From Adineta ricciae (Eukaryota; Rotifera; Eurotatoria; Adinetida; Adinetidae), in NCBI GenBank assembly GCA_905250025.1, contig CAJNOJ010000099.1, forward strand, positions 186,001 through 250,000: a stretch of DNA of 64,000 nucleotides. The letters are read 5' to 3'. The translations under genes and the position numbers were made by a program. Shown piece after piece: positions 1 through 64,000 of this stretch (position 1 is the stretch's first letter; every line of letters starts with the position of its first letter). The notes beneath the pieces are model-generated. The model did not search any database. It was not told the origin of the DNA and saw only the letters and a program-made list of their open reading frames with translations.

Positions 1-492
1 CAAAAAAAAATGTCATTTATGTCATATTTCTATTTAGTTGAATGAATCAATGAGACCTTAAAAGAGAACGACCTTCGTTCCATCGTCATCAACATGATAC
101 TTCAAAACGAAATATGCTTGATTTTTTTCACTGTTCTCTTTCGTATTCGCGGTATCATAGTAGACGATGGTAAATATGAGAAGAATTCTTATCGAACTTT
201 TTCTTGAAAACGAAGAGTTAATTGACGAAAAGACGTCGCGATCGTGTACTCGACAGGAAATGATCAATTTATTTTTGATGATATTGCCTTCGTCGTATGT
301 AATTATACCAGTATGAGTCGAAATAATCGATACAATCGATTTACAGAAGCCATAGCTTGTTCAAGGCTTTGTTGTATTTGATTTGGATGAGAATTCACCT
401 TGAAGTATTTATTGAAGAGACCATCTTTCCTTCATTGTTCAGTGTCTTGTACTTTTTGTTACAACATTCACTTTTTTCCTCTCTTCTGTAGA
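1..492. other. upstream flank, no supported gene
   Basis: No convincing coding region. The stretch just before position 493 is pyrimidine-rich and ends in TTCTGTAG, a good 3' splice site. This suggests a 5'-UTR intron ending directly before the start codon of the GTPase gene. The open frame that extends upstream to 400 would then be intron sequence. Confidence 0.5.
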
Positions 493-3400
493 ATGCCGAC
501 AACATGTGCACGCCTGTTCAAACCTCAACAAGGATATCCAACAACGCGGAAAGTGTTGGATCCAACAGGTCGATTAGGTTCGTTGTATAATACAGCTGTT
601 GATCAGCTCGTAGATAGACATTCGGTAGCAGATTTTCAAACGACAGTACCAAAGAAACGCTCGATATGTCAAGTAATGTCAGGTGATGCATCGAGAAGTT
701 TGATGAGTTATATGGACTATTTTGGCTTCGACAATGCAATTCGAAATAGTATTCGTCTTCGCACGGTTACAGCGTCTGGCGTTGGTCATTTTCTGACATA
801 CAATGGCGCAGTCAATCAAAATACTCGACTCTTGTATTATTGTTACAAAGACCGAAAGGAAGAAATTCAAGTAAAAGCTCGTAAAACGCATCAAATTGTT
901 TTGCCGCCGCAAAATTCAACGGATGCAACGCATATGATTACGAAAATCGTGTGGGGATTCGAATTTTTATGCATTATACAAAATACAGGAAATCGGTCGA
1001 TGGAAACTATCGATCGATTATTGTACAATGTCAGTAATCAACTAGATCGAAATCGAATTCCTCTCCAATTAACAAACGATGATCGACGTCTTGTGAACCA
1101 ATTGACTAATACGACAATATATGGAACTGAAACGTGTATTGCCGACCCATCGACATCATTACTCACCGTTCTCGACCGTTTGTATGAATGGCAACGAAAT
1201 CCGAATTTTCATCAACCAATCAGGTATACCATGCAGCCGTTACGATGGTTGTACGGCGGACGATTTCAAGTACCGTGCTATGAGTCGAACGATGAGAATC
1301 CGCACATTCGTCGAATTGATCCGTTGCGTCAACGTATCGAAGGTCAATTACAACGAGCTGATGAATTGTTGTTAAGACTACCGGAGCACTTTTCAAGTTC
1401 GACTCTCGAAGCAAAATTCAACGACGCCAAGCATTATTACATGAGTCTACGTGACAATCAAGCAGATCTTGAAGAACGTCTCCATAAAGCTATTCCAGAT
1501 GTTCGTAGTCATCGTAGCAAGCCTGTTCTATTAGACAATATCATTGCTGACCAACAATATGTCAATTTGCACAAAGATAAAATAGATGATTTCTTATTTA
1601 CACTTGAACGATTGTTAGCAAAAGCAACATTGATCGACAAATTGAAGAGAGACAGAATTGATTATATCAATGTACACGATCTTCGCCCAGACGGACCAAG
1701 CTCGCCTACAAATGAAGTGCTCGATGTTATTCTAAAACGTTCGTGTTTGAATGACAAGCATGCGGTCATACTTTGGTATTCAACTGATCGATTAAAACGC
1801 GAACAAGATGAACGATGGCAACAAATCTATGAACAAATTCTATTAGATCGTCAACAAGCGCCTCACATAACTAAATTAGTCTACGCGGATTTTACTAATT
1901 GCAAAGAACGACTGGACGGTTTTGTTATTGTACAATTACCACTAGCAGGACGACCAAGCGTGATGCAATCAGATCCAATCAAAGGTAAATACAGTCGCTT
2001 GCAAATCAATACTTTGAAACGTTTGAAAATCTATTTAGAAATAACACTTCCGCCGCGTCGAACAATTTCCAGTCCATCAATTTCTAAAGTGAAACCTTCA
2101 ACACCGTCATTACCATACAAACAACAACAACCACAGCCGCTAAAACATAGATCGAGAACACCACCAGCTATTCCCACAACACCACCTGACGTGACACATC
2201 ACACAAAACAGCTCGGCAAACCTCTATCGTCATCAAAAACAGATCTCAATGTATTACTGCTGGGAGAAACTGGAGTGGGTAAATCGACATTCATCAATGC
2301 ATTTGTTAACTATTTGAAATTCAATACGCTCTCCCAAGCTGAACAGGGTGAACCAGCTGTTTTAATTCCAGTTTCATTTCTTTTAACAGTAGGTGACCGA
2401 TTCGATGAAGTTATCGTTCAGTTTGGCGATCCTAATCCCAACGAAAATCACGAACGCGATGGTCAATCTGTGACTCAACAATGCAAATCATACGTGTTCG
2501 ATTTAAACGATCAATATCGTTTGCGTTTAATCGACACACCTGGCGTCGGGGATACTCGAGGAATTGATCAAGACATGAAAAACATCGATCATATTTTAAC
2601 GTACATTGACAATCTACCGCACATCAATGCAATTTGTTTACTATTAAAACCGAATACTTCTCGATTGAATGTTATCTTTCGTTCATGTATTCATCAATTA
2701 ACCAGTTACGTTACACGAAACGGTTGCCGAAATATAATTTTCTGCTTTACAAATGCTCGAGCAACATTCTACTCACCCGGTGATACAGGTCCAGTACTTC
2801 AAAAAATGCTTGCCGACGAAAATCCCGATATTCCGTATCAAAAAGAGAACACATTCTGCTTCGACAGCGAATCATTTCGATACTTAGTCGCAAGAAGATG
2901 CAATGTTATTTTCGATGATTATCAAAAACAGGAATGTCAAGAGAGTTGGAATACATCCGTAACTGAATCGTTTCGCCTATTGAATTTTATTCAAACACGG
3001 CAACCATATAAACTACATGATTCGTTATCAATCAGAAGAGTAGCTCTGGATATCTCAATGCTCGCGCGACCGTTGATGGAAACATTACGTTTAATTGTTT
3101 ACAATTGGAAATTGAGCGAAGCGAAGTTGATTGCTAACCAAATTGTATTAAGTGTGACACCCATCGAGGTTGATCTATGTACGAATTGTGCACAAATGAA
3201 TATCAAGGAAACAGGTCCATTCTGGATCGCTCAATATCAGAATGCTCTTCTACGAACAGCTGCGAATCAACATTGTTTTTGTCCTTCGAATGACAAACAA
3301 GTTTTAGTTGAATATCTAATTCAACATCAATTCGTTACCGAACCAGCTGGTTTAAAAAATGAACGATGGCAAAGTTCATTTCATAATTTCCTTCTTAAAT

Positions 3401-3786
3401 GTGATACATTATTATATTTCTTACGTCAACAAGATTCATCCACGAGTGAAGACCCATTTCAGCCCATTCTCGATCGTTTTCTCGCCGAAGAAAATCATAT
3501 TTCACAGACTCGAAATATTAATACTAGTATGAACCGTAAAGTTCGAGATGTCTTATTGTCGATAAAACAGAGACGACAATTGAATCATCAGCAATTGTCG
3601 AATGATAATGAAAGACAATCGATCGATAAAATTTATCAGATAATCAAAGAATTACAAGCAATACCTACCGTTCAGAAACAAGTCGATTGTATACAGACAA
3701 GTCGACAGATAAAACTAAAATCAAACGAAATTCAAGTTCAAATGAGCGCCATTCAAAATAGAACATTGGCTCGACTTCCGAGTTAA
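493..3786 (+). CDS. large P-loop GTPase of the AIG1/septin-like type
   Basis: The predicted protein has 1097 residues if translation starts at the ATG at 493. The frame is open from 400, but a splice acceptor ends right before 493, so that start is preferred. A G domain lies at about residues 580-800: G1 is GETGVGKST (residue 591 on) and G3 is DTPGVGD (residue 681 on). A possible G4 reads TNAR rather than the usual NKxD. A Gln/Pro-rich linker precedes the G domain, and the C-terminal third looks helical. The N-terminus has an LGSLYNTAVDQLV pattern like that found at the start of some SNTX-related proteins; that resemblance is weak. The protein should bind and hydrolyse GTP, but partner and location are unknown. 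Next gene, same strand, begins 300 bp downstream. Confidence 0.75.
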   Translation: MPTTCARLFKPQQGYPTTRKVLDPTGRLGSLYNTAVDQLVDRHSVADFQTTVPKKRSICQVMSGDASRSLMSYMDYFGFDNAIRNSIRLRTVTASGVGHFLTYNGAVNQNTRLLYYCYKDRKEEIQVKARKTHQIVLPPQNSTDATHMITKIVWGFEFLCIIQNTGNRSMETIDRLLYNVSNQLDRNRIPLQLTNDDRRLVNQLTNTTIYGTETCIADPSTSLLTVLDRLYEWQRNPNFHQPIRYTMQPLRWLYGGRFQVPCYESNDENPHIRRIDPLRQRIEGQLQRADELLLRLPEHFSSSTLEAKFNDAKHYYMSLRDNQADLEERLHKAIPDVRSHRSKPVLLDNIIADQQYVNLHKDKIDDFLFTLERLLAKATLIDKLKRDRIDYINVHDLRPDGPSSPTNEVLDVILKRSCLNDKHAVILWYSTDRLKREQDERWQQIYEQILLDRQQAPHITKLVYADFTNCKERLDGFVIVQLPLAGRPSVMQSDPIKGKYSRLQINTLKRLKIYLEITLPPRRTISSPSISKVKPSTPSLPYKQQQPQPLKHRSRTPPAIPTTPPDVTHHTKQLGKPLSSSKTDLNVLLLGETGVGKSTFINAFVNYLKFNTLSQAEQGEPAVLIPVSFLLTVGDRFDEVIVQFGDPNPNENHERDGQSVTQQCKSYVFDLNDQYRLRLIDTPGVGDTRGIDQDMKNIDHILTYIDNLPHINAICLLLKPNTSRLNVIFRSCIHQLTSYVTRNGCRNIIFCFTNARATFYSPGDTGPVLQKMLADENPDIPYQKENTFCFDSESFRYLVARRCNVIFDDYQKQECQESWNTSVTESFRLLNFIQTRQPYKLHDSLSIRRVALDISMLARPLMETLRLIVYNWKLSEAKLIANQIVLSVTPIEVDLCTNCAQMNIKETGPFWIAQYQNALLRTAANQHCFCPSNDKQVLVEYLIQHQFVTEPAGLKNERWQSSFHNFLLKCDTLLYFLRQQDSSTSEDPFQPILDRFLAEENHISQTRNINTSMNRKVRDVLLSIKQRRQLNHQQLSNDNERQSIDKIYQIIKELQAIPTVQKQVDCIQTSRQIKLKSNEIQVQMSAIQNRTLARLPS

Positions 3787-4084
3787 TTTTATGTATTAAA
3801 TTCAATCACTGAAACTATATTTTCCTTCCAGACAGTTCTTTTGTTTATCTATATAAATATTGTATGCATAGGTTTCTATTTATTCACTGTCAAAATACGA
3901 TTCTCACAGAGGGGTCGGATACTCGGAATACTGGTCGTATAGAATAGATGTCGCTATGAAATGATCGAACAAGCTCATGTAGAGTATTTATTGGTTCTGT
4001 TCTTGCGATAGGAATAAAAATAAGTCATCATTCGTATCGTAGTATTTAGATCAAATTTTTTTTCTCATCTAGAAGAAAACGCTT

Positions 4085-5467
4085 ATGGCTTCAGCGGCTA
4101 CGACGTATTGTCGACAATGCGACTCTGGTTCGTATCGGTGTGATGATTGTCGTCGAACGTTTTGTGACTATCATTTTTCTGAACACCGTCAGCAAATAGT
4201 CGAGCAATTCGATCATCTACAACATGATTATTCGAACTTGAATGAAATTCTTTCGCTTCCACCATCGTATGAAAGCTTAGCAGGAAATACCGATTTAATC
4301 AATAAGATTGACCAATGGGAAGCGGATACGATTCGTCAAGTTAAAGAAATAGCGGAGCAAACACGAAACAAAATTCGTTCACGAGCGGATGCAATTCCGA
4401 ATGATCGATTTGGAACAGAATTTCATCGACTAACCGAGCAATTTCAACAAACTCAACGAACAAATACTTATTCCGAGTTGGATATTCAACGATTAGCAAC
4501 ACAACTGAACAATTTAAAAATTCAGGTTGAAAATTCCTCGTTAACTACAGCTGATCTTCAAATTTTGCCAATAGATTGGTCAAAATATCTTCAAATAACC
4601 ACAAAGCAGCCGAATCTACCAAGAATTCAACAACAAGACTTTCACTTCGAATGGCTACTAACAACAAAAGCACGATTGAGTCTAGATGTGAAAGGTTCCG
4701 ATTGGCACATGTTAGGCACATCATCTCCGCAACACTCAACATTTCTTCATTATCAACATACGAACAAACACCGCCGTTTATCGATTATTAACCATAATGG
4801 TCAACAAAAACTTGTGCCATGGTACGACGATCAAGCCGTCTGGGATAGTTGTTGGTCGTCTTATCTAAATAAATTTCTTATACTGGCTGATAATCGACTT
4901 TACACATATGATGATGAAATTGAAACCTCCGATTCGATGCAATTGATTGAAAGTGTTCAACCAAAACGTAATGAAATGGAATTCCTTCGTTGTACTTGTT
5001 CGAATGATACACTTTTCATAACATACGATGAACGAAACACTTCGATCGATGAATACAAGATGACTCCTTGGAGACGCGTCCACGAATACGTGAATATTGT
5101 CAAACCAAATGAAATTATAATGAGTTTAACATTTTCAATGACGAATTCAAATTTAATCGGAATGACACTACTCGATGATAGACAACAGTGGCATTTTGAA
5201 CTGCGAGATCGATCGATGTCATTAATCTCATCAATTCAATTGGATAAAAGCGAATTTAATCGACGTATTATATCATTACCTAATTTAACTTTCAATTGGC
5301 TGATTATTCATACAGGATCAAAATATCTCACTGTTCTGAATGAAAATGCCCAAAGTAAACGAATAATTGAATGTGCGGAAAATGTCGATCTAACAACATA
5401 CGTTCCTAAGCGAAATTCCTTAGTTTTACTGACACAAAAAAGTAAATTGAAATTTTTCGATCTGTAA
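4085..5467 (+). CDS. B-box-type zinc-finger protein, coiled coil, possible beta-propeller
   Basis: This single-exon frame encodes 460 residues. Residues 9-35 hold a Cys/His ladder (CRQC, CDDC, C, H, H) with B-box-like spacing, followed by a predicted helical stretch to about residue 160, as in TRIM-like proteins. There is no N-terminal RING. The second half (about 200-460) has repeated short hydrophobic strands and WD/NHL-like spacing, so a beta-propeller is possible, but no clear repeat signature is visible. Function is unknown; a scaffold or ubiquitin-related role would be inference. The start is the first ATG after a pyrimidine-rich stretch, and poly(A)-like AATAAAAG follows the stop. Confidence 0.6.
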   Translation: MASAATTYCRQCDSGSYRCDDCRRTFCDYHFSEHRQQIVEQFDHLQHDYSNLNEILSLPPSYESLAGNTDLINKIDQWEADTIRQVKEIAEQTRNKIRSRADAIPNDRFGTEFHRLTEQFQQTQRTNTYSELDIQRLATQLNNLKIQVENSSLTTADLQILPIDWSKYLQITTKQPNLPRIQQQDFHFEWLLTTKARLSLDVKGSDWHMLGTSSPQHSTFLHYQHTNKHRRLSIINHNGQQKLVPWYDDQAVWDSCWSSYLNKFLILADNRLYTYDDEIETSDSMQLIESVQPKRNEMEFLRCTCSNDTLFITYDERNTSIDEYKMTPWRRVHEYVNIVKPNEIIMSLTFSMTNSNLIGMTLLDDRQQWHFELRDRSMSLISSIQLDKSEFNRRIISLPNLTFNWLIIHTGSKYLTVLNENAQSKRIIECAENVDLTTYVPKRNSLVLLTQKSKLKFFDL

Positions 5468-5508
5468 AATCTTTATATTTTAATAAAAGTAAAACATATT
5501 CAATCAGT

Positions 5509-6768
5509 TTATTTCTCATTGAGATATTTAAAGGTGACGCTAAAGTCTCGTTTACCTAATCCACTGGAGCAGATCTGGCGATAGAAGTCAGCAGCTTGTT
5601 CACCTAATGGTATTGGTATTTGTAATTCTTTTGCCAGATCGAGAGCAAGGAGAAGATCTTTTGTCATTAACTCACTCGCAAATCCATCTTGGTAATCATT
5701 ACTTGATGGGACATTAGGAATAATACCAGGACATGGATTATAAGTCTGACTTGCCCAACACTGACCGGTAGAAGAATTGATCAATTTAGCTAGCACCATT
5801 TTATCCAGACCAAGTCTGATCATGAAAGATTATTCAGAAAAACATACGGTTTATTATTTTTTCATATAGAAACTTACTTTATACCAAGATTCATTGCTTC
5901 CGATGTACCAATCATACTTGAAAGAACACGATCGAACATACTTCCTTTTCTGTTTTATTATATCCCTACCTGATTCCTGAAAGTAAATTATTGCAAATTT
6001 TTGCTACTAAACCATTACCATTTGGACCAGTATGAACAATATGTTTACCCATTTTCTGCAGAATAGGTACTACACATTGAAAATCATCCTTTTCACCACC
6101 CACCATAAATGTTAATGTGCCATTTTGAGCACCCACTACACCTATATCATATGCAATAGTAAGTACAACTCGGATCTGAACAAATCCATATTACAAACCG
6201 CCAGAAACGGGTGCATCGACAAATCGTAATTGCTTATTTTGCGCTAACTTTGCCATCTGTTTTGATGTATCGACATCAATCGTGCTACTGTCAATGATCA
6301 ATGTGTCTGGTTGCGCGAATCTAATAAGAATCCGAAAAAATATGAGAGAAAAAATCTTAGTTTTTCATTTGGTATACGGAAAAATAAATGATTGACAAAC
6401 GTCACGAACAATTCGACCGTTTGGTAACATCAAGATGACGAATTTGGAGTCTTCTACAGTCATTGCTGGATTCGATGCTATTTTGACTCGTTCTAAAGGA
6501 CAAATTTCGCATCTAAACTGAACCCTTTTCCGATATAGTGGAGTTTTTGCTTTACTTTGTCCATTGAAACGATTAAGTGCTTGAGAGTTAACATCAAAGA
6601 GTGTCAAATAATGGTTCGCTGCAATCAGATGAGTGACCATATGTTTCCCCATATTCCCCAAGCCAAAAAAGCCGATCGATGCCTATGAAAAAGATCTGGT
6701 TAGAGCTCACATACGTAATCATTATCTTTCTTAAATGTTACATATCGAGTCAGCGATAAATTTACCAT
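5509..6768 (-). CDS. HIBADH: 3-hydroxyisobutyrate dehydrogenase, seven exons
   Basis: Seven exons join in phase on the minus strand: 6768-6715, 6682-6556, 6492-6378, 6320-6199, 6141-5970, 5916-5878 and 5815-5509, giving 311 residues, normal for the family. The N-terminal Rossmann motif is GFFGLGNMG. The substrate motif reads VDAPVSGG across a splice junction. The catalytic-lysine region is GNGLVAKICNN, and the C-terminal half carries the NASSGRCW-like segment INSSTGQCW. The family oxidises 3-hydroxyisobutyrate to methylmalonate semialdehyde with NAD+ in mitochondrial valine breakdown. The short first exon may hold a targeting sequence. All introns start with GT and end with AG; the longest is 82 bp. 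Related beta-hydroxyacid dehydrogenases are the main alternative. Confidence 0.85.
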
Positions 6769-8413
6769 GTTTGTATCTGAAAGTAGTACTAAAAAAGTCA
6801 TCGTAAAAGAAATTTATATTGAATTGAAAGTGAAAAGTGCGACATATGTTTACGTCGTTATTTCCATGTTTAAATAGAATCCACAATATGGTCTGTCTGA
6901 CAATTGATTGGAATATATGAGAGACTACGATTAACATCGAAAATATCTTGTTAAGAACATCAAATAAACTATATAGTGGGAATGAACGTTTATGAAAACC
7001 CTTTGTAGAAAACGGTTTTTAACCATAGATTGGAACTATTCAAATAGTTATAACGGTAACATCATTTGAGGTATTTATTTCACCATCAAGTGAATACGAT
7101 ATTGAAATTTCATTGAAGAAGCATGTAGAGTTGCAGTGCGAGTGACGATACGCCACTTGGTTTCTAGTCGTGCATATGAATGGATATCATCACACTTGTA
7201 CATCATGATTAAACTCTTTTTCTGTTTACACATTTAGCTGTGTTACATGTGTTTTTCCATTTCATTTTTTCAAAGGTGTATTCCCATTGTATTACACTTC
7301 CCTTTTGTCTTCTTCATAAGGAGTTCATGTTCATAAACCTTATTTCAAGCGTTTTGTCTGCTTTCATCTTCTTATTACATAATACTTTTCCAACTACCTA
7401 TGCATCTCTGCACTTTTATTCTTCTATTTTTATATTCTGTCAACTGTTCTCGGCTTTTGTTTTCGTCTTTACTTGGAGTTCTTGCATTATTATGTGTAGT
7501 TGACGTCACAGTATGCTGATAATCAATGAATGAATTATTGACAGGTTAATGGAAGACTGAGTGAATTTAAACACTCACTATTGTCTACCCAAAACGTGAG
7601 GATTTCTCAATGTACATAATTGAGTGGCAAAGATAAAAAACGTCTTAATTTTGCATACCTGCGAGCAAACAGTATAGTATGTGACAGATAGAAAAGAACT
7701 AAACTGAACGGATCTACACATTAAAGATATGCTTGTAAATGAATGACTTTGCAAGGAACATGAACAAAGCATAGGTTTTTTTTATTGCGCATTCTGGTGT
7801 GAATAGAATAATTATTTATAATTTTACTTCCTCAACCGTTCTTTTCTCCCAGTGAATAAATGAACTGCAAAACAGAAACAAAGTATCTCAAAGAATTATA
7901 TTTAACCTCTCCCCACGCTCGGTTCAGTCGTTCGCTTATCCAATATCCGTATATTTAATCTAGGTGTTTGTGAATCGTATTGTTTTATTCTTTTATTTCG
8001 AATAATTTCTTTCTACATATGAAATATAATTCGTTCATGCAAAACAACATCTCTAAAACGCAGAAAATGAAAGCAAACTGGCAACTTTGAAGAATATGGG
8101 AGGTAACACTATACCACAAAGAGAAAACTCTACTACGAACAATGAAAACAGAACACGTCTAATTACCGCCAACATTTCTCTTTCTACTTCATTCTTAATT
8201 AGTTTTTCAAAAGACCGGTTTGGTCTATTTCCTCTATGTGGACATGATATATTTTGAAAGCATTACATAGATGTTTCATTGTACAAAAGTCATGTTCACT
8301 CACTGGATTCTCAAGTATGACTATACAAAAGAGCGCTGATTTTCTTTGGTTTCTGTCATTTTTTCTATAAAACCATATTAACGCGGTTGATCACACTTCA
8401 CCTATTGTAGATA
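6769..8413. other. intergenic, no supported gene
   Basis: About 1.6 kb with only short open frames that lack recognisable domains and contain low-complexity AT-rich codons. It should hold the divergent 5' regions of the dehydrogenase (minus strand) and of the GPCR gene (plus strand). No RNA gene or repeat was recognised. Confidence 0.4.
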
Positions 8414-9481
8414 ATGTCGAATACGTCGGTGTTTACCGATTTTACTACTCAATACAATCGAATTGTTCCACCTACAGTGTTTTGCATTGGTGTCGTTGGA
8501 AACATTTTCAATATCATCACTTTTTCTGGTTATACATTACGTACAAATCCGTGCACGATGTATTTTTTTGGATTGGCCATGACTCACTTGAATAATCTCG
8601 CCTTCGGACTACTGTTCAACTATCTCGGAGACGCTCATCATGTCGATCCGCTGACCGCTAGCACAGTCATATGTCGTCTACGATTTTTCATTGTACATTG
8701 TTCAATCGTACTTTCTTCGTGGTTCATTGTTCTAGCGGGAATAGATCGATATTTTATTAGTTCTCGTAAAGTTAATCTTCGCAATCTTTCTAGTTTTAAA
8801 AACATACTTTCGCTCATTCTTGCTGCTATATCGATTTGTTTTGTTCTCTATGCTCATGTACTTTTTCTATTTACCATAGAACAGACGAAAACCGGACCAG
8901 TATGTTATGCTCAGTCTGGTGCCTATCGCGTATTTTATGATTTTTTCTTCTTTACAACGTACAGTTGTACTCCAACAATATTGATGATTATAATTGGTTT
9001 AGCTACGCTTTACAATACTATTCGACGTCATGATCAAATTAATCCTACAACTGTTACACAGACATCAGCTTCAGCAAAGCAAACCCACCGATTACATAAA
9101 CGAGATTATCATTTTATAAAAATGCTTCTTTTAGAATTGGCAACCACCGTGCTGTTTACGTTACCCATTGTCACACAAAAGCTTTACGCAACATTGACAG
9201 AACGTACACCGAAAAGTTCTGAGCGATTACAGATGGAGAACTTTTTCGCACAACTCGTACGAACATTAACACAAGTTAATAGCGCTATCAGTTTCTACAT
9301 GTAAGTATCAACAGAACAATCTTTTCACACATAACAACTAAATAAGTTCTTGTAAAAAAATAGGTATACGCTGTCAAGTAGTGTGTTTCGTCGTGAATTT
9401 AAAACGAAACTTAGTAAACTAATTGGATTGACTTGTGGTGTTGAAAATAGACTTCATCGTCGGCTCAGGGGTCTGATTTAG
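8414..9481 (+). CDS. rhodopsin-type G protein-coupled receptor
   Basis: Two exons, 8414-9300 and 9364-9481, encode 334 residues. The intron is 63 bp and splits the ATG codon at its end, so the single-exon frame is truncated and misses the tail. Seven hydrophobic segments are visible. TM1 contains GVVGNIF, the cysteine before TM3 is in TVICRLRF, and the end of TM3 reads GIDRYF, the DRY equivalent. TM7 runs into SFYMYTLSSSVFRREFK, a form of the NPxxY/helix-8 region common among bdelloid and peptide-type receptors. It should couple a ligand, probably a peptide, to G proteins at the plasma membrane. The ligand cannot be told from sequence. Confidence 0.8.
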
Positions 9482-9868
9482 TCGAATGTGTTACTTTAAT
9501 TGTAAATAAATCAATTTGATCTCGTACATTCTTTTCATAACATAATTATACTGTTTGATCCTCATTAGATAATTTATCGGAAATTGGAGAAGAAAACATG
9601 ATATTTTCACTTACCAACGTCTGACAGACGTTGAGTTTATATCCTGCGCTGTTTGACGGAAGAGGGAACGTAATTACCTTTCTATATGCTTGTCTCATAT
9701 GCAATATATAACAAGAGACGCCTACAACATCGCGTCACTCGTACAGCTGGCAACTTTCTCATAAATCCGCTTAAGCATCTAATCTTTTTTTTGTGATATA
9801 AATTGAAGCAAAGAACAGTACAAAGCGAATCTAGTCGCTAAGAAAGACTCTAACTTTGTTTTGTATCA
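9482..9868. other. intergenic with a short perfect inverted repeat
   Basis: No gene seen. An 8-bp perfect inverted repeat with a 3-bp loop lies at 9615-9633 (core AACGTCTGACAGACGTT). The rest should hold the GPCR 3' end and the promoter of the ADP-ribosylglycohydrolase-like gene. Confidence 0.4.
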
Positions 9869-10951
9869 ATGTCGTTATTGTCGCAAGAAATAATTGATCG
9901 AAGTATCGGTATGGCATTTGGCACAGCTGTGGGAGATGCCATGGGTATCCCATTCGAAAATCTTAATCCAGAACAAATTGTTGAGATACAAATGTTATCG
10001 AAAAAAGACGAAACTTTATTTGTTAATACGGCTGGTCGAAATCCCTACATTCCAAAAGAATGGGCGACAGGTCGTTGGGGTGATGCGACGCAACTGTCTC
10101 TCGCGATTATGCACGCTATTGCTAAATACCTCAATAATACCGGTAAACCAAACTTATCGCTAATCGATAGTATTGTTGATGAACATGTCAAAGAATGGTG
10201 GGAATGTAGAGATGGTTGGGGGAATGGAACACGAAGTGCAATTGAAAGAATAGCGGGTGGAATGTACTCATATAAAACGAGTGGTGGATCATCAACTGGT
10301 AATGGCGTTATTATGAAATTGACACCGATTGCTTTCTTTTTTCATGTTTGTAAACATGACGTGGATAATGAATTGGTTGAAGCGATCTGTCAAATGACGC
10401 ATATGAACTCGGTTACAATTACAACCGCATTTATTTACATTTACCTATGTATGTTTATTTTTGAGTATGGTTTACCATCGTCGCGCGAAGAGAAGGAAGT
10501 TTTCCTTCAACACATTCTGCAATTGAGTCTCAAATATGAGAATACATACAATCTGACAATTCCAAAAGAATTGTTGAGTATTCGAATTCATCGTTATTTA
10601 GAAAATATTGATGATATTAATGATCGAATACTACTTGATGTTAGTCATGGTGGAACATATTTCTGTGTTGACACCTTGTCAATGGTGATTGGTTTGTTAG
10701 TAACGAAACCTGTGTCATTCGCAACAATGGAAAAAGCTATAGGAATGGGCGGAGATACGAATATTGTCGCTGCTATGATTGGAGCACTTCTAGGTGCGGC
10801 ACAAGGACAAAAAACAATCGATCCTCGACATTGTGAAGTAGTTTATCGTACTGATTATGTTCGAAGAATTGGCGAAGAATTCGGACAAACTTTGACTCAA
10901 TATCTTAATCTTCCAGCAGATAGTAACAGTCAAGTCGAGAATTTTAATTGA
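9869..10951 (+). CDS. ADP-ribosylglycohydrolase-fold protein, probable altered active site
   Basis: A single exon of 360 residues with the all-helical ADP-ribosylglycohydrolase (DraG/ARH) pattern: AVGDAMG at residues 20-26, a middle motif GRWGDATQLSLA at 68-79, and GMGGDTNIVAAMIGALLGAA near the C-terminus. Active members carry two metal ions bound by a TDDT motif and a GGDTDT motif. Here the first reads GDAT (G71, D72, A73, T74) and the second reads D296-T-N298-I299. Several expected ligands are therefore replaced, and hydrolysis of ADP-ribosyl bonds may be weak or lost. The gene lies 850 bp upstream of a PARG/PBZ gene on the same strand, which hints at a shared ADP-ribose theme. Fold assignment is firm; activity is doubtful. 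Confidence 0.85.
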   Translation: MSLLSQEIIDRSIGMAFGTAVGDAMGIPFENLNPEQIVEIQMLSKKDETLFVNTAGRNPYIPKEWATGRWGDATQLSLAIMHAIAKYLNNTGKPNLSLIDSIVDEHVKEWWECRDGWGNGTRSAIERIAGGMYSYKTSGGSSTGNGVIMKLTPIAFFFHVCKHDVDNELVEAICQMTHMNSVTITTAFIYIYLCMFIFEYGLPSSREEKEVFLQHILQLSLKYENTYNLTIPKELLSIRIHRYLENIDDINDRILLDVSHGGTYFCVDTLSMVIGLLVTKPVSFATMEKAIGMGGDTNIVAAMIGALLGAAQGQKTIDPRHCEVVYRTDYVRRIGEEFGQTLTQYLNLPADSNSQVENFN

Positions 10952-11803
10952 GTAGTGATGATTATCAAATGATTTATATTGTTTTTTTTTGTGCGCAGAA
11001 GACTACTATGCTTTTGTTCTTTTTAAAAAATTTCCATCTCAAAATAATGACTTCTTAATACAAACAATAGCATAAAACTGCTAAGTCAACAATAGAGGTA
11101 GTTGAATACTAAGGATTGTGGTGGAATGACGACATGTTTACGAATACCGAAGTTTCTGTTTGAAAGTAAAAATATTAGTTACTTCTTGTCGAAATGTTTT
11201 TTAAACTATCAGATTCGCATAATATTCTACCGAAAAAAAACAGTTGAGATACGACTGAGCGAGACTCACTCGTGAATATCGTTAAGCTGAGTATGACATA
11301 GACACTTCTGTTATTATCTCGTTTCTTTTCTCCCGATGGGAAAGTGAAGAAGTAATATTCATCGAAGAGAATATTTCGTATCACTGACTTGTCTCTATTA
11401 ACTATTTCTTCTCGTTGTCCTTGTGTGACTTGTGACGTGATCTCTTACTTACAATATCTATAAATTATCAAGCAGCAGATAGACGGTGCTCAAGTCTGAA
11501 AATCCAATAATTGTCAGTGACCGTGTGAATAATGTTCGATACGAATTTGCTTGTATTGATGTACCACATTTTGTTTTCTGTTTGTCTACGATAGTTTTGT
11601 TCTATTGGCAAGTTTGAGTCAACATTACTTGTTTCTTCACTTTTCAAGTTTAAATTTATTCACATTCATGCGTCGTTTTACTTCATTACTTTCAAAAACA
11701 AACGATCAAGACACACTGCGACAACCAGCGTTTTTCTGTTAATGATTTTATGCTGAAGATATTTCAATAGAACGACGGTACAAACGCGGTGAAACTTATC
11801 CAA
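10952..11803. other. intergenic, probable promoter of the PARG/PBZ gene
   Basis: 850 bp, AT-rich, with no supported coding region. The first ATG that opens into a spliced frame is at 11804. Confidence 0.4.
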
Positions 11804-14800
11804 ATGGCTACTTTCAATGAGTATATTTCGAGCAGCGATAATGTAAGTATCAGATGGTAAGATTTAATTACTACAAAGTGCAAGTGTTATTTTCATCAAC
11901 AATCGGCATGTCGTTTAGGAAAATAATTTTTCATCGGTTCCAAAACAAGACCAACAATCTTTCAAATCATCTTCACCTTCGACTCTTTCCAAAACGGCTG
12001 ACAACAATACCTCTACATTGAGAACAAAAGCTACTGAAGCGCTGTACTCTAATCAGCCTGTTGATGATTATAAAGAACATCCAGAATTGGCACAGGGTTA
12101 GTATATCCACAAGTATGAGCAGCCGAATACTATACGATGCGCAGGCACAGGCACATATTTTCCATTCTACTTTACATCGAAACCCATAAGCATTCTTTCT
12201 AAATCATCGATATTTCTTAAGTAATTGACAAAGTTAGTTGAAATTTCTCAATCTATGTAAGTATTTGAGTAATACTGAGAACGTGAGACACTTCTAGAGA
12301 TTTCAACACGATCACGATAACACTCGGGTATGGTAAGGGTAGCATGGAACCTGATGATTATTTTTGTGTCTAAAAATTTATCGAAGTAGATGAATTGGCA
12401 CTGTTATAGACCCATCAAGTACTCAAGGTGATCGCCATTTTTCACCAACAACATGCGTCCAAAATTGGAAGTGTCGTGAATGTGGGTATATTAACGACGA
12501 GAAGAATATATCGTGCGACACTTGCGACACAGAAAAACCAATCTATCCGTGTCTCGAAATCCCTTACAGTAATTCCGACGAATATGGAGAACTATCATCA
12601 TTTGGTGACCGCGATTATTCTTCTCAAGTATCAGAAACAGTATATGATCGGTCAGGTTTAAGCAGTCCTTCATCAATTCGACGGAAAACTTCCCGTTCGG
12701 ATCGATCATCGTCTTCGTCTGATCAGGAAGCTCAAGATTCAATGCCAACGAGTACTACGAGAGGTAACTATCAGCTAGATAAGCATTGATCAAGACCGTT
12801 TATCGCTAATTATCGATTTATTAGAAAAACTACGATCGTCTTCTGATAAACATTCATACAATCTGAACACTAAAGCTAATGAGAAACCTCATTCGGAGAA
12901 GACGTACGCAGTATCATCAAATTCGAGTGCGCTAACGAGCGATTTTATTTATCCAAAATCACATTCTACATACGAATTTGCACCATCCGAAAGTAGGACT
13001 AACAATTTCAAAAATTTCATTCCGTTCCATTTAAATAGTAGACTTTGAACCTGTACGTGCACCAATACCTACCACGCCAGGTCTCCCTGTGCATACGCAA
13101 AGTACTTTCGTTCGGAATTATGTATTAGACGATAAAGCATCGCCTAAGAATGCACCATTATTCGTCTCTAGATCCAACCTACAAGTCAAAAGTGACACCA
13201 ATTTATATCCTGATAAAAGTCAATTATCATCATCAACAACAAGAGCACATAGAGATAATAATGCTCTAACAGCACATACAATGATATGTAAAACATCAAA
13301 TTCAAGTAACCTTAACGTGGTATACATACCGGATTTGCCCGTAAATATCCATGAACCCAAAGTATTGGAAGATATGCTTCGTAGTTGCTTGGAAGACCGA
13401 CATAAACAAAAAGTAGTAGACGTAGAGTGTAATACTCTACTTGGTGTCGGTATAGTTCATTTACCTAGTAAAGAAGAAAAAGATCATTTATTGAATACAG
13501 TCATATATGCGATGATTGAGCCATCATCTAAAGCGACAGTGTCATTTGTCGATAAGCTTGATTTGGTATCTTATGTTGTTATTTCAAACAATGAGAACAA
13601 TGGCTATCCAACAGGGGAAGAAATTCAACGGCAATGGATGCAGGTTTATAAACCGAAATCGCCGCCAAAATGTGAACAGCTCTCTGCTCTATTCCCCAAT
13701 ATATTTCGAGTAACTACACATTCATTGGATGAATTGATCAGTGCGATGTCTACGAGAGTACTTATTATTAATAATAATTCAGCAAATGTTTATTTTCGAG
13801 CTGACTGTTGTTTCTATGAAGATTTACCAAGAGCAATGAATCAAGAAAAATTAGTCCAAGCAGTACGTCAACAAATAACTGACGAATACATGGCCGAAGA
13901 GTATATGCACATTCAACGCCATAAAACTGGTGGCATTGCAGTCATTATTTCGTCAGGTAGAGCACGTATCTGGTCGCTACGCGAGTTTATCGAATCAAAT
14001 GGCAAAAAATTTAACAAGAAGAACAATTTAGCATGCCGTTTAAAGATACCAAACGTACCGAGACGTTTATCGATAGAATCCATTCAAAATCATAAAGTTT
14101 TCGCCAATTGTGTCGTTCATGCTACACGTAAAAATGATGATATTGTTCTCGAACTCTCGGATCGTAACGTATTCGATAAGTGTATTGACCAAGCGGCCTT
14201 TTGTGTCCATAATCATCCGTTAAGAATTGAAGCCCACCAAGCAACATCTAAACCAGAAGACAGTGATATCGACGATGACACTTGGTATGAGACTGATATG
14301 CGTGATTATACAAAAGCTAATATTATGCAGTTTGTACCTAACCACGAACATCCCATATTTCGATACAAATGGAATTCCGAAGCATTCTTGAAACAGTTCC
14401 GTCGTTGGACGTCGAAACAACACGACCGATCGGTTGGACCAGATCCAGTTAAATATGAAGACTTGTGTAATCTTAAACGTCATTTACTGCGAATGACCGT
14501 TATGTTGAATACAATTGGTGTTGTCACGCGAGGCTTCTATCGTGTTGAAGATAAGGAAATTAAATTAATATCAAATCGACTCAAAACTGTAGTTTATAAT
14601 CACAAATCTAAACTACACCATAAGAAGACAATTCTATGGTCTCAAGCAACAACATTCCCATGTCCACAGACAATCGTCAAAGTTGTTCAGCGCGATTGTT
14701 TGCTTGTATACAAAGAACTAGTTAGTAAAGGTCTTCGACCCGTACTTTTAAACATGGCTAACGCATACAATCCCGGGGGCGGCTATAGACAAGGTGACGG

Positions 14801-17800
14801 AGCGCAGGAAGAATCACTATTCCGTCGGTCAAATTATTATCAAAGTCTTGATGCTGAATTGGATGGTGATAAGCCGTCGGCGAGATATCGTTACGACTCA
14901 AATGGCGCTTTAGAACAATTAGCTCCAAGTGATGCATTGTATCCCATGGATAAATATGGAGCAATTTATACATCAGGTTTGACAGTTTTCCGTCAGCCGG
15001 AAGAAGTCGGCTACGGCTACATGCCCATTCCAATGTATGATGTTTGTTCTATTGCAATGGCTGCTTATCGTGATCCAAAAATAGAACACAATCTCTTAGC
15101 AGCAAAATATTCTCTTGGTACACGGAAAAAAATTGAGAACATTTTTGCAATTGCTCATCATAACAAACATGATAGTTTGGTTTTGTCTGCTTTTGGATGT
15201 GGAGCATTCCACAATCCTCCTGGTCATATAGCTACAATCTTCAAATCGGTTATCGAGCAGTATGCAGGATATTTCAAATGTATTTATTTTGCTATTATTG
15301 ATGATCATAATGCGGGATCATCTTTGAATCCACAAGGAAACTATTCACCTTTTCAAACGATTTTCAATGACGCAAAGTTCGAACCCAAGAAAAATTTTAT
15401 GACGGGTATGATGATTGGACCATGGAGAATTATAAATGAAATAACAACGACTACTAAATCAGAAGTAACACTAGATGATGTGGAAATATGTCAATCAAAG
15501 CTTTGCCATTTCGGTGGCGGATGTAAAGAGCTCACAAACACGCAACATTGTCAGGAATATTCTCATCCAGCTCTGTGTCCATATACAAATAATGAAACGT
15601 CGTGCAAAGAAAATCAAGATGCTCAACATAGAATTTTGTATCAACATCGGCGACTATGTTCAGAGGGTGGTGAATGTAAATTAGTCGATGATGATCAAAC
15701 GCATCGCAATAAGTATGAACATCCAGTTTTTTGTCGTGATGGTGGCGCATGTGAAAATCTGGATCGTGATCATCTAAAATCATATCGGCATGTTCCTTTC
15801 TGCAAAGATCGTCTTGAATGTTTGGATTATATTCTTAAATCAAAAGAGCACTGTCATGATTTCAGACATTGTATGCCCATGTGTCGTTACGGTAAATTCT
15901 GCATACGGTTTCATGATGAAAAACATTTGCAAGAAGAAAAGCATCCTTTTAATCAACCATGCCCATTCACACCATACTATTGTCCTAAATACAATGAATT
16001 CTCACAAGCCGCTGACAAGAAATCATTAAAAATCGACGTCCAAAAACATTGTTTACAATTATCTCATGTCTGCGAATGGGGTCGACTATGCAAAGATACA
16101 TCTGAGCAACACTCGAAAAGTACCATACATGTCCCACGTCATATGTGTCCATACGATAATCGGTGTACGAAAACTAATCAAGATGACCACTTGAATACGT
16201 TTTCGCATACGGGTATACTCGATATTCGCCCTATGTGCGCTCACCGACGTGATATTTGTCGAAATAAAGGGAAATCTGATCATATGAAACAATTTCGACA
16301 TTATGGAAACTATGATTTTAGCGGTGTTATAAATTATTTTGGTCAAAACAAATCGATAGATTTTGTTGAAAATCAAAAACATATGATGGAAGCTATCAAC
16401 AGCTATTTTGAGCACAACAAAATAACTCGTTCTGTACCGGAAGAAATCGAGAGGTTTGTCAAAGCTTTACAACCAGTTCACCGTTGCTCAAAAGTTATTT
16501 TCGAATCGATACTTGTTCATGGTCATGTAATGTCTAGTAAGCATATGGAGCACTTAAAACAACCTAAGTTTGCTGCTCAAGCTGCCCAAGAACATAGAGA
16601 TGTACGAACTATTCTTGATCGTCATGGCGCTGCCCGAAGCTGTGCTAAAGAATATATTCAAGCGATCATTGCATTGGAGTACAGTAAATACAGTAAAAAA
16701 CATCCGATAAGTTTACCCATGGAAGTACCTCCTATTTCATCATCAATGTTACGTTCCTCGATATTACCCACGTCCGATTCTCAAGAATCGAATGAAACAA
16801 TACAGAAAACGGAAAGATGTTTAAGAGCTATAATAGGAAAAAAAGAAATTGATACAATTCGTCGATGTGCAGTCGATATCGCCACTGCTTCATGGAATCT
16901 TCATAACGCTCCAGCCGGTATTCAATATGAAAAGGACAAACAGCTGGGTACAAATAAGCATGTTTTCGGTATTCTCGGTCCACATTGTGGGCACTATTAT
17001 GGAGATATTGTTTTGGTGTTTAAAGCGGAAGTCATGCTTCATCCAGATGCCAACTTTACCCATCAAGCAGCAACATCATATTTAAGTGGAAAAACGTATT
17101 CTCAACGTCCGTGGGTGAGAGATCCTGGCTCGGATTCGAGAAAAAGAACAATGTGCTTTCACCGATCAAAAATGCATTGTTCTGTGTCGAACTATGAACA
17201 TGTTGCGGCAGCAGAGCTCATTGCTATAACAAGTGAACACCAGAAGAAATCGAGTATTAATTGCGACGATATTCTTCATCGATGGTTGAGCGTCGATTCG
17301 CATGAAGTATTTGAAGCACATTTGCCACAACTAATCCCATTGGATTATATTGAAAAAGTGTATATTCCAGAAAGTTTATTCTATTCTTTATCACAAAAAG
17401 CTCAAGAATGTGCAAAAAGAACGTTCTGTCATGGTTTGCATTTAACGAACCATCGGGTTGATGTATCACCAAACGACATGCGTGCGTTAGATAAGAATCG
17501 TATGAAATATCAAAATTTCATCATCAAGGAGCTTGTCACAAACATTGAAAAGCGAATGAAACATCCTACATATTTATATGGTACTCTCATTACGCTTGTA
17601 CCAACTAAATTTACAGATTACATAGTTTTACCAATAACTATAAACAAAGCTTATTATCAGTACCGCCGAACTCATAAAAATCATTCGAATGCCGATGATA
17701 TCTACATCTATTGGCAAGCCATGCATGGTGACATGATTCTTGCATTATCAGATGAACACATTGAGTCAAAAAGATCAGAAAAAAATACTCAATATCTTGT

Positions 17801-19341
17801 GTGTTATATCGCACCACGACCATCTCTGAAAACGGCGACATATTATGAAGCATATTCATACCTGAGCGACGATGATCCATACAGACACAAAGTCATTTTA
17901 GCCAGTAGTGAATGTGTTGCCAAATCAAATACATTCTACCGTGGTTGTAATAGCGAAGATTTTCTTACTTTTTGCCTCAAACTCGATAAGAAAACAGGAC
18001 AAGTTACACTTTCACACGCTGGAGCAAATGGTATTTATTGCCATAACACAATTACGTATCAATTTTCTAAACAACATCTCGATTTAAACAAATTAAGATA
18101 TGTCCATGTCAGTGCCAGATCTCAGAAAGTGCCTATTCGAAATCTAGTTATAACTTTTAAGCCGATTTCCGATCTTCATCCATCGTTCGACAAGAACTTT
18201 AGACCAGAAGGTGACGTTTCATCTAATGATGCCCACTCACATAGCCATGATAAACCACCACCACATAGGTTCGACGGACCGTCTAGAGACGAATCCCCAT
18301 CATTTCTAAACAAAGCGGGTAATGCGATTAAAGGTGCCGTTGATTATCTCCGTCGTAACGATAAAGAGCGAAAACCATGCCCGGAAGCAGTCAACTGTTT
18401 ACTACAAGGATCATCTGCACATACAGAAGAATTCTTTCATCCTTGCAGATATGCTGAGTTATGTAATAACAAAGATAAAGAACCTCATTTAACGCATGAA
18501 TCTCGGCGAGTTACACAATGTCAGTTGAATATTTCATGTTCAAAACTTGACAATCCCGCCCATCGAGCTGCATACCGACATGATGGTTATCCGGATTTTC
18601 TCATACCTTGCAGAGATAGCTCAAAATGCCAAGATTCGACATTCCAACATCGAAAGAAATATTCACATGGTGAAAAAATTGATCTGAAACTAGGATATAA
18701 CGGTAAGTCCCCATTGTTCGTATATAGATATTAAACTGTTTTCACTTGTACTTTCCACGGATGCCATAGATGAGAAAAATTCGTCACAACCATCGTCGGG
18801 AGGAGCAGATCGCGCTACCGAAGATCAAATGTCTTCCTTTGGAGAGGGAGGACGGGAGAATGTTCAAAAGAACCCTTGCCTTAACGAATCAAACTGTCGT
18901 GCACAAAACGATGGTCACCATTATTCCGGATACTCACATGAAAATCGTCAACCCATTCCATGTCGATATGCAAATAATTGCAGAGATAAAGACGATCCGC
19001 AACACTCGGCCAAGTATTCTCATCCAAATGATCATAGACCTTACGATGCGTCTGCATCTAACCAAGGGAAAATACACTGCCGTCACGGAAATGACTGTTG
19101 GGATAAAAATGATCCGAATCATTGTTCTAAATACTTCCATCCATCTGCTCGTGGCAGTGAAAAGATTCAATGTCGCTATGGAAATGATTGTCGGGATAAG
19201 AATGATCCTCGGCACTGTTCGAAGTACTCCCATCCATTTGCTCGTAGCAATGAACAGATTCAATGTCGCTATGGAAATGATTGTCGGGATAAGAATGATC
19301 CTCGGCATTGTGCGAAGTACTCCCATCCTCATCGTCGCTGA
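11804..19341 (+). CDS. giant PARG-PBZ protein with RanBP2 zinc finger (copy 1, complete)
   Basis: Six exons join in phase: 11804-11842, 11919-12096, 12410-12763, 12825-12992, 13039-18702 and 18770-19341, giving 2324 residues. Domains in order: a RanBP2-type zinc finger at about 92-115 (WKCRECGYIN...CDTC); a possible RRM-like fold near 335-420; a bacterial-type poly(ADP-ribose) glycohydrolase core at about 730-990 with GGGYRQGDGAQEE (826-838), whose second Glu is the catalytic residue in that family; ten PBZ-like CCHH fingers at about 1063-1343; an uncharacterised region with GPHCGHYYGDIVLVFK and a beta-rich segment; four more fingers at about 2025-2135; and five near-perfect PBZ fingers (CRYGNDCRDKNDPRH...HP) in the last exon. 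It should bind and cut poly(ADP-ribose), probably in the nucleus. No transmembrane segment or signal peptide is seen. Confidence 0.85.
12097..12409 (+). other. longest intron of the PARG/PBZ gene
   Basis: This 313-bp intron separates the second exon from the exon with the RanBP2 finger. Donor GTTAGT and acceptor TTATAG keep the phase (G plus AC gives Asp). It is several times longer than the other introns in the window, which are mostly 46-82 bp. No coding potential was seen. Confidence 0.6.
18829..19338 (+). repeat. array of five PBZ-coding units (about 93 bp each)
   Basis: The last exon of the PARG/PBZ gene is built from repeated units that each encode one PBZ finger with the pattern C-x5-C-x6-H-x5-H-P. 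The last two units (about 19150-19335) are nearly identical at the DNA level, which points to recent unit duplication. The second copy of the gene has four units. Confidence 0.8.
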
Positions 19342-19694
19342 TGAGGCAACTTCACATGAATACTGAAGCAAACATACACTTTAACTGAATTCCCTATTCT
19401 AGAAAAAATAGAATTTCTTTTTTTGAATGCTTTTTACTCACGATTTAATAAAAATCCACTGAAGCGGGCGTTATTTGAACAGATAGTGTGATTGGGTGTT
19501 ATAGACTATCCTCACAATCATTGTATCGGGTAACACTTTTAGAAGACGCACTGCTGTCCTTCGTAGTGCTATGTTTGCCACGTGTCTTATTTTCTTATCG
19601 AATGCTTTATCTCTGTGTCCTTCTGTATATAAACTAGTAAAAAAATGATGTATAAAGCGCTACTCTTTTTGACAGAATACTATCCGCATGCGAT
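19342..19694 (+). other. short intergenic region
   Basis: 350 bp between the PARG/PBZ stop and the hydrolase start. It contains AATAAAAATCC about 100 bp after the stop, a likely poly(A) signal for the upstream gene, and a TATATAAAC motif near 19626-19634, a plausible TATA box for the hydrolase. Both are conserved in the second copy. Confidence 0.45.
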
Positions 19695-20618
19695 ATGAAT
19701 AAATTATTCACACGTCGAAATGTTGAATTTCCAGCTCAAAGTGGTGCTCTTTTACGAGGTTGGCTTTACGAACCGATTTCAAAACTTGATGATAAACAAC
19801 GATATCCAGCTATCGTGATGACTCATGGTTATGGTGCTGTCAAAGAGCTATACATCGATTTGTATGCAGAACGATTTGTTCAATCGAATTTTGTTGTGCT
19901 TCTGTATGACCATGAAAATCTCGGTGAAAGCGAAGGTGTGCCGCGACAGGAAATCGATCCAAGCAAACAAATCCAGGGTTATAGTTCAGCAATCACTTAT
20001 TTACAATCGTTAGCCGACCTTGTTGATCCTGATCGAATCGGTGTCTGGGGTACAAGTTATAGTGCCGGGCATGTTTTAGTCGTTAGTGCGAAAGATAAAC
20101 GTGTGAAATGCGTTGTTTCACAAATGCCCTCGATCAGCGGACGACGTAATTTAAAACGACGTTACAAAAGCGAGGAAGACTACCAAAGATTATTGAAAGC
20201 ATTAGAACGAGATCGAAAACAGATAGCAGAAGGCGGTGCACCAAGAATCGTTCCGATCATTCGGCCAGAAGAACAAGCGGATTGGTGGAATTTCTTCAAT
20301 GTTGGCCATGCTGATCAAAAAGATGCATGGCGATACAAAAACTGGAAAAATGAACAAACATTGCGCAGTGTTGAACTATATGGCCAATACAATCCCGAAG
20401 ATTCAATAGAAAGTCGTTCATCATGTCCTCTATTAATGCTGGTTGCTGATGACGATACAGTAACATTTACTGAAGATGAAACCGAATTATTTGAAAAGCG
20501 GATCGGTGAACCAAAGAAATTGGTGAAATTTCCTGGTGATCATTTCTCTGCATACAAAGCGCAATTTGAATTGACTGCAAATGAAGCAAATGATTGGTTT
20601 GTAAGATATTTGCAATAA
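19695..20618 (+). CDS. alpha/beta hydrolase (DLH / S15-like), copy 1
   Basis: Intronless gene of 307 residues. The oxyanion region reads MTHGYGAVKE, the nucleophile elbow is WGTSYSAGH (Ser in GTS), an acidic residue lies in LMLVADDDTV, and the histidine in FPGDHFSAY completes a likely Ser-Asp-His triad. The layout fits the dienelactone hydrolase / YcjY / polyketide-transferase-like group common in fungi and bacteria. It should hydrolyse an ester or similar bond in a small molecule; the substrate is unknown. The ATG at 19695 is chosen because an upstream ATG that is in frame in the other copy runs into a stop here. Lack of introns and microbial-type similarity make horizontal origin possible. 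Confidence 0.8.
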   Translation: MNKLFTRRNVEFPAQSGALLRGWLYEPISKLDDKQRYPAIVMTHGYGAVKELYIDLYAERFVQSNFVVLLYDHENLGESEGVPRQEIDPSKQIQGYSSAITYLQSLADLVDPDRIGVWGTSYSAGHVLVVSAKDKRVKCVVSQMPSISGRRNLKRRYKSEEDYQRLLKALERDRKQIAEGGAPRIVPIIRPEEQADWWNFFNVGHADQKDAWRYKNWKNEQTLRSVELYGQYNPEDSIESRSSCPLLMLVADDDTVTFTEDETELFEKRIGEPKKLVKFPGDHFSAYKAQFELTANEANDWFVRYLQ

Positions 20619-21280
20619 CAAAAACGAACCTGGTCTTATTATTCGATTTTGTTTTACTGTTACATATTTCAATAGATATATGTTTCGGCTAAATATTCGT
20701 CACACATTGTAAGGAGCATTGAAAGGTGCGGGACATTGACATCGGTAGTGACACATAAATTTATTTCATCAGAAGTCTGCCTGCTATACTTTCATTGATG
20801 TTTATCTGGGTGAAATCGATTATACGCATCTTTCCTTAAATCCCATTTTTTTTAATTTGTGTTGTTTACTAGTAAACTCCTTATAAGCAGCATAACATTA
20901 CTCTTGAGGAAGAACACAAGTAGAAAAATGCCAATTGACTTTCTCAAGCTAATTTATCTCAATGTATCAATAGCTTCTTTCAGACGAAATATTATCAAGC
21001 GAATGAAAACTCGCTCTTCCTACTTTATCGTCGTCTATGTCATGAATTCAAACCGTTTCTTATTTACTACACCTACTCTATTGAAAGCTTACATTAATCA
21101 TTAATAGAAGGAAAATAATTGCGTTTTGAAAGGATATACACAGGTAAATAATGATTTTTTCATCATGTAACTCCTAATGAAAAAACGTAACTTACGATTA
21201 GATTATCATGATTTATACATAATAACTATTCTCCTCAGAATATCCTCTACATAACAAACCTCTTCTACTATACCGTAGAG
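20619..21280 (+). other. intergenic between hydrolase and SK channel
   Basis: 660 bp. A short open frame near 20859-21104 is not preserved in the second copy, where its reading frame shifts, so it is not considered a gene. It probably holds the channel promoter or 5' leader. Confidence 0.45.
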
Positions 21281-22939
21281 ATGCATGTGAATGAAAATTG
21301 CTCGACAACGAATATTCCACTGTCATCAGTTGTTAGCATCATATCTTCTTCCTCCTGCCGGCACTCGGGCAATTCTTGTACAAATGTTCGCCACGAAGAA
21401 CTTCAACAGACTTCTCCCGTTCGAAAACCGAAACCAAACATCGAGAATTTAATCAATGCGATCAGCTTTCGAGCACGTATGAGAAAATTCCTCACTACTC
21501 GACTGTAATGAGATACTCTTGCTTCACAATATATATTCTACTAACTCGTTTCTCTGTATAGTGCTTTCGTTAGTAATATCATGAGCTTTCTGGGCATTTT
21601 GGGAATCTTTCTCATGATTATCGAAAATGAATTACACTTCGATTGGGTTAATCACGGAGATATCGGACCTATTTGGTTCATGAAACTAATTATTTCTATA
21701 ACAACGGCGATACTTCTTGGCTTGATTCTCTACTACCATTATTTAGATCTGCAACTCTTTTCGATTCAGAATTCTCTCGACGACTATCGTGTTGGTCTAA
21801 CAAGGAAGAAAATATGTTTCATTGCAAGTGAACTTTTGATATGTGCTATACATCCTATGCCGTTATCCAGTCTAAATTCAAATCTGAAAGACATTTCACC
21901 AGAACTGACTGTTCATCCTCCACTATCGTACACACCGGTTGAAGTAGCATTAAGTGTACCAAGTAGATTATTCTCGTGTCTTTTAAACTAATTTCATTGT
22001 ACTTTGTAGTGTTTCTTCGTTTGTATCTATTTGGTCGAACAATTATGTTCCGTTCATACTTGTTTCGTGATGGATCATTACGGTCCATTAGTTGTCTCAA
22101 TCAAGTATCGATCGATTTGTCCTTCCTATTGAAAACTTACCTGGAGCAATGGGCAACTCGATGTTTACTTGCTCTTAACATCATTGCTTTCCTTATTGGA
22201 AGTTGGTGTCTACGCGCATGTGACTACGCAGCAACAGGAGATCATCTATCCATATTCGACTCAATGTGGTTGTTCATTGTAACGTTCACTACAGTTGGTA
22301 TGTCATATCTATTACGGATGAAGTCAACTGGAAGGACAACTTGTTTCGTGTAGGTTTCGGAGATGTGTATCCGTCAACACTTTGTGGACGCGGTAAGTAA
22401 ATGCATTCTTTCGTATCATTAGTTTTAGTTGTAAAAATTCTATAGGTATTACAACCGTGGTCGGTTTGATTGGTCTCCTTTCATCTGCTCTTTTTATTGC
22501 TGTTCTCACTCAAAAACTACATTTGACGCGTGAAGAAAAATATGTTCATACCTTCGTGTCAAAAATGCAGTTAGCTAAAGATCGTGAACATCAAGCGGCG
22601 AATGTTGTCAAATTTGCCATGAAAGTATGGTATTTGAAGCGACAAAATAAACGAACATTTATTCAATCGTTTCAAGCGCAACGAAAACTTTTTCGAGCCA
22701 TATCTTCTTTACAACAAACGAAAAGGCAGCAAGGTTATTTAATGGATAGTTGTGTTGGACTGCATGAGATAATAACCATGCAACACAATTTAACCGCTCA
22801 ACATGATCAGACATTGCAGCAGATGGAACATATGAAAAATGATATTAGAAAAATTCAAATAGAATCAGGCCATATCTTGGAAATAATGAAGAATATACAA
22901 ACAACGCTCAATACAAGACTAAATCAATCGACGATCTAG
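21281..22939 (+). CDS. SK-type calcium-activated potassium channel, copy 1
   Basis: Five exons join in phase: 21281-21504, 21562-21962, 22010-22297, 22354-22392 and 22446-22939, giving 481 residues. The order matches KCNN/SK channels: S1 (GILGIFLMIIENELHF), S2-S4 with ELLICAIHPMP and SVPMFLRLYLFGR, a pore helix with selectivity filter TVGFGDVYPST formed across two splice sites, then S6. The calmodulin-binding region follows (AANVVKFAMKVWYLKRQNKR, then a coiled coil). SK channels open on Ca2+-calmodulin and hyperpolarise membranes. The filter is GFGD rather than GYGD, and the tiny 39-bp pore exon is notable. The gene converges on the glucosyltransferase, with stops 153 bp apart. Confidence 0.9.
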
Positions 22940-23092
22940 AAGAGATGTTTGTGAAATATTGTATTGTTTTTTAATAGAATATTTTGTTCTCTATCAGAGT
23001 TGAATAATCAACAATAATAATAATTTATGGCAACAAAACACGTCGAAACCGCGAGAATAGCATTGTATGAAAAGATTACGTTTTAGAAATGA

Positions 23093-25499
23093 TCATGACT
23101 GATGGTCATGTGCTGTAGCTGTAAAATATTGCTGTTTAATTCTATCAAATTTAGACAAGATCTGCTCGCAAGCACTTGGTTTAAAGCCAGTTTTCGACGC
23201 TGCTAGTATTACCGCTTCAGAGACACTCTGCTCATCTTGCAAATTGTTTTGAGCTAAGTTGAGTGTGGATAAATCTAGATCAATCGTATTTGCTACGTCT
23301 GTTTCATCGTCCTTATTGTTAAGCAGAGAGTTGTTAAAACTGGCATAGAAACCTCGACATATCCAAGTCAGCGAAGATAACGTCCCAACGACAGGTTTTA
23401 ATAAACCATTGACAAGTCCTATCAATGTTCCAGCAGCACCACCAATGAGTCCATGACGTCCATAACCGATACGAGGTGTCTCCAAGAGTTCTTTAACACC
23501 GTCTGTCCAACCGTAGTAGACAGCAAGTATAGCAGCGTTCACACCTGAATTGAAATCAACCACATATGGTCGAGAGCGAAGTTCTTGTTCACTGAAATGA
23601 CGAAAGATATATTACATAGATAGAAATTGTTCTTTACTTATAAAAATCATAATAAACTGGTGCCGCGTCCAATACATCGGTCAATTCTCCATAAAGCGAA
23701 ACACAACCAATGCATAGATGGCCAATACCTTTCCCTAAGCCTTTTGCAATACCTTCGCAGACACTACGCGTGCCACTTTGCCATGTATCACAATGAACTG
23801 CTTGTTTGATACCGCTGCTAGTATCGATAACAATGGTCACAATGGCTTTTTGTGTATGTTTTATGATACCATGAAACGGTATGTGGATGCGATTATCGTA
23901 TATCGAGAGCCATTGTCGTGTTGGATGACTTTCTAATTGTGATTCATCAATTCGTTTTCCAATGAGAAGTACTTGGGCAACACGACGCGATACTTGCAAT
24001 CGGTGGTCTTTCAGTTGATAGCACGCTGCATCTGTTGATTCCAGATCGCTACGCATAGTGGAAAGTGGAAGATGAGCATGGAATGCATGCACTGCTTCAT
24101 CACAACCATTTTCTTTTGACATCGAATTTCGGATACGTTCAGCAGCAGCTTTCGTTTCTGGTCGACGTACAAATTCAATTGCTTTTACCAGATCTTCTGT
24201 CGTCAAAATTTTTCCAGGCACTGGATGAGGACCAGCGCCATTCTTTTCCACAACATTGCCCCAAAAAAATTGATCTCCGAAAAATGGTACTATAATCGTT
24301 GGCTTACCAGCCAGAAGACCAGCAGCAGTTGTACCTGCTCCTCCATGATGACATACAGCAGATACTATTTATAGACTGATATTTAAAATACAGGCGAAAG
24401 GCGATGTGATACTGACCATGCTGAAAAAGCCAATCGTGTGGAACACTACCAATTTTAAAAACTGTTTCAGGTAGTTGATCATCATCTTTTGCTAAGCCAG
24501 AGAGTAAAGCTCGGTAGCCGGTTTGTTCAAGTGCTTCTAGAACAATTTTTAACAGACGGTCAGAATCATGTCCCGTGATTGAACCAAAGCCAATATAGAT
24601 AGGCGGTGATAGCTTCTCCGATTTGTTCGCATTCTTCAGACCGAGAAACCTTAACAAATCATCTGGATAATTGGTGTCAGCAGTAGCATCTTGTTTAAGA
24701 ATAAAGAATCCACTAACATTTATATGATCTGCCCAATCTTTAGGCTTAGGTACAAGTGATGGCGACCAACAATATGTATATGGCACATGTTCATCGATCA
24801 TCATAAATGTTGCTTGTCGAGTATGAAGCGGCGGTAAACTTAAGACCTCTCGACGAAAGTTATTCACAATATCGCGCATACTAGACCAGGTCTGTCAAAG
24901 AAGAAAATATTACTTCTTCACAGTTGTTTCGATGTAGAACAAACATCTTGAATACACTTACAAACATTTCGATTGCTGTATACGATAACATATTCACTTT
25001 TTCAATTGATGCTTTTGAATAATCAACGTTGATTAGAGGATGTGGAAAAGCAGTCGTTGGTGACCAAGGCATTGTAAACATAATATGTAATGGAATTTGT
25101 AATTTTTGTGCACAATGTACATGACCGAAGGATGGCGGATTGGCAATGATTGCCTCTGCTGTGAATGATTCTCCTGTTTCATCATCATCAAGCGTACATG
25201 CACTCCAAGTCGACGCCAAAATTTCAGTTAAAACATTACGATTTTTCGTTAAATCTCCTGCGGCAATACTGCTCACTGACGGTATGACGCCAGAGTTTTT
25301 CACCATAAATGCCATAAGATCAGCTGGATCTCCTGCCAATGGGAAAAATTCTAAACCATTTCCTCGTACAAATTTACGAAATGTATTATGTGTTGCCAAA
25401 CGAACACGATGGCCAGCAGCCACTAATGCTTGTCCAAGACTGTTAAAATACGCAAACAATTGATGTTCACAACCGATTAAGTTGATAAACTTACGCTAT
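23093..25499 (-). CDS. sterol glucosyltransferase-like GT1 enzyme, copy 1, lacking exon 1
   Basis: Minus-strand exons 25439-24962, 24891-24417, 24364-23638 and 23591-23093 match exons 2-5 of the complete copy at 38042-40549. Of exon 1 only five bases (25495-25499) remain before the N at 25500, so the start and the GTRGDVQPF motif are absent. The rest has the family features: AAGHRVRLATH, PPIYIGFGS, and the nucleotide-sugar site with HHGGAGTTAAGL and VPFFGDQFFWG. It is partial because of the junction, not because of internal damage: no frameshift was found in the remaining exons. Confidence 0.85.
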
Positions 25500-25500
25500 N
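25500..25500. other. single ambiguous base at the repeat junction
   Basis: An N lies exactly between the right end of copy 1 and the left end of copy 2. To its left the sequence is glucosyltransferase exon 1; to its right it is the inside of the PARG/PBZ coding exon. Reading frames that cross it are not real. Confidence 0.95.
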
Positions 25501-28500
25501 GTCAATCAAAGCTTTGCCATTTCGGTGGCGGATGTAAAGAGCTCACAAACACGCAACATTGTCAGGAATATTCTCATCCAGCTCTGTGTCCATATACAAA
25601 TAATGAAACGTCGTGCAAAGAGAAACAAGATGCTCAACATAGAATTTTGTATCAACATCGGCGATTATGTTCAGAGGGTGGTGAATGTGAATTAGTCGAT
25701 GATGATCAAACGCACCGCAATAAGTATGAACATCCAGATTTTTGTCGTGATGGGGGCGCATGTGAAAATGTGGATCGTGATCATATAAAATCATATCGAC
25801 ATGTTCCTTTCTGCAAACATAGTCGTGAATGTTTGGATTACATTCGTAAATCAAAAGAGCACTGTCATGATTTCAGACATTGTATACCCATGTGTCGTTA
25901 CGGTAAATTCTGCATACGGTTTCATGATGAAAATCATTTGCGAAAAGAAAAACATCCTTTTAATCAACCATGCCCATTCACACCATACTGTTGTCCTCAA
26001 TACAATGAATTCTCACAAACTGCTAACAAGAAATTATTAAAAATCGACGTCCAAAAACATTGTTTACAATTATCTCATGTTTGCGAATGGGGTCGACAAT
26101 GCAAAGATAGATCTGATCAACACTGGAAAAGTGCCATACATGTTCCACGTCATATGTGTCCATACGATAATCGGTGTACAAAAACTGACCAAGATGACCA
26201 CTTGAATACGTTTTCGCATACGGGTATACCTGATATTCGCCCCATGTGCGCTCATCGACGTGATATTTGTCGAGATAAAGGGAAACCTGATCATATAAAA
26301 CAGTTTCGACATTATGGAAACTGTGATTTTAGCGGTGTTATAAATTATTTTGGTCAAAACAAATCGATAGATTTTGTTGAAAATCAAAAACATATGATGG
26401 AAGCTATCAACAGCTATTTTGAGCATAACAAAATAACTTGTTCTGTACCGAAAGAAATCGAGAGATTTGTCAAAGCTTTACAACCAGTCCATCGTTGCTC
26501 AAAAGTTATTTTCGAATCGATACTTGTTCATGGTCATGTAATGTCTAGTAAGTATATGGAGCACTTAAAACAACCTAAGTTTGCTGCTCAAGCTGTCCAA
26601 GAACATAGAGATGTACGAACTATTCTCGATCGTCATGACGCTGCCCGAAGCTATGCTAAAGAATATATTCGAGCGATCGTTGCATTGGAGTACAGTAAAA
26701 AACCTCCGATAAGTTTACCCATGGAAGTACCTCTACATATTTCATCATCAATGTTACGTTCCTCGATATTACCCACGTCTGATTCTCAAGAATCGAATGA
26801 AACAATACAGAAAACGGAAAGATTTTTAAGAGCTATGATGGAAAGAAAAGAAATTGATACAATTCGTCGATGTGCAGTCGATATCGCCACTGCTTCATTG
26901 AATCTTCATAAAGCTCCAGCCGGTATTCAATATGAAAAAGACAAACAGCTGGGTACAAATAAGCATGTTTTCGGTATTCTCGGTCCGCATTGTGGGCGCT
27001 ATTATGGAGATATTGTTTTGGTGTTTAAAGCGGAAGTCATGCTTCATCCAGATGCCAATTTTACCCATCAAGCAGCAACATCATATTTAAGTGGAAGAAC
27101 GTATTCTCAACGTCCGTGGGTGAGAGATCCCGGCTCGGATTCGAGAAAAACAGCGCGCTTTCACCAATCAAAACTGCATTGTTCTGTGCCGAACTATGAA
27201 CATGTTGCGGCAGCAGAGCTCATTGCTATAACAAGTAAACACCAGAAGAAATCGAGTATTGACTACAAGGATATTCTTGATCGATGGTTGAGCGTCGATT
27301 CGCATGAAGTATTTGAAGCACATTTGCCACAACTAATCCCATTGGATTACATTGAAAAAGTGTATATTCCAAAAAGTTTATTCTATTCTTTATCACGAAA
27401 AGCTCAAGAATGTGCAAAAAGAACGTTCTGTCATGGTTTGCATTTAACGAACCATCAGGTTGATGTATCACCAAACGATATGTATGCGTTAGATAATAAT
27501 CGTAAGGAATATCAAAAGTTCATCATCGATAAGCTTGTCACAAAAATTAATAAGCGAATGAATCATCCTACATATTCATATGGTACTTTCTTTACGCTTG
27601 CACCAACTGAATTTACAGATTACATAGTTTTACCAATAACTATAAACAAATCTTATTATGAGTACCGCCGAACCCATAAAAATCATTCGAATGTCGATGA
27701 TGTCTACATCTATTGGCAAGCCATGCATGGCGACATGATTCTTGCATTATCAGATGAACACATTGAGTCAAAAAGATCAGAAAAAAATACTCAATATCTT
27801 GTGTGTTATATCGCACCACGACCACCTCTGAAAACGGCAGCATATGATGAAGCATATTCATACCTGAACAACGGTGATCCATACAGGCACAGCGTCATTT
27901 TAAACAATAATGAATGTAATGCTAAATCAAATACATTCTACCGTGGTTGTAGTAGCGGAGATTTTCTTACTTTTTGTCTTAAACTCGATAAGAAAACAGG
28001 ACAAGTTACACTTTCGCACGCTGGAGCAAATGGTATTTATTGCCATAATAAAATTACGTATCAATTTTCTAAACAACGTCTCGATTTAAACCAATTGCGG
28101 TATGTCCATGTCAGTGCCGGATCTCAGAAAGTGCCTATTCGAAATCTAATTATAACTTTTGAGCCGGTTTCTGATCTTCATCCATCGTTCGACAAGAATT
28201 TTAGACCAGAAAGCGACGTTTCATCTAATGATGAACACTCACATAACCATGATAAACCATCACCACATAGATCCAACGGACCGTCTAGACACGAATCCCC
28301 ATCATTTCTAAACAAAGCGGGCAATGCGATTAAAGGTGCTGTTGATTATCTCCTTCGTAACGATAAAGAACGAAAACCATGCCCGGAAGCAGTCAACTGT
28401 TTACTACAAGGATCATCTACACATACAGAAGAATTCTTTCATCCTTGCAGATATGCTGAGTTATGTAATAACAAAGATAAAGAACCTCATTTAACGCATG

Positions 28501-28650
28501 AATCGCGGCGAGTTACACAATGTCAGTTGAATATTTCATGTTCAAAACTTGACAATCCGGCCCATCGAGCTGCATACCGACATGATGGTTATCCGGATTT
28601 TCTCATACCTTGTAGGGATAGCTCAAAATGCCAAGATTCGACATTCCAAC

Positions 28651-28931
28651 TGTCATGGGCAATTACCAAGCTAGTATCATAAGGAATTGTCCTACATATC
28701 TTCTTGCGTTCTGCACATATATATGTTTATTTCGTTCTACATGACGTCATGTCATATGTTCATCATATGTGCTCTTGCGTTCCTTACGTCACTTTTGTTT
28801 CCCTGTATCGTTGGTATTTTCTAAGTCTAGTAACTCTATATAAACTTGATATGTTTTGGTAGAAGGGCGTTCAGTTGTGTAACTATTTCTGTTTTACAAT
28901 AAACATCATTTAAGTTAAAACGGATCTAACA
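28651..28931 (+). repeat. 5' LTR
   Basis: 281 bp. It contains a TATA box TATATAAA at 28837-28844 and an AATAAA poly(A) signal at 28898-28903, giving a very short U3-R-U5 arrangement. It matches the 3' LTR base for base as read. Confidence 0.95.
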
Positions 28932-28933
28932 AT

Positions 28934-28954
28934 TGGTGCACTGGCCGGGAATCG
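28934..28954 (+). promoter_or_regulatory. primer binding site, tRNA-Gly-like
   Basis: Two bases after the LTR, a 21-base stretch beginning TGGTGCACTGGCC matches the complement of the 3' end of eukaryotic tRNA-Gly(GCC), including CCA and the acceptor and T arms, with one difference from the mammalian form. Confidence 0.7.
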
Positions 28955-28963
28955 GTAAGGTAT

Positions 28964-29653
28964 ATGTCAGGTATTACAACTAGATTACAGAAAATACGAA
29001 AGCAACAAGAATTTGAATCTGAATTTGCACGGATAAATTGTATCAAGGTAGAAAAAACAAACAATTCACTTCATTATTTGACAGAACATATTGTTTATCG
29101 ACCGAAATTATTTACAATGGACGAAAAACTAACTATTTCGTTATTAACTAGTTCCAGTGATAAGTTACCAAAGTTTAGTGGAAAGAATTCGGAAAATGTG
29201 GCCAAATGGTTAAGAAAAGTTACGAATGAATTAAATGTATTCAAACTGACAGATCCTCAAAAGTTATTGATGATTCCATCGGTGTTAACAGATGATGCAC
29301 GTCAATGGTATGTCAACAATTTAGCTCTTTTGGTGGATTGGGCAACATTTTCCCGCGAAATCTTAACGGCATTTACATCACCCATGCATCGCAATGTGGC
29401 AATTAAGCAGATAGGTACGCGAGTGCAAGGCGTGGAGGAAACCGTGTTGCATTATTATCACGAAATGATCGAGCTATGTGATATGATTGACAACGACATG
29501 AACGATGAATTGAAAGTCGGATATTTATTAGCTGGAGTTAATTACCGTATAAATCAGGCAATATACAAAAGACCATCCGATGTTTCAATTGCCATAAGGT
29601 TGGTCACATTGCACGTCATTGTTTCTCAAAAAACTACTAGCGGGGGCGAATGA
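28964..29653 (+). CDS. gag: gag-like frame, broken before its zinc knuckle
   Basis: The frame from the ATG at 28964 encodes a typical gypsy capsid region (DKLPKFSGKNSENVAKWL, then DDARQWYVNN). It enters nonsense near 29578. A CCHC zinc knuckle (CFNCHKVGHIARHC) is encoded at 29581-29622 in a different frame and ends at the TAG at 29638. So gag as read carries a frame break just before the knuckle, and the linker usually present between capsid and knuckle is nearly absent, as if a short deletion had occurred. A sequencing error is possible. Confidence 0.75.
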   Translation: MSGITTRLQKIRKQQEFESEFARINCIKVEKTNNSLHYLTEHIVYRPKLFTMDEKLTISLLTSSSDKLPKFSGKNSENVAKWLRKVTNELNVFKLTDPQKLLMIPSVLTDDARQWYVNNLALLVDWATFSREILTAFTSPMHRNVAIKQIGTRVQGVEETVLHYYHEMIELCDMIDNDMNDELKVGYLLAGVNYRINQAIYKRPSDVSIAIRLVTLHVIVSQKTTSGGE

Positions 29654-32600
29654 TGGTTACGCTCTCGTTCATACTCATCATCCATCTTTAATATTCATAC
29701 CAGCCTGGATCAATAGTTTGAAAATCAAAGCAATGCTAGATACGGGAGCCACATCTTCGCTAATCACCAAATCTACAATTAACAAACTTCATTTGCAACA
29801 ACAAATCCAGGTAGAAGGAGGCGAAATCGTATTAGGCGATTCACAAACACGAATGAAACAATATGGTCGAATTTATTTGGAATTAGAAATTGGCAGAAAA
29901 AGATTTGGAATTACAGCAATTGTCGTCGATCAATTAACAAATGAATTAATTTTGGGTATGGATTTTGTACGAAAATTCAAAGTAGAAATAAATATGAGCT
30001 CTGAATGTCTCATGCTGCACAGACAGAACCAACGCATCAGTGTGCAATTTGGCAAGTTCAATGACGTTCGATTAGCACAGCGATATACTATACTTCCCAG
30101 ATGTAAACAAGTGGTCAATGCGGTGGTAGATGGGGCGGTGACTGCGGAGAGAATGATGTTCAAGGTCGTGGGATGGAAGCAACAGCAAGCTAAGCGTGTT
30201 CGTCTTTGTGATGGTTTAGTTGATGTTTACAATAGTTGTGTACAAGTAACACTTTATAATCCTACAACGCGAAGTGTAACTCTTCCCAAAGCAATGTGTA
30301 TTGGTGAAATAGAGTCCTTGGAAGTTGATGAATATTGTTCGGTATTAAGCTCCACGAACACCATCGAAGAGTTTACGTTTCAGCAGCATCAAAAAGAGCA
30401 TCCAGTGCCACTAGACAAGATTGTTACTACGCTAACGCAACATTTATCCACTAATGATAAATATTATAAACAAATACACGAGCTTGTCGATGAACATAAA
30501 GTATTATTTGATGTAAGTCAACCACGTACGATTAACGCAACTATACATCACGTCATTGACACTGGCGATCATGCTCCAATTGCTGCTAAACCATATTTTA
30601 AAACTGTTGAACAGCGAAAGAATATTCAACAGGAGATTGATAAAATGTTGCGCGCCGGTATTGTTATACCATCGACATCGGACTGGTCATCTCCAGTGGT
30701 TTTATTAACGAAATCTGATGGCACCTTTCGATTCATAATAGATTACAGGAAATTAAATGCTATCACCAAGAAAGATGTCTATCCTCAGCCCACAGTCGAA
30801 GAGCTTATTCAACGTTTGGGTGGCCATTCATGGTTCACAAAGATTGACATGAAAGCAGGGTATCATCAAATTCCAATCAGAGATCAGGACAAAGAAAAAA
30901 CGGCGTTTGTTACGCAAGATGGTTTATATCAATTTGAAGTATTACCAATGGGTTTGATGAATGCGCCACCAACGTTTCAACGGTTGATGCATAATATCAT
31001 AGGTTATAATCGGTGGGACTATGTGGTCATCTATCTAGATGACATAATTATATTTTCTCATTCGTTTGAGGAACATGTGGGACATTTACGTGAAATCTTT
31101 CAAATCCTCAAGGATCACCAATTCACATTGAACCCGAAAAAATGTTCCATTGCTCAACAAACTATTGAGTTTCTGAGTCATATGATTACGAAAGATTCCA
31201 TTGTGCCGTTACCGGAACGGATTCAAGCCATCTTGGATATACCCCAACCAACAACATTAGCACAAGCGAATAAATTTATTGGTAAATTAGGATGGTATCG
31301 GAAGTTCATTCCTAACTTTTCTCAAATCGCAGCACCCATCCATCGAGTAACAAATAAAATCAAAAGTAAGCGCAAAGAGTTTGCTTGGGGAGATGAACAA
31401 ATTCAGGCTGCAAATGAACTCAAACGAATATTAACTGGTCAACCACTTATGCTGAAGTATCCTCATCCGACGGCACAATTCGTTCTGTCAACTGATGCAT
31501 CTGATTATGCAATTGGCGGCACATTGAAGCAAATCGTTAATGGTAAAACTCATTACAACTATTATTTATCACGGCTATTGTCGGACACAGAAAAACGATA
31601 TGCTACTATTGAGCGAGAAGCATTGGGTATATTTTGGTGCTTGAATAAGCTGCAGCAGTATCTGGGCGGAAGGGATGTGTTGGTTCTCACGGATCATAAA
31701 CCATTACAACACTTTCACGCGAAAAACAAGATCAATAGCAAACGAATAGAACAATGGCTCATCAAAAATCAAGAAATCCTATCACAAATAGTGGACGTAC
31801 AATATCGCAAGGGAAGCCAGAATGGAGATGCTGATGGAATGTCTAGACCTGGCCTACGAGATACTCTGGAAACCGTGAACGTCATGACTCGTGCTATGAC
31901 CAGAGCTCAGGCTCAAACAACAGTAACGAATCAAACCGATGTAGTAGTCTCACCAAAGGATGACAGTGGGTCTGTTATGACATTTAATTTTACTTTAATG
32001 CGAATCAGTACTGAACAACAGATGGATTCCTATTTTGGTAATATTTTGAGGCGAGTTACGGCAAACACAGGGCCCAAGGAACCGTATATCATGGAAAATA
32101 ATGTTTTGTATAAACTGGTGAAAACAGCAGCCAAGGGACGACAATTGAAATTAATTTGTATTCCAAAATCAATGCAGCAGGAAGTTATTCGATGTTATCA
32201 TGATCATCCGACTGCAGCCCATTTTGGTATTACCAGAACCTGGCTGAAAATTCGACAAGTGTGTTTTTGGCGTGGTATGAAACAGACAATAGTGAATTAT
32301 ATACGATCTTGTGACAAATGTTCGAGATATAATAGTAATCGCAATAAACCCACCGGACATTTAAATCCAATTGAACTGCCTGAAGGCCCGTTAGAATTAG
32401 TGTCAATGGATTTTTGGGGACCAACGCCACAATATTCATCAAAGGGCAATAAGTATGTTTTGGTTATTAGTGACTATTATACCCGGTATGTTGTGGCAAC
32501 TCCTCTCCCAAACAATACTGCGATAACTGCTGCTCAATGCTTTGTTGAAAATTTTGCCTTTAAGTTTGGTGTTCCTCGACGATTGATTACAGATCAGGGA

Positions 32601-33230
32601 GTTCATTTCAATAATGAATTGATGCGAAATGTAACCAAACTATTAGGAACAAACCATATTCAAACTACAGCGTATCATCCGCAGTCGAATGGTTTGACAG
32701 AAAGATTTAATGGCACGTTTCATACGCAATTAGCAAAATTTCAAAATGAGGATTTGTCGGATTGGGATGAGTTTCTTGGAGCCGTGACGTATGCGTATAA
32801 TACAGGTATTCAGAGTAGCACGAAATTCTGTCCATTTCAATTGATGTTCGGGCGTCGTCCTGTTTTACCACTCGATCATACAGCTGAGACATTTCATTTC
32901 GATCGACCCAATGATTATTGGCACAAGATGATGCGATGGAGCAATATTTACAAAACAGCAGCACGCCAACACATGAAATTCCAACAGCAACAATCAAAAG
33001 CACGCTTTGATAAACATCGTCCAAACCATCAACTTCAAGTGAATGATTTGGTGTGGTGGAAAGTTCCAGGGATTCGAGGCAAATTTCAAGAACGTTTTTC
33101 TGGTCCATTTCTAATTACGCACAAGCAGCATCCTTCGTATACTATTCAAGATCCGCAAACATCAGTTGTTAAAACTGTTCATATTAGTAGTTTGAAGTTA
33201 GTCTATTCTCGACCTGTTAGTTCCGTATAA
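29619..33230 (+). CDS. pol: pol polyprotein (protease, RT, RNase H, integrase)
   Basis: The open frame covers about 1200 codons and is probably reached by -1 frameshifting from gag, so the first codons do not mark a true start. Domains in order: retropepsin with MLDTGATSSL near residue 40; reverse transcriptase with FRFIIDYRKLN and catalytic YLDDIIIF near 472; RNase H with STDASDYAIGG near 624 and TDHKPLQHF; integrase with an HHCC zinc domain (H and H near 860, CDKC), then DDE residues in MDFWG, TDQG and ERFNG; and a C-terminal GPF-type module with LVWWKVPG. No stop codon or frameshift interrupts the frame, and the catalytic residues are present, so the enzyme part looks functional. Confidence 0.95.
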   Translation: MFLKKLLAGANDGYALVHTHHPSLIFIPAWINSLKIKAMLDTGATSSLITKSTINKLHLQQQIQVEGGEIVLGDSQTRMKQYGRIYLELEIGRKRFGITAIVVDQLTNELILGMDFVRKFKVEINMSSECLMLHRQNQRISVQFGKFNDVRLAQRYTILPRCKQVVNAVVDGAVTAERMMFKVVGWKQQQAKRVRLCDGLVDVYNSCVQVTLYNPTTRSVTLPKAMCIGEIESLEVDEYCSVLSSTNTIEEFTFQQHQKEHPVPLDKIVTTLTQHLSTNDKYYKQIHELVDEHKVLFDVSQPRTINATIHHVIDTGDHAPIAAKPYFKTVEQRKNIQQEIDKMLRAGIVIPSTSDWSSPVVLLTKSDGTFRFIIDYRKLNAITKKDVYPQPTVEELIQRLGGHSWFTKIDMKAGYHQIPIRDQDKEKTAFVTQDGLYQFEVLPMGLMNAPPTFQRLMHNIIGYNRWDYVVIYLDDIIIFSHSFEEHVGHLREIFQILKDHQFTLNPKKCSIAQQTIEFLSHMITKDSIVPLPERIQAILDIPQPTTLAQANKFIGKLGWYRKFIPNFSQIAAPIHRVTNKIKSKRKEFAWGDEQIQAANELKRILTGQPLMLKYPHPTAQFVLSTDASDYAIGGTLKQIVNGKTHYNYYLSRLLSDTEKRYATIEREALGIFWCLNKLQQYLGGRDVLVLTDHKPLQHFHAKNKINSKRIEQWLIKNQEILSQIVDVQYRKGSQNGDADGMSRPGLRDTLETVNVMTRAMTRAQAQTTVTNQTDVVVSPKDDSGSVMTFNFTLMRISTEQQMDSYFGNILRRVTANTGPKEPYIMENNVLYKLVKTAAKGRQLKLICIPKSMQQEVIRCYHDHPTAAHFGITRTWLKIRQVCFWRGMKQTIVNYIRSCDKCSRYNSNRNKPTGHLNPIELPEGPLELVSMDFWGPTPQYSSKGNKYVLVISDYYTRYVVATPLPNNTAITAAQCFVENFAFKFGVPRRLITDQGVHFNNELMRNVTKLLGTNHIQTTAYHPQSNGLTERFNGTFHTQLAKFQNEDLSDWDEFLGAVTYAYNTGIQSSTKFCPFQLMFGRRPVLPLDHTAETFHFDRPNDYWHKMMRWSNIYKTAARQHMKFQQQQSKARFDKHRPNHQLQVNDLVWWKVPGIRGKFQERFSGPFLITHKQHPSYTIQDPQTSVVKTVHISSLKLVYSRPVSSV
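29628..29634 (+). promoter_or_regulatory. -1 ribosomal frameshift slippery site
   Basis: The heptamer A AAA AAC lies in the zinc-knuckle frame (codons AAA 29629-29631 and AAC 29632-29634), four bases before the TAG at 29638. The pol frame is exactly -1 to it. This is the canonical X XXY YYZ layout for Gag-Pol fusion. Confidence 0.75.
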
Positions 33231-33403
33231 CAGCAAAGTAAGCATGTGACATATACAAACCTATACAAAGTAGTTTGATAAAAAAAAAAAAAAAAAAAAT
33301 ATATATATTCAACGCAAGTTAATCAATGACAATGGTAGTGGCAATACCGGAACATTGAACAATTGGATGTTTTGATGAACGTGGAAGTTCATCTTCTTCT
33401 TAT
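33231..33403 (+). other. short spacer between pol and polypurine tract
   Basis: Contains an A-run of about 20 bases at 33280-33299 followed by TA repeats. No env-like coding region. Confidence 0.6.
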
Positions 33404-33411
33404 GGGGGAGA
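33404..33411 (+). promoter_or_regulatory. polypurine tract
   Basis: GGGGGAGA sits directly before the 3' LTR, where plus-strand priming is expected. Confidence 0.75.
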
Positions 33412-33692
33412 TGTCATGGGCAATTACCAAGCTAGTATCATAAGGAATTGTCCTACATATCTTCTTGCGTTCTGCACATATATATGTTTATTTCGTTCTA
33501 CATGACGTCATGTCATATGTTCATCATATGTGCTCTTGCGTTCCTTACGTCACTTTTGTTTCCCTGTATCGTTGGTATTTTCTAAGTCTAGTAACTCTAT
33601 ATAAACTTGATATGTTTTGGTAGAAGGGCGTTCAGTTGTGTAACTATTTCTGTTTTACAATAAACATCATTTAAGTTAAAACGGATCTAACA
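33412..33692 (+). repeat. 3' LTR
   Basis: 281 bp, identical to the 5' LTR as read, ending CA and followed by the target duplication CCAAC. Confidence 0.95.
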
Positions 33693-34297
33693 CCAACATC
33701 GAAAGAAATATTCACATGGTGAAAAATTTGATCTACAACTAGGATATAACGGTAAGTCCCCATTGTTCGTATATAGATATTAAACTGTTTTCACTTGTAC
33801 TTTCCACGGATACCATAGACGAGAAAAAATCGTCACAACCATCGTCAGCAGGAGCAGATTGCGCTACCGAAGATCAAATGTCTTCCTTTGGAGATGGAGG
33901 ACGGGAGAATATTCAAAAGAGCCCTTGCCTTAACGAATCAAACTGTCGTGCACAAAACGATGGTCACCATTATTCCAGATACTCACATGAAAATCGTCAA
34001 CCCATTCCATGTCGACATGCAAATAATTGCAGAGATAAAAACGATCCGCGACACTCGGCCAAGTATTCTCAACCAAATGATCATAGGCCTTACGATGCGT
34101 CTGCATCTAATCAAGGGAAAATACACTGCCGTCACGGGAATGACTGTTGGGATAAAAATGATCCGAATCATTGTTCTAAATACTTCCATCCATCTGCGCG
34201 TAGCAATGAAACGATTCAATGTCGCCATGGAAATGATTGTCGGGATAAGAATGATCCGCGGCACTGCGCGAAATATTCTCATCCTCATCGTCGCTGA

Positions 34298-34648
34298 TCA
34301 GGCAACTTCACATGAATATACTGAAGTAAACATATACTTCAACTGAATTCTCTATTCTAGAAAAAATAGAATTTCTTTTTGAATGCTTTTTACTCACGAT
34401 TTAATAAAAATCCACTGAAGAGGGCGTTAATGAAACAGATAGTGTGATTGGGTGTTATAGACTATCATCACAATTATTGTATCGGGTGATACTTTTAGAA
34501 GATGCACTGCTGTCCGTCGTAGTGCTATATTTACCACGTGTCTTATTTTCTTATCGAATGCTTTATCTCTGTGTCCTTCTGTATATAAACTAGTAAAAAA
34601 ATGATGTATAAAGCTACTCTTTTTGATAGGATACAATCCGTATGCGAT
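34298..34648 (+). other. short intergenic region (copy 2)
   Basis: Equivalent to 19342-19694, with the same poly(A)-like and TATA-like motifs and small indels. Confidence 0.45.
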
Positions 34649-35572
34649 ATGAATACATTATTCACACGTCGAAATGTTGAATTTCCAACTCAAAGTGGTG
34701 CTCTTTTACGAGGTTGGCTTTATGAACCGATTTCAAAACTTGATGATAAACAACGATATCCAGCTATCGTGATGACTCATGGTTATGGTGCTGTCAAAGA
34801 GTTATACATCGATTTGTATGCAGAACGATTTGTTCAATCGAATTTTGTTGTGCTTCTGTATGACCATGAAAATCTTGGTGAAAGCGAAGGTGTGCCGCGA
34901 CAGGAAATCGATCCAAACAAACAAATCCAGGGTTATAGTTCAGCAATCACTTATTTACAATCGTTAACCGACCTTGTTGATCCTGACCGAATCGGTATAT
35001 GGGGTACAAGTTATAGTGCCGGGCATGTTTTAGTCGTTAGTGCGAAAGATAAACGTGTGAAATGCGTTGTTTCACAAATGCCTTCGATCAGTGGACGACG
35101 TAATTTAAAACGACGTTACAAAAGCGAGGAAGACTATCAAAGATTATTGAAAGCATTGGAACGAGATCGAAAACAGATAGCAGAAGGCGGTGCACCAAGA
35201 ATCGTTCCGATCATTCGGCCAGAAGAACAAGCGGATTGGTGGAATTTCTTCGATGTTGGCCATGCTGATCAAAAAGATGCATGGCGATACAAAAACTGGA
35301 AAAATGAACAAACATTGCGTAGTGTTGAACTATACGGTCAATACGATCCCGAAGATTCAATAGAAAATCGTTCCTCATGTCCTCTATTAATGCTGGTTGC
35401 TGATCACGATACAGTAACATTTACTGAAGATGAAACCGAATTATTCGAAAAGCGGATCGATGAACCAAAGAAATTGGTGAAATTTCCTGGTGATCATTTC
35501 TCTGCATACAAAGCGCAATTTGAATTGACTGCAAATGAAGCAAATGATTGGTTTAAAAGATATTTGCAATAA
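34649..35572 (+). CDS. alpha/beta hydrolase (DLH / S15-like), copy 2
   Basis: 307 residues, colinear with the gene at 19695-20618 and without gaps. The nucleophile elbow WGTSYSAGH, the acid region (VADHDTV here, VADDDTV in copy 1) and the histidine in GDHFSAY are all kept. Amino-acid changes are few (for example PAQ to PTQ near residue 14, and Asn to Asp in the NVGH/DVGH segment), while many nucleotide differences are silent, so both copies appear to be under constraint. An upstream in-frame ATG at 34601 is not preserved in copy 1 and is rejected as start. Confidence 0.8.
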   Translation: MNTLFTRRNVEFPTQSGALLRGWLYEPISKLDDKQRYPAIVMTHGYGAVKELYIDLYAERFVQSNFVVLLYDHENLGESEGVPRQEIDPNKQIQGYSSAITYLQSLTDLVDPDRIGIWGTSYSAGHVLVVSAKDKRVKCVVSQMPSISGRRNLKRRYKSEEDYQRLLKALERDRKQIAEGGAPRIVPIIRPEEQADWWNFFDVGHADQKDAWRYKNWKNEQTLRSVELYGQYDPEDSIENRSSCPLLMLVADHDTVTFTEDETELFEKRIDEPKKLVKFPGDHFSAYKAQFELTANEANDWFKRYLQ

Positions 35573-36231
35573 CAAGAACGAACCTTGTCTTATTATTCGA
35601 TTTTGTTTTATTGTTACATCTTTCAATAAATATATGTTTCGGATAAAGATTCGTCACATATTGTAACGAGCATTGAAAGGTGCGGGATTATTGACATCAG
35701 TAGTGACACATAATTTATTTCATCAGAAGTCTGTCTACTACTTTCATTGATGCTTATCTGGGTGAAATCGATTATACGCATCTTTCCTTAAATCCCAATT
35801 TTTTATTTGTGTTGTTTACTAGTAAACTCCTTATAAGCAGTATAACATTACTCTTGAGCAAGAGCACAAGTAGAAAAATGCCAAATGACTTTCTTAAGTT
35901 AATTTATCCCAATGTATTTATAACTTCTTTCAGACGAAATATTATCAGACGAATGAAAAATTCGTTCTTCCTACCTTATAATCGTCTATGTCATGAATTC
36001 AAACCGTTTCTTACGTACCACACTTACTCTATTGAAGGCTTACATTAATCATTAACAGAAGGAAAATAATTGCATTTTGAAAGGATATACACAGGTAAAT
36101 AATGACTTTTTCATCATGTAACTCCTAATAGAAAAACGTAACTTACGATTAGATTATCATGATTTATACATAACAACTATTCTCCTCAGAATATCCACTA
36201 CATAACAAACTTCTTCTACTATACCGTATAG
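35573..36231 (+). other. intergenic between hydrolase and SK channel (copy 2)
   Basis: Equivalent to 20619-21280, more diverged than the coding parts. The small open frame in it is not conserved between copies. Confidence 0.45.
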
Positions 36232-37888
36232 ATGCATACAAATGAAAATTGCTCGACAACGAATATTCCACTGTCATCAGTTGTTAGCATCATATCTTCT
36301 TCCTCCCGCCGGTATTCGAGCAATTCTTGTACAAATGTTCGCCACGAGGAACTTCAACAGACTCCTCCCGTCCGAAAACCGAGACCAAACATCGAGAATT
36401 TAATCAATGCGATCAGCTTTCGAGCACGTATGAGAAAATTTCTCAATACTCGACTGTAACGAGATACTCTTGCTTCACAATATATTCTACTAACTCGTTT
36501 CTCTATATAGTACTTTCGTTAGTAATATCATGAGCTTTCTGGGCATTTTGGGAATCTTTCTCATGATTATCGAAAATGAATTACACTTCGATTGGGTGAA
36601 TCACGGAGATATTGGACCTATTTGGTTCATGAAACTAATTATTTCTATAACAACGGCGATACTTCTTGGCTTGATTCTCTACTATCATTATTTAGATCTA
36701 CAACTCTATTCGATTCAGAATTCTCTCGATGACTATCGTGTTGGTCTAACAAGGAAGAAAATATGTTTCATTGCAAGTGAACTTTTGATATGTGCTATAC
36801 ATCCTATGCCGTTGTCCAGTCTAAACTCAAATCTGAAAGATATTTCACCAGAAACGACCGTTCATCCTTCACTATCGTACACATCGGTTGAAGTTGCATT
36901 AAGTCTACCAAGTAGATTATTCTCGTATCGTTTAAGCTAATTTCATTGTACTTTGTAGTGTTTCTTCGTTTGTATCTATTTGGTCGAACAATTATGTTCC
37001 ATTCATACTTGTTTCGTGATGGATCATTACGATCCATTAGTTGTCTCAATCAAGTATCGATCGATTTGTCCTTCCTATTGAAAACTTACCTGGAGCAATG
37101 GGCAACTCGATGTTTACTTGCTCTTAACATCATTGCTTTCCTTATTGGAAGTTGGTGTCTACGCGCATGTGACTACACAGCAACAGGAGATCATCTATCC
37201 ATATTCGACTCAATGTGGTTATTCATTGTAACGTTCACTACAGTTGGTACGTCATATCTATTACGGATGAAGTCAACTGAAAGGACAACTTGTTTCGTGT
37301 AGGTTTCGGAGATGTGTATCCGTCAACACTTTGTGGACGCGGTAAGTAAATGCATTCTTTCGTATAATTAGTTTTAGTTGTGAAAATTTTATAGGTATTA
37401 CAACCGTGGTCGGTTTTATTGGTCTTCTTTCATCTGCTCTTTTTATTGCTGTTCTCACTCAAAAACTACATTTGACGCGTGAAGAAAAATATGTTCATAC
37501 ATTCGTGTCAAAAATGCAGTTAGCTAAAGATCGTGAAAATCAAGCAGCGAATGTTGTCAAATTTGCTATGAAAGTATGGTATTTGAAGCGACAGAATAAA
37601 CGAACATTTATTCAATCGTTTCACGCGCAACGAAAACTTTTTCGAGCCATATCTTCTTTGCAACAAACGAAAAGGCAACAAGGTTATTTAATGGATAGTT
37701 GTATTGGACTGCATGAGATAATAATCATGCAACACAATTTAACCGCTCAACATGATGAGACATTGCAGCAGATGGAACAGATGAAGAATGATATTAGAAA
37801 AATCCAAACAGAATCAGGTCATATCTTGGAAATAATGAAGAATATACAAACAACGCTCAATACAAGACTGAATCAATCGACGATCTAG
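36232..37888 (+). CDS. SK-type calcium-activated potassium channel, copy 2
   Basis: Exons 36232-36455, 36511-36911, 36959-37246, 37303-37341 and 37395-37888 have exactly the same lengths as copy 1 and give 481 residues. Selectivity filter GFGD, the IENEL segment of S1, SVP/SLPMFLRLYLFGR and the calmodulin-binding region are all present. Introns differ by a few bases and indels, exons mostly by silent changes. The conserved phase in both copies confirms the splice model, including the small pore exon. Confidence 0.9.
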
Positions 37889-38041
37889 AAGAGATGTTTG
37901 TGAACTTTTGAATTGTTTTTAAATAGAATATTTTGTTCTCTATCAGAGTTGAATAATCAACAGTAATAATAATTTATGACAACAAAACACGTCGAAACCG
38001 CGAGAATAGCATTGTATGAAAAGATTAGGTTTTAGAAATAG

Positions 38042-40549
38042 TCATGACTGATGGTCATGTGCTGTAGTTGTAGAATATTGCTGTTTAATTCTATCAAATT
38101 TAGATAGGATCTGCTCACAAGTACTTGGTTTAAAGCCAGTCTTCGATGCTGCTAGTGTCGCCGCTTCAGAGACACTCTGCTCATCTTGTAAATTGTTTTG
38201 AGCTAAGTTGAGTGTGGATAAATCGAGATCAATCGTATTTGCTACGTCTGCTTCGTCGTCCTTATTGTTAAGCAGAGAGTTATTAAAACTGGCATAGAAA
38301 CCTCGACATAACCAAGTCAATGAAGATAACGTCCCAACGACAGGCTTTAATAAACCATTGACAAGTCCTATCAATGTTCCAGCAGCACCACCGATGGGTC
38401 CATGACGTCCATAACCGATACGAGGTGTCTCCAAGAGTTCTTTAACACCGTCTGTCCAACCGTAGTAGACAGCAAGTATAGCAGCGTTCACACCTGAATT
38501 GAAATCAACAACATACGGTCGAGAGCGAAGTTCTTGTTCACTGAAATGACGAAAGATATATTACATAGATAGAAATTGTTCTTTACTTATAAAAATCATA
38601 ATAAGCTGGTGCAGCGTCCAATACATCGGTCAATTCTCCATAAAGCGAAACACAACCAATACATAGATGGCCAATACCTTTCCCTAAGCCTTTTGCAATA
38701 CCTTCGCAGACAGTACGGGTGCCACTTTGCCATGTATCGCAATGAATTGCTTGTTTGATACCGCTGCTAGTATCGATAACAATGGTCACAATGGCTTTTT
38801 GTGTATGTTTTATGATACCATGAAACGGTATGTGAATGCGATTATCGTATATCGAGAGCCATTGTCGTGTTGGATGACTTTCTAATTGTGATTCATCAAT
38901 TCGTTTTCCAATGAGAAGTACTTGGGCAACACGACGCGATACTTGCAATCGGTGGTCTTTCAGTTGATAGCACGCTGCATCTGTTGATTCCAGATCGCTA
39001 CGTATAGTGGAAAGTGGAAGATGAGCATGGAATGCACGCACTGCTTCATCACAACCATTTTCTTTTAACATCGAATTTCGAATACGTTCAGCAGCAGCGT
39101 TCGTTTCTGGTCGACGTACAAATTCAATTGCCTTTACTAGATCTTCTGTCGTCAGAACTTTTCCAGGCACTGGATGAGGACCAGCGCCATTCTTTTCCAC
39201 AACATTGCCCCAAAAAAATTGATCTCCGAAAAATGGTACTATAATCGTCGGCTTACCAGCCAGAAGACCAGCAGCAGTCGTACCTGCTCCTCCATGATGA
39301 CATACAGCAGATACTATTTATAGACCGACATTTAATATACAGGCGAAAGGCGATGTGATACTGACCATGTTGAAAAAGCCAATCGTGTGGAACACTACCA
39401 ATTTTAACAACTGTTTCAGGTAGTTGATCATTATCTTTTGCTAAGCCGGAAAGTAATGCTCGGCAGCCGGTTTGTTCAAGTGCCTCTAGAACAATTTTTA
39501 ACAGACGTTCAGAATCATGTCCCGTGATAGAACCAAAGCCAATATAGATAGGCGGTGATAGTTTCTCCGATTTGTTCGCATTCTTCAAACCGAGAAACTT
39601 TAACAAATCATCTGGATAATTGGTGTCAGCAGTAGTATCTTGTTTAAGAATAAAGAATCCACTAACATTTATATGATCTGCCCAATCTTTGGGTTTAGGT
39701 ACAAGTGATGGCGACCAACAATATGTATATGGCACACGTTCATCGATCATCATAAATGTTGCTTGTCGAGTATGCAGTGGTGGTAAACTTAAGACCTCTC
39801 GACGAAAGTTATTCACAATATCGCGCATACTAGACCAAGTCTGTCAAAGAAGAAAATATTACTTCTTCAGTTGTTTCGATGTAAAAAATATCTTGAATAC
39901 ACTTACAAACATTTCGATTGCTGTATACGATAGCATATTCACTTTTTCAATTGATGCTTTTGAATAATCAACGTTGATTAGAGGATGTGGAAAAGCAGTC
40001 GTTGGTGACCATGGCATTGTAAACATAATATGTAATGGAATTTGTAATTTTTGTGCACAATGTACATGACCGAACGACGGTGGATTGGCAATGATTGCCT
40101 CTGCTGTGAACGATTCTCCTGTTTCATCATCATCAAGCGTACATGCACTCCAAGTCGACGCCAAAATTTCAGTTAAAACATTACGATTTTTCGTTAAATC
40201 TCCTGCGGCAATACTTCCCACTGACGGTATGATGCCAGAGTTTTTCACCATAAATGCCATAAGATCAGCTGGATCTCCTGCTAATGGGAAAAATTCTAAT
40301 CCATTTCCTCGTACAAATTTACGAAATGTATTATGTGTTGCTAAACGAACACGATGACCAGCAGCCACTAATGCTTGTCCAAGACTGTCACAATATGCAA
40401 ACAATTGATATTTACTATAGATTAAGTTGATAAACTTACGCTATAAATGGTTGTACATCCCCTCGTGTTCCGACAATGAGTAAAACGATGTTAATTCGAG
40501 GTATGTTAGTAGTTTTCCTTTTTGATATTACGTTACGATGTTGCGGCAT
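38042..40549 (-). CDS. sterol glucosyltransferase-like GT1 enzyme, complete copy
   Basis: Five exons, 40549-40440, 40384-39907, 39840-39366, 39313-38587 and 38540-38042, give 762 residues. Exon 1 holds INIVLLIVGTRGDVQPFIA, the N-terminal signature of GT1 sterol glucosyltransferases. Then come AAGHRVRLATH, WSPSLVPKPKDW, PPIYIGFGS, the donor site CHHGGAGTTAAGL with VPFFGDQFFWG, and FHAHLPLSTMR. After the catalytic part comes a 250-residue C-terminal region with two Gly-rich amphipathic segments (GLGKGIGHLCIG and GGAAGTLIGLVNG), like those in fungal proteins of this group. It should transfer glucose from UDP-glucose to a sterol or related lipid at membranes. Fungal-type similarity suggests horizontal gain. 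Confidence 0.9.
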
Positions 40550-40957
40550 TGTCTAAAGTGTAGAAGTATCTGAGTATAAGTCTTTTACAACAGAGAAAGA
40601 GAGATGGAAAGAAGAAAAACAGCACACGTGTATAATAACGTGTACACTCGTTCTTTTTCTCTATCCTTAAGTACATACTGTGTCAATAATATACTCAGAA
40701 AGTGAAAGTTTAGTTGTCGCTTTTCTTTCTGTCTTCAGATGAAGAATTGTATCCTCGGAAGAATCTTTTACGAATATCGAGAAAAACAATCTTTTGACAG
40801 AAAACTATAACGAATATACACACGAGTTTGTGCATTTGGGTCAACATCAATCAAAACGAATTGAATCAGAGCGAGAGAGAGAGAGAGAGAGAGAGAATGT
40901 AATTGAAATCTTTCGTTGTCACCAATTTATATAACAAGAAATAATATTGATATTATT
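40550..40957. other. region upstream of the glucosyltransferase, with dispersed repeat copy A
   Basis: No gene. From about 40640 to 40957 the sequence matches 58989-59342 with indels. It includes a GA microsatellite at about 40871-40895. The match ends at the N at 40958. Confidence 0.7.
40640..40957 (+). repeat. dispersed repeat, copy A
   Basis: Shared blocks with 58989-59342 include ACTGTGTC, GAAAGTGAAAGTTTAGTT, TTTTGACAGAAAACTATAAC, ATCAAAACGAATTGAATCAG and the last 60 bases before the N. No coding potential, no terminal inverted repeats seen. Confidence 0.8.
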
Positions 40958-40958
40958 N
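40958..40958. other. second single ambiguous base
   Basis: N at the exact point where similarity to 58989-59342 ends. As at 25500, this suggests a weak join between assembled pieces. Confidence 0.9.
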
Positions 40959-40985
40959 CTCGTCATGATTTTCTCTATGCTCATG

Positions 40986-41288
40986 TTATTCTCTGACAAA
41001 CTCACATAATGTTCGTCGGCGGAGTTTTAGTTCACCATCAATGTTTGCCATCACTCGAGTCAAGTCGAGAGCTGAAACCTTCGAGCTTTGATCGCGTTTT
41101 CTGCAAGTGCCAATCAAATAGTTGTCACATACTGAAACACGATTACATGTTTCACCAAAGTTGTTTCGAGTTGCCAAAGCAAGTTCGTCGTCGCTCTCAT
41201 CATTGGATAGCGATCGTTTTACGAGCGCTGCTGAGTTAAATGCAACACATAAAACCAGAAAGGCGAATGAGACGAAAACAGGTTTCAT
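40986..41288 (-). CDS. small secreted cysteine-containing peptide precursor
   Basis: 100 residues. The N-terminus MKPVFVSFAFLVLCVAFNSA is a clear signal peptide. It is followed by LVKR, a possible dibasic processing site, an acidic stretch (SNDESDDE) and a mature part with four cysteines (ETCNRVSVCDNYLIGTC and LCEF near the end). A TATA box (TATATAAA on the minus strand) lies 82 bp upstream of this ATG, which supports the short start over the longer open frame. No family was recognised. It could be a secreted peptide or a small disulfide-rich extracellular protein. Confidence 0.65.
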   Translation of the reverse strand: MKPVFVSFAFLVLCVAFNSAALVKRSLSNDESDDELALATRNNFGETCNRVSVCDNYLIGTCRKRDQSSKVSALDLTRVMANIDGELKLRRRTLCEFVRE

Positions 41289-42686
41289 GATTGTCGGATT
41301 GTTGTTATGTATCGATGAAGTAGATGATGATGATGATGAAGTGAATGAAAAATGGAAAGAATCCATCGCTTTATATACGCATCGAAGTGCTGAAAAACAA
41401 CTAATTGTTGATTTGAGGATACACCAACGAAATTTTGCCAACTCATACTAATCGATACAAAAATAAAACGAACATCAAAACGAATGCGTGGGTTGTGACA
41501 TGAAGAATAGAGTAAACGCATATCTCAAGCTTATCATCGATGTTATGATTAGTTCTTTGCAGATTAACTAGTCAACCATGATCGAAAAGTATATGATGAG
41601 ATTTTTGTTTCTGCGATGGAGAGTACTAGCTCAAAAGTGATTTGTGATACATTCAGCTGTGGATAATCAACAGATATATACAATTTACTACAACTAGTTT
41701 TTCGAACGAAAGTCGATTGTGGATCTTTAATAATACAATACAACCCAAACAAAGTGAATTATCGATTATTAATGCATATGATTCGATCGACGTCTTGTTG
41801 GATGCGAAGTAGTTGGTGAACCACTATGATTTATTTTAAAAAATGTCGCTTTTCGTTTGAAAAGCCACGTTGAAATATACAAAATATGGTCAAAAAACTA
41901 TTTTATCAAATTTTAAAAGCTATTAAGTGTAAAGACAATCCATCATATGTTATGAAAATAACAAAATTAGTAATATTTATTCTAATAAAGCTACAGATGG
42001 ATGGGACGCACTTTGGAAGTCAGTTGCATCGGTACAAAAGTCGTGTAAGTAACATCAACAAATGATTTAGTTTTACATATGTCTGCATCATTCGCGAGAT
42101 GTATGCATTCACAAAATTCATGTGAACGCGCTATTCGTTAGATAGAGCGATCGATGAGACACTTTGCAATACAAGTAGAAAATTGAACTTTGCTTTAGTC
42201 AACAAGTCGATTATCACTTTTTGCAAGTTATCAATTTAATAGTGGCCTCTCTAGGAAATGAAACGTGAACTTATTAACAGCATGTCCCAAATCACAATTT
42301 TTTCGATGAAGAAAAGCCGACGTCGCTATGTCACCGTATTGAAAAATTATACTGAACAAAACTCGTTGATGAGAATACTATTTAAATTCTTGTTTCTTTG
42401 TTCATAACAACAACTATAGATACATCAGATATCACCTGCATAGTTGTATACGATATTCATCGTACACATCGATCATCATAAGTGTATCATTAATTACTAT
42501 TAACAACCAATATACATATCAGCTATATCTTGTCGTGCTAGAATGTTCTCTGGTAAAACATCTATATTTGGAACATGTAATCAGCTTTTTAGTAAATGTT
42601 TTCTGAAAGTTTAATTTTGATTAATATAAGAAAAAAACTTCTTTATTCATCATATAGAAAGTAAAAATAAAATTAGCCAAATTGAC
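41289..42686. other. intergenic, no supported gene
   Basis: Promoter of the minus-strand peptide gene at its left end. The remaining 1.3 kb is AT-rich with only short frames and no recognisable similarity. Confidence 0.4.
41370..41377 (-). promoter_or_regulatory. TATA box of the small secreted peptide gene
   Basis: TATATAAA on the minus strand, about 80 bp before the ATG at 41288. Confidence 0.55.
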
Positions 42687-43226
42687 TTAATATGGTGTCT
42701 TGATTAATTTCAGATAAACTTCTTCGTCTTGATCTTGTTGCAAGAGATCATTTCCACTATAATTAATAAAACCATGCTGACGTGCGACCGCTAAAATTTC
42801 GACTAATTTATTGACTTGAGTATTTCCGAATATCTACAGGCAAAAACAAATGTTACATTTCTCGTACACACATCTTTCTGTTACTGACTGGTATAAATTC
42901 ACCAAATTTGATTTGCACTGCGTAATCACCCTGTAATCCATTGTCTTTAATCAATTGAAAAACATGTTTGATTTCATTCATTACATTCGCAGGTATTTCA
43001 TGTTGACTGAAAATAACAATAACATTCTAGTCAAGGTTAAATCAACATCATGTGATAGAACATACTCGTGGATCGATTGTATCACTGGAGCGGATGGAGC
43101 TTGAGTTTGATTAATAGTTTCTTGAAATTTATTCAAACGTCCAGCTAGATGATTTTTAGGTCTTTCCGGTTTTTTATACATTTGTTTATCATATTCGATC
43201 GAATTGTCTTTATTAGAGGAGGCCAT
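42687..43226 (-). CDS. Costars-domain protein (ABRA C-terminal-like)
   Basis: Three exons on the minus strand, 43226-43066, 43006-42889 and 42833-42687, join in phase to 141 residues. The last two exons encode the Costars fold: EIKHVFQLIKDNG, then AVQIKFGEFIP, IFGNTQVNKLVEILAVA and HGFINYSGNDLLQQDQDEEV, matching the order of ABRACL proteins. The N-terminal 60 residues are polar and charged, an extension that short ABRACL homologues (about 80 residues) lack and that recalls longer ABRA/STARS proteins. Costars proteins influence actin dynamics and cell motility. A TATA box (TATAAATA) lies at 43378-43385, 152 bp upstream of the ATG. Confidence 0.8.
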
Positions 43227-45386
43227 GTTGTCGTCGTGCTGAGCGAGGGTTGGTTAGATATGTGTATCGTTGGATAGAGATGATAGGAGTGTCTATGTAT
43301 TCGAGGCGGAAAAGAAAGAAAATGTGTACATAGAATTGATGTTGTTGTTTTGGTTGTTGGTATTAGTGCGAAGGAGTTATTTATAATCTGCAATGCAAAG
43401 GAAGAGAAGTCGACGAGTAATTTTTGCTTTCCTTTTCTAGAAATCTAATACTGGATATCTTCCATTCTTTTTTGTCTGTTCTGCTCTGTATGAATTATAA
43501 GATTAACGAATTGAGTCGATGTACATCCATTGTAAATGTAGACAAAATCTAACCAACAGAAGAACGATAATATATGTTTTGTCTTTCAATAGCCGATGCG
43601 TTTGTTCCAATGACATTTATCAATTCGATTCATAGATAAATTGATGAACGAAAGAGCAACGTTTGTATCCGAGGATATTTTTTTACTTTAATACGACTGG
43701 TAAACAGAGAACGTTTTCGGCTGCAAAATTCTAGTCATCGTTGCAGATTCACTTTTTTGTTATCACTATGCTTTTTCTGATAAGAATTTTGTACGTATGA
43801 TTTTGTTTGTAAAGATTGTATTTGCAACATGTGGTTTAACCTTGATGTGTCTTTTTTCAAACAAACGAATCGATTTAGGCGCTCAGTATTGTACACCTTC
43901 CGTATTCTTTATGATGTTTTAGTTATACACCAGAATACTGTAGTGCGATATAATTTCAGCCGAAAAGATGATAATTAAAAATGTAAATTGTGAAACTTTG
44001 TAGAATTGCCCTTTCATCGAAATTCTTTACCGCTTCGACATTCGTAATTCTTTCTTTTTCGCACATTGGATTCACAATAACGTCTAATTTGCAAGTATAT
44101 CTCTTCGACACTCGTGGTGTTTACTCAAGTGCTATTTTAACAGTGAATACGTTTAAAACTTTCAGAAAAGCAATATGTCGATCGCTTCGCCAATAATGTA
44201 CTCATTAAAATTCAATCAATTTATTCATTCAACACTCAGATGTAATTAATTTTTCATTCATACCGATGCTTTAGAGGCCAATGATCTGCTGAAATTCATG
44301 GAACCCTGAAATTTCGAACATAACTATTCCATGCCTATGGAGGCAATGTAGAACTAGCATAACACCAATAACAAACTATGAAAACATTACCCTACCATGC
44401 TCAAGTCTTCTGTGTAATAATTATTTCCGGTTATCATGTAGCACGTTTATAGATTGTATTCGAATATGCAATGGAATGATCGTTATATATGATAGCTGCA
44501 TGTGTTTGTGTTTTTCTCTGGTTATTAGCCACATAATTAAGTTCGACAACACCGGTGATTAAACGGTATAATGTAGAAAATTTCAAAAGAACGCAATGAA
44601 ATCGTTTAAAATTTCGTCATAATTAACCTTCACAGTGGTTGCTCTCCGATTATAACGAAATAAGCATTCATATCGATTCATTCAAATCAAACGCATCGAC
44701 ATCACGTTACTTGATTCAATCATCGTTAAGTACTATCTATATGAGAATAGTATCACCCACTAGGTACAATAACGATTAGGAAACTCGACAGAAATAGCCA
44801 CATGTATGTTTTGCTTTTTTTTTTCTTGCAGTCAATTGACAATCGTAGGCATATGTAAACATAAAAATAAGAAAAGCTCTTCCTAAAACGAAAGTACGTC
44901 ACGCTTTATTATTGCATCTGTTATATATAATATATAGAAAAAGTAATAATGTGATTGGATTTCTCCATTGGTCCTATCGAGTGAAATGTATTGAGAAAAC
45001 ATCAAAGTAAGACATATCAAATAAAAAAATATGTAATTAGTGTTTTGTTATCGTTTAACGAAAAGAGAATACACAAAATATTTTTTTCGTTCTGTGACGA
45101 TACTTTATTGAGATAAAATATTTTGTATCCGTATAGTACAATAATAAAATGATACGGATTTTAAACTACTACTTCTTCTTCTTCTACGCGATGAGTCAGT
45201 GCAAGAGAGAGAAACGCGTGATGCTGCAGTGAAAACAAACATATGCACGGATCACTGATCTTAATGAAACATCTGGTCACTTTCTATATATGTTATCAAT
45301 AACATCAACCTTCACAATTCGAATACAGTTGTCGATAAAATATTCATCATAACATCAATTTCAAAGGACATCACTTCGAAATCAAC
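43227..45386. other. intergenic, no supported gene
   Basis: 2.2 kb of AT-rich sequence. A 68-codon frame near 43990-44196 starts within AT-rich sequence and has no recognised domain. A TATATA motif at 45285-45290 is a likely TATA box for the gene at 45387. Confidence 0.4.
43378..43385 (-). promoter_or_regulatory. TATA box of the Costars gene
   Basis: TATAAATA on the minus strand, 152 bp upstream of the start codon. Confidence 0.45.
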
Positions 45387-45704
45387 ATGAGTAGAACTAT
45401 TATCATCACATCTTCGTGTGCTCCTCCACCTCCACCACCAGTCACTGTATTATACGTTAGGAACAATGTGAGATGTGTCCCAAAGCCTTCGTACATCACC
45501 GTTGTTGATCAAATAAGTAAACCGGTGATTCTTACTCAACAAATTGTCGATTATGGAACTCCATTGATTATTCAACAGCCTGATTATTATGTTGTCGACA
45601 ACAGTCCTATTATCGTCACTGATTGCGCACCACGTAGCGTTGTACGCATTGGTGTTAGTAGTTCAAGATGCTGTTCAAGCTGTTACAGAACGTGCCTGTG
45701 TTGA
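45387..45704 (+). CDS. small cysteine-tailed protein, unknown
   Basis: 105 residues, single exon. A polyproline run (CAPPPPPPV) lies near the N-terminus. The middle is rich in Val, Ile and Tyr with alternating beta-type pattern, and the C-terminus is a cysteine cluster (SRCCSSCYRTCLC). There is no signal peptide or transmembrane segment. A TATA-like motif about 100 bp upstream and an AT-rich 3' flank support a real short gene. It resembles small structural proteins only in composition; no family was recognised. Confidence 0.5.
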   Translation: MSRTIIITSSCAPPPPPPVTVLYVRNNVRCVPKPSYITVVDQISKPVILTQQIVDYGTPLIIQQPDYYVVDNSPIIVTDCAPRSVVRIGVSSSRCCSSCYRTCLC

Positions 45705-46395
45705 TCATGAATTGGCGATGAGAAAAATGAAAGATGAACGATGAATTTTCTTCTGATTGACTTTTTTTGGCGGATTCTTTCCTATATTTTTCTCGATTTT
45801 AATTTTCAGTAACGAAAATAAGAAATTTATTCTCCTTCATTAGCATAGTCGTATCTTTCAAAAATAAAAAAACATAGTAATAACTGTGAAAGATTGTTAT
45901 ACTCAAGTTTTCGAATACTCGAAAGCCTTGATGACAACACAATATATGAGTCAACTGCATTGTTTCGTTTGAATAGGATAAAAGAAACAGGATAAAATAT
46001 TCGTTTTCATCTTTTCTTTTGTTCTGACTATTTTTATCTAAACAAAAATAACCTTACAATTTCTATCATCATTACCGCCCAAACTGTTTCTAAAATTTGT
46101 TAGAATTATATCATTTTATTTGTTTTGTATTTTGAATTGCATGTACTCCTTGCGAATTTTACTCAACTGCGGTATTTCTTTTCTTGGTTAACTATACGAC
46201 GTCAGTATAAATTCTTCCGCACTTTATAACCTTCATATGTTCTATTAACTCCAGTATGTCGTTCCCGATGATTGAGGATGAGTATGTTATCTCGCAGCAA
46301 ACTGTTTAGTGTCGAATCTATATAGTTTATTTCTACGAAAAACATATTGGTGAAACTGTTCTGTATCTATGTCAAAAAAGTATGTTCTTCTTTTT
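45705..46395. other. intergenic between convergent genes
   Basis: 690 bp, AT-rich, 3' flanks of the cysteine-tailed protein and of the acyltransferase. Nothing else seen. Confidence 0.4.
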
Positions 46396-47385
46396 TCATT
46401 TGGGGCAAAAATTTGGTACAGGTAGTTTTGGTATCCATTTTTGATCGAAGAAAAGTGGCGCATTATCAGAAAAAAAGTCAGATCCTGCTTTAACAAATAC
46501 TCCAATCTGGAGAGATGCTGTGGCAAGTAAGAAGATTTGCGTATAGAACCATGAGACCAGTACCGGTAAACGAAATGGTAAATGAGCTTCTATTACGCAA
46601 GCGACACCATGTATAACAAAGAATAACATAGCCGCTAGAGCGACTTGTAAATCATGAACTGCCAACCATGCCAGATGCACATGAAGAAGACCACTAACAA
46701 GAAAAACAATCAGAGAAGCAAGCGTTGCAGAAGATAGACATTGGCGAACAGGTTGAAATATTGATTCACGAAAAACACTACTGACAAGCTGATTATATCG
46801 TCGACCCCAGAAATCGCGCAATGAATGAGCTAGAAACGGGAAATTGATCGTTGTAGTGTGTCGATATTTATCGCCGGTGACGAGACGGATGATCCCACTT
46901 ACGAAATCTGAGAAAAATGTGTAGGTGACTGCAAATGTGAAAAACATCAGTAATCGAGGATAACTATCACTTCCAGAACATGATAGAAGCCAACGATATA
47001 ACCAATGATTGATGATGATTTTCAAAGCGGACATGAGAAAGTCATTATGAATAGGCCATTGTTTGCGATAATCTTCCGTACAGGGAACAACAGGTAAGAA
47101 CATCCAAAGTAATCTGCGAACGTAAGGAATCAATGTATTATAATGATTAGGAGACATCACAATCCAATGAATTAGCCGTATTGACGCAAACCAACAGTAT
47201 GTTCCCAATAACATAGATGACATCGAACGTCGTGGAAGATCATAAGTGGTTAGATATGTTAATATTACACAAGGTACAAGTACCCATATGCATCGAATCG
47301 ATGCATTTGGTAATAAACGTACATAATAAAAACATATGAGAACTTGTGCAATCCAAGCAGTGAGAATTAATAACGAATGCATCAT
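46396..47385 (-). CDS. wax-synthase-like MBOAT O-acyltransferase
   Basis: Intronless, 329 residues, with about seven or eight hydrophobic segments. The wax synthase signature is clear: LRDFWGRRYNQLVSSVFRESIFQP, followed by FLVSGLLHVH, where the histidine is the expected catalytic residue of the MBOAT group. Length is close to plant long-chain-alcohol O-fatty-acyltransferases (about 340-350). The enzyme should join a fatty acyl-CoA to a fatty alcohol or related acceptor in the endoplasmic reticulum, making wax or neutral esters. Plant and fungal proteins are the usual relatives of this subfamily, so horizontal gain is possible. The start at 47385 has a second ATG directly after it. Confidence 0.8.
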   Translation of the reverse strand: MMHSLLILTAWIAQVLICFYYVRLLPNASIRCIWVLVPCVILTYLTTYDLPRRSMSSMLLGTYCWFASIRLIHWIVMSPNHYNTLIPYVRRLLWMFLPVVPCTEDYRKQWPIHNDFLMSALKIIINHWLYRWLLSCSGSDSYPRLLMFFTFAVTYTFFSDFVSGIIRLVTGDKYRHTTTINFPFLAHSLRDFWGRRYNQLVSSVFRESIFQPVRQCLSSATLASLIVFLVSGLLHVHLAWLAVHDLQVALAAMLFFVIHGVACVIEAHLPFRLPVLVSWFYTQIFLLATASLQIGVFVKAGSDFFSDNAPLFFDQKWIPKLPVPNFCPK

Positions 47386-47909
47386 CTAACTAGCAGAATT
47401 ATTTCGTATGGAATTACATGATTATATTTTTCAGTCAGAAAATATATACTCTCAGTGTCCTACTTTTTTTCAATGTCACTTTCCTTATATGGGAATGTTA
47501 ATATCATATGAGTATAGATGGTGGATGTAATCTTTACCATATAAGGTCGTTCGTGTAGTAAGAAAGAAAAATATGAGTTACTTTGTGTGTGTCTTCATGT
47601 AAGAAGAAGAAGAACGAATAAAAAACACGTGGTAAAATATTTACTTTGGTGTATAGAGAAAAACTCGCATTCTATTGGTAATAAAGTTCAAAGATGATTG
47701 TTGGAATATTTGGTAAAAGTAAATTTTGGTATTATAGACATGCTACTAGACGACAGTTTTTTTTATTCCGTTACGAAAACATTCGAGTTTACAAAGAAGT
47801 TAAAGATAAAGTATATAAGTAAGTTATTTTTGGTTAGACTTTAACATTGCAAATTCAATTCTAGAAGGATTGTAATGTCTACGTGTCGGATAGTACAGTC
47901 GCCACGTTG
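47386..47909. other. intergenic, no supported gene
   Basis: 520 bp of AT-rich sequence upstream of the minus-strand acyltransferase. Nothing recognised. Confidence 0.4.
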
Positions 47910-49437
47910 TTATTTGAAATCAATGATGTGCTTCAATCTGTTGAGCGTAGCTTCGTTGACTCCAGATGATTTCATGCAAATCTTAGATAGTTGACAGATA
48001 TATTTTGTGTTTTTTAGTAAGATAAACCGAAGGAATTTTTCTAACAAGAAATCGTTTTCACAATCGATTTCTAGATATTGTACTAATGAGAAAAGATCAA
48101 TCAGAAATTGAGCTTAATTCGACAAATTATCCATGTACTAAAGAACGGTTTTACTGACTCGATTAGTTTTTGATAATAAACGAAGTGATTTTGCCTTTGT
48201 GAAGATGTAAGAAATCTTGGTGTTACCAGAGATAATGATGGAACCGTTAACGATTCAAGATGAGTTAAGCGTAGAATCGACTTAATTAGTTCACCGATAA
48301 AGATCTCAGCCTTCTGAATACCTAGATAAGTGATTCTCAGAGAAAGAAGGAGAGCACAGAAAAGACGGTCAAAAAGAAACCCCTATTTTCATATCTATAG
48401 TAATGGTTGACAACAAGTTGATTGATTCCGGGCACTTCCGTCATGTCGATTTAAAGCCACGAAATTTGCACGTTTTTTGTTTCTTTTCGTGTTTCGATTG
48501 AGTCAACATTATACTATACAACAATATAAATATTTTGTTAAACATTTTCAATCAGATTTTTCAATATACTTAGGAGATAAAATGGAATAAAGAGTAGTAT
48601 TCGTTCTCTAAAAATCTACCTGAAACTAAATACTAAATTGCGAATAGTTATCTTCCAAGTTATCGTCGCTAGTGTGTTAATACTGATAATGAAAAATATG
48701 TAAGTTCAATAAATATTTTGATATAACCCGTTCTCATCGGCTCGCATCAAAATAATTCACGTCATCCGAGCACTTAATGTGCAGTTCTTGCAGCTGTGCT
48801 GTTGTTTTTGTAAGAAATGTTTCTAATTGATTAAAACTAGCAGAACACATATCTATACGAATATTTACTAAACTGTTGATCTGTATCAAAGATTCTGGCT
48901 CATTCAACTCGAATAGTATACTTCGTTTCAACCGACGAAGATGAGATGTGTAAGAAAGTATATCAATTAATTCATCCAGAAAACAATGGTGATTAACAGC
49001 CAGATGTTCAAAACCTGTATAATGATCTGGCGTAGCAATTGGTAATTCATTCAATGAACCAAAATCCAAGCCAAGATGAAAGTGGCTTCATATATATTAA
49101 CTGCATCGTCAACAAAGTCGTATAAATAAGTAATTAGAGAGGAAAGACGAGTTAGAAATATTAACTTTGTGAGAAGTGGTACAATTATATCTATTCTTGC
49201 GTGCATAAGCTGCAAAGATTTCAAATGAATAAACGAAATATTGATAAAGAAATCTAATAAAGCAATATTCATATTTCGAAAATTATACAACCGAAGTGAT
49301 ATGATTCGGTATCGACTAGGATTTAGAATACGAATGCAAAGACTTTCTAATGACTGTATGAAATTTACACTCGGATTAATTTTTAGTCGAGTAAACGAAA
49401 CGAGTAGGTTTTCAAAACGTAAAACTAAGATTTGCAT
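47910..49437 (-). pseudogene. decayed F-box/LRR protein gene
   Basis: Minus-strand fragments of an F-box/LRR protein, like the intact gene at 52310-53920, in the expected order. 49437-49080 gives SLESLCIRILNPSRY and KSLQLMHARIDIIVPLLTKL. After a one-base frame break near 49080 the frame continues (FGSLNELPIATPDHYTGFEHL) to a stop at 48734. A later piece at about 48300-48200 reads ILRLTHLESLTVPS. A last piece ends at 47910 (VQYLEIDCENDFLLEKFLRF, KHIIDFK), matching the C-terminal LETLEMKIRENDLENIVRFL region of the intact gene. The F-box itself and parts between pieces are not visible. An in-frame TGA lies upstream of 49437. Confidence 0.6.
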
Positions 49438-50995
49438 GTGAAGTGTTTTTCAGAAGGAGTAAAAGTTCAATATTGTGCTCATATGATTTTCCCCCACTTA
49501 TCATTTGTGGTGGCTGGAAAAAAAAGGAGAAAGCCATATGACAAACGACTCACGCAATCAATCGCTTCGATGGCAGCATCTTTGTTCCTAATAAAAATGT
49601 ATTTTGGGATATCTTAAAAGTGAATAAGATTGAAAAACTAGAGGAAACTTGCATTTTATACGTTTATTTATACTGATGTTTAGTTTGGAGCGAACGAACG
49701 AAAAGAAAGAAACAAACGAATGGCCCTTTTTTTGATAAGGATGAAATAGTAAAGAGAGCGCTTCTTCTTTCTATTTGATATTTAAAAGATGCATTGATCA
49801 TGAGTTACTCAGTCCACTTTTTCGAAACACTGTATACAGTAACAACGTTGAATCATTTCAACTTGGAAAAAACCAATAACGTAAATGGAGAATACGAAGG
49901 ACTTTTTGGGAGTATGGTAGTGCCGCTAAATGTCCAGCTGCTTGTTCAACGTACAACTCACTCAATTTGAAGTATACACGTATGTTGTTGTATCCATGTG
50001 AATGCAGTTATTATGCAAATTTCTTGCTATTTCGTTTTGTTTATTTCGAGAATGTACTTTAGCAAGTTTCGTAAGACGATGATAAAAATGTTAATAGCTT
50101 TTTGAAAGTATGCAATAACTTGAGAACACTATCCCATAGATTTTTTGTACACGGCCAAAACTTAAACTGATAACAGCACGATCTGCCATATAAGATCGAT
50201 AGCTGTTCTTCATTCGAACCGTTTCCCGAAGTTGTTGTCATACGAATATGCTAGAAGGAATGTTTATCTTCGGGAGAAATTTGTGTAATTATACGCAAAT
50301 TTCCGAGTATCTTCATGACTTTGCCTAGATGACATACCAGTTTGATTGACAATGACACTACAGTTGCAAACCCATATCTCGTTTATATGCAGTTCAAAGA
50401 AAACTGATCTTTACCTACTGTAAGCATGTATACAAATCCACCTATTTTGAAATGTGATTCCTAACTGATGTTATTATCGTTGATGGCCATTACGATAGCT
50501 TAGTGTAGTGAATTAGTAACGATCATCGAACGCTCCATTAGCATTTTCGTGTCAGATGGCGATGACGATATCATCACGTATCGACGTGGAATGTTTCGCA
50601 AACTATAGCAAAGATTTTTGTTTCTGTCCGAAATATAAATTCTGCGTCCAATTTACTTCCTTGATCTACTTTATAGTAGACACTACTGGAAAATAATAGA
50701 ATCATACATACTGGACGCTTCAATTGAAATGATTTTTATTTATTCATACAGGTCGACAAACGAAAGAAAATGAATCGATTCCAAATACCTAAACTATACT
50801 CATGTGTGTATCGCCGAAATATTTGTATTTTATCTATGCAGAAGAGTTATTCACAGCTATGATTCATCGTCTCATACAATGCAACACTGCTCCTATCTAG
50901 GCAAGAGTGGCTAATTAAAGAGTGTTATTTGACGAAAATTCAGTAGAAATGACCATCTGTAAACTTCTTTAGCAACCTTCACAAGTGAATGAGTA
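49438..50995. other. intergenic, no supported gene
   Basis: 1.55 kb with no recognisable gene, RNA or repeat. Short frames have no domain. Confidence 0.4.
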
Positions 50996-51889
50996 CTACA
51001 TGGGCACGACGTGTGTCTTTCGACAAGGAAGACATTGCTTAATAATAAGTCGAATTTCACGATCAATAAAAATGGTCATAACCTTTTCTATGACTACTGC
51101 TAACGAGATAGATATCACTCCCATGGTATAAAATAGTTTAATTTCACTGACAAAATAGAACACAGTTGGAGCACCGCCTGCTATGTAAATACCAAGTAGA
51201 ATCATCATATTACGAAGAACTTCAACGTCACGATTTTGTCGGACGACCATTATGATAGCGGACAATATCGTTTTACGACGTTTGATTCGAGCATATATGT
51301 AAATATAAAGGGCAATGATGAATGCGATGGGCAAAATGTAGCATGCTAAATAAATGTACGCCGAATGATACAACGATCTTCTTGGTATCCAGCAGAGTGA
51401 AAATGGGCGAAAAACAACGTCTTTTCGAATGAATACTGATATTGGTATGATGATCACTATTAACCAATGAGTAACAATCAAGATGATGTGCGTTTTGAAC
51501 GTGAGTAACCAGCAATATTTTCGGGAAAGTATTGAGAAGAAATATCGTGATATCGCTTGAACTAAATACGAATAGACAACAGATGCAATTGACATATAAG
51601 CGAGATAAGCACGCCATTGACACGATAAATTACTTGTATTCCATAAGATAAATCCAAGATGAACATAATTATTACATTGAATAATACAGAAGAGAATCGA
51701 CGATACACATGTATTGCAAATGAGCATATGTGTAATTGTATGCAAATTCTTTTTTGATATAATTAAAATTAATATAAAACATGCAACAGTTATAGCGATG
51801 ACTGCACAACCCACTGTCACGGGAATGACGATATAGTATTTAGCAAAACTGACTGGTATTTCTGTCACTCTTATTGTACTCGAGTTCAT
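50996..51889 (-). CDS. second rhodopsin-type GPCR, divergent
   Basis: Single exon, 297 residues with seven hydrophobic segments: TM1 VIAITVACFILILII, TM2 around HMLICNTCVSSIL, TM3 ending QAISRYFFSIL (SRY in place of DRY), TM5 IYLACYILPIAFIIALYIYIY, TM6 ILLGIYIAGGAPTVFYFV, then TM7 and a C-terminal tail with a cysteine pair (CLPCRK) that could be palmitoylated. The extracellular cysteine before TM3 is in NLSCQW, with an N-glycosylation-like NLS. It belongs to the broad class of lineage-expanded rotifer receptors; ligand unknown. The N-terminus is short with one NSS sequon. Confidence 0.75.
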   Translation of the reverse strand: MNSSTIRVTEIPVSFAKYYIVIPVTVGCAVIAITVACFILILIISKKNLHTITHMLICNTCVSSILFCIIQCNNYVHLGFILWNTSNLSCQWRAYLAYMSIASVVYSYLVQAISRYFFSILSRKYCWLLTFKTHIILIVTHWLIVIIIPISVFIRKDVVFRPFSLCWIPRRSLYHSAYIYLACYILPIAFIIALYIYIYARIKRRKTILSAIIMVVRQNRDVEVLRNMMILLGIYIAGGAPTVFYFVSEIKLFYTMGVISISLAVVIEKVMTIFIDREIRLIIKQCLPCRKTHVVPM

Positions 51890-52309
51890 CTTTGATCAGG
51901 TCAGGAATATTTAGACATGAAGAATTCGTGCGAGAAGAACACTGATAACTGTTTGACATGCAACCACGTGCTGTAAGTGATCTGATGTATGAATTGTTCC
52001 CTGTTCTATATCTGCTGTCTATGCCTCGAGCTCGTTTTACCTTCAATCAATACGAACGTGAGATATTAATAAAAGAAAAGTAAAATAATCTTGTGTCATG
52101 TCCTTAATTTCTATTAAATGAATGCACATCATAAGAAAAGTAAGACTATCTGAAAATCGGATGGAAAAGAAAGTTCAGAATTTTCATTAAGTCTCGTCAA
52201 TTGGAAGACAAATATTTTCCTGTTCGAAAAAGTACAGAAAGAAAAACTGAAAATATTGGATTAGTAAAAACGCTCAAGGGATCTCCAATGTATCGTCAAA
52301 GAATACTTT
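51890..52309. other. intergenic, no supported gene
   Basis: 420 bp between two minus-strand genes; GPCR 5' region and F-box gene 3' flank. Nothing else seen. Confidence 0.4.
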
Positions 52310-53920
52310 TCATTTCCATCGTAAATATAACACATCGCCAATGAATTCAACTGAACAGATCCAATCAAAATCTTCACGTTCAATTTGCTTGTGTAGTCTA
52401 CCAGATAATATCGAATGTGCATCATGGATAATAATTGAATATAAACGCGAAATTTCATCATGAGTATATGTTAGAAGAAAGCGAACAATATTTTCCAGAT
52501 CATTTTCTCTTATTTTCATTTCTAAGGTTTCCAAACGAGGAAATGTATCAATCAAATCTTGAACGTTCTCATATGTTAATACGGCTTGGACGATAAAGCG
52601 TGGAATTATACAAGAGCAAGTCTTTTTTGAATAGCAGTACGTTTTGAAAGTTAAAACCTCTATATTTGAACAAAGGTTTAGCCAATCTATCAGTTTGTCC
52701 ATCATACAAGTATTACTTGTGATTGTTAAACGTTTCAGTTGTTGATACGGCATAGTATTCAGAATCTGATGGAATAATGATGCATTAGCAGAATTTTGAT
52801 ACGCAGGGAAGAACGTTAGTTGTGATGATTGAAACTGAATGATGGTTTTCGCGTCATCGATAGTAATATTATGGATCGAACGTGCATCCCGAGTACTCGA
52901 TGCACGCGTTTGAGAATAGAAGAACATGTAGAAGGTGTCATTAGTGTTGAAAGCTTGAAATATGAAAAACCATTTTCTTTTCCACCAAAATGATGAATTG
53001 AATTCATTTCGAATGAGATCGTATTCATTTAAACTAGAAATTTGTCCAAAGTGTTGCATTTCAAACGTACGAAGATCTGGAAAATGAGACGAGATCAGGT
53101 GTTGCCACCGTTTTGCATCCGTCGAATCCATCTTTGAATATGACGAAATACGTAGTGTCTGAATTTGATGACGTAATTTCGATAAGAATACTTCCAACTG
53201 TTCAATCTGTGTTGAAGTTTGCAATTGTAAACAAGTCAAGCGTTCTACTAGCACTGGCATCAGACTATCAGTACTAAACATCGGTGAAAAGCAACTCACT
53301 TCCGCACGAACTAGTTTTGGGAGATGTCGAAATATGTCAACTACATTCTTCATAGTATACGACGTCCTACTCACAAAATATTCTATTGGACTAATTTTAG
53401 CGCATAAATTAGCCAACTCAAAGAATTCTATCTGTCCATTGAACGTAGTATTGCAATATTTCAGAACAGGTAGAGCAAATAGTGCATTGTGAACATCACG
53501 GAGGAATGTAATGGCCCCAACCGTCGTAGTGGTAAGTGAGAAAAGTCGTGGAAGTGTTGAAAGAGTTGTAAGGATAGAAACTAACTTCAATAGTTTTATT
53601 TTATGAAGCACCAACGATTCGAGACGAATAAATGACGAATCCAATGGAATTAACGAAAGAAAATAATCGACAGCGGTTGGATTTGAGAAACGAAGTGATA
53701 AAATATCAGCCACAGATTTAGATTTTATGTATTGACAACGTTCTGATAAGCTGACTCTACTTGTGGAATGTATACAAAATTTCCATGGTAAACTTAAATG
53801 TTTGAAAAATTGTTGGAAACGATGGTTTAATTTTGAAAACATGGCGTATGCATCGCAAATATCAAGATATTCAATAATTTCATATAAAATCTCATTTGAT
53901 AAATCCTCGAAACACGTCAT
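52310..53920 (-). CDS. F-box / leucine-rich repeat protein
   Basis: Single exon, 536 residues. The N-terminus is a classic F-box (CFEDLSNEILYEIIEYLDICDAY, then FSKLNHRFQQFF). Many irregular LRR-type strands follow (for example FIRLESLVLHKIKLLKLVSIL, TLPRLFSLTT, LVERLTCLQLQTSTQIEQLE, LKRLTITSN and FPRLETLEMKI). Proteins of this shape recruit substrates to SCF ubiquitin ligases through Skp1 binding; the target is unknown. This family is strongly expanded in bdelloids. A decayed relative lies 3 kb away on the same strand, which suggests local duplication and loss. The start ATG directly precedes the F-box. Confidence 0.8.
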   Translation of the reverse strand: MTCFEDLSNEILYEIIEYLDICDAYAMFSKLNHRFQQFFKHLSLPWKFCIHSTSRVSLSERCQYIKSKSVADILSLRFSNPTAVDYFLSLIPLDSSFIRLESLVLHKIKLLKLVSILTTLSTLPRLFSLTTTTVGAITFLRDVHNALFALPVLKYCNTTFNGQIEFFELANLCAKISPIEYFVSRTSYTMKNVVDIFRHLPKLVRAEVSCFSPMFSTDSLMPVLVERLTCLQLQTSTQIEQLEVFLSKLRHQIQTLRISSYSKMDSTDAKRWQHLISSHFPDLRTFEMQHFGQISSLNEYDLIRNEFNSSFWWKRKWFFIFQAFNTNDTFYMFFYSQTRASSTRDARSIHNITIDDAKTIIQFQSSQLTFFPAYQNSANASLFHQILNTMPYQQLKRLTITSNTCMMDKLIDWLNLCSNIEVLTFKTYCYSKKTCSCIIPRFIVQAVLTYENVQDLIDTFPRLETLEMKIRENDLENIVRFLLTYTHDEISRLYSIIIHDAHSILSGRLHKQIEREDFDWICSVEFIGDVLYLRWK

Positions 53921-54694
53921 TTGAATTCCAGTGGGAAACGTGTAAGTTTAACTTAACTCGAGAAAAAAAAACAACTGTTTTTATTCAACAACGCGAGTAA
54001 CATAGAAACACGACGACGTGAGTCATGTTTTGATCACCAACGACATGAGAGCGTTGTTAATGGCAGAAGCTTCTTTTTCAATAATCTTCATTTGATTTTG
54101 AAATGTAATTTGTTGTAAAAAGTGTTGTTTCCGTTATTTTCAATTCGTTCCCCCCGTACCGCATGGCCTTCTCTATTATATTTTTTTAATTACAATACAA
54201 AACTTATTTGTTCTTATTGAATTCAATGACGTTGATTCTATTAGATCAAGGAGACAACAAATATCGTCACCGAAAGTCTGGACAACGTATTTTCATTAAT
54301 ATGCAATTAATTAGTACGAGTACTAAAACAACTCGAATGATTATACGTTGTTGGTTTGCATAAGGTGCAAAAATCTGTGAGTGCTTTGTTTTCTCGTTTT
54401 AAAACATCGTCTGCAACGACAAAAGATACTTCAGCGTCTTATAATCAAAGTTCGCCTCTTGTAGAGTAAAAGAACAGATGTGAACAAATCCGTAGTCAAT
54501 TCGCATGCCGTGAAGATCAATGTACAACAATAGAGATGTTTTTCAAGGTTGTAATATTCTTTGATTTATTGTCGATGTTACATAGGAATACAAAAAAAAT
54601 TTTTATGCGAGTAAAAATACTATAAAAAATGAAAAGCAAATGAGATATTTCGATTGTGTATTCCGTTATTGGCTGCTTTGCATCATCGTTTAGG
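53921..54694. other. intergenic, no supported gene
   Basis: 770 bp of AT-rich sequence, promoter side of the F-box gene and 3' flank of the small Tyr/Ser protein gene. Confidence 0.4.
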
Positions 54695-54960
54695 TTACCA
54701 TCTTCGGAATGGGTAACCATAGTTGCCAAATGTTGGATAAGAACTTCCGAATGTTTGTCCAGCAAATGGATTTGTTAAACCGCTGAGATAGCTGGAACCA
54801 TAGGGATCTATAGAAATGTCGAATAAATAGAAAGAACAATTTCCTTGAATCTTGAAAATCACTTACTGCTGATTGAAGTTGTCAAAGTTGGACTAAGCCA
54901 GCTGCTTGATTGTAAATCACGTTGAAGTGAAGCATAAGGATTGTAACTATTTCCCCACAT
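54695..54960 (-). CDS. tiny Tyr/Ser/Gly-rich protein, two exons
   Basis: Two minus-strand exons, 54960-54867 and 54807-54695, join in phase (A plus AT gives Asn) to 68 residues starting MWGNSYNPYASLQRDLQ and ending NYGYPFRRW. The 59-bp intron has GTAAGT and CTATAG ends. A TATA box (TATAAATA, 55041-55048) sits 81 bp upstream, which supports a true gene despite the size. There is no signal peptide. The NPYG/NPF and Tyr-Gly repeats recall low-complexity structural or disordered proteins. No family recognised. Confidence 0.6.
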
Positions 54961-55919
54961 GTTCTTGCGTTGGTATGTTGTTGAGTGTAGTAGTATGAAT
55001 ATGAATATCGAATGAATACAACTGATGGAATTTGACAAACTATTTATAGGACAAGTGTTCTATGAGGAAGAGACGAAGAAAATTGGTCACGCATGTCTCT
55101 TTTCATTGAATCAATGTTTGTAAGGTTAACAATTTTACCTTCACTTGACGACTGACAATGAATTTCTTTTTGTTATTCATAAACAAAAGATTTTTGTCCT
55201 TAAACTACCATATGTGAGGAAGAAGAATAATAGAAAAGGAAGAGAATGGATCAATCATAACTTAATCTCTTTTCAATATATCTATCGATGATAATAAACT
55301 ATAGAATTATACGAGCTTATACCTGTACATATGTTCTTTCTTTTGTTGAGCGTGTATTTATTCTTCTTTTTATTGTTCAAACTGTTTGTCTCGTACCCAT
55401 TGATCTTTCTGTCCTTGACGCACATGGTCATTTCACATCGAATGTAATGACAACAAAGAAAGAAAAACTTCTACACAATACTTGTATATGAGCAATGTTC
55501 ATCAGTCCGTATCAACTATACTTTCGAAGATACAACACGTTGGATAAATCGAGCATATGGAAAGAAAAATCTCACGATTGTATAGGCGTATTTTTATTTC
55601 TCTACAACGAAACTATGACTTATTTATTGTATTTATGAAAAACATATTCTAAGAAATGTTTCTGGCGTTTTATCAATATCTATGGTGAAAAATAATCCAT
55701 AAATACGTTTTTGGAGACAAAAAAAAGGTAATTCAATCTATAGTTCTTGTTTATCGTGTGCATTTAACATATGAAGAGATCATAAGGAGACGATTTCATT
55801 GTTGAGAAAAACGAAACAAAATTTAAACCACATTTCTTAGTGGTCAGTCAATTAAAGTATGATTACAACAGAAGTGATAAAGTAAATTTGATTTAGTTCT
55901 CTTGAGTGTAAATTCAACT
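54961..55919. other. intergenic, no supported gene
   Basis: Apart from the TATA box near 55041, 900 bp of AT-rich sequence without recognisable content. Confidence 0.4.
55041..55048 (-). promoter_or_regulatory. TATA box of the tiny Tyr/Ser protein gene
   Basis: TATAAATA on the minus strand, 81 bp before the ATG at 54960. Confidence 0.55.
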
Positions 55920-57665
55920 TTAAAGTTGTAATTGAAATGTAGATTTCTTGCCGATTGTATTTTGAAGTCGTTGTTTGCCATCATCGGATAAATTACATTT
56001 TTCTAAATATAAAGATCGCAAAGTATGATTATCACTTATTGTATCAATGATACTATCGATACATCCATCTCCTATGCACAGGTTTCGACTCAGACTTAAT
56101 GATTTTAGGCTAGAGTCTGGACTTTGTGTTAATGCGTTCATGAGTGATATGACGCCTTGATCGCCGATCAGGTTTCTCTCAAGATTCAACATAGTGAACA
56201 CTTGTCGACAGCGAATCAATACGTCTGCTAGTAATGCTGCACCTCTGTCCGTTATTCGATTATCGATAATAAAGACTCTTAAATTAGATCGGTCGAATAT
56301 AGTTTCGATCAGTTGATACATTAGTTCATCTCCTAACTGATTGTTTACAAGATAAATCGTCTCTAATTGGAGATTGCTAGCGACTATGTTCACCAGACCG
56401 TCGATCATTGTATTGGTAATGACTTCATTGGTTAAACGCAGTATTTTAATTACTGATTCACTTAAACTTTCTGTACCACTGCCGAGAGAGCGACTAGGCA
56501 TTTGCGAAACAAGAAAAGATGACAACATTGGTTTCTGTGGCTCTGCTTGAGATACTATCGAACCATCTTGTGGACACGTTGACGTATCAGAATTAATGAG
56601 TTCGAACGCTGATGACATTGTTTCGTTGGTATTTGTCTTCGATGGAGTATCGAACCATACTTTCTGATGTGTTGTACTTTTTTCTGCTGTACTTGCCTCG
56701 TCGTCTGTGTTCGTTTCAACATTTGCAGTTATCATGCAGTCCGTATTTGCTTCAGCGTTTGAACTTGTTACATGATCTGTATTAACTCCAGTGTGTGCGA
56801 TTACTATACTATCTGTATTTGTTTCAGCATGTGCCATTGGTATGTGATCTGTATTTTCACTAGCATCGACCGTCGACAGTGGTTGATCGATGTTGGAAGT
56901 CAGTTCAAACGTCGAAGAGATGGAACTGTCAGTTTTTAGAAAGGGGAATGGTGGCTCCGTTTCTTTAATATGAATTATCCATCGACCAGGACCCACATTT
57001 AAGCAATCGATAACGATAAAACGACGTGCGGTAACGAGAAGAATCTCATCTTCTTTTGCATAGTGTGAATATTGTCGAATATGTTTTCCTGTAAAGGAAT
57101 CAATAATAAACAATGTCCCAACACCTTCGTTTCCAAAAAAAAGATTCGATTGCAAAACGCTCAGCGAAGTGGTACAAGAAGAGAAACCCCACCATACAAA
57201 TTCCTTGTCTTTCGTATAAAATCCACTGAGATCCTGCTTGACACCTCGATAAACTATTCCATGATATGACGGTAGATGTGATAATGCGGTAATAAATAAT
57301 TTCAAATAGAGAAACCAACATTTGAGATTCTCTTCTCTATCCGATGTGCTGCAGCGTAGGGTTGAATTAAGCGTGAAATATAAAGACATTTTGGCAGTGT
57401 TTTCCATTGTATAGACTGTGATGGCTGCAGAAAGGTCTGCTGCAAGTTGAGTTGGTCTATTCTTATGATTGGCTTTAGCAATATACACCATTTTGTCGAT
57501 ATTAGGAACCTTTTCTCTAATCGGTTCGACAGCTTCTTCTAATGAAACCAAAGGCATTAGTTCGTACCCTTCGATGGGAAGTAGAAATTTCATCGGCTCG
57601 TCTACTAAATCCGAGAGACGTCCACTGTAACCTGACTTTGCGTCACTTTTATCATAATTGGCCAT
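55920..57665 (-). CDS. arginine-type ADP-ribosyltransferase fused to leucine-rich repeats
   Basis: Single exon, 581 residues. An ART domain at about 50-245 shows the R-S-E signature in order: the NAD-binding Arg in YRGVKQDLSGFY, the Ser motif in WGFSSCTTS, and the catalytic E-x-E in AKEDEILLVT. This is the pattern of mono-ADP-ribosyltransferases that modify arginine. A linker at about 260-340 carries degenerate 13-15-residue repeats (ANTD/NTD with Ala, His, Val). The C-terminal 170 residues are RNI-type LRRs (for example LETIYLVNNQLGDE, LRVFIIDNRITDRG, LNLERNLIGDQG and LRSLYLEKCNLSDDG) that may choose the target protein. No signal peptide, so it probably acts in the cytosol. Fusions of this sort are known in bdelloids. 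Confidence 0.85.
   Translation of the reverse strand: MANYDKSDAKSGYSGRLSDLVDEPMKFLLPIEGYELMPLVSLEEAVEPIREKVPNIDKMVYIAKANHKNRPTQLAADLSAAITVYTMENTAKMSLYFTLNSTLRCSTSDREENLKCWFLYLKLFITALSHLPSYHGIVYRGVKQDLSGFYTKDKEFVWWGFSSCTTSLSVLQSNLFFGNEGVGTLFIIDSFTGKHIRQYSHYAKEDEILLVTARRFIVIDCLNVGPGRWIIHIKETEPPFPFLKTDSSISSTFELTSNIDQPLSTVDASENTDHIPMAHAETNTDSIVIAHTGVNTDHVTSSNAEANTDCMITANVETNTDDEASTAEKSTTHQKVWFDTPSKTNTNETMSSAFELINSDTSTCPQDGSIVSQAEPQKPMLSSFLVSQMPSRSLGSGTESLSESVIKILRLTNEVITNTMIDGLVNIVASNLQLETIYLVNNQLGDELMYQLIETIFDRSNLRVFIIDNRITDRGAALLADVLIRCRQVFTMLNLERNLIGDQGVISLMNALTQSPDSSLKSLSLSRNLCIGDGCIDSIIDTISDNHTLRSLYLEKCNLSDDGKQRLQNTIGKKSTFQLQL
56690..56860 (-). repeat. degenerate in-frame repeats in the ART linker
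   Basis: About five units of 39-45 bp, each encoding a variant of NTD plus a variable Ala/His/Val stretch (HAETNTD, HTGVNTD, NAEANTD, NVETNTD). They lie between the ART domain and the LRRs and look like a spacer that can change in length. Confidence 0.65.
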
Positions 57666-59431
57666 GATGGTATTAACAAATGAAATGAATATGCTAGCTT
57701 CAAAGCTCTACACACTTACTAAGTAATGTCACTGTTTCGATCGATCAAATAAAATAGAAATATAAAAAAACCTCCAATTTCATCGTTATTTTTATGAAAA
57801 CATTTCTCTGTGAAAAAGAAACGAAACAAAGAACACCTAAGTCTGACACAACCAAAGGAAGAGAAAAACAAACCTCTTTCTTTGTATTTGCCTATACACA
57901 CAAAGATGCCCAATTGCGAGATTGTACAAGCAGTATTTTCATGCAAATAAAAATTAAACTTGTTGAGATGAGAAGTCTTTTCGATAATAGATATTAAAGC
58001 GACCTCTGTGGATCTTGTCACGGACACCAAAATATTTGGAACATAAGCAATGTTGAGCTAAGAATGAAATCAATTTAAATGTTTCTTGTAACCTAAGGAA
58101 ATGACGTTATGGCCAATCTAGCAGAAGTCGCATTTGTGCAAAAATTTCAGATTCTCTCACATTGATAAAAGTTCGATCCATTTTGAAGCACTTAAAACTG
58201 AATGATCGGATGAATTCACTTCGCGATCTAGATCCAAATGTCCAAGATTTGTGACACAACGGGCCAGAACAATGAGACACTCGATTTGCGTTTCGCATAT
58301 TTTCGAAGTTAATTTCGATAAGTTTATACTTAGTTCTATGATTATCACCACGACAATATACACACGTGCAAAGAATATGGAAGAATATGCTAATGGAAAT
58401 ATGAGAATAAGTTTCCACGCTTCATTTCAATATCTAAATAATCCAAAGTTGAACTTCTCAGCTGGCGGATATTAGCACAAATGAAAACTATCGAAGAGTT
58501 TCTACCAGATGATTGCGAATATTTGGTTTGACAATAATTCAATTATGGAATAATCAGAACAAAGTCAATGATTATCTCTTCGCGTATTTAAGTACCGTTA
58601 ATGATCGAAAGCGGAGTAAGTCCGCATAGAACTTTTTATTTATATTAAATGATAATCATAACATTTCAACCATTTCAATTATTGCCAAGAAATGACCAGT
58701 TGAAAAGTGCAATGCAACAATATATGATGATCAACGAATAATCGATTCAAATATGTATTCAGATTGAAGAATAATGTAAAATGTTTGAGAATGTGTACCC
58801 ACATCTTACATCACCATATGTGCATTGCATATCTTTTTTCGTGCAAAAAAAGTAGTTACTCCTTGTTGATGAAAGTTTCAATAGTTGAAAAATTTAGAAA
58901 AAATGATGTATAGTCTAATCCGCTTATTTTATATCACAATATAGTGATGTGTTGGTACTCTGTGATTTGATTTTACAAATACGCAGCAACGTGTACACTA
59001 TGGTCCTTTTTCTTTTTCCTTAATACAAACTGTGTCGATAATACGCAGAAAGTGAAAGTTTAGTTATCGCTTTTTTTTTCGTTTCTTCGGATGAAAAATT
59101 GTATCCTCGAAAGAATCTTTTATGATAATCGAGAAAAAAAAAGTTTCTTTTGACAGAAAACTATAACGAACATACACAAGAGTTTGTACATTTTGTGTCA
59201 ACCTCAAATATAAATTATAGTTATATAACATTAATCAAAACGAATTGAATCAGAGAAAGAGAGAGAGAAACATGAGACAGAATGTAATTGAAATCTTTCG
59301 TTGTCATCAATTTATATAACAAGAAATATTATTGATATTATTCTTTTCTATGTATATTTAAATGATTGTTGAATATGATAATGGATGATTTAAATAAGGT
59401 CAATAAGTTTGACGATCTATAATAACATTTA
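57666..59431. other. intergenic with dispersed repeat copy B and a possible LRR relic
   Basis: 1.8 kb. At about 58130-58350 on the minus strand a frame reads ARCVTNLGHLDLDREV and SASKWIELL with a stop inside, possibly a scrap of an F-box/LRR gene; confidence is low. 58989-59342 is the dispersed repeat. No intact gene. Confidence 0.4.
58989..59342 (+). repeat. dispersed repeat, copy B
   Basis: Similar to 40640-40957 in the same orientation, with several indels including extra AT-rich sequence around 59208-59235 and a degenerate GA stretch. Similarity starts at ACGTGTACACT and ends at TATTATT, where copy A reaches its N. Confidence 0.8.
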
Positions 59432-60541
59432 TCAAAATAAAGTTCGTTCGTCAATTTTGTCAATTGGAAAAGCATCTTTTGTTTGTGCTTCAGTAAGTGC
59501 TTGACGTGCAAGAGACCACCAATCATGAAAATATATTGACATATCATCATCAGCTGTTATTTGAATACCATCAGGGAATAAAAGTCTTTCTAATTGAGTA
59601 CTATAAGAAGGAACAGCACAAAAAAATGTTGTTTTTTCTGCATATGTTTGTATTAGTTCATTAATACTTCGATTATTATCGTTGGAATGTATGAAAAGAT
59701 CTTCAAACGCCAAGAAAGTTCTTAATCGACCAGTATATGTAAAAGTTTTAGGTAAAATTGAACGCCATAAACGAGTTTTTCCAAAGACAATTGTTGTGTA
59801 TTTATTTGTATCAAATATTCCATCGAATTGACAACCATCAAAATAATTGGGATGATAAACAAAACAAGGTTCATGTGTAGCAAAGAATTCGATTGTATCA
59901 AAAAGCATTTGAGATTGTAAAATGAAATTATCTTCGATAAAAAATAAAATTGTATCTAAATGAATATCGAAATTATATTTTGTATGATTTAATATAAATT
60001 TTCGAGTCATGTCTTTTCTATGATCATTTATGAGAATAATATGTGTTCTTCTTGTATATGGTTCATAAATACTTTTAAACCATATTGTTAAACGTTTATA
60101 AAGGATATTATTAAAATGTTCACTAAGAAAAATCAAAATATTCGTTCGTAATTGTTGTTTAAATGGTAATTTTTCTAGATTTTTTGAAAGTAAATACGAA
60201 GAAACGAGTTTTATATAGAATTCGTTATTATTTTTGAATTTGGATGAGAATTGTAATATGATATAAACATCTGATAGAAATGTAATTGTATAATTTGTGA
60301 AATAATATTCATTAATTGTACTATTGAATTTTAATGATCCTAAAGATACACTTCTTTGTAAAACTGAGTTACATTGATCATAAATCTTGTTTTTCATCAC
60401 ATTTGTTATGTTTTGAATTTGTTTTCGAAAGATTATTGGTACAAAAGGTTTTGTTGAAAAGATTGATAATGGTTGAAAATAGATTAATATTTGATAAATA
60501 ATAAAGATACAAAAGATTATTAAAATAATGAAAGTTTTCAA
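59432..60541 (-). CDS. type II membrane protein, probable glycosyltransferase-like
   Basis: Single exon, 369 residues. One N-terminal membrane anchor (TFIILIIFCIFIIYQILIYF) is followed by a lumenal-type domain. Motifs include RRTHIILINDHRKD, TILFFIEDNFILQ, which resembles the EDD metal-site region of some GT2-like transferases, then PCFVYHPNYFD, YTTIVFGKTRLWRSI and ITADDDMSIYFHDWW near the end. This motif order is one I associate with uncharacterised glycosyltransferase-like proteins of rotifers and fungi, but I cannot confirm it. If correct, it would act in the Golgi. Codon use is very AT-rich, more so than the genes to its left. Confidence 0.5.
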   Translation of the reverse strand: MKTFIILIIFCIFIIYQILIYFQPLSIFSTKPFVPIIFRKQIQNITNVMKNKIYDQCNSVLQRSVSLGSLKFNSTINEYYFTNYTITFLSDVYIILQFSSKFKNNNEFYIKLVSSYLLSKNLEKLPFKQQLRTNILIFLSEHFNNILYKRLTIWFKSIYEPYTRRTHIILINDHRKDMTRKFILNHTKYNFDIHLDTILFFIEDNFILQSQMLFDTIEFFATHEPCFVYHPNYFDGCQFDGIFDTNKYTTIVFGKTRLWRSILPKTFTYTGRLRTFLAFEDLFIHSNDNNRSINELIQTYAEKTTFFCAVPSYSTQLERLLFPDGIQITADDDMSIYFHDWWSLARQALTEAQTKDAFPIDKIDERTLF

Positions 60542-61903
60542 TCGAATGTGCTTAAGAAATAATACAAAATTAATAAATCATCTAAATTAACTAATTAGTA
60601 TTTTCATACTTTGATTTTTCGTCGAAAGATGAAACATTGTGAAACTTTTCTCATTGGATATGTTCTTTTGTCTATTTGTAAATTCTTCATTTTTCTTTTT
60701 TCTCACTTTCGTTTCTTTTGAATACAAAAAAAATTCATTATTAATCAAAATAATTTACATAATTCTTTTATTTTCTAATTTTATTCGAATCAATTGTGAA
60801 ACAGAATACAAAATCAGTATTTCTACATCATCTCGAATATTTTTATGAGTTGATTTATCACATTTATTTTCTTTTCAACAATATTCATCATTCTTATTTC
60901 TTATTAAAGAATGAAATACGTGTGTTGTTCTTATAGTTTATATTTGTACATTTCTTTTCAAATTTCAACATATATGTGTAGGGTTTATTTGAATATTAAT
61001 TATATGAACGAATATTTCTGCACGATTTCAGCTTCTTTCATCATCTTCAGAGTATTATTTGTCATTTATTCTTATTTAATTCATTTAATATCGTGTTTCT
61101 GTATTTGTAATTCTTCATAAATATCGATCTTTATTAACTTTTCACACTCAATTGGATGCAAATTCTAGTTATTTAGAGTTGTGATGGTATTTTCACTTGT
61201 TATATTTTGACTTTCCACAAAGTATAGCATATCGAATCCAAATAGCAGTAGTTGAATGAATGTCAAATAAAATTTACAAATATTCAAAAGAATTTTGATT
61301 TTTATTTGTGAATCTACTGTAGTTGATATTTCATATTTTGTTAATATTATTATAAATCGAGTTAATTATAGAAAAATAAAATCTTGAAAAGAAAACCAAA
61401 GATTGAATGAGATGTTCTTATTTCATTGATTTTTACATATCTACATAAAATTAATCATAAAATGAAAGTATTTATTTCATCTAGACATAAATTATTCGAA
61501 ATGATTACCTTGACATTTCATTGTTGAAATGAGTAAATCTTATATGAATCATTTTTAAGTGGCATCTGAATGATTATTCAATACTTAATATATAAACAAA
61601 ACATCTACATCTATTACACACAATTGTATTGAAAAGTACAGGTGATATTTCGAGAAAAATAATGTTGAAAGGATTCATATAATTCGATATTTTGCGAAAG
61701 ATGAAATTATTCCTCTTTCGAACTATAAGTGTTCTTCTGTTGGAATGACTAAATCATAATAAATGAATCATTCATATAGAAATATATGTAAATAATGTTG
61801 AAAAAGGATGTGAATAAAAAGGGAGAACTATATGAAATGTTAGTTACAGTATACTTTGTTCATTTTCTTTTAACAATAACTCATATCGATCGATTCAAAG
61901 AAG
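60542..61903. other. very AT-rich intergenic region
   Basis: 1.36 kb between divergent genes. Two short frames (near 60639 and 60911) are mostly hydrophobic codons from AT-rich DNA and are not supported as genes. Confidence 0.4.
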
Positions 61904-62281
61904 ATGGTACCAGGTGTTCTCGAAGTAACGATCGTTGAAGGAAGAAGTTTGAAAAACTGTGATTTTTTTGGAGAAAATGATGCGTATGTAGAAGTGTATA
62001 CTGAAAAAAAGTATAAACAACGTACACGAACAATTAAAAATAGTAACAATCCAGTTTGGAACGAACAACTTCGATTTAATATTCATAAAGGTGATGATAC
62101 AATTCATTTTGATGTTTATGATAATGATTTTATCGGTCGAGATACAATTGGTAAATGTAAAATTAGACTCAAACAAATTTTTGATGATGGTGAATTTGAT
62201 CAATGGATTAAATTACCAACACATTTTGGATTATCATCTCGTGGTGAAATTCATGTTATGATGACTTTTACAGTAAATTGA
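61904..62281 (+). CDS. single C2-domain protein
   Basis: 125 residues, almost entirely one C2 domain. The expected strands are in order: GVLEVTIVEGRSLKNCDFFGENDAYVEV, NPVWNEQLRF and HFDVYDNDFIGRDTIGKCKI. Acidic residues fall in the Ca2+-binding loops (D and E in loop 1, then D-x-D-N-D and D in loop 3), so calcium-dependent phospholipid binding is likely. Free-standing C2 proteins of this size are known in plants and invertebrates. It has no transmembrane segment and should be cytosolic, moving to membranes on calcium rise. The intron-free frame has a clear start after a long AT-rich leader. Confidence 0.85.
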   Translation: MVPGVLEVTIVEGRSLKNCDFFGENDAYVEVYTEKKYKQRTRTIKNSNNPVWNEQLRFNIHKGDDTIHFDVYDNDFIGRDTIGKCKIRLKQIFDDGEFDQWIKLPTHFGLSSRGEIHVMMTFTVN

Positions 62282-62882
62282 TGTTCATATTAACAATTTA
62301 GATTTCCTTTTCTTTCTCTATTTTAGCCTGATTAGTTCAAGATTATGAACGATCATTTTCTTTTATATATTTTTACACCAGTTCATTCTTTTACTATATG
62401 AATTTTTTTTATACAATAAAGGTAATTGACCATTTTCAAGAAAAATACGCCGTTAGGATTATGTTAATCATGAATAATATTTGTTGTGAGAAGCTCAGTG
62501 TAAATGTTTATATCTAAACTATAGATGGGAGATGTATTTTTTAGATATATTTTCTCTCCTGGTGAATATTGCTTGTCATGTATCACTACATCTCGATTTA
62601 GTGAGAAAATATTTTTCATTGATATGTTGGAAAGGCATGAAAAGTCATGGCGTAGATTATGTATAAAAAATGATGGTAATAGTAAGTTTTAGCCGGATGA
62701 ATATTATTTTATTGATGAACTCGACTTGATATAAGATGTAGAACAATGCTGAAAGAGTGATGAATGTGAAACGTACTGATTAAGTTGAATGCGTGGAGGA
62801 TACAAGAAGCAAAGCAAATGTGAAAGAGTGATGAATGAGTAATGAGGAAATTGAATGTCAAAAGTAGAAATTATACGAGTTT
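62282..62882. other. intergenic between convergent genes
   Basis: 600 bp, 3' flanks of the C2 gene and of the NHL gene. An AATAAAG motif at about 62416 is a likely poly(A) signal for the C2 gene. Confidence 0.4.
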
Positions 62883-64000
62883 TTAATTGAACAAGATGAT
62901 TATTCCGTAAGCAATGATCAATAAATATTGTGAATATTGCTGAATTTGAGCAAAAGATGATGATGCAGGATATGTTGTTGTTGGTCTAATCATTGATGTT
63001 CCATTGGTACGCGCACTTGAGACCATTGATACAGCTGTTGCAGTCGACGAACTCGAGACTGATAATGTCGATGACCGTGGTGTTGACGAAGACGACGATG
63101 AAGAAGAAGAAGAAGGAGGAGAAGAAGAAGGAGAAGAAGAAGAAGGAGATGGTGTACTTCCTCCTGCTGATGTTGAGCGTGATACACTTACTGATGGTGT
63201 TGTCGATCCGGACACAGCCGAAGTCACTGACGAGCTTGCAGCACCTAAGAAAATACATAAGAATGTTTACTTATCTCAAACACTGTCTCACAATCTACTA
63301 TTCAATTTAAAACTTACTACAACGGAGAGAGAATTTCTGAATACGATTATTGCTGCTGTCAGTAACAATAATAGCTCCAGTCGGATCAAGTTTTACATTA
63401 TACGGATACAACAATTGACTCGGCAATACTCCATATGCTGAATCACCAGCAACCATCATTCCAAATGATGCTCCGATCATCCATCTCATAACACGATGAT
63501 TGCTATTGTCAGCTATGAATATGTATCCATTTTGATCTTTGACAACTGCCACTGGATAGCATAGTAAACTAACATCGCTACCACAGACAGATGTTTGACC
63601 GGCAACTGTTGTTCCGTTACCTGCACCCCATAACCATTTTTGAATTCGGTGATTGTTTGTATCTGCAACATAGAATGTATTCGAATCACTAGTATCCACA
63701 AATATTCCATATGGATATCTGAATTTATCAGCTGTTGATCCAGAACTTCCACAGACAACCATTCCTGTTGTCGCTGATGGTGTCCAGCGAACTATTCGAT
63801 GATTAGACGTATCAGCTATCCAGACGATTGATGTATTTGTCTCCAAAAATATACCATAAGGTGAATTTAATTGACTTGTACCGCTTCCTGACCCGTTGTT
63901 ACCAGCAACAACAACGCCACTACTGGCTCCTGGGGCCCATTTTACTACTCGATTGTTGCCAGCATCCAGAACAAAGATATTGCCACTATCATCAACATTC
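62883..64000 (-). CDS. NHL-repeat surface protein with Ser-rich stalk and GPI-like tail (3' part)
   Basis: Minus-strand gene that continues past the right edge. The exon 64000-63318 encodes NHL-type blades of the usual bdelloid form (NIFVLDAGNNRVVKW, FYVADTNNHRIQKW, YIFIADNSNHRVMRW, AIIVTDSSNNRIQKF). A 73-bp intron (63317-63245) follows. Exon 63244-62883 encodes a Ser/Thr/Pro-rich stalk, likely O-glycosylated, and ends in a hydrophobic tail (YLLIIAYGIIILFN), as in GPI-anchored proteins. The beta-propeller probably binds protein or sugar ligands outside the cell. The stalk is encoded by a GAA/GGA-rich repeat on the plus strand (about 63088-63150). Confidence 0.8.

What the first reader, a model, noticed from the sequence alone, without database searches (positions are those of the whole stretch)
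11804..19341. A giant protein joining a RanBP2 finger, a bacterial-type PARG and about 19 PBZ fingers
Seen: GGG-x7-QEE PARG signature (14775-14813), a RanBP2-type finger in an upstream spliced exon, and three clusters of CCHH fingers matching the PBZ pattern (10, 4 and 5). Known: PBZ fingers bind poly(ADP-ribose), PARG cuts it, and RanBP2 fingers often bind single-stranded RNA. Inference: an enzyme that grips PAR chains at many points while it degrades or trims them, possibly in DNA repair after desiccation. I know of no described protein with this architecture.
Basis: partly seen in the sequence, partly recalled or inferred. Interest (0 to 1): 0.9.

Follow-up and report, generated by a model that had tools for sequence, protein, structure and literature searches.

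The report
Giant ADP-ribose eraser with extra domains

Summary
Six exons (11804-19341) give 2324 aa; the Adineta ricciae database protein P0001 (2311 aa) is nearly the same. The PARG signature is at 14775-14813, in a bacterial-type PARG by Pfam, NCBIfam and fold. The 19 finger units can be traced, but only the last array passes PF10283 here, and none of 17 regular units has the basic pair of the PBZ consensus. The RanBP2 finger is below cut-off. PARG plus PBZ repeats in Adineta vaga is in print (PMC4245714, citing Slade 2011), so 'no described protein' is wrong for that core.

Best reading: a working ADP-ribose-polymer hydrolase on a nucleic-acid- and ADP-ribose-binding scaffold, probably with a second ADP-ribose-related domain. 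A desiccation role is untested.

The parts
11804..19341 (+). Six-exon gene, 2324 aa by my model; database model P0001 2311 aa lacks exon 1
12466..12525 (+). RanBP2-type zinc finger (residues 92-111), exon 3
   Evidence: PF00641 19.9 bits, E 4.4e-4, below cut-off 27; the A. vaga relative P0002 gives 23.3 bits, also below; PF00641 is precomputed for 6 of 120 listed relatives; 29 of 120 match the motif pattern
13308..14231 (+). Four RRM-like beta-alpha-beta-beta-alpha-beta units (residues 337-644)
   Evidence: AF2 model pLDDT 89.8; Foldseek to Prp24 three-RRM 7.6e-7, also NONO and raver1; the unit count is my reading of the secondary structure; no Pfam RRM in this protein, but RRM_1 2.6e-6 in fungal P0199
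14481..15380 (+). Bacterial-type PARG catalytic macrodomain (residues 728-1027); GGG..QEE at 14775-14813
15504..16301 (+). Finger array 1: about 10 CCHH units (9 regular), probably PBZ-derived
   Evidence: C/C/H/H of the 9 regular units kept in 55-62 of at most 62 relatives per column; PF10283 passes in the corresponding array of fungal P0195 (28.9 bits), not here
16329..17447 (+). ADP-ribosyltransferase-fold-like domain (residues 1344-1716); conserved P-x-H1394-R1395, Y1567-G-D, E1672-x-H1674-L-P
17568..18164 (+). Lectin-like (galectin/legume lectin/CBM66) beta-sandwich (residues 1757-1955)
18378..18668 (+). Finger array 2: 4 CCHH units, 3 regular
   Evidence: C/C/H/H of the 3 regular units kept in 58-61 of at most 62
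18877..19326 (+). Finger array 3 (exon 6): 5 PBZ-like units, variable in number among relatives
   Evidence: PF10283 1.7e-7, 3 stretches
25497..34340 (+). Second, 5'-truncated copy (from just after PARG) at 94-95% DNA identity, split by an LTR element (28651-33692); the surrounding block is bounded by single Ns at 25500 and 40958, so it may be the other haplotype scaffolded in
9908..10825 (+). Neighbouring ADP-ribosylglycohydrolase (ARH-type) gene; no such adjacency seen at other PARG loci of the assembly
   Evidence: PF03747 8.3e-34

Best explanation
The gene encodes a member of a family of giant bacterial-type PARGs expanded in bdelloid rotifers and also present, in pieces of gene models, in the fungus Jimgerdemannia. 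Mechanism proposed: the RanBP2-like finger and the RRM-like repeats place the protein on RNA or single-stranded nucleic acid, the finger arrays bind ADP-ribose polymers or other partners, and the PARG macrodomain cleaves ADP-ribose with the usual Glu. Behind array 1 lies a conserved domain with the fold of an ADP-ribosyltransferase, followed by a lectin-like sandwich; I take it as an ADP-ribose/NAD-handling domain, active or decayed. Shown: gene, domains by profile or predicted fold, conservation, family. Inferred: hydrolase activity, nucleic-acid and PAR binding, any transferase activity, role in stress.
For: PARG by sequence libraries and fold; catalytic motif in 115 of 120 listed relatives; finger ligands of arrays 1 and 2 almost invariant; RRM-like fold with Pfam RRM in the fungal relative; ART-like fold match whose conserved polar sites lie at predicted strands in the order I recall for an ART triad; fungal relatives with PARG, PBZ fingers and the ART-like domain; a PARG tree joins bdelloid giants and fungus at 100/100, apart from the short PARGs of the same assembly.
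Against: No activity or binding data. The fingers lack the basic pair of the PBZ consensus. ART reading: no Pfam, PDB-sequence or hhalign support; SopF is not among the 50 rows of Foldseek's own list, its rmsd is 4.2 (7.4 for the second entry), and lectins fill the VIA table, so other matches of that half are hidden. All five fungal models lack about residues 236-271 of the domain model, including the candidate Tyr, and their matches end before the lectin-like part. The two copies in the window differ with dN/dS 0.57 overall and 0.72 in the ART-like part, weak constraint between those two.
Confidence: 0.65

Rival explanations
1. Eraser only: an active PARG with zinc-finger and RRM scaffolding; the C-terminal half is a structural or protein-binding domain unrelated to ADP-ribosyltransferases, and the fold match is a coincidence.
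For: No sequence evidence for an ART family; hhalign probabilities 0.2-0.3% against DarT, KptA and DUF3626 while DarT against KptA gives 18%; the fold match has 12% identity and rmsd 4.2 and is not in Foldseek's own 50 rows.
Against: Among the 50 VIA rows shown (965 chains aligned), the only ones confined to that half are two entries of one ADP-ribosyltransferase; E1672 and H1674 are kept in 61 and 60 of 62.
Confidence: 0.35
2. Writer, reader and eraser in one chain: the ART-like domain transfers ADP-ribose to a nucleic acid or protein held by the RRM/finger parts, and PARG trims it.
For: paralogs without PARG keep the fingers and the ART-like region; a Rotaria protein, P0190, has part of a classical ART (PF01129) ahead of the finger array.
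Against: No transferase assay or sequence signature; P0190 could be a fused gene model; candidate triad residues H1394 and R1395 are kept in only 53 and 54 of 62, Y1567 in 55.
Confidence: 0.3
3. Fingers are ordinary structural or RNA-binding CCHH/C3H1-like modules and do not bind PAR; PARG targeting comes from other parts.
For: 0 of 17 regular fingers have the basic pair of the PBZ consensus or a Y-R pair after the second Cys; PBZ is structurally closest to RNA-binding C3H1 fingers (PMC4030884, passages read).
Against: The exon-6 array passes PF10283; the fungal array corresponding to array 1 passes too; 5-7-5 spacing, as in the consensus, is common.
Confidence: 0.3
4. A decaying or pseudogenised expansion without function.
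For: Truncated second copy split by an LTR element; dN/dS 0.57 between the copies.
Against: Relatives from Adineta vaga, A. steineri and Rotaria at 55-62% identity with motifs kept.
Confidence: 0.05

Closest known systems
Bacterial-type PARG of Adineta vaga with PBZ repeats (PMC4245714, citing Slade 2011)
   Same: Bacterial-type PARG catalytic domain plus several PBZ-type fingers in a bdelloid
   Different: The section and passages read name only PARG and PBZ for A. vaga; RanBP2 finger, RRM-like units, ART-like and lectin-like domains, PARG-less and RING-bearing paralogs and fungal relatives are not mentioned there (the figure itself was not seen)
T. curvata PARG (3sih) and D. radiodurans PARG (5zdb)
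   Different: The bacterial chains solved are about 250-280 aa
Salmonella effector SopF, an ADP-ribosyltransferase (7dn8, 7dn9)
   Different: 12% identity, no sequence-profile match, residues not superposed, no activity known here
PARP14-type and DNA-repair PARP proteins
   Same: RRM or PBZ combined with ADP-ribose domains; PBZ often with RRM or RING is noted in PMC4245714
   Different: No PARP catalytic domain (PF00644) found in the exons scanned; the enzyme is PARG; the PARP14 layout is recalled
Bdelloid DNA ligase E/K with PBZ fingers (PMC10665377, PMC6264785)
   Same: A PBZ-bearing gene shared between bdelloids and an early-diverging fungus (Mortierella)
   Different: Different enzyme; the ligase is stress-induced, this gene is untested

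Membership tests
Bacterial-type PARG (PF10021/TIGR02452) | Profile match over cut-off | tested here: met
   78.5 bits against 23.5; 96.9 against 50
Bacterial-type PARG (PF10021/TIGR02452) | GGG-x6-8-QEE catalytic loop | tested here: met
   residues 826-838; 115 of 120 listed relatives
Bacterial-type PARG (PF10021/TIGR02452) | PAR hydrolysis | not testable with these tools
   needs enzyme assay
PBZ finger (PF10283) | Profile match over cut-off | tested here: met
   exon-6 array only, 31.5 against 22.7 bits; arrays 1 and 2 give no match at E<=1
PBZ finger (PF10283) | [K/R]xxCx[F/Y]GxxCxbbxxxxHxxx[F/Y]xH (PMC4030884) | tested here: not met
   0 of 17 regular units, even without the leading K/R; 3 of 17 if the basic pair is dropped too
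PBZ finger (PF10283) | PAR binding | not testable with these tools
   needs binding assay
RanBP2-type finger (PF00641) | Profile match over cut-off | tested here: not met
   19.9 against 27 bits; motif WxCxxC-x10-CxxC is present
RRM | Beta-alpha-beta-beta-alpha-beta fold | tested here: met
   predicted model, Foldseek matches to Prp24, NONO and raver1 RRMs; part not folded alone
RRM | Pfam RRM in this protein | tested here: not met
   none at E<=1; present in fungal P0199
ADP-ribosyltransferase (ART) fold | ART fold | tested here: inconclusive
ADP-ribosyltransferase (ART) fold | Sequence match to a named ART family | tested here: not met
   hhalign 0.2-0.3%
ADP-ribosyltransferase (ART) fold | NAD-binding/catalytic triad (R-S-E or H-Y-E type, recalled) | tested here: inconclusive
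   candidates H1394/R1395, Y1567, E1672 conserved, not superposed on an ART
Galectin/legume-lectin-like sandwich | Fold | tested here: inconclusive

The most novel reading that the evidence does not exclude
A single polypeptide that writes, reads and erases ADP-ribose: an ART-fold domain diverged past sequence recognition adds ADP-ribose (perhaps to nucleic acid held by the RRM-like repeats), finger arrays hold the product and the PARG domain trims it, in a gene family shared by bdelloid rotifers and an Endogonales fungus, with PARG-less family members acting as writers only.
Probability: 0.27. Interest if true: 0.9.

Novelty: new variant of a known kind. Interest (0 to 1): 0.62.

Why it matters
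Bdelloids tolerate desiccation and radiation, and ADP-ribosylation is among their induced processes (PMC10809525, passages read: 17 PARP genes over-expressed after radiation, 9 after rehydration), yet PARG is not named in that paper's main text. This family gives a concrete, testable eraser. If the second domain is a transferase, writer and eraser would sit in one chain. The fungal relatives would offer a second system and a possible case of gene transfer.

Tried and rejected
(1) ARH neighbour (9908-10825) as a functional partner: 58 PF03747 matches in the assembly. The other three contigs that hold both PF10021 and PF03747 matches (C137, C140, C9) put them more than 30 kb apart, so the adjacency looks like chance (lists are lower bounds). 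The classical ART at 56964-57476 is one of at least 150 in the assembly (150 of 553 candidates scored), so it too needs no explanation.

(2) Endo- versus exo-PARG from the position that I take as equivalent to D. radiodurans Thr267: the residue varies widely (Arg in 29 of 109); no conclusion.

(3) Sequence links of the ART-like domain to DarT, KptA or DUF3626: none. Searches used wrong frames for several rows and one search printed partly stale results; one search replaces them (KptA 4 rows of 6 loci fetched, DarT 6 rows of 9 tried and 12 fetched, DUF3626 3 rows of 5 loci). The control DarT-KptA gave only 18%, so the test is weak. Relatives of the domain in prokaryotic and viral contigs: none confirmed in pattern-limited scans. 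A phage DUF3626 protein stood at rank 11 (E 9.4e-3) in the viral fold search; DUF3626 is not found in the own assembly, but nothing rang in the controls either.

(4) The moss macro2 gene of Mucoromycota origin (PMC7181705, passages read) is a different family (PF14519).

(5) Tandem duplication inside the window: single Ns at 25500 and 40958 bound the second block, so it may be a scaffolded haplotype. It is one of the 26 near-complete copies counted.

(6) Print searches for this protein: in the PMC open library (one search was for SopF). Of the papers that I opened, PMC4245714 and, in passing, PMC6445106 mention a rotifer PARG; several listed papers were not opened. Slade 2011 is not held; I know it only through PMC4245714.

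Full report
WHAT IS THERE. The window lies in the bdelloid rotifer Adineta ricciae: the protein in the window is matched by P0001, 'unnamed protein product [Adineta ricciae]'. My six-exon model gives 2324 aa without a stop, all introns GT-AG. The database protein has 2311 aa; it differs at its start (no exon 1), at the exon 4/5 junction and at residues 975 and 979. No RNA-seq was available.

FINGERS. Sixteen units match a generic CCHH pattern against a mean of 0.5 in 200 shuffles, one more has a longer first loop, and two are irregular (by eye). Zinc ligands of the 12 regular units of arrays 1 and 2 are kept in 55-62 of at most 62 relatives per column; array 3 varies in number. PF10283 passes only for array 3. 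The corresponding array 1 of fungal P0195 passes (28.9 bits), so array 1 is probably PBZ-derived; PMC4245714 had found no PBZ in fungi. However, the PBZ consensus printed in PMC4030884 (passages read) asks for two basic residues after the second Cys: none of the 17 regular units has both, and none has a Y-R pair there, which PMC6264785 names as important in APLF (passages read; its place is recalled). PAR binding is therefore open.

N-TERMINAL PART. The RanBP2-type finger is below Pfam's cut-off but has the motif; the Adineta vaga relative scores 23.3 bits, also below; PF00641 is precomputed for 6 of 120 relatives and 29 of 120 match the pattern. Residues 337-644 are predicted (pLDDT 89.8 for the whole model) as four beta-alpha-beta-beta-alpha-beta units (my reading); Foldseek finds the three-RRM part of Prp24 at 7.6e-7, NONO and raver1. 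Pfam finds no RRM here, but finds RRM_1 (2.6e-6) in fungal P0199; a bdelloid N-terminal profile matches P0199 weakly (14.3 bits in a search of four sequences).

FAMILY. The full-length search gave 190 relatives, 120 shown; every row that names an organism is from bdelloids (Adineta, Rotaria, Didymodactylos), many rows name none, and 70 were not shown. The C-terminal region alone gave 74, including two Jimgerdemannia flammicorona proteins and an outlying unnamed one, P0194. A search with one fungal protein gave 7 hits, all Jimgerdemannia (itself included), two of them with PARG and one of these with RRM. So the fungus has RRM-PARG (P0199), PARG-finger (P0198) and PARG-tail-finger-ART-like (P0192) pieces; no single fungal model holds the whole chain, and the ART-like matches stop before the lectin-like part. 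In a 24-row PARG tree the bdelloid giants and the fungus form one group (100/100), away from four short PARGs of the same assembly and one bacterial PARG (a second bacterial locus was dropped for lack of a usable frame). Other eukaryotes were not sampled and long branches were flagged, so the direction of any transfer is not shown.

COPIES. In this assembly (both haplotypes may be present) PF10021 has 32 matches, 24 of them in open frames of 592 aa or more. The C-terminal region has 38 matches, 26 covering at least 550 of 641 positions, two of these in the window. Contigs C129, C74, C154 and C411 have the region but no PF10021 match. In three of four stretches fetched from them (L040, L042, L043) the frame opens almost directly with fingers, in the fourth (L041) within the array; further upstream exons are not excluded. 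RING fingers are precomputed for 6 of 120 relatives (P0115 checked). The same assembly has 125 PARP, 58 ARH and at least 150 ART exon-level matches.

PRIOR ART. PMC4245714 (one section and passages read) states that PARG of Adineta vaga has several PBZ repeats, citing Slade 2011 (not held). So the PARG-PBZ core is known; the rest of the architecture was not found in the searches listed under Tried and rejected. A ligase with PBZ shared by bdelloids and Mortierella (PMC10665377, passages read) is a parallel case.

VERDICT. A real and unusual protein, with its core already described. The new points are the RRM-like part, the ART-like domain, the PARG-less and RING-bearing relatives and the fungal counterpart. 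The desiccation role remains a guess.

Noticed in passing
window 28651-33692 (+): LTR retrotransposon with identical 281-bp LTRs, 5-bp target-site duplication, gag and a protease-RT-RNaseH-integrase frame of 1210 aa, inserted in the second copy of the gene; identical LTRs suggest a recent insertion.
   Followed up: partly
window 25500 and 40958: Single Ns bound a block about 95% identical to 15487-25499; possibly the other haplotype scaffolded in tandem.
   Followed up: partly
window 55920-57707 (-): Protein with an NAD:arginine ADP-ribosyltransferase domain (PF01129) and a leucine-rich repeat match.
   Followed up: partly
L040 5167-5778 and 6430-7233 (-); L043 similar by eye: Upstream of a PARG-less family member, on the same strand, stand an ARF-like GTPase frame (PF00025 8.1e-34, L040 checked) and a caspase-like frame (PF00656 8e-32, L040 checked). 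SopF is ARF-activated (PMC10333799), so the neighbour is curious, but may be chance.
   Followed up: no
P0190 (Rotaria magnacalcarata): Part of a classical ART domain (PF01129, 5.4e-10, profile 162-218 of 222) precedes the finger array and the start of the ART-like domain; fused gene model not excluded.
   Followed up: no
P0194 (unnamed source, 552 aa): Outlying relative with part of the ART-like domain (FEAHLP), a B-box-like match below cut-off and fingers resembling array 2 by eye; organism unknown.
   Followed up: no
window 391-3786 (+): 1131-aa frame with a GTPase-like match (PF01926 1.4e-6) near its middle.
   Followed up: no
window 60001-62000: G+C falls to 0.234 against 0.30-0.40 in the other 2-kb windows.
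   Followed up: no
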